DNA of 20,139 bases from a virus. The notes beneath the pieces are model-generated. The model was not told the DNA's origin and did no database searches. It was given only the letters and a program-made list of their open reading frames with translations. The stretch lies in the IMG/VR virus record IMGVR_UViG_3300048928_000664, positions 1 through 20,139 of that record; one strand, given 5' to 3'. Both the position numbers and the translations under genes were made by a program. This document shows, piece by piece, positions 1-20,139 of this stretch. The first letter of the stretch is position 1. Every line of letters begins with the position of its first letter.

Positions 1-288
1 ATGGCTCGAAAGACAACTCTGACCACCTCGAACGTATACCCGCTGTTCATACCCGAGGACGAACTCGCCGTAGCGATTTTGGGTGCCGCAAGGGCTCACG
101 AGTGGAACCGGATCTTGGGTGCCCTTGAACAAGACTACAAGACACCGTTCCCCTCGGTGAACAAGCGAATGGGTGGCGTCTTCTGGCCTCACGTGATCGA
201 GTATTTCAGCAATGTGTTGAGTTCGGACAAGGCCAACGAGGCAATGATGGAGCGCTTTCGAAACGACCCTCGGCGTCCCATTCGCTAA
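1..288 (+). CDS. small winged-helix-like protein (hypothetical)
   Basis: A 95-residue protein whose ATG is the first base of the window, so an upstream start cannot be excluded. Residues about 18-72 (acidic PEDELA, then LGALEQDY, FPSVNKRMGG and FWPHVIEYF) resemble the small winged-helix proteins common in rhizobial prophages, where a helix pair is followed by a beta-wing carrying G-G/R and a W-P-x-V helix. Such proteins usually bind DNA, but no target is known here. It points rightward, against the phage structural operon, and is followed by another rightward gene after 43 bases. The family assignment is by eye; the function is unknown. Confidence 0.5.
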   Translation: MARKTTLTTSNVYPLFIPEDELAVAILGAARAHEWNRILGALEQDYKTPFPSVNKRMGGVFWPHVIEYFSNVLSSDKANEAMMERFRNDPRRPIR

Positions 289-331
289 CCTCGAATTAAA
301 CGCTACTTTTCTGAATCAGCGAGCGGCCGGC

Positions 332-910
332 ATGGATATCACTACATCAGCGACGGCTGCCGCTCTGAGGGTCGGGCTGAATATCCTCGTTGGTCGTCGA
401 CGGCCCGAGATTGAATTTTATTATCACGTCCACAATGAGTATCGGCCACCCGACGAGATGCCCGCACGAACAATAAACGTTGCGAAGAACTTCAGCTTCA
501 ACGTGCCATCGACGACGCACCGACGGCACGAAATTTATGTATCGTTCTACGCGGTCAACATAGGAAGCAGTCGCGCTGAAGCGATAGTTTTCAGCATAGA
601 AAACGATTTTAAAAAACGTGGAATAAGTGGCTTTGGTAAAGTCTTCGGTACACCATTGAAGCAAATGGCACCCGGACAATCGTCATATTTGTGTAGGCTT
701 GAAGAGCGGGATCTCTATCCACATGAGCCTGATCCTGAACGATCGACCGATTTTGTTCTAAAAGCATCGTACGAAGCAGCCCACTCTTTGCTTAATTGGT
801 TGCCAAGATGGTGGGCGCGCTTCAGGCGCCGGAGTCAGTATACGACCAACTTCACGTTCGATCCGCAAAATATCGCCACCGATTTGCCGCCACCGACCTA
901 CAACGGCTAG
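332..910 (+). CDS. hypothetical accessory (moron-like) protein
   Basis: A 192-residue protein that I do not recognise. It has no signal peptide. The middle (about residues 65-120) alternates hydrophobic residues and contains V-N-I-G-S-S-R-A-E-A, as in beta-sandwich domains. The C-terminal part has a Trp/Arg-rich stretch (NWLPRWWARFRRR) that could be a basic surface or membrane-contacting helix. The DNA is visibly richer in A and T than the structural genes. It runs opposite to the tail genes, and its TAG stop interlocks with the stop of the leftward gene through a shared CTAG at 907-910. Position, orientation and composition fit a cargo gene acquired by the phage; the role is unknown. Confidence 0.6.
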   Translation: MDITTSATAAALRVGLNILVGRRRPEIEFYYHVHNEYRPPDEMPARTINVAKNFSFNVPSTTHRRHEIYVSFYAVNIGSSRAEAIVFSIENDFKKRGISGFGKVFGTPLKQMAPGQSSYLCRLEERDLYPHEPDPERSTDFVLKASYEAAHSLLNWLPRWWARFRRRSQYTTNFTFDPQNIATDLPPPTYNG

Positions 911-1353
911 GGAAACAGTGCATCGAATAGGGCAGGCGTCAGTGGTCGGGTGGAAACATCCGACTGCCCCGCTGCCTTCCGGAAGGCTCCCATGATGTCG
1001 CCGCTCGACGGCGGCGCCTTCGCTTCTGGCTGCGAATCCTTGCCGGCAGCGTCCCGCGCCGTCTCCAAAAAAACACCGTCGAGCGCCCGCAGCATCTCGA
1101 ACTCGAACGGCCGGATCGGCTCGCGAGCCATCCGCGCATAGGCTTCGATCTCGGCGTTGCCCAACGGGTTCGGACCGAAGCCGTTGCCGGTCCGGGCCAT
1201 ATTCAAAGCCAGGAACAGCCCCCAGACCCGCTGACCGGCGATCGGGACTTCGGGTGCGTCGGGGCTTTCGGCCTCTCCGGGGTGGGTAAGTTGCCATCTC
1301 AGGACGGCAGAGAGCCTCGCCAGGAGCCACTGAGCGTCAATCACGCAGTTCAT
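907..1353 (-). CDS. phage tail assembly chaperone-like protein
   Basis: A 148-residue protein, the last gene of the leftward structural operon. Residues about 40-100 carry W-G-L-F-L-A-L, G-F-G-P-N-P-L, A-E-I-E-A-Y-A-R and E-M-L-R-A-L-D. This pattern resembles small phage proteins annotated as tail assembly chaperones (lambda gpG/GT role: keeping the tape measure soluble). The C-terminal 40 residues are low complexity. The ATG at 1353 is three bases past the preceding stop, so translation is probably coupled. A chaperone normally precedes the tape measure, and here the gene follows it by one gene, so the assignment is tentative. The overlapping frame at 758-1330 is a shadow. Confidence 0.5.
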   Translation of the reverse strand: MNCVIDAQWLLARLSAVLRWQLTHPGEAESPDAPEVPIAGQRVWGLFLALNMARTGNGFGPNPLGNAEIEAYARMAREPIRPFEFEMLRALDGVFLETARDAAGKDSQPEAKAPPSSGDIMGAFRKAAGQSDVSTRPLTPALFDALFP

Positions 1354-1356
1354 CCC

Positions 1357-1824
1357 TCAGAACTCCGGCGGCGTGGCAGCGAAGTCGATGACCGTCGTGG
1401 TGGGGGTCAGCGTCACGGATGCATCGGTGTAATGCCTGATCCCAACTTCCATGAACAGCGCCTCCAATTCCCGTCGGACCTCGACCGGCGTCTCAAGCCA
1501 CTTTTTGAACGAGGCTCTGGGCACGAAATCGATTTCATATGAGAGGTTCGGGAAGAATTCGCCGGTCAGGTCGACACCGTCGGGATCGAGGATTTTCCCG
1601 ACCTTGGGACGGTCGTGGTAGCGCGGCACAAACCGGCTCAGAACAGGGTGGCGGTGAGCCATCTGGTAGGCCCTTTCCTCCGACCAGAACGTCGTCTTGA
1701 TGAAATCGCGAGGGTAGCCCTTTGTTTTGAATACCTTGATCGCACGCCCGGCATCTTGATCGACGAAGATCACCGCGTTGCTGCCTTGGTCAAAGTACCG
1801 AAAATTGGTGCCTTCGATTATCAT
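1357..1824 (-). CDS. miniature protein-kinase-like protein in tail module
   Basis: A 155-residue protein just after the tape measure; its ATG overlaps the tape-measure stop (ATGA, 1821-1824). Kinase-like landmarks occur in the right order: a glycine-loop-like segment (FDQGSNAVIFV, residues 11-21), an A-I-K motif with K30, a helix with E49/E50 as candidate alpha-C glutamate, a hinge-like E-I-D-F (97-100), then H131-Y-T-D134 like an H-x-D catalytic loop, and V-I-D147-F-A like the DFG site. The Asn usually five residues after the catalytic Asp is not seen and there is no room for a full C-lobe, so it may be a pseudokinase or a small-molecule kinase relative. The fold is inferred from motifs only. 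Its place in the tail operon suggests late expression. Confidence 0.5.
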   Translation of the reverse strand: MIIEGTNFRYFDQGSNAVIFVDQDAGRAIKVFKTKGYPRDFIKTTFWSEERAYQMAHRHPVLSRFVPRYHDRPKVGKILDPDGVDLTGEFFPNLSYEIDFVPRASFKKWLETPVEVRRELEALFMEVGIRHYTDASVTLTPTTTVIDFAATPPEF

Positions 1825-4016
1825 AGCTGGCGCTGCTTTCTGGCTGTGGTCACTGCCGCGACGACGCGGGATGGAAGTTCGGCCTTCAGTTGTGCAAGTT
1901 GCTGCTGCACCCGCGCAAGACCGGCGGCATCGGCCCCTGTGGCGTCGATGGTGATCGTGACTGGGGCGGTGATGCTTCCGCCGCTCGAACCGCCCCTCGC
2001 CATAGCCATCGACACGTCGTGCGGGATGACCTGCGCGCCCGAAGGCAGGTTCACGATCTCGCCGCCCTTCTCGTTGATCCGAGCGAGACCGCCCGGAGCA
2101 TTGTCGGTGCCGGTAGCGAACTGAGGCATGGAGTAGCTGCCGATGCCGATGTTCCCCGTGGAGCCGGAGAGGACGGTGCCGCCCGCGTTGGGGTTGCTGC
2201 CGCCGAGACCAAACAGCGACATCAGGCCGCCGCCGGATGATCCGCCGAAAGCGGATTTCCAGAGGTTGTCGGCAGCGATACCGGCGAGCTTGTCGGCCAC
2301 TTTGCCGAGTGCGCTCAATCCCGCACTACCCCACGACTGCCAAAAGCCGACGCCGCTTCGAAGGTTTTGGCCGACCTCGACAAACATGCCAGAATTTATC
2401 GACTGTCCAAGGTCAGACATGGCACGCAGACTGTTGTTGAACCGCATGGCGGCTGCCTCGCTGCTCGCAAGCGCCGCGGGGATATCGTCGCCATAGATGC
2501 CCTTCAGCCGGGACGCGATCTGCAGATCCTCAGAAGTGAGGAATGCGCTGCCGCGGTCGAACTTCATCTCGGCAGCGACCTTGGCTTTCTCCAATGCCGT
2601 TGCGGCGTCGCCGGCGTCCTGCGCCAGATCCTGTATCTTGTCCCTCATCGCCTGCGTCATGGGCAGGCCGGCCTGCTGTGCCGCGGTCAGCAACTGAGCC
2701 TCGGCGCGTAGTTCGCCGAGAGCGCCGGCGCCGAGACCGACGGCCTTGGTGTCAGCCTCGGTTCGGGTGGTATGCTTCTGTACCGCCTCAGTCGCACGGT
2801 CGAATTGGTCGGCCGTTTCCGCTTTGGCTTCAGTTGGGTTCTTGGACGCGTCGCCCCGCACCGCCGACTGGATATCGGTCGCCTGCTGCATCCCTCGCGT
2901 GACGTTGCCATGGTTTTGAAGCGCAGCGCGAAGCTTGGCATTGGAATCGACGGACGCGATATCGACAGGATCGCTGGAAATGCCAAGCGACATCTCGGAC
3001 GCCTTGCGGCTTTCCGGCGTTGTTGTTGCGTTGGTGATCGACGTCCAGACGTCGGCGCCGCCGATCTTCTTGGCAAACCAGTCCGGCACCTTGTTCAGGG
3101 CCGTGTAGAGTTGCGTGGCATAGCCGACCGCAGCCGCAAGCTCCTCGGTGATGCTCACCCAGTTGGCGTGGTAATTCATGCCCAGCTTGGCAAGATCTTC
3201 CTGAACCGGCTTCCACTTGTCTTCCAGCGTCTTCTGCGCCGCGTCCATGCGCTCCTTGAGTTCGATCGCGCGGCCGACATCCTCCGGGGAAATGATCTGC
3301 GACTTGTTGAGCGCGTCGGCACGCGCCAGCATGTCGTCGAGATAACCGCTGTTCTTCTGCAGCGCCGCTGCCACCGGTGCGCCAAATGCTTTGCCGGCGA
3401 TATCCAGGGCTGCGAGACGCTCGCCCTTGTCCAGTGCTTCGCTGATCAGCTTGGCGGTCGCGCGCAGCTTGCCCTCGGTATCGGTCGATAGGCCAAGCGC
3501 GGCCGGACCGCTGTTGCCACTGAAGTTGCCGGCCTTGGTCAATTCGTTGAGGCGCTGCTGCAGGTCGCTGCCACCCAGCTTGTCGGTCGAGGCCTCATTG
3601 AACCGCTTCAACGCAGCGGTGACTTCGTCGATCGACAGAGCAGCCGCCGGACCGGTCTTCGTGAAACGCTGGAAAAAGTCGGTTGAGACGCCGGTGCCTT
3701 CGGCCTTGGCCGCGACGGCGTTGAATTCCTCGATCTGCTTTTTGGCAAGATCGACTGCGTAGGCCAGCACCTTGAACGTATCGACCACCACGGTGACGCC
3801 GAGCGCGATCGGACCGAGCACGCCGAGGACGCGACCAAATGCGAGCGTAGCGCCGCCGGCGGCACCCTGCGTCGCCAGCCATCCAGCATTCATTTTGATG
3901 ACTTGGGCGGTGATGCCGCGGACGGCGTGGCCAGCAAGCGCGCTGGTCTGCTCCATGTCTTGTTTGAATTTGCTGGTGTCGGCGCGGACGGGAATATTAA
4001 GGGCGGGTACGCTCAA
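1821..4016 (-). CDS. phage tail tape measure protein
   Basis: A 731-residue protein, the longest in the structural operon. It sets tail length and is expelled during DNA injection. The N-terminus (VRADTSKFKQDMEQ) is typical of the start of tape-measure proteins; residues about 50-78 are strongly hydrophobic; the centre is Ala-rich and helical; and the C-terminus has the G-G-L-A-R-I-N-E-K-G-G-E-I-V followed by L-P-S-G-A-Q-V-I-P motif common in siphophage tape measures. By the rule of about 1.5 angstrom per residue the tail would be near 110 nm. The start is TTG at 4016, overlapping the preceding stop (TTGA). Several long rightward frames inside it are shadows. Confidence 0.9.
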   Translation of the reverse strand: MSVPALNIPVRADTSKFKQDMEQTSALAGHAVRGITAQVIKMNAGWLATQGAAGGATLAFGRVLGVLGPIALGVTVVVDTFKVLAYAVDLAKKQIEEFNAVAAKAEGTGVSTDFFQRFTKTGPAAALSIDEVTAALKRFNEASTDKLGGSDLQQRLNELTKAGNFSGNSGPAALGLSTDTEGKLRATAKLISEALDKGERLAALDIAGKAFGAPVAAALQKNSGYLDDMLARADALNKSQIISPEDVGRAIELKERMDAAQKTLEDKWKPVQEDLAKLGMNYHANWVSITEELAAAVGYATQLYTALNKVPDWFAKKIGGADVWTSITNATTTPESRKASEMSLGISSDPVDIASVDSNAKLRAALQNHGNVTRGMQQATDIQSAVRGDASKNPTEAKAETADQFDRATEAVQKHTTRTEADTKAVGLGAGALGELRAEAQLLTAAQQAGLPMTQAMRDKIQDLAQDAGDAATALEKAKVAAEMKFDRGSAFLTSEDLQIASRLKGIYGDDIPAALASSEAAAMRFNNSLRAMSDLGQSINSGMFVEVGQNLRSGVGFWQSWGSAGLSALGKVADKLAGIAADNLWKSAFGGSSGGGLMSLFGLGGSNPNAGGTVLSGSTGNIGIGSYSMPQFATGTDNAPGGLARINEKGGEIVNLPSGAQVIPHDVSMAMARGGSSGGSITAPVTITIDATGADAAGLARVQQQLAQLKAELPSRVVAAVTTARKQRQL

Positions 4017-4393
4017 TTGCTTGCTCCCACGAACAGGTCAGCCAAGACGCCAAAGGCAATCACGGCGTTCTGGTGAATCGGCCGGTTGCGCACGAACTCC
4101 TCGACCAGCGCATCAGCCTCGCCGAACTTGATGCCACCGCCCCAAAGGCCGTAGAGCAGCACGCGCTCGATGTCGGGCAGCGAATAGACGCCTTCCTGGA
4201 AACGGCGAAAGCATGCGGCCGGAGTGTCGCCGAACTGGCCACGCAGCGGCTCCAGCGTGAATACGCCGGTACGGGTCCGCAGTATCTTCACCGCCTCCGG
4301 ATCGCCGTTGAGCACTTTCAGCACTCGCGGATCGTTCAGATTAAAGACGTGGACGCCGCCGGCCCAAGTCACTTCGCGTGCGCACTGATTCAT
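4013..4393 (-). CDS. GTA-like tail assembly protein (phage_TAC_11 type)
   Basis: A 126-residue protein just before the tape measure, the usual slot for the tail chaperone of gene-transfer-agent-like phages. It resembles that family: an early beta-hairpin region with G-G-V-H-V-F-N-L, then T-L-E-P-L-R, a region F-R-R-F-Q-E-G-V-Y-S-L-P-D-I-E-R-V-L-L-Y-G-L-W-G-G-G, and a helical tail. The start was placed at the ATG at 4393 because it overlaps the stop of the preceding gene (ATGA, 4390-4393) and because upstream residues in the frame look unlike the family. Expected role: loading or solubilising the tape measure during tail assembly. Confidence 0.7.
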   Translation of the reverse strand: MNQCAREVTWAGGVHVFNLNDPRVLKVLNGDPEAVKILRTRTGVFTLEPLRGQFGDTPAACFRRFQEGVYSLPDIERVLLYGLWGGGIKFGEADALVEEFVRNRPIHQNAVIAFGVLADLFVGASN

Positions 4394-4794
4394 TTGATTG
4401 CCTTTCCAACCGCGTCTGCGATTGCCTGTTGAATGCCGTCGCGTTTCTCGCGATAGGTCGGCCAAAAGAACGGACGCGCGTGCTGTCGGCTGGTGCCGAA
4501 TTCGAACGCCTCGCCATAGTCGAAATCGACGCCGCTACCGTCGCGGACATCACCGGTGGTCGCGTCACCGCCTGCCTGCACGATCCACTCAAGGTCATCA
4601 GCGCCCGGAACGACGGTGCATGATGCCTCCAGGTCGCCGGTGTCCGCTGGTGCCTGTTCCAGCCGCTGCAGCGCAGACCGCTGCGCATCGGACAGCATCT
4701 GTGCCTGTTCGCGGACCGCGCCACTCAGTTCGGCTCGGATCTGATCCGGCAGCGCGTTGAGATAGCGGTCCAGTTCTGCGATATCGTCAGCCAT
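4390..4794 (-). CDS. HK97 gp10-like head-tail / tail completion protein
   Basis: A 134-residue protein resembling the HK97 gp10 family of neck and tail completion proteins. It has helical N-terminal residues 5-40 (LDRYLNALPDQIRAEL), an A-P-x-D-T-G-x-L-E motif near residue 50, and the characteristic Y-G-E-A-F-E-F-G-T then A-R-P-F-F-W-P near 100-120, followed by a terminal amphipathic helix. The start at 4794 is preferred over 4890 because it has a purine-rich ribosome site (GGAGAAAGG) and gives the usual family length; the upstream extension is hydrophobic and unrelated. It overlaps the next gene by ATGA. A 261-base gap with a rightward small gene separates it from the large terminase. Confidence 0.8.
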   Translation of the reverse strand: MADDIAELDRYLNALPDQIRAELSGAVREQAQMLSDAQRSALQRLEQAPADTGDLEASCTVVPGADDLEWIVQAGGDATTGDVRDGSGVDFDYGEAFEFGTSRQHARPFFWPTYREKRDGIQQAIADAVGKAIK

Positions 4795-4861
4795 TTTTTC
4801 GCCTTTCTCCCCTGAAACGATCGGCTTTTCGACAATCAATATTAGCAAAAGGAATATTTTG

Positions 4862-5047
4862 ATGACGCAGGTGACCGACTTTACGGACAAGCTTCACAAC
4901 CGCGCCTCGATCGGACTGCGGGACCACATCAAGGCTAATCTTTCGCCTATTGATGCTGCCTCGGTCTCTGCAGATTATGAATTGCGATATCGCAATGAGC
5001 GACATGACAATGTCTTGCGGCTGCTTAAGGACCGAATGCGCGATTAG
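4862..5047 (+). CDS. small moron-like protein between terL and gp10 genes
   Basis: A 61-residue hydrophilic protein (MTQVTDFTDKLHNR at the start, RHDNVLRLLKDRMRD at the end). It sits in the only sizeable gap of the structural operon and points against it. The ATG at 4862 follows AAGGAA by seven bases; a TTG one codon earlier is possible. The upstream 60 bases are A/T-rich compared with the surroundings. I recognise no family. Small genes in opposite orientation between conserved structural genes are typical of morons, which are often expressed in the lysogen. It could instead be a chance frame; the good ribosome site and the fit to the gap argue for a gene. Confidence 0.45.
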   Translation: MTQVTDFTDKLHNRASIGLRDHIKANLSPIDAASVSADYELRYRNERHDNVLRLLKDRMRD

Positions 5048-5055
5048 TATCGCCA

Positions 5056-6681
5056 TCAAAAATATCCCATTTCTTCGGTCCAATCTTGGCGGTCGTACAT
5101 CGATTTGACTTCGCCTGCGGACGCGCGCGACACAGCCATCCACGATGCAGATGCGCCATCAATGCGGTCTGTACTCTTGCCCTTGTGCATCGTGCGATTG
5201 TTGTTGCTGTCGGTGTGGATGGCGACGTTGCCGAAGCACCAGCGCAGTACAGGATGCCCGGCATGGATAAAGCGTCCACCCAAGATCACTTTTTCCAGGT
5301 CGTTCAGCGCCGGCGACTGGGTGATCCATCCCTGTCGCATCGTGGCGGTTGGTAGGCCGTCCTCGGTTAGCGGACCCAGAACAGCAGAACTGTACGCCGG
5401 GTCAGCGACGATCTCTCGAACGTCAAACCGCTTGCAGAGCGCTCGAATGTGGTTCTCGACGACTTTGTTGTCGATGTAGGCGCCCGGCGTTGGCTCGATG
5501 AAACCATCTTCCGCCCAAGTGACGTAATTGACGCCATCTTGATCGGCCCTCTTGCGCAAATCGTCCTCAGGACAAAAGAAGTGAGGTATGATCAAGTAGT
5601 CGTCGCCGTTGCGCACGCACGCCAAGACGCAGGTCAGGTCCGTCGTGGTTGACATATCGATGCCAATCCAGCACGGCAGCCCATCCAGATCGGGCGGCAG
5701 CGGCCGGTTGCCCAAGTCGTAGATATCCATGTCGACGAAGGGCGATGTCGATTTGTCCAGCCATACGTTGAATTTCAACTGGCGAAGACTATCTCGCTCG
5801 CCGGGACTGGTGGCTGCGCGCTTAACATGGCGATGGAAGCCAGCGATTGACGGATACCCGTGCGCCACGCCTGGATTCACCCTGCGCCACGCTTCCTCGC
5901 TGGTCTGATCCACCTTCGAGTCGGATTCGAACAACACCGGCAAGACGGACGGGTCGATGATCTCGCCCCGAGCCACCTTGCGCGCGTTGTCGATGGTCTC
6001 CCAAGCGATGTTGTCCTGACCGCGGCCGGCGGTGGTCGCGACGACCATCAGCGTGTCGTCCACCTTGTCCAGTCCGGTGGTCAGTGCTTCCCAGAGCAAG
6101 CGCGATGGCCAGACGTGCAATTCGTCGGCCAGCACGAACACCGGCGTCGAACCGTGCTGCCGAGCGGCATCTGATGAAACAACCTCCAGCGCCGACCCCT
6201 CGCGCGCATACTCGATGCGCTTGGCCGAATTGAAGGGATCATGAACCTTGGTCGCCTTCACCAAGCGCTTGTCGGCCTGGACAATCCCTCGCGCCTCCTT
6301 GAACGCGATGCCGGCTTGCTTACGATCGCTCGCGGCGAACACCGCTTCTCCGCCGGTCACCTTCTCCGGACCGATTGTGTGGAGCAGCGCCAGCCCAGCC
6401 GCGAACGACGTTTTGCGATTGCCCCGCGGCACGAGGATGACGACTGTGTTGACGATCCGGGTGCCGTCAGCGTGGCGCGGCCCGTAGACGCGGCGCACGA
6501 TGCGCTCTTGCCAGAAGTCGAGTTGAAACTGTCGCTTGGGCAGCGTGCTCTTGGGATGCTTCAACGCGCGCAGGAAACGGACCGCGCGCTCGCCGAAACC
6601 AAATGGGTCCGGAATATCTGAGCCGTCGTAAATCCAGTTAGGAAATGTTGAGCGGATTGTCGCTGTCGTCATCATTCTCAT
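5056..6681 (-). CDS. terminase large subunit (Terminase_1 / HK97 type)
   Basis: A 541-residue ATPase-nuclease that packages phage DNA into proheads. The Walker A-like motif VPRGNRKTS lies at residues 84-92, the Walker B VFVLADELH at 181-189 with D186 and E187, a T-T-A-G-R coupling motif near 216-220, and the C-terminal RNase H-like nuclease begins at WIGIDMSTTTDLT (338-350) with D342 and D348 as likely metal ligands. Length is normal for the family. It overlaps the small terminase gene by 44 bases. It is unusual that the terminase pair lies downstream of the head-tail connector genes rather than upstream of the portal. ATGs at 6675 and 6672 are alternative starts. Confidence 0.95.
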   Translation of the reverse strand: MRMMTTATIRSTFPNWIYDGSDIPDPFGFGERAVRFLRALKHPKSTLPKRQFQLDFWQERIVRRVYGPRHADGTRIVNTVVILVPRGNRKTSFAAGLALLHTIGPEKVTGGEAVFAASDRKQAGIAFKEARGIVQADKRLVKATKVHDPFNSAKRIEYAREGSALEVVSSDAARQHGSTPVFVLADELHVWPSRLLWEALTTGLDKVDDTLMVVATTAGRGQDNIAWETIDNARKVARGEIIDPSVLPVLFESDSKVDQTSEEAWRRVNPGVAHGYPSIAGFHRHVKRAATSPGERDSLRQLKFNVWLDKSTSPFVDMDIYDLGNRPLPPDLDGLPCWIGIDMSTTTDLTCVLACVRNGDDYLIIPHFFCPEDDLRKRADQDGVNYVTWAEDGFIEPTPGAYIDNKVVENHIRALCKRFDVREIVADPAYSSAVLGPLTEDGLPTATMRQGWITQSPALNDLEKVILGGRFIHAGHPVLRWCFGNVAIHTDSNNNRTMHKGKSTDRIDGASASWMAVSRASAGEVKSMYDRQDWTEEMGYF

Positions 6682-7018
6682 CGTTTCGGATCGTCGGTCG
6701 CGAGCGTGACACCGGCGTCAAACCAAGTTCGGCGGCAAGCTGGCGTGCGGTCTGCATCGCCTTATCCTGCATGCGCACGAAGACTGGATCGATGCCGCCC
6801 GCCTGGAGAGTCCGCTCAATCTCACGAATGCGGCCGGTGGCGACGCAGTACGATTCAAGCCCGCCAAGATCGGCGATCGTGAGGATGCGTCGCTCGACCA
6901 GGCTGGGAAACACACGCTTCCATTCGGCCTTGGCGTCCTTGGACATCCAGGATGGTGCCGATCGGCTGCGGTCAATGGCACCGCCGTCGGTTTGGATCTT
7001 GGGTTTGGTACCCTTCAT
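6638..7018 (-). CDS. terminase small subunit (P27 family)
   Basis: A 126-residue DNA-recognition subunit of the packaging terminase. After a basic N-terminus, residues about 23-65 (W-M-S-K-D-A-K-A-E-W-K-R-V, then L-V-E-R-R-I-L-T-I-A-D-L and Y-C-V-A-T-G-R) match the P27-type small terminases, and the end is acidic (NDENDDDSDN). The start is the ATG at 7018, which overlaps the stop of the preceding gene (ATGA, 7015-7018); upstream residues in the frame overlap that gene and are not family-like. It works with the large terminase encoded directly downstream. Confidence 0.85.
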   Translation of the reverse strand: MKGTKPKIQTDGGAIDRSRSAPSWMSKDAKAEWKRVFPSLVERRILTIADLGGLESYCVATGRIREIERTLQAGGIDPVFVRMQDKAMQTARQLAAELGLTPVSRSRPTIRNDENDDDSDNPLNIS

Positions 7019-7338
7019 GGCGCCGCCCCCGTCGAGAGAGTGCGCAGTTCCAGCGCCTGACGGCGGCCGATCTCGCGGGTCTCTTTCAGATTGTGGATGA
7101 CGCCCTGGTAAATGACGCGGTCCGCGTTCGTCACGCCGTCCAGCCAATGGACACGGAACACCACAGCGGTCTCGTCGGCCGCGCCTGCACCGCGGATGAA
7201 CTCCTCGGTGGATGCCTTGATGATCTGCGCGCGCAACGTCGCGACGACGGACCAGGTCTCAACAGGGGTGCCGGCGGGATCAATCGTGGTGGTGGAACGC
7301 TGAATCGCGATGGTGCGGTCCATGGTACCGGCCCTCAT
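7015..7338 (-). CDS. phage head-tail joining / head closure protein
   Basis: A 107-residue protein of the head-tail joining (HK97 gp9 / SPP1 gp16-like) type. It has the standard pattern: an R-T-I-A-I-Q-R-S start, then D-P-A-G-T-P-V-E-T-W-S-V-V-A-T-L-R-A near residues 19-36, an E-E-F-I-R-G-A-G-A motif, a F-R-V-H-W-L-D strand and a late beta segment. It should form a ring that closes the filled capsid and docks the tail. The ATG at 7338 overlaps the preceding stop by ATGA; an ATG five codons later is possible. It is followed by the small terminase instead of tail genes, which is unusual. Confidence 0.8.
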   Translation of the reverse strand: MRAGTMDRTIAIQRSTTTIDPAGTPVETWSVVATLRAQIIKASTEEFIRGAGAADETAVVFRVHWLDGVTNADRVIYQGVIHNLKETREIGRRQALELRTLSTGAAP

Positions 7339-7769
7339 ATCGTCACGCTCCAACGCTGCTGAACTAGGGTGCTGACCACCATGACGCCGTGGGAGGTCTC
7401 GCCGTCGGGATCCCTCATGAACCGGGACGACTCGACGTGGCAATCAGTGGCGGCATAGTCAGGATCCGCGAGGTCGAGCGCCCGCACGCGACCAACTGAC
7501 CGTCGGATAGCGTCGCTGATCGCTTTGACACCTGCCAAGCTGGGTTCCTTTTTCCAGATGTGGATCGTGCTGTAGACGCGGACGTAATCGCGTTTGATCG
7601 TGAGTTTTGCATCCACCACCTGGTCCTCACCGAGCACGATGGATGGGCTTGGTGCGGGACGCTGGTTGTGGTCGAGGATGCTGTTTGCCGGAACCAGGGT
7701 AGTGACGGCCGGCGTGGCGATGAAACGGGCGCGCAACGCTATCTGGACCGCAGCGCTCGGATCACTCAC
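7335..7769 (-). CDS. DUF3168-type tail completion protein
   Basis: A 144-residue protein of the DUF3168 type. Features are P-S-A-A-V-Q-I-A-L-R-A-R-F at the N-terminus, S-I-V-L-G-E-D-Q, a central Y-S-T-I-H-I-W-K-K-E-P-S-L-A-G-V-K segment and a C-terminal strand containing H-G-V-M-V-V-S-T-L-V. Family members occupy the neck or tail terminator position. The start is probably GTG at 7769: it lies directly at the stop of the connector gene and leaves a family-like N-terminus, whereas the longer frame to 7844 lies inside that gene. It overlaps the next gene by ATGA. Confidence 0.75.
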   Translation of the reverse strand: MSDPSAAVQIALRARFIATPAVTTLVPANSILDHNQRPAPSPSIVLGEDQVVDAKLTIKRDYVRVYSTIHIWKKEPSLAGVKAISDAIRRSVGRVRALDLADPDYAATDCHVESSRFMRDPDGETSHGVMVVSTLVQQRWSVTI

Positions 7770-8064
7770 AGGACCACGACCAATCGCGGTAATCGTTGAC
7801 GATGTGATCCAGACCAAACGGCAGCGTCGCGGCGGACACGCCAACCAGCGTCGCCTCGCGGTTGGCGTAATAGTGGGCTGTCAGAACCAAGACCGCTTGG
7901 TCGAGCGCCGGTGGCACGCCGTCCGGGTATCGTTCCGAGATTTTGTAGCCAAGCTGGCGTTCCAGCCAGTCCTGCGCGGCCAAAAGCAGCCGCGTCACAA
8001 GCGCATCGTCGTCCGACGTGGTCAGATTCAATTGCTGCTTCGCGGTACTGAGATCAACGGCCAT
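7762..8064 (-). CDS. head-tail connector protein (HK97 gp6-like)
   Basis: A 100-residue helical adaptor that docks below the portal ring. The N-terminus (LSTAKQQLNLTTSDDDALV), the A-A-Q-D-W-L-E-R-Q-L-G segment near residues 29-39, P-P-A-L-D-Q-A-V-L-V-L-T-A-H-Y-Y-A-N-R-E near 51-70 and the D-Y-R-D-W end are characteristic of gp6-like connectors. Length is normal. It is separated from the upstream HNH gene by 65 bases and overlaps the DUF3168 gene downstream. Confidence 0.9.
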   Translation of the reverse strand: MAVDLSTAKQQLNLTTSDDDALVTRLLLAAQDWLERQLGYKISERYPDGVPPALDQAVLVLTAHYYANREATLVGVSAATLPFGLDHIVNDYRDWSWSCE

Positions 8065-8129
8065 GGCTCAAAATCTCCAATTCGGTTGTCTCTTGCGTTG
8101 TGGGGGATGTATGGTCAGAAGGCATTTGC

Positions 8130-8486
8130 TTAAACATCTGACCCACCCCCGGGTATATCGTTCGCTCTGTCGAGGGCGTTGCAGCGCTGACACGACGGTC
8201 GCCAGTTGCTCCGCACTAAGCGGAGGTGAGGCGCCCTGCGGATGGAGAAGATGTGGGCCACAAGCGCAGCAGGTGCACCACAACGACAGCGTTCATTGCC
8301 AGGTTCAGCGAGATAGGCTTTGCTGACACGCTGCCACTCAGCATCATAACCACGCTCGCCAGACGATGGCCGCCTCGCATCGTTGGCACGATAGATGGCG
8401 CGCTTTTCTACGATTACATGTTGACACCGCTCGCCTGAGGCGACGCGACATCCGCATGATAGAATTCGGGCTGGCTTCATTGGCAT
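8130..8486 (-). CDS. phage HNH endonuclease (H-N-N variant)
   Basis: A 118-residue phage HNH nuclease. HNH enzymes of this kind often assist terminase in cutting packaged DNA. The family core is visible from residue 39: R-R-P-S-S, R-G-Y-D-A-E-W, C67-R-C69-G, then V-A-H78-I, S-N94-W and C99-x-x-C102-N103. The usual D-H-I has become A-H-I, and the last His of the motif is Asn (an H-N-N form, known among active members). An N-terminal extension carries C11, C13 and C21 and may bind metal. The ATG at 8486 has AGGA upstream. The gene is normally beside the terminase, but here four genes lie between. Confidence 0.8.
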   Translation of the reverse strand: MPMKPARILSCGCRVASGERCQHVIVEKRAIYRANDARRPSSGERGYDAEWQRVSKAYLAEPGNERCRCGAPAALVAHIFSIRRAPHLRLVRSNWRPSCQRCNALDRANDIPGGGSDV

Positions 8487-8503
8487 GGTGTGGTCCTGGA
8501 AGA

Positions 8504-8534
8504 CGCTGACTGCAGTACATCCGTGCAGTCAGCG
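8504..8534. repeat. 11-bp perfect inverted repeat (hairpin)
   Basis: CGCTGACTGCA at 8504-8514 and its exact reverse complement at 8524-8534 are separated by nine bases. It sits in the 63-base gap between the probable decoration gene and the HNH gene. No T-run follows on either strand, so it is not a standard intrinsic terminator. It could be an RNA processing or stability element, a Rho-linked terminator, or a protein-binding site. Confidence 0.75.
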
Positions 8535-8549
8535 CATCCTTCAGTCCGC

Positions 8550-8936
8550 TTACGCTACGGGAGCGAGGGCGGGATGACCCAGGACGAACACGGCACCGGC
8601 AGCGATCGATGTGCCGGACTGCTTGGTGATCACCGCGCGGATGTAGCGGCGCTTGCCGATGTAGCCCTGTCGATAGACCGACGATGCGGCGAGGCCGGAG
8701 GGAAGCGATCCCAGCAGATCGGTGGCCGCAACGTCGGTGAAATCGCCGTCCGTCGTGGTGTTCGACTCCTGGATCCGGATGTCGTAGAGGCCAGCGGAGG
8801 CGATGGCGCCGGTGCTGACCGCCATGAGCGCAGAACCGAAGCCCTGCAGGTCGACCGCGCCACCCTTGAGGGTTGCGGCCTGGATGTCAGGTGCCAACGA
8901 GGTGACGACCTTCGTATCGTGGTAGGTGTCTTTCAA
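8550..8936 (-). CDS. probable head decoration protein (conserved phage protein)
   Basis: A 128-residue protein directly downstream of the capsid gene. It contains L-Y-D-I-R-I-Q-E-S, D-G-D-F-T-D-V-A-A-T-D-L-L-G-S-L-P and Y-I-G-K-R-R-Y-I-R-A-V, ending in V-F-V-L-G-H-P. This combination recurs in small phage proteins found after HK97-type capsid genes, usually annotated as hypothetical. Beta-rich composition and location favour a capsid surface or decoration role. It is too small and wrongly placed to be an obvious major tail protein, although that cannot be fully excluded. Confidence 0.6.
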   Translation of the reverse strand: MKDTYHDTKVVTSLAPDIQAATLKGGAVDLQGFGSALMAVSTGAIASAGLYDIRIQESNTTTDGDFTDVAATDLLGSLPSGLAASSVYRQGYIGKRRYIRAVITKQSGTSIAAGAVFVLGHPALAPVA

Positions 8937-8971
8937 CTGCGTGATCCTTGTGGTTTGAGGGAGGAAGTGGC

Positions 8972-10162
8972 TTACGAAGCCACGACCTTCAGGAACTTGA
9001 TGGCGTTGAAGTCGCCCGCGCCGCCGCCAACACGCTTGTACGTGTCGAACAGAACGCGGCCCTTCTGGGTGATGGCGTCGCGTTCGACGCGGATGCCCTG
9101 ACGATCGACGATGACGTAGCCTTGCTTGAAGTCGCCGAAGGCCACGGGCAGCGTGCCGGCGCCGATGTCGTCGAACTCATCATCGATCTCGACCTGATAA
9201 CCGAGCAGCGGGTGCTCGATGCCTTCGATCAGGTTGCCAGTCGGTGCCCAGAGAAACCGGCCATTGCCGTCGACCACGGTGCGCAGGCGCACTGCCGTGT
9301 TGCTGTTCATCACGAAGCGGGCGTTGCCCTTGTAGGGACGGCGCAGGGACGAGACGAGCTTGACCAGTGCGGTGATCAACTGAGCGTCGGTCGGAGCCGA
9401 TGCGTGGCCCGCAGCGGTGTACTGGAACTTGCCCCACGCGCGGGTGAAGTCCTTCTCGCTGGTGTTGTCGTAGGTTAGGAGACCGCGGGGGAAACCATTC
9501 GACCCGTCGTAGCGCAGGAAGTCCTCACCTTCGGTCTCGGCGAAATCCTGGGTCACATTGGCGATCAGCCACGAAGCGATGTCGACAGCGGCATCGTCCA
9601 GCAGATGGCGGGTCGCCGCCGGCGCGGCGTAATATTCGCCGACGCCATAGGCCTGCTTGATCAGTTCCGGACGTGCGGTATCCTGCGGGCGATCGTCACG
9701 CTCGACGACACGTTGCGCGCCACGCTTGCCGAGCGAATAGAAGCGTTCGTAGGAACTGGTGCCGATCGTGACGACTTCGGCCAGGCTGCGCATCGGTGAC
9801 AGGTCGGCCATCAGCGTGCGAATGCGCAGATCGACGGTCGGCAGGACCAGCCAGCCGCCTTCCACATTGTTGTCCGACGCCGCGGCCTTCATTTCCAGGT
9901 CGCTGCCGGTGCGCGCGAACGACGCGAGGGCCTTGGTTTCGAGTTCGGCCTGTTCGTCCGAAGTCTTGGCACCGGCGCCGGGACGATTGGACTTGGCTTC
10001 GATCGCGGTCAGGCGCTTCAGCAGATCGGGATCGGTGCCCTTGGTCTCGATGGCCTTCAGGCGATCGTCCACGGTCTTGGACAAATCGTCGAGCGCCTTG
10101 GTCACGAGGGCGGCCGGATCGAGGTTGTCGTCTTTGAATTCGAGCGGGGAGAGATGCTTCAT
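8972..10162 (-). CDS. major capsid protein (HK97 family)
   Basis: A 396-residue HK97-fold capsid protein. Residues 1 to about 95 form a helical, coiled-coil-like delta/scaffold region (LDDLSKTVDDRLKAIE) that the adjacent protease should remove. The mature part begins near G-G-W-L-V-L-P-T (102-109), with S-P-M-R-S-L-A-E-V-V-T as the following strand, the D-A-A-V-D-I-A-S-W-L helix, G-E-D-F-L-R-Y-D-G-S-N-G-F-P-R-G-L-L, F-V-M-N-S-N-T-A and L-L-G-Y-Q-V-E-I-D-D-E-F. The ATG at 10162 is chosen over 10219 because AAGGA precedes it by eight bases and it follows the protease stop (10167). Confidence 0.95.
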   Translation of the reverse strand: MKHLSPLEFKDDNLDPAALVTKALDDLSKTVDDRLKAIETKGTDPDLLKRLTAIEAKSNRPGAGAKTSDEQAELETKALASFARTGSDLEMKAAASDNNVEGGWLVLPTVDLRIRTLMADLSPMRSLAEVVTIGTSSYERFYSLGKRGAQRVVERDDRPQDTARPELIKQAYGVGEYYAAPAATRHLLDDAAVDIASWLIANVTQDFAETEGEDFLRYDGSNGFPRGLLTYDNTSEKDFTRAWGKFQYTAAGHASAPTDAQLITALVKLVSSLRRPYKGNARFVMNSNTAVRLRTVVDGNGRFLWAPTGNLIEGIEHPLLGYQVEIDDEFDDIGAGTLPVAFGDFKQGYVIVDRQGIRVERDAITQKGRVLFDTYKRVGGGAGDFNAIKFLKVVAS

Positions 10163-10166
10163 ATGG

Positions 10167-10667
10167 TCAGTTCCTTGTGAGCGCGGCCGTCGCGCGGTGA
10201 ATGGCCTCGGCAAATGCAACGGCCTGGTCGAAGGATTTCGCGGACGTGACGCGTGCCCGCGGATGACTGGGATCTCGAACGAGGGAAATTTCCGCCAGAT
10301 CGAGCGCGGAGATAACGCGGTTGCGGCCCTGCCTCGTGGAGGCCTTGGTGCGAAAGCCGATGGACAGGCCGCTGACCAGTCCGCTTTTCAGCATGGCGCG
10401 CACGGAGCGCGCGCGGGGGTGGTCGAGGTGCAACTGGCCTTTGACGGACAGCCCTTCGGCCGTCTCCGTCGCCTCGGTCCAGGTGCCGACCAAATCCGCC
10501 GGGTTATGCTGAAACAAAATCGGCAGATCGGGATGGATGTCGCCGAATGCGCCCTTCGTGATGATGTCACCCACGCTGTCGGCGGATCCGAACGGCCACG
10601 CGTTTCCGGTGATCTCACCATCATCGGTGACGTTGAGGGCGGCCTTAAGTTCAAGGTTGTCCATCAT
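10167..10667 (-). CDS. HK97-type prohead protease
   Basis: A 166-residue serine protease that matures the capsid by cutting scaffold and delta domains. The N-terminal D-G-E-I-T-G-N-A-W-P-F, D-I-I-T-K-G-A-F and I-L-F-Q-H54-N-P motifs, then S-G-L-V-S-G-L-S102-I-G-F and L-A-E-I-S-L-V-R-D-P, are the standard family signature. H54 and S102 are the likely catalytic pair. The ATG at 10667 overlaps the stop of the gene upstream (ATGA, 10664-10667). The capsid ATG follows four bases beyond its stop. Confidence 0.9.
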   Translation of the reverse strand: MMDNLELKAALNVTDDGEITGNAWPFGSADSVGDIITKGAFGDIHPDLPILFQHNPADLVGTWTEATETAEGLSVKGQLHLDHPRARSVRAMLKSGLVSGLSIGFRTKASTRQGRNRVISALDLAEISLVRDPSHPRARVTSAKSFDQAVAFAEAIHRATAALTRN

Positions 10668-11065
10668 TCGTCGACCAATGGGGTGCGGAGAAGATACGGG
10701 GTGCGATCGGCGGCGAAGCGGTCGGCCTGCTCGCGCAGGAAAGTCATGTCGGTGAACATCTTCACCACTGCGCTGAACGTGAACGGTAGATCGGCGCCGG
10801 CCTTTTTGACGCGCCAGGCAACCACGCAGCGCGCTAGGCGCTCGATGGCCAGTTTGTCGTAATCTTGCGCGGGCGGTGCCGAGCGCCACGCTTGCAGTTC
10901 GTCCTGCATTGTCAGGCGTGCGCGGCGCGCGGTGTCAGAGTCAGGTCCGGCAATCGTCAGCACGATGTCGGGCATCGCTTCGCCAGTGACGGGATGCTTC
11001 GCGACCATTTCGGCACCGCGGTCCTGGTAGGCGATCAGGTCGTCGAGGTGCGCGAGATCGCTCAT
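10664..11065 (-). CDS. conserved phage protein between portal and protease
   Basis: A 133-residue protein overlapped at both ends by ATGA couplings with portal and protease genes. Motifs include H-P-V-T-G-E-A-M-P-D-I-V-L-T-I-A-G-P-D-S-D-T near residues 24-45, I-E-R-L-A-R-C-V-V-A-W near 74-84, L-P-F-T-F-S-A-V near 93-100 and F-L-R-E-Q-A-D-R-F-A-A-D-R near 109-121. This pattern recurs in small phage proteins that are often called structural or tail-chaperone-like, usually located in the tail module. I cannot fix a function; the location between portal and protease suggests a head assembly role or a displaced tail chaperone. Confidence 0.55.
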   Translation of the reverse strand: MSDLAHLDDLIAYQDRGAEMVAKHPVTGEAMPDIVLTIAGPDSDTARRARLTMQDELQAWRSAPPAQDYDKLAIERLARCVVAWRVKKAGADLPFTFSAVVKMFTDMTFLREQADRFAADRTPYLLRTPLVDE

Positions 11066-12222
11066 GCCGGCTCCGTGTTTGCCGGGGCGATGCTAATGTT
11101 GCGGTTACCGTAGGTCTCGCCGCCGGTGTAGGGCTGCAGGCCAATCCACTCCCGCCCGGTGTTCGGGTTGATCGTTTCGGATGCGATTAGGCTGTTGATT
11201 GCGACTGCGCGGTCTTTCAACGAGGCGCGCGTCAAGTCATCGCGGTCGAACACAATTCGATATTTCGCGCGATCTTCCGGCGACAGCAGCGCGCGGCGAA
11301 GGGCAGCCTCCAGCGCGCGCAGGTGCGGCTCCAGGCTATAGGACAGGAATTCCTGACCCTGCTGCTCACCGTTGTTGTACGTGACGCGGCCCAGGTCGTA
11401 GACCATTCCCGGGCCGATCCGGAAGTGTCGGCAGATTTCGAGCACCTGGAAGCTGCGGTTCTCGATAAACTGCGCGTCGGTGCTGTTAAGCGTGTAGCCG
11501 GTAAACTTCGCACCACCCCAGAGCAGCGCGGTCCGGCCGGCGTTGTCGGAGCCTTCGTGAGCCTTGCGCCAACTGGCCCCCATCTTTTTGAGGCTCTCGT
11601 CACCAATCTGACCGGGGAACTCGATCACACCGCCGGGACGCGCGCCCTTGCGAAATAGTTGCAGGGCATGGTTTTCGAGATGCCATGCGGTCGAGATGGC
11701 TTTCAGCGCCATCGTCAACGGGCTGCGATCGAATGCGGAACGCAGGTGGATGACATCCGCAGAGTCGAGCGGGCGATCGCCGAGTTTGTAGGATGGCTCA
11801 CCGGTTTCGTCGTATTCGACGCTGATAACGCCGGGCGCGTAAATGAGGATTTCGACGACGTCCCCATCGACACGGTTAACCCATGCCATGCTGCCGGCAT
11901 CTTCGGTGAGCAGTCGAAATATCAGGGTGCGAACAAATTCGTAGGCGCTCGTCCAGGCGTTGACGTGATCCTGAAGCAGCTTCGAGATGGGATGGTCCGG
12001 CGCATCGAGTTCGCTGCCGTCTGCCTTGATCTCGACGACCTTGATGTCGAGCGTCGCGCACGCGTCGGTGATCGCGGCGATTGAGGACTTGACGACGGAC
12101 ACTTCCATCGCCTGCGCTTTGGTGATCAGACCGGCTTGCCCGGAACCGAGCAGCGCGAGGATTTCATCGTCGGTCTGCGGGACGGCTTTGGTTTCGAAGA
12201 AGCGGAACGGGCCAAGTTTCAT
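11062..12222 (-). CDS. phage portal protein (HK97 family)
   Basis: A 386-residue portal that forms the dodecameric DNA gate of the capsid. HK97-type landmarks are P-I-S-K-L-L-Q-D-H-V-N near residues 76-87, Y-E-F-V-R-T-L-I-F-R-L-L, V-I-H-L-R-S, F-R-K-G-A-R-P-G-G-V-I-E-F, and F-R-I-G-P-G-M-V followed by Y-N-N-G-E-Q-Q-G-Q-E-F. It is the first gene of the leftward structural operon, yet no terminase lies upstream. The ATG at 12222 lacks a clear ribosome site, which is odd for a leading gene. It overlaps the next gene by ATGA. Confidence 0.92.
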   Translation of the reverse strand: MKLGPFRFFETKAVPQTDDEILALLGSGQAGLITKAQAMEVSVVKSSIAAITDACATLDIKVVEIKADGSELDAPDHPISKLLQDHVNAWTSAYEFVRTLIFRLLTEDAGSMAWVNRVDGDVVEILIYAPGVISVEYDETGEPSYKLGDRPLDSADVIHLRSAFDRSPLTMALKAISTAWHLENHALQLFRKGARPGGVIEFPGQIGDESLKKMGASWRKAHEGSDNAGRTALLWGGAKFTGYTLNSTDAQFIENRSFQVLEICRHFRIGPGMVYDLGRVTYNNGEQQGQEFLSYSLEPHLRALEAALRRALLSPEDRAKYRIVFDRDDLTRASLKDRAVAINSLIASETINPNTGREWIGLQPYTGGETYGNRNISIAPANTEPA

Positions 12223-12251
12223 TCACGCTATATGCGCACAGGATGGACCAG

Positions 12252-12280
12252 TTGAGTAGTAAGCTACCCTTCGCTACTGT
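12252..12280 (+). promoter_or_regulatory. candidate sigma70-like promoter for the 12311 gene
   Basis: TTGAGT (12252-12257), a 17-base spacer and TACTGT (12275-12280) read rightward. The predicted start, near 12287, is about 24 bases before the ATG of the rightward small gene. The match is moderate. Confidence 0.35.
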
Positions 12281-12310
12281 TGGCTAGTCTTGGCTCGATT
12301 GGGGAAAAAT

Positions 12311-12583
12311 ATGGTTCACCATATGACAGCGGTCGCTCTAAACAAAAGAGCGCGAGCGGCTTCGGCTGCGATGAAAGATTGTGCGGGCCGCTTAGGAGCC
12401 GCGATCGCGGCCCAATGTCCCCGGCCACCTAAGACGGGCAATTGGTGGACGCGCCCTCCGCCGAGTACAGAGGACGTCGTTGTTCCAGAAGTCAAGTTCT
12501 CACGAGATGAGATTGAAACGATCATAGGACAGCTACATCACTACGCAAACGAGATCGACGAAAAGTCATGGGTGGTCAAGTAG
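12311..12583 (+). CDS. small rightward hypothetical protein (moron-like)
   Basis: A 90-residue protein between two leftward operons. The ATG at 12311 follows GGGG by six bases; an upstream TTG at 12290 would add seven residues. The first half is basic and Ala-rich, followed by a Pro/Trp patch (PPKTGNWWTRPPP) and an acidic helix (FSRDEIETIIGQLHHYANEID). I do not recognise the family. A promoter-like sequence precedes it, and its end overlaps the leftward HTH gene by eight bases. A self-promoted accessory gene expressed in the lysogen fits the context, but a role is not visible. Confidence 0.5.
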   Translation: MVHHMTAVALNKRARAASAAMKDCAGRLGAAIAAQCPRPPKTGNWWTRPPPSTEDVVVPEVKFSRDEIETIIGQLHHYANEIDEKSWVVK

Positions 12584-12785
12584 GCTTCACGGTCAACCAC
12601 CGCACGAACGCTGATTTCAGCACGAAGTAGCGGAAGCCATCGGGCTGGGTGATCGGACAGTCGGGAAGCTTGGCCCATTCATAGATCAGGTCGGGCGACA
12701 CGCGCGCAATCCTTGCGATGTTCTTCGCTCCCCATGTCGCTTCTTCGCGAAGGTTCAATTCGTTGATCTTGATCTCGTCAATCAT
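12576..12785 (-). CDS. small HTH DNA-binding protein
   Basis: A 69-residue protein with one helix-turn-helix: E-A-T-W-G-A-K-N-I-A-R-I-A-R-V-S-P-D-L-I-Y-E-W, then a wing (CPITQPDGFRYFVLKSAFVRWL). The layout (G-A-x-x-I-A, V-S, Y, wing, final helix with W) matches phage AlpA/excisionase-like regulators and small terminase-like HTHs. The ATG at 12785 has AAGGA eight bases upstream. It is the last gene of the replication operon, separated from the replication gene by the repeat array. Likely a DNA-binding regulator; its target is unknown. Confidence 0.65.
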   Translation of the reverse strand: MIDEIKINELNLREEATWGAKNIARIARVSPDLIYEWAKLPDCPITQPDGFRYFVLKSAFVRWLTVKPT

Positions 12786-12867
12786 GCATCATTCCTTGGT
12801 TGCGAATACGTGTTGAATCTGACTTCTTGCTAGTGCAGCGCCGCCCAAAGGCGGGCGCCTGCGCCAT

Positions 12868-12883
12868 GGGGGGGTATGGGGGG
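12868..12883 (+). other. two G-runs (G7-TAT-G6)
   Basis: Seven G at 12868-12874 and six G at 12878-12883, separated by TAT and followed by TGG, lie in the gap between the repeat array and the small HTH gene. The rightward strand might form a quadruplex, or the leftward RNA would carry a C-rich (Rho-type) stretch. Function unknown. Confidence 0.4.
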
Positions 12884-12898
12884 TGGCGCACACACCCC

Positions 12899-12992
12899 GC
12901 TGGCAGGCGTTGGCAGGCCGTTGGCAGTCGTTGGCACCCCCGTTTTTCATACCGTTGGCACCCCGATGGCAGGCGTTAGCAGGGCGTTGGCA
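12899..12992 (+). repeat. helically phased TTGGCA repeat array (iteron-like)
   Basis: Eight 7-base units close to GTTGGCA begin at 12899, 12909, 12920, 12930, 12954, 12965, 12975 and 12986. The spacings are 10, 11, 10, 24, 11, 10 and 11 bases, i.e. one DNA turn with a central break. Five units are exact GTTGGCA; the others are GCTGGCA, GATGGCA and GTTAGCA. Four units lie beyond the stop of the replication gene and four inside its last codons, so it is not just a protein repeat. It resembles a replication origin or a cooperative protein-binding array. Confidence 0.65.
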
Positions 12993-15061
12993 GGCGACGC
13001 CGCTGCGACATAGAGGCGATACATCTTCTTGGACGGCGCACCATGCGGGGCATTTTCAATCTTCCCGCTGGCAAGCAAACGCTCCATCGCATCCTTGAGC
13101 GCTCGCTTGCTGACACCCTGCAAAGCCGCATCCCTCTGGAAGATGAAAGGCGCGTAGCTCTTGCCCTCGCTAGTGCTGACGTGTCGGTTCTGGTCGAGGT
13201 ATTTGCGCAGCAATTCGAGGAACACGCGGTCAGCCTTAGCGGAAGTCGCCATAGGATCGCCGCTGCCTGCCGTGACATGATCTGGCGCGAATACGCCGCT
13301 GCGGTAGCGAACCACGATTTCATCGCCGACCCTGCCATAGTTGGATTTCATCGAGCGCAGCACGCGCGCGTCGGGGTCCGGCTCGCTGTTGTCCTCGGCG
13401 CGGATACGATCGAAATAGAGCCGCGACCGCACCGAGTTGCTCCAACCGGTGCTGCCGCTGGACCCGGTACCCTTCGCCATACCTGCCACGCTGGGATGCG
13501 CCAGCAGCAAAACGGTGCTGTCGTATTTAAGCGCCCAGCCGCGCATCAGGCCAATGAACTGGCGCGCCTGCGACCGGTCGACCTCGTTGCCGCCGAACAG
13601 GTCGGCCAGCGTGTCCAGCACGACCAGCTTGGGCCGTAGAGCCATCAATTGCTCCTCCAAGAGGGCAAACAGCGCTGTCGTCAGCAGAATGCCGCTGCGG
13701 CCGTCTGGGGCCGCCAGGATGGCGTCCTCGCCGGCGAGAGGGAGGATGTGCAGGTCGCCGATCGCGCTCAACGGGACGCTGTTCTCCCGCGCCACGTCGG
13801 CAAGGCGCATGTGCACCTCCTGTTTTGAATCCTCGGCGGTGACGAACAGGCAGACGCCCTGCTCGACCATGCGCCCGAGCCAAGGACGCCCGATGGCCGT
13901 CGAGACCAGGAGTTGGAGCGCCAATAATGACTTGCCGACACCGCCGTCGCCGTACAGCAGCGACACGGTCTCGCCCGGCAGCCAGTCGCGCACGTGCCAT
14001 TTACGGACAGGGGTCGGCAGGCCATGCAGCGACGCGGCCGTGAACATCGCGAGCGCCCGCGGCTCGGCTTCGTCCTCGATCTCACACGGACCGGGTATCG
14101 GCATCCCTGCGGGGAGCGGCCCGGTCGGAGCTAAAGGGGGCGATAGGATGTCATCGGCAAAGATGCCGTCGAACATGTGGTCACGGCGCCACTGGCGATA
14201 TCCGCGATCATTCGATTCACCTATCATGGTCGCGCAGGTTGAAGGATTCGTCGTGTTGGTCTCCTGGCGCGCCCAGACACCATCCAGGCGTTTCTGATCA
14301 TCGGCGTAGCTTATTCGCTCCGCGAGAGACCAGCCGTCATCGCCGAAGCCGTGCCGGATCGCCCGTACCGATTTGACCCACGTTTCCTCCTCGTCGAAGT
14401 AACCTTGGTCGATCAGAAAATCGATGCGGCCGCTGATGTCTGCAAGATCGAACGACCCACTTCCAATGCTCGATTCGTGCGCAGTTGCGGTATCCGCCGG
14501 CGGCGAAAGTGCGCATGCGGCAATCAGGGCATCGGGTGCACTGTATGGTGCATTTTCCGAAAGGAGAGCGTAAGGGCCTGCCACGCCGCCGCGAGCGCCA
14601 TCGTAGTGCCCACCTGGCGCCACGACGTAGCCGTTTGCCGCTCTTGTCTCGACGATGGCATTCCGGCTGCCCTCGGTCCGCTTGACCAATTTCCGCTGCG
14701 ACAGCGCCTGCGGGTCGACACTGGCCGGCAACGTAAAATATATGTGCCAGCCAAGACTGCATGTTTGCACATGAGCCGGATAATCGGCGGGGTCTAGACC
14801 ATGGTCGGTGCACCAGCTACACCACAGCGCCCACGCCCGATCTCGACCTAATTCCTTCACATCAATGTCGACGACGATCAGTCGCGATTTCCCCGCGTTG
14901 ATCGCGAGGTTGTTACCTGTATCGGTCCAGGCCGTCCAGGCTGTTCGCTCGGTTGCAATATCGGTCGTCCATTCCCAATCCTTAAACGGATCCTTAGTGC
15001 CAGGACGAAGCGGAAATAGCGCAAAGCCGTGCCGCTCGGCGTACTCGAAAAATTCTGTCAT
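12947..15061 (-). CDS. replication protein: primase-polymerase fused to RecA-like helicase
   Basis: A 704-residue replication protein. The N-terminal prim-pol domain (about 1-190) has L-F-P-L-R-P-G-T-K-D-P, a metal-binding D65-I-D67 after V-V, L-G-W-H106-I-Y-F and Y-V-V-A-P-G-G. A linker domain (about 205-300) has W-V-K-S-V-R-A-I-R-H-G-F, as in primase C-terminal regions. The RepA/AAA_25-like ATPase has Walker A GDGGVGKS (371-378), Walker B LVVLD (479-483) and L-L-L-A-H-P-S (518-524). The C-terminus looks like a winged helix. It should prime and unwind phage DNA. The ATG at 15061 has a GGGGG ribosome site. The last 15 codons overlap the repeat array. Confidence 0.9.
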   Translation of the reverse strand: MTEFFEYAERHGFALFPLRPGTKDPFKDWEWTTDIATERTAWTAWTDTGNNLAINAGKSRLIVVDIDVKELGRDRAWALWCSWCTDHGLDPADYPAHVQTCSLGWHIYFTLPASVDPQALSQRKLVKRTEGSRNAIVETRAANGYVVAPGGHYDGARGGVAGPYALLSENAPYSAPDALIAACALSPPADTATAHESSIGSGSFDLADISGRIDFLIDQGYFDEEETWVKSVRAIRHGFGDDGWSLAERISYADDQKRLDGVWARQETNTTNPSTCATMIGESNDRGYRQWRRDHMFDGIFADDILSPPLAPTGPLPAGMPIPGPCEIEDEAEPRALAMFTAASLHGLPTPVRKWHVRDWLPGETVSLLYGDGGVGKSLLALQLLVSTAIGRPWLGRMVEQGVCLFVTAEDSKQEVHMRLADVARENSVPLSAIGDLHILPLAGEDAILAAPDGRSGILLTTALFALLEEQLMALRPKLVVLDTLADLFGGNEVDRSQARQFIGLMRGWALKYDSTVLLLAHPSVAGMAKGTGSSGSTGWSNSVRSRLYFDRIRAEDNSEPDPDARVLRSMKSNYGRVGDEIVVRYRSGVFAPDHVTAGSGDPMATSAKADRVFLELLRKYLDQNRHVSTSEGKSYAPFIFQRDAALQGVSKRALKDAMERLLASGKIENAPHGAPSKKMYRLYVAAASPANALLTPAIGVPTV

Positions 15062-15085
15062 TGATCCCCCGCTGCATCCGCAGCT

Positions 15086-15268
15086 TCAGTCGCGTGTAAT
15101 GGATTCGATTTCGCGATGGTGCATACGGAGCGCAGCCATCCCCGAGTTGATGTCATGTAAGGCAGCACCATCGATGCGTCCGCTGCTGATGAAACGCTGC
15201 AATGCGCGCTCCACGTTTTTTCGAGCGACTTCGGCTCGTTGGACCTCGGCGCGGATTTCAACCTGCAT
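15086..15268 (-). CDS. small helical hypothetical protein
   Basis: A 60-residue protein predicted to be almost all helix (EVARKNVERALQRFISSGR, then a His-containing helix ending RDIESITRD-like). It lies 24 bases upstream of the replication gene in the same operon. The start at 15268 is the first ATG after the previous gene; longer frames overlap upstream genes. The family is not recognised; the position suggests an accessory replication or control function. Confidence 0.5.
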   Translation of the reverse strand: MQVEIRAEVQRAEVARKNVERALQRFISSGRIDGAALHDINSGMAALRMHHREIESITRD

Positions 15269-15332
15269 CGGACATCTCCAGCATAATGTTGATGAGGATT
15301 TCGTCGGGGCGTGCGACCACAGGCGACGACAT
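15258..15332 (-). CDS. possible 24-residue micro-ORF
   Basis: A short frame (MSSPVVARPDEILINIMLEM and four more residues) starts seven bases after the stop of the 72-residue gene and overlaps the start of the 60-residue gene. It fills the gap between the two and would couple them by translation. No independent proof that it is translated. Confidence 0.25.
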   Translation of the reverse strand: MSSPVVARPDEILINIMLEMSDAG

Positions 15333-15338
15333 GGTGTT

Positions 15339-15557
15339 TCAGCCGCGCAGCTTGGGCGGCGGCGGGTAGTGTGAAACTTTCTTGTCGGGCGGCAGTCGGT
15401 GTTGCTGACAGAACAGGATCCAGTCCAGAGTTTCGGCCAGTTCTTTGCACCTCGATCGCCACGCATGCGGCTCGACGTGGATGTCAGTGCGGTAGCGCTC
15501 GACGTGTTCGCGGAGCAGCGTGTAAGCGTGCTCAACTGCGCGTTCGACTTCGGTCAT
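15339..15557 (-). CDS. hypothetical phage protein
   Basis: A 72-residue protein in the replication operon. The N-terminal 50 residues look helical (VERAVEHAYTLLREHVERYR, then CKELAETLDWILFCQQH), and the tail is Pro-rich and basic (HYPPPPKLRG). Its ATG overlaps the stop of the AlpA-like gene (ATGA, 15554-15557), so the two are probably translated together. I do not recognise the family. Longer overlapping frames on the same strand are shadows. Confidence 0.55.
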   Translation of the reverse strand: MTEVERAVEHAYTLLREHVERYRTDIHVEPHAWRSRCKELAETLDWILFCQQHRLPPDKKVSHYPPPPKLRG

Positions 15558-15733
15558 TTCGCACTCGCTGCTTCGCGGGCGGCGAGCCAGTCGGCGGCCG
15601 CGGCCTCGCTGATTCGGGTGCAGCGACCGATCTTAAAGACCTTGGGTGCTTCGCCTTTCGAGACGAGCTTGTAGAAAAAGGCCCGGCTGATGCCGTGTCC
15701 TTGGCAGAACTCGTCCACTGTTTGCGATTTCAT
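15554..15733 (-). CDS. AlpA-like / excisionase-type HTH protein
   Basis: A 59-residue HTH protein and the first gene of the replication operon. V-D-E-F-C-Q-G-H-G-I-S-R-A-F-F-Y-K-L-V gives the helix-turn-helix, K-V-F-K-I-G-R-C-T-R-I-S the wing, and E-A-A-A-A-D-W-L-A-A-R the closing helix, which is the classic AlpA/Xis-like layout. The ATG at 15733 is set by a strong AAAGGAG; the longer frame to 15832 runs through the leader terminators. It likely binds DNA and may regulate this operon or the excision functions. Confidence 0.75.
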   Translation of the reverse strand: MKSQTVDEFCQGHGISRAFFYKLVSKGEAPKVFKIGRCTRISEAAAADWLAAREAASAK

Positions 15734-15752
15734 GTTGTGCTCCTTTAAAACG

Positions 15753-15793
15753 AAAAAAATCCCGCTTCGACCTTTCACAAGGCCTTGGCGGGG
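15753..15793 (-). terminator. intrinsic terminator 1 in replication leader
   Basis: Read leftward: CCCCGC, an inner GGCC/GGTC pair and GCGGGA form a hairpin (15761-15793), followed at once by seven T (15753-15759). It lies 20 bases before the ATG of the first replication gene, hence inside its leader. Confidence 0.55.
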
Positions 15794-15797
15794 TATG

Positions 15798-15833
15798 AAA
15801 AAAGGCGCCGCCGCAGCATGGCTGCGTGGCACC
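15798..15833 (-). terminator. intrinsic terminator 2 in replication leader
   Basis: Read leftward: GGTGCC-A-CGCAGC, loop CAT, GCTGCG-GC-GGCGCC, then six T (15798-15803). The 12 pairs (one G-U) with a small bulge make a strong intrinsic terminator. It begins about 16 bases after the predicted start of the leftward promoter at 15856-15884, and it could also end transcripts from the 15908-16615 gene. Confidence 0.7.
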
Positions 15834-15855
15834 TCACAATTTTTGAACGTATGTG

Positions 15856-15884
15856 AATTTACACTAGTGACTACCGAAAGTCAA
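15856..15884 (-). promoter_or_regulatory. sigma70-like promoter of replication operon
   Basis: Read leftward: TTGACT (15884-15879), a 17-base spacer, TAAATT (15861-15856). The spacer next to the -10 box contains the palindrome CACTAGTG (15862-15869), a possible operator. It directs transcription through both terminators into the AlpA-like gene. Confidence 0.6.
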
Positions 15885-15907
15885 TGTGGGTCCATCGCTG
15901 ACGCACA

Positions 15908-16615
15908 TCATGCAAGCGATTCGATAGCAGCATCGTCGCGAAAGCTCAGGCCGACGGCATCAGCAAGCCGCTGAAATACGTGCGGCCCGACCCGATTAAC
16001 TCGCGTTAACGATCCCATCGCTGTCGGCGAATTCCAATCGGTTATCGTGCGCTTCCTCATCTTGAACATCGCATCGACATGCGCGAAGTTCATCGACGCC
16101 CGCCGGACCTTGCCGGCTTCGGTGGGTTTCGAGAAGTGGATGAGCACCTGCTGTCCGGCCACTACGAACTCAACGGTGATCGTCGGGCGCAGGATCCCGA
16201 GGTGCCAGCTTTCGGTGCCCTGGGAAGGCGTTGCTGAGGACTGCTCCCGCCAGCGCGCGACGCGTCCCTCAATGATGTCGTCGATCAGCAACTCGACCGC
16301 TTCGCCCGCGGTCTTGGCTTTGCCGACGTGCAGGCTGCGGGTGATGTCGGCAGAAATGGTGCTGGTCAGTTCGTCGAGGGGCGCTTCCCGTGTAATCCGA
16401 ACTTCCTCCGGTGCAGCAGCAGCGGTCTCCGACGAACACACAGCGAGCAGCCAGTTAGTGACGTCCTCTATAGACATCATCGCCGCGGAGAGTCCGCGTC
16501 CACCCTTGGTGAGCATACCCGCGTCTCGAATCGTCTGCGCATAAAGCTGGACGGTGCCCTTCGACATCCCAAGCTCCTCGATCAGAATTTCAGCGATCTC
16601 GCCCGACGTAGCCAT
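15908..16615 (-). CDS. candidate phage regulator/repressor with N-terminal HTH
   Basis: A 235-residue protein divergent from the integration operon, the usual place of a lysogeny regulator. Residues about 4-57 look like a winged helix: T-S-G-E-I-A-E-I-L-I-E-E-L-G-M-S-K-G-T-V-Q-L-Y (HTH), then L-T-K-G-G-R-G-L as wing. The middle part (85-125) is helical. The C-terminal part has beta strands (TITVEFVVAGQQVLIHF) and may serve dimerisation or ligand binding. No LexA-type Ser/Lys protease motif is visible, so induction by RecA cleavage is not supported. The ATG has a very strong ribosome site (GAGGAGGA). Repressor identity is inferred from position and HTH. Confidence 0.55.
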   Translation of the reverse strand: MATSGEIAEILIEELGMSKGTVQLYAQTIRDAGMLTKGGRGLSAAMMSIEDVTNWLLAVCSSETAAAAPEEVRITREAPLDELTSTISADITRSLHVGKAKTAGEAVELLIDDIIEGRVARWREQSSATPSQGTESWHLGILRPTITVEFVVAGQQVLIHFSKPTEAGKVRRASMNFAHVDAMFKMRKRTITDWNSPTAMGSLTRVNRVGPHVFQRLADAVGLSFRDDAAIESLA

Positions 16616-16639
16616 GAATGTCCTCCTCTGTTCCCGGAG

Positions 16640-16668
16640 AATTTAAAGGACCGATTCGCATAAGGCAA
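16640..16668 (-). promoter_or_regulatory. candidate promoter of the 15908-16615 regulator
   Basis: Read leftward: TTGCCT (16668-16663), a 17-base spacer, TAAATT (16645-16640), followed by the strong ribosome site before the ATG at 16615. The -10 box is identical to that of the replication promoter at 15856. Moderate match at the -35 box. Confidence 0.45.
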
Positions 16669-16671
16669 CCG

Positions 16672-16694
16672 CCATTGCGATAAATTAGTAATGG
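16672..16694. promoter_or_regulatory. candidate operator O1
   Basis: Inverted repeat CCATTGC-N9-GTAATGG (six of seven pairs). It lies just upstream of the -35 box of the rightward promoter and abuts the leftward promoter. The spacer GATAAATTA is close to that of O2, so both look like sites of one dimeric regulator. Confidence 0.5.
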
Positions 16695-16697
16695 GAC

Positions 16698-16726
16698 TTG
16701 ACATTCGGAGTCATTACGAATAAATA
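16698..16726 (+). promoter_or_regulatory. strong sigma70-like promoter of integration operon
   Basis: TTGACA (16698-16703), exactly 17 bases, then TAAATA (16721-16726). Predicted transcription start near 16733, 30 bases before the ATG at 16763. This placing argues against the ATG at 16730 as a start. The -10 box lies inside operator O2. Confidence 0.7.
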
Positions 16727-16734
16727 GTAATGAC
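16710..16734. promoter_or_regulatory. candidate operator O2 over the -10 box
   Basis: Perfect inverted repeat GTCATTAC-N9-GTAATGAC; the nine-base spacer contains the -10 box of the rightward promoter. Its centre is 39 bases from that of O1. A bound regulator would block the integration operon. Confidence 0.6.
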
Positions 16735-16762
16735 CGTAACCGAGACATCAGGAGCGACCCCA

Positions 16763-16963
16763 ATGTCCAAGCAGATCGACAAAGCTATCGCCGCCTACCG
16801 TGCCGAGATCACCCCCGCCGCCGTGAAGGCCTGCCTTGCTTACTCTCGCGAGCGCGGCCTTGGCCTGACCGCCGCCAGCGTCCGTGCCGACGCTGCGAGC
16901 GCGCTGGCTGACGCCCTGAATGCCCACGCTGCCGCGTTGACCGGCCACACGGGGGCGCTGTGA
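16763..16963 (+). CDS. small Ala-rich hypothetical protein, first gene of integration operon
   Basis: A 66-residue protein rich in Ala, mostly helical (KAIAAYRAEITPAAVKACLA, then VRADAASALADALNAHAAAL). The ATG at 16763 follows CAGGAG and lies downstream of the strong promoter; the in-frame ATG at 16730 is too close to the transcription start. The family is not recognised. Its stop overlaps the start of the next gene by one base (TGATG). Confidence 0.55.
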   Translation: MSKQIDKAIAAYRAEITPAAVKACLAYSRERGLGLTAASVRADAASALADALNAHAAALTGHTGAL

Positions 16964-17154
16964 TGGGTCAGTTCCCGCCGTTTCCGAAGCCGCCCCGCGA
17001 CCCCGAGTTGGAGGTGACGATCGCGGCAGGCCAAGAGGGCGACCGGGATGCGGCTCGTCTCGGTCTGACCGGATTGGACGCTCGGTCACATTCGGCCGAA
17101 TTCATGAACCGCAAGGTCGCGGAGTGGAAGAAAGCACAGGGAGACGCGTCATGA
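16963..17154 (+). CDS. small hypothetical protein of integration operon
   Basis: A 63-residue protein with a Pro-rich start (GQFPPFPKPPRDPELE) and a helical, charged end (FMNRKVAEWKKAQGD). Start ATG at 16963 is fused to the previous stop as TGATG, and its stop overlaps the next ATG (17151-17154), so it is translated within the coupled operon. The GTG one codon earlier is an alternative. No recognised family. Confidence 0.55.
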   Translation: MGQFPPFPKPPRDPELEVTIAAGQEGDRDAARLGLTGLDARSHSAEFMNRKVAEWKKAQGDAS

Positions 17155-17420
17155 TCCAGCACTTGCCCACCGCGCCCGGCATCGCGGCGAATCCTTCGGA
17201 ACTTGCGGACGACACGCTGCACGGCGCCGAGGCAATCGCCGAATACGTCTACGGCGACCGCGAAAAGCAGCACGTCCGGAAAGTCTACCACAATGCCAGT
17301 TCCGCCAGCGCGAACCGGCTTCCCACCTTCCGGCTCGGCGCAATGATCTGTGCTCGCAGGTCGAAGATCCTGCAGTGGATCGAGGCTCAGGAAGCGCGCA
17401 GCACCACCGTCTCGACGTAG
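17151..17420 (+). CDS. excisionase candidate (winged-helix protein before integrase)
   Basis: An 89-residue protein. Residues about 30-85 resemble AlpA/Xis-like winged-helix proteins: L-H-G-A-E-A-I-A-E-Y-V-Y-G, V-R-K-V-Y-H-N-A, L-P-T-F-R-L-G-A-M-I-C-A-R-R and I-L-Q-W-I-E. It starts with an ATGA overlap at 17151 and ends nine bases before the integrase gene. A small DNA-binding protein co-transcribed just upstream of int is typically the directionality factor. The assignment is from context and HTH shape; it could instead be a regulator. Confidence 0.6.
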   Translation: MIQHLPTAPGIAANPSELADDTLHGAEAIAEYVYGDREKQHVRKVYHNASSASANRLPTFRLGAMICARRSKILQWIEAQEARSTTVST

Positions 17421-17429
17421 GAACCGGAT

Positions 17430-18611
17430 ATGGCAAAAGTCACGAAGCGCACCTGGAAAACCGGGAAGGGCGAGTCGCGCAAAGCGTTCGCCGTCGACTT
17501 TTCGGATTCTAACGGTGACCGCCAACGCCGTCAGTTCAAGACCAAGGCGGAAGCAGACGCCTTCCGTGTGGAGACAGAGGGCCAGTTGCGGGGTGGGACG
17601 TTCCGCCCCGACGCCGCCAAGACGACGGTGCAGATGGCCGCGGACATTTACGTTGCGCACATCACCGAGCGCTGCGAACGCAAGGAGCGGATGACGCCGC
17701 GGAACCTTAAGAACGTCAAGGGGCGCATCGGCAATTACATCTGTCCGGACCCTAGCCGTCCCAAGGGCGTCCGCCGCGCGACGCCCTTCACCGAAGGACT
17801 CGCTTCCGTGAAGCTGGCGAAGCTCTTGCCCTCGTTGGTCGACGACTTCCGCGATCGGCTCCGCTCCGCTGGTGTCAGCGTGCCCACGACGCGCAAGATC
17901 CTCGGCACGCTCCACGCCATCCTCAGACATGCCGTTCGCAAAAACCTGGTCGCTGTGAACGCGGCACAGGGGGTGGAGGTGATCGGCACTCGGGAGGAGG
18001 GGACCAAGAAAGTCATCCCGCCGAGCAAGGAAGCACTCCGTCTGCTCCGGTCGGTGGCGGATGCTGACTTCGAACTGGAGATCATCTTCGCCGCGGCCAC
18101 GGGCCTGCGCGCCGGCGAACACCATGCCCTGCGGTGGGAGCACATCGATTTCGCCAAACGGGAAGTGACCGTCGAGACGCGTGTCGATGCTGACAACCTC
18201 GAAGACATGCCGAAGACCAAGGCGGGCGTTCGGGTGGTCCCTCTGGGCACCGTCGTGGTCAAGATGCTGCAGAAACGGAAGTTGCGCTCGACCTGGTCGA
18301 AGGATGACGATCTGGTGTTCCCGAACCAGAGCGGCGACTACGTGCGCCACAGCCACCACCTGCGGCACAAGTTCTATCCGCTGTTCGCCAAGCTCAAGGA
18401 GCAGGGGACGCCGGTGAAGCGGTTCAAGTGGCACGCCCTCCGCCACTTCGCCGTGTCGTGCTGGATCGAAGCCGGGTTCACACCCAAGACGGTGCAGACC
18501 TTCATTGGGCATGCTACGTTGCAGATGACCATGGACACCTACGGACATCTGTTCCCCAGTGACGACCACGGCAAAGCGATGGACGCCATCGCGAAAGGAT
18601 TGTTCTCGTGA
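17430..18611 (+). CDS. int: tyrosine recombinase integrase
   Basis: A 393-residue phage integrase that recombines attP with the host tRNA gene. The N-terminal arm-type domain (about 1-65) is followed by a SAM-like core-binding domain (about 65-175). The catalytic residues are visible in order: R227 (TGLRAGE), K264 (KTKAGVR), H335 and R338 (WHALRHF), H361 (IGHAT) and nucleophile Y371 (MDTYGH). AGGAA precedes the ATG. It ends 401 bases from the tRNA-Gly scar, the normal neighbourhood. The 533-residue leftward frame at 16968-18569 is its shadow. Confidence 0.95.
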   Translation: MAKVTKRTWKTGKGESRKAFAVDFSDSNGDRQRRQFKTKAEADAFRVETEGQLRGGTFRPDAAKTTVQMAADIYVAHITERCERKERMTPRNLKNVKGRIGNYICPDPSRPKGVRRATPFTEGLASVKLAKLLPSLVDDFRDRLRSAGVSVPTTRKILGTLHAILRHAVRKNLVAVNAAQGVEVIGTREEGTKKVIPPSKEALRLLRSVADADFELEIIFAAATGLRAGEHHALRWEHIDFAKREVTVETRVDADNLEDMPKTKAGVRVVPLGTVVVKMLQKRKLRSTWSKDDDLVFPNQSGDYVRHSHHLRHKFYPLFAKLKEQGTPVKRFKWHALRHFAVSCWIEAGFTPKTVQTFIGHATLQMTMDTYGHLFPSDDHGKAMDAIAKGLFS

Positions 18612-18940
18612 AATCTCCGTATATTCTCAATACCCACCTTTCGATGTTGCCAGCCGACCCCGTTCAAGCAGAAGATTACTTGCTGCTGTACGCTCTCTGG
18701 CAGCAACTTTCAGAGCGGCTTGATGCTGGGAATCTCCTTTCGCCGGGCGAATTTAGCGACTGGGAGGGACAGGTTCGTCCTTGTTTGCGAGCCGCGGAAC
18801 TGAGCCGATTCGAAAAACCCCTACGGCCGACCGTTCCAATCAGTGACGACACCATCCAGTATGCTCGGGCATTTCATTTGACCAAGATTTTGTGGGCGCG
18901 TCAGGGTGCAGAAAAGCTCATGACGGATACTGGGTACTAG
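18608..18940 (+). CDS. hypothetical protein between int and att site
   Basis: A 110-residue protein whose GTG start overlaps the integrase stop (GTGA, 18608-18611), so translation is coupled. It is acidic and Leu-rich (DYLLLYALWQQLSERLDAGN, then FSDWEGQVRPCLRAAEL) with aromatic residues spread through it and no membrane segment. Composition is slightly more A/T-rich than int. I recognise no family. Its position at the very edge of the prophage, next to the attachment site, is a frequent place for accessory genes, or it may assist recombination. Confidence 0.55.
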   Translation: MKSPYILNTHLSMLPADPVQAEDYLLLYALWQQLSERLDAGNLLSPGEFSDWEGQVRPCLRAAELSRFEKPLRPTVPISDDTIQYARAFHLTKILWARQGAEKLMTDTGY

Positions 18941-18957
18941 CAACTCCGACGGCACAC

Positions 18958-19011
18958 AAACGCCACATGAAATTGCAAAAAGTGCGTTTATATTGGCTTT
19001 TTGAGGCGTTT
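18958..19011. repeat. nested inverted repeats flanking the att core
   Basis: Outer arms AAACGCC (18958-18964) and GGCGTTT (19005-19011) enclose inner arms AAAAAG (18977-18982) and CTTTTT (18997-19002). They abut the tRNA-derived core at 19013. They may be integrase or Xis arm-type sites, or a weak terminator for the int operon. Confidence 0.5.
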
Positions 19012-19012
19012 T

Positions 19013-19062
19013 CTCAGCCTTCCAAGCTGAATACGAGGGTTCGATTCCCTCCACCCGCTCCA
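19013..19062 (+). other. attachment-site scar: 3' part of tRNA-Gly(TCC)
   Basis: This stretch folds as the 3' half of a tRNA: anticodon stem TCAGC/GCTGA (19014-19018, 19026-19030) around loop CTTCCAA with anticodon TCC (19021-19023), T-arm GAGGG-TTCGATT-CCCTC (19035-19051), acceptor strand CACCCGC (19052-19058), discriminator T and encoded CCA (19060-19062). The expected GCGGGTG 5' strand and D-arm are absent upstream; instead phage DNA is there. It is therefore the duplicated end left by integration into a glycine tRNA gene, with the restored tRNA expected at the other prophage end, left of the window. Confidence 0.85.
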
Positions 19063-19393
19063 ATGATTTCAACGACTTACAGACGGTCAGCGCGTTAGAG
19101 CTGTTTACGATCGAACACTGGTCTAACATGATCGGTGGGGTCGGACACTTCGCGGTTCTACCGCGTAGCGTCCACACAGGCGTTACCCCCTCCGGCTGTC
19201 GGCGCATGATGGAATACATTGCTTCCATCGGTCCGCATCTGACAACGGCCGGTTCGGTTCGACATTCCGGATTTCGCTGCGGCTGGTGGAATCGTTGGTT
19301 GACGGCCGGAAATAGTTTCTTACTTCGCGATCTGCCCGGTCTCGCTGCTAGGTCTGGCGGCGTTGCGAACAGACGAAGTGTAGGCGCGTTGCA

Positions 19394-19680
19394 TCACGCC
19401 CCAGATGCCCGGTTTCCCGCCGCGCCCCAGCAACGGGCAGGGTTACGTGGTTGGCTGCGTGTCAGTCTTGCGCGGGCGACCTCGGCGCTGCCGGCAGGGA
19501 GCATTGGCTTAGGGGCGGTGGCGCAAATGTCGAGATAGCCCTGAATCTCGCCTTGGCCCCAAGTGCGAGTAGTTGGCCGGTCAGTTGACCGGGCGGGAAG
19601 CCCTGATCTTGAATCCAGTTGGCCAATGCGGCTCGATTTTCGGCGATGCTGCGTGCCTTCAGGTCACGGTACCGTAAGCC
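19394..19680 (-). pseudogene. frameshifted AlpA-like HTH gene remnant
   Basis: Read leftward from 19680, one frame gives GLRYRDLKARSIAENRAALA then NWIQDQGFPPGQLTG; the next frame continues PTTRTWGQGEIQGYLD, ending at a stop at 19394. Together these match the common AlpA-type module of rhizobia (Y-R-D-L-K-x-R-x-I, N-W-x-x-x-G-F-P-P-G, T-R-x-W-x-x-x-E-I-x-x-Y/W-L). A single-base loss near 19577 breaks the frame, and a TAA stands directly before the first codon, so the start is lost. It is probably left from an older element inserted behind the same tRNA gene. Confidence 0.6.
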
Positions 19681-19938
19681 TTATCCACTGTGATTACTCC
19701 AGGTTACGACAACATGGAAAAGCTCTCGGTGGGATCGGCCACCGCCCCTAAAGGACTCTGCCCGGGTACGCGGACCAATGACGCGTCTGCATCGGAGGCA
19801 CCAAGAGCTTGATGGCCGGCCCCGCGCCTGACACGCCGTGGTCAATCTGGCGGAACGAATTGCCGAATATTCTCTCATCCAATGTAGGAATGTGACAATC
19901 TGAGGCGCTAACCGACAAGATGAAATAGCAATCGACAC

Positions 19939-20139
19939 TCACATTTTCCGCATCAAGTTTGGAGAAGTGAGACAAGAATGAGGTTGCAACATCCGCGAGG
20001 TGGGTGGCCCTGTTATGAACTGGGCAGCGGCAGGGGCGCATTCAGGGCGCTTGTGGTCGCTCTCAAGGCGCACCAGCTCATCGTGAACGGTCTGCCGACG
20101 CTCCCGAAACAGCAGTCTGACGAATTGGATTGTACGGGC
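19939..20139 (-). CDS. possible 3' end of a gene entering from the right
   Basis: A 66-codon leftward frame is open to the window edge and stops at 19939. The first 31 residues are charged and helical, while the rest is Pro/Ser/His-rich and less gene-like. No family is recognised, and it may be chance. Confidence 0.2.
   Translation of the reverse strand, partial: ARTIQFVRLLFRERRQTVHDELVRLESDHKRPECAPAAAQFITGPPTSRMLQPHSCLTSPNLMRKM

Follow-up and report, generated by a model that had tools for sequence, protein, structure and literature searches.

The window analysed here, the whole 20,139-nucleotide viral record IMGVR_UViG_3300048928_000664, carries a small gene that is cargo, cleanly inserted at the junction between the genes for a tail tape-measure protein (TMP) and a Phage_TAC_18 tail assembly chaperone (TAC_18). 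The gene belongs to a rare and unnamed family with only five members, in which residues arranged in the order of a kinase active site are conserved, and whose other four members lie in defence-associated or prophage-like surroundings. We tentatively read its product as a minimal kinase-like protein that is mobile and serves in phage conflict, a statement that taken as a whole falls a little short of even probability.

Position of the gene and its carrier element

A preliminary description of this DNA had proposed a 155-residue protein with kinase-like motifs, encoded inside the tail module and coupled to the tape measure. The open reading frame is real, as judged from its translation and from the relatives found, and every motif lies at the residue given for it; two details needed correction, since the gene is on the minus strand and the conserved glutamate is E49 and not E50. 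The coordinates of the gene, its motifs and its neighbours are collected in Table 1. The TMP stop codon overlaps the start codon of the kinase-like gene, the coding strand across this junction reading ...CAGCTATGATAATC..., and the TAC_18 gene starts at 1353, downstream of the kinase-like reading frame. A search for sigma-70-like promoters from 850 to 4100 gave none. The overlap and the lack of a nearby promoter-like site together make it likely that the gene is co-expressed, and presumably co-translated, with the late genes, in agreement with the earlier proposal that it is made with late proteins. The term tail module fits in that the tape measure and chaperones are present, although recognised genes for a tail tube or tip are missing.

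Two sister elements, with TMPs 83 and 80% identical, lack the kinase-like gene at this junction. In these elements, which otherwise have the same gene order, the TMP gene is directly joined to the TAC_18 gene. The junction DNA reads ...CAGCTATGATCGACC... without the gene and ...CAGCTATGATAATCG[gene]...GTGATTGACGC... with it. The GC content of the gene is 56.6%, compared with 63.1 and 64.9% for its two neighbours. Because the sister junctions lack the gene and its GC content is below that of its neighbours, we conclude that it is cargo.

The preliminary description had also suggested that the protein might modify host or virion components or act as a tail-injected effector. Translational coupling between the tape-measure and tail chaperone genes would suit a protein that takes part in tail assembly, belongs to the virion or is delivered through the tail. 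Against such roles, the sister elements do without the gene, and none of the four relatives described below adjoins tail genes. A function of this kind is therefore most improbable, and the earlier suggestion of a tail-injected effector is not supported.

The element itself contains genes for an integrase, an excisionase/AlpA-like protein, a primase, a portal, a protease, a major head protein and connectors, together with both terminase subunits, a tail-completion protein, chaperones and the tape measure. No tail tube, tip, fibre or lysis gene was recognised in the window record. The Pfam name of the match at 4013-4465, 'tail tube protein, GTA-gp10', denotes a chaperone-class family (Phage_TAC_11), although the name leaves strictly some room for a small tube protein. 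This element type is conserved, spanning 907-18611 in the window and 707-20236 in a sister copy (L048 and L049, IMGVR_UViG_3300048929_000342). The sister contig holds a complete copy with the same layout, in which two exact copies of a 48-bp direct repeat, at 707 and 20189, bound 19.5 kb; the copy at 707 lies in an intact tRNA-Lys.

Capsid-forming PICIs produce their own capsids (PMC10803314, PMC11389934). The element resembles them in having an integrase, an AlpA/excisionase-like gene, a primase, its own head and packaging genes and, in the sister copy, ~19.5 kb between att repeats, as well as in being without a recognised tail tube or tip. It differs from them in carrying a tape-measure gene and tail chaperones, and in its Bradyrhizobium-type hosts. 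The element may be a capsid-forming satellite of Bradyrhizobium-type hosts; it may alternatively represent a decayed prophage lineage.

Several further features of the element were observed. At about 19022-19072 of the window, the 3′ half of a tRNA-Gly(TCC)-like gene was recognised by eye beside the integrase gene, and presumably marks the attachment site. No repeat of at least 13 bases linking it to the left end of the window was found, so the other att site probably lies outside the window. Two plus-strand reading frames, at 1-288 and 332-910, are convergent to the late operon and had no match in the family libraries searched; the second has a GC content of 50%, compared with about 60-65% elsewhere. 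In the sister element, a 431-aa reading frame (around 831-2126 of L049, contig positions 11830-13125), possibly fibre-like by eye, lies between HNH and connector genes and is absent from the window.

Table 1. Features of the kinase-like gene and its two neighbours in the window
Feature	Position	Strand	Basis or conservation
Kinase-like ORF, 155 aa (stop codon included)	1357..1824	minus	ORF list, relatives, alignment
Codon of G14, glycine-loop-like DQGSNAVIFVD (EGAYGLIFLD-type in relatives)	1783..1785	minus	5/5
Codon of K30 (AIK / VRK, beta-3 lysine position)	1735..1737	minus	5/5
Codon of E49 (alpha-C glutamate position, K30 + 19 residues)	1678..1680	minus	5/5
H131-Y-T-D134, HxxD catalytic-loop-like	1423..1434	minus	D134 5/5, H131 4/5
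Codon of S136 (D134 + 2), in place of the kinase Asn	1417..1419	minus	5/5
D147-F148-A149, DFG-like	1378..1386	minus	D147 and F148 5/5; DFA in 4, DFG in 1
ATGA overlap, TMP stop (TGA) and kinase-like start (ATG)	1821..1824	minus	translational coupling
Tail tape-measure protein (TMP) gene, 731 aa, upstream neighbour	1821..4016	minus	PHROG phrog_8892, E 7e-20
Phage_TAC_18 tail assembly chaperone gene, downstream neighbour	907..1353	minus	Pfam PF23812, E 3.8e-10

The family and its conserved residues

The kinase-like protein gave no family match in Pfam, PHROGs, NCBIfam, PADLOC or the PDB, and nothing matching it was found in the phage and plasmid collections. Neither the window protein nor its relative at locus L025 matched any system protein of PADLOC-DB 2.0.0, and no related family emerged when individual members, consensus sequences or the family alignment were used for profile scans. 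Relatives were sought in Bradyrhizobium, a genus chosen by way of the TMP, for which the host with a match was Bradyrhizobium sp. Leo170. Querying 266 Bradyrhizobium genomes with the window protein yielded one true relative (E 6.9e-20, 37% identity in that search), and this relative in turn identified three more in 397 genomes of the same order. Overall, the four are 33-36% identical to the window protein, and pairwise identities within the five-member family are 33-46% where reported. Additional relatives were found neither in 392 genomes of the family, 385 of the class and 136 of another family, nor when viral contigs and genome contigs were scanned with the kinase-like protein. Two candidate members, L028 and L051, were rejected as chance motif matches, and weak matches in G001 and G268 (E 0.05-0.6) fall in unrelated loci. 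The distribution is thus thin and scattered, which fits the expectation for a mobile gene.

The window protein and its four relatives (L025, L030, L031 and L032) were aligned over 155 positions, of which 26 are invariant. G14, K30, E49, D134 and D147 are unchanged in all five proteins, and D134 and D147 are the sole invariant aspartates among 11. These five residues had been named in the preliminary description before any relative was known, and their conservation is therefore a fair blind test; in a permutation analysis, random draws of residues of the same types did equally well in about 1e-4 of trials. That description had also asked whether K30, D134 and D147 vary among homologues, and none of the three does.

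Comparison of the individual motifs with those of kinases gave a mixed picture. The beta-3 lysine, alpha-C glutamate, catalytic aspartate and DFG aspartate are in order and conserved throughout the family. Two adjacent residues, E49 and E50, had been put forward for the alpha-C position; only the first is conserved. The lysine-to-glutamate spacing of 19 residues also occurs in PKA. The proposed H131-x-x-D134 loop is upheld for its aspartate, while the histidine is present in four members and replaced by tyrosine in L032; the family therefore has HxxD where protein kinases have HxD. As had been noted earlier, the metal-binding asparagine is missing, and an invariant serine takes its position in all five members. 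The glycine loop reads EGAYG(L/V/I)(I/V)F in the four relatives and QGSNA in the window protein, which retains only the first glycine and has alanine at the second. At both ends the window protein is shorter than its relatives, by some ten residues at the N-terminus and by their C-terminal tail. The C-lobe is much reduced, again as described before: only 8-22 residues follow DF(A/G), so that a normal C-lobe cannot exist in any member.

Predicted fold and surroundings of the relatives

Single-sequence structure prediction produced a low-confidence model of the window protein (mean pLDDT 42.6, pTM 0.33). Its elements follow the order strand-strand-strand-(strand)-helix-strand-strand-helix-helix. 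This order would fit a kinase N-lobe with alpha-D and alpha-E after it, but at such confidence is only a hint. Comparison of this model, with its pLDDT of 43, against the PDB returned unrelated chains only, all below Z 5. A sequence-profile search of the PDB found no kinase, and its other matches were weak and non-kinase. Apparent 'kinase' matches (BRI1 and similar) were discarded, as it was their extracellular leucine-rich repeats that aligned, and they disappeared with a larger profile. With hhalign, ten E. coli proteins of kinase fold barely detected one another, so that aligning the family to them had little power.

The lack of a kinase match in profile and structure searches, together with a protein far smaller than usual kinases and almost devoid of a C-lobe, would suit a mobile conflict gene with a non-kinase fold. 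The conserved Lys, Glu and Asp would then serve some other small enzyme or binding fold, and their kinase order would be coincidental. This is the main rival to the kinase-like reading and shares its conflict role. Residues named in advance nevertheless proved invariant, with p about 1e-4, and in all four relatives the glycine loop is followed by K, E, D and D in kinase order. We regard a non-kinase fold as rather unlikely. The earlier designation of a minimal or pseudo-kinase is partly supported, by the conserved residues in kinase order, but the profile and PDB searches link the family to no kinase. We judge a kinase-like fold likely, and the chance that the protein is catalytically active is about even.

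Several of the departures from kinases set out above (the missing Asn, the HxxD loop, DFA for DFG, the nearly absent C-lobe and, in the window member, the second loop glycine and the missing tail) would also be expected of a pseudokinase-like binder, which keeps the N-lobe and perhaps nucleotide binding and acts by binding a partner, not by phosphorylation. Mere binding would not demand the selection that has kept K, E and both Asp invariant in five of five members, and this reading is improbable. The VIDF strand, typical of APH-like kinases, would also suit an enzyme of the aminoglycoside-phosphotransferase type, acting as a small-molecule kinase or as a nucleotidyl transferase. The APH profile PF01636 matched nothing in the window record, whereas the same search matches 9 of 14 control genomes, and Pfam scans of all five members gave no PF01636 match. 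Also missing is the C-lobe, which builds the small-molecule site in such enzymes, and an enzyme of this type is highly improbable.

The surroundings of the relatives bear on the role of the family. Three of the four lie near defence systems. The L030 relative adjoins an AbiEi/AbiEii pair (E 1e-97 and 1e-120; PADLOC), the L031 relative has homologues of SspA, SspB, SspC and SspD at a distance of up to about 10 kb, and an IetA/IetS pair lies about 5-9 kb from the L025 relative, with a resolvase in between. The region around the L032 relative is prophage-like, containing a CI-type repressor and genes with RES, PIN and FRG domains; this relative has a GC content of 42.7%, compared with 65.0% for the locus. 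No gene recurs as a partner among the five loci. A ParB-like gene was recognised by eye just 5′ of the L031 relative, near the SspA homologue (L034, 10504-12420), and had no PADLOC match. The defence and prophage surroundings suggest, through guilt by association, a portable conflict gene. We consider a role in phage conflict slightly more probable than not.

In the favoured explanation, the gene would encode an accessory protein that is mobile and stands alone, its kinase-like core reduced to the N-lobe, the catalytic loop and the DF(A/G) strand with almost no C-lobe. ATP would be bound through K30/E49 and D147, and phosphate would probably be transferred, with D134 as the catalytic residue. 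The protein may interfere either with rival phages or with some host process on which those phages depend, and a satellite-like element would carry its gene as cargo, as one cistron of the late operon. A more far-reaching version is unlikely, namely an active kinase of ~155-170 residues, with almost no C-lobe and an HxxD...S loop, that by itself constitutes a new anti-phage (or inter-satellite) system, encoded by one gene and disseminated within the Hyphomicrobiales through prophages, satellites and defence islands.

Comparison with known systems

Minimal atypical kinases of the HopBF1 type have a reduced atypical kinase fold with a solved structure (Lopez et al. 2019, reviewed in PMC9950578). 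The window protein is likewise small, with kinase motifs missed by ordinary family searches, and would share a reduced fold. HopBF1 is a secreted effector, whereas the window family is found in a phage-like element and in defence neighbourhoods. No PDB chain named as HopBF1 family matched at E up to 10, a comparison in which remote homology would be missed. The window protein is probably even shorter than HopBF1.

Kinases are also used against phages: KKP is a prophage kinase that acts in phage defence with a phosphatase partner, and Stk2 is likewise a kinase-based defence (PMC11341870). The window family resembles both in combining a kinase-type protein with a mobile or defence setting. KKP and Stk2 are recognised Ser/Thr kinases, while the window family consists of one small gene with no recurrent partner. 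With bacterial kinases of the APH, YrbL and HipA types the family has in common the VIDF strand and the order G, K, E, (H), D, D, and it differs from them in having no Pfam match.

If the predicted fold is right, few known kinase-like proteins would be as small as these, and the family would reveal which parts of its fold a kinase can do without. As a portable conflict gene, which its surroundings suggest, the family would join the very few kinase-based phage defences.
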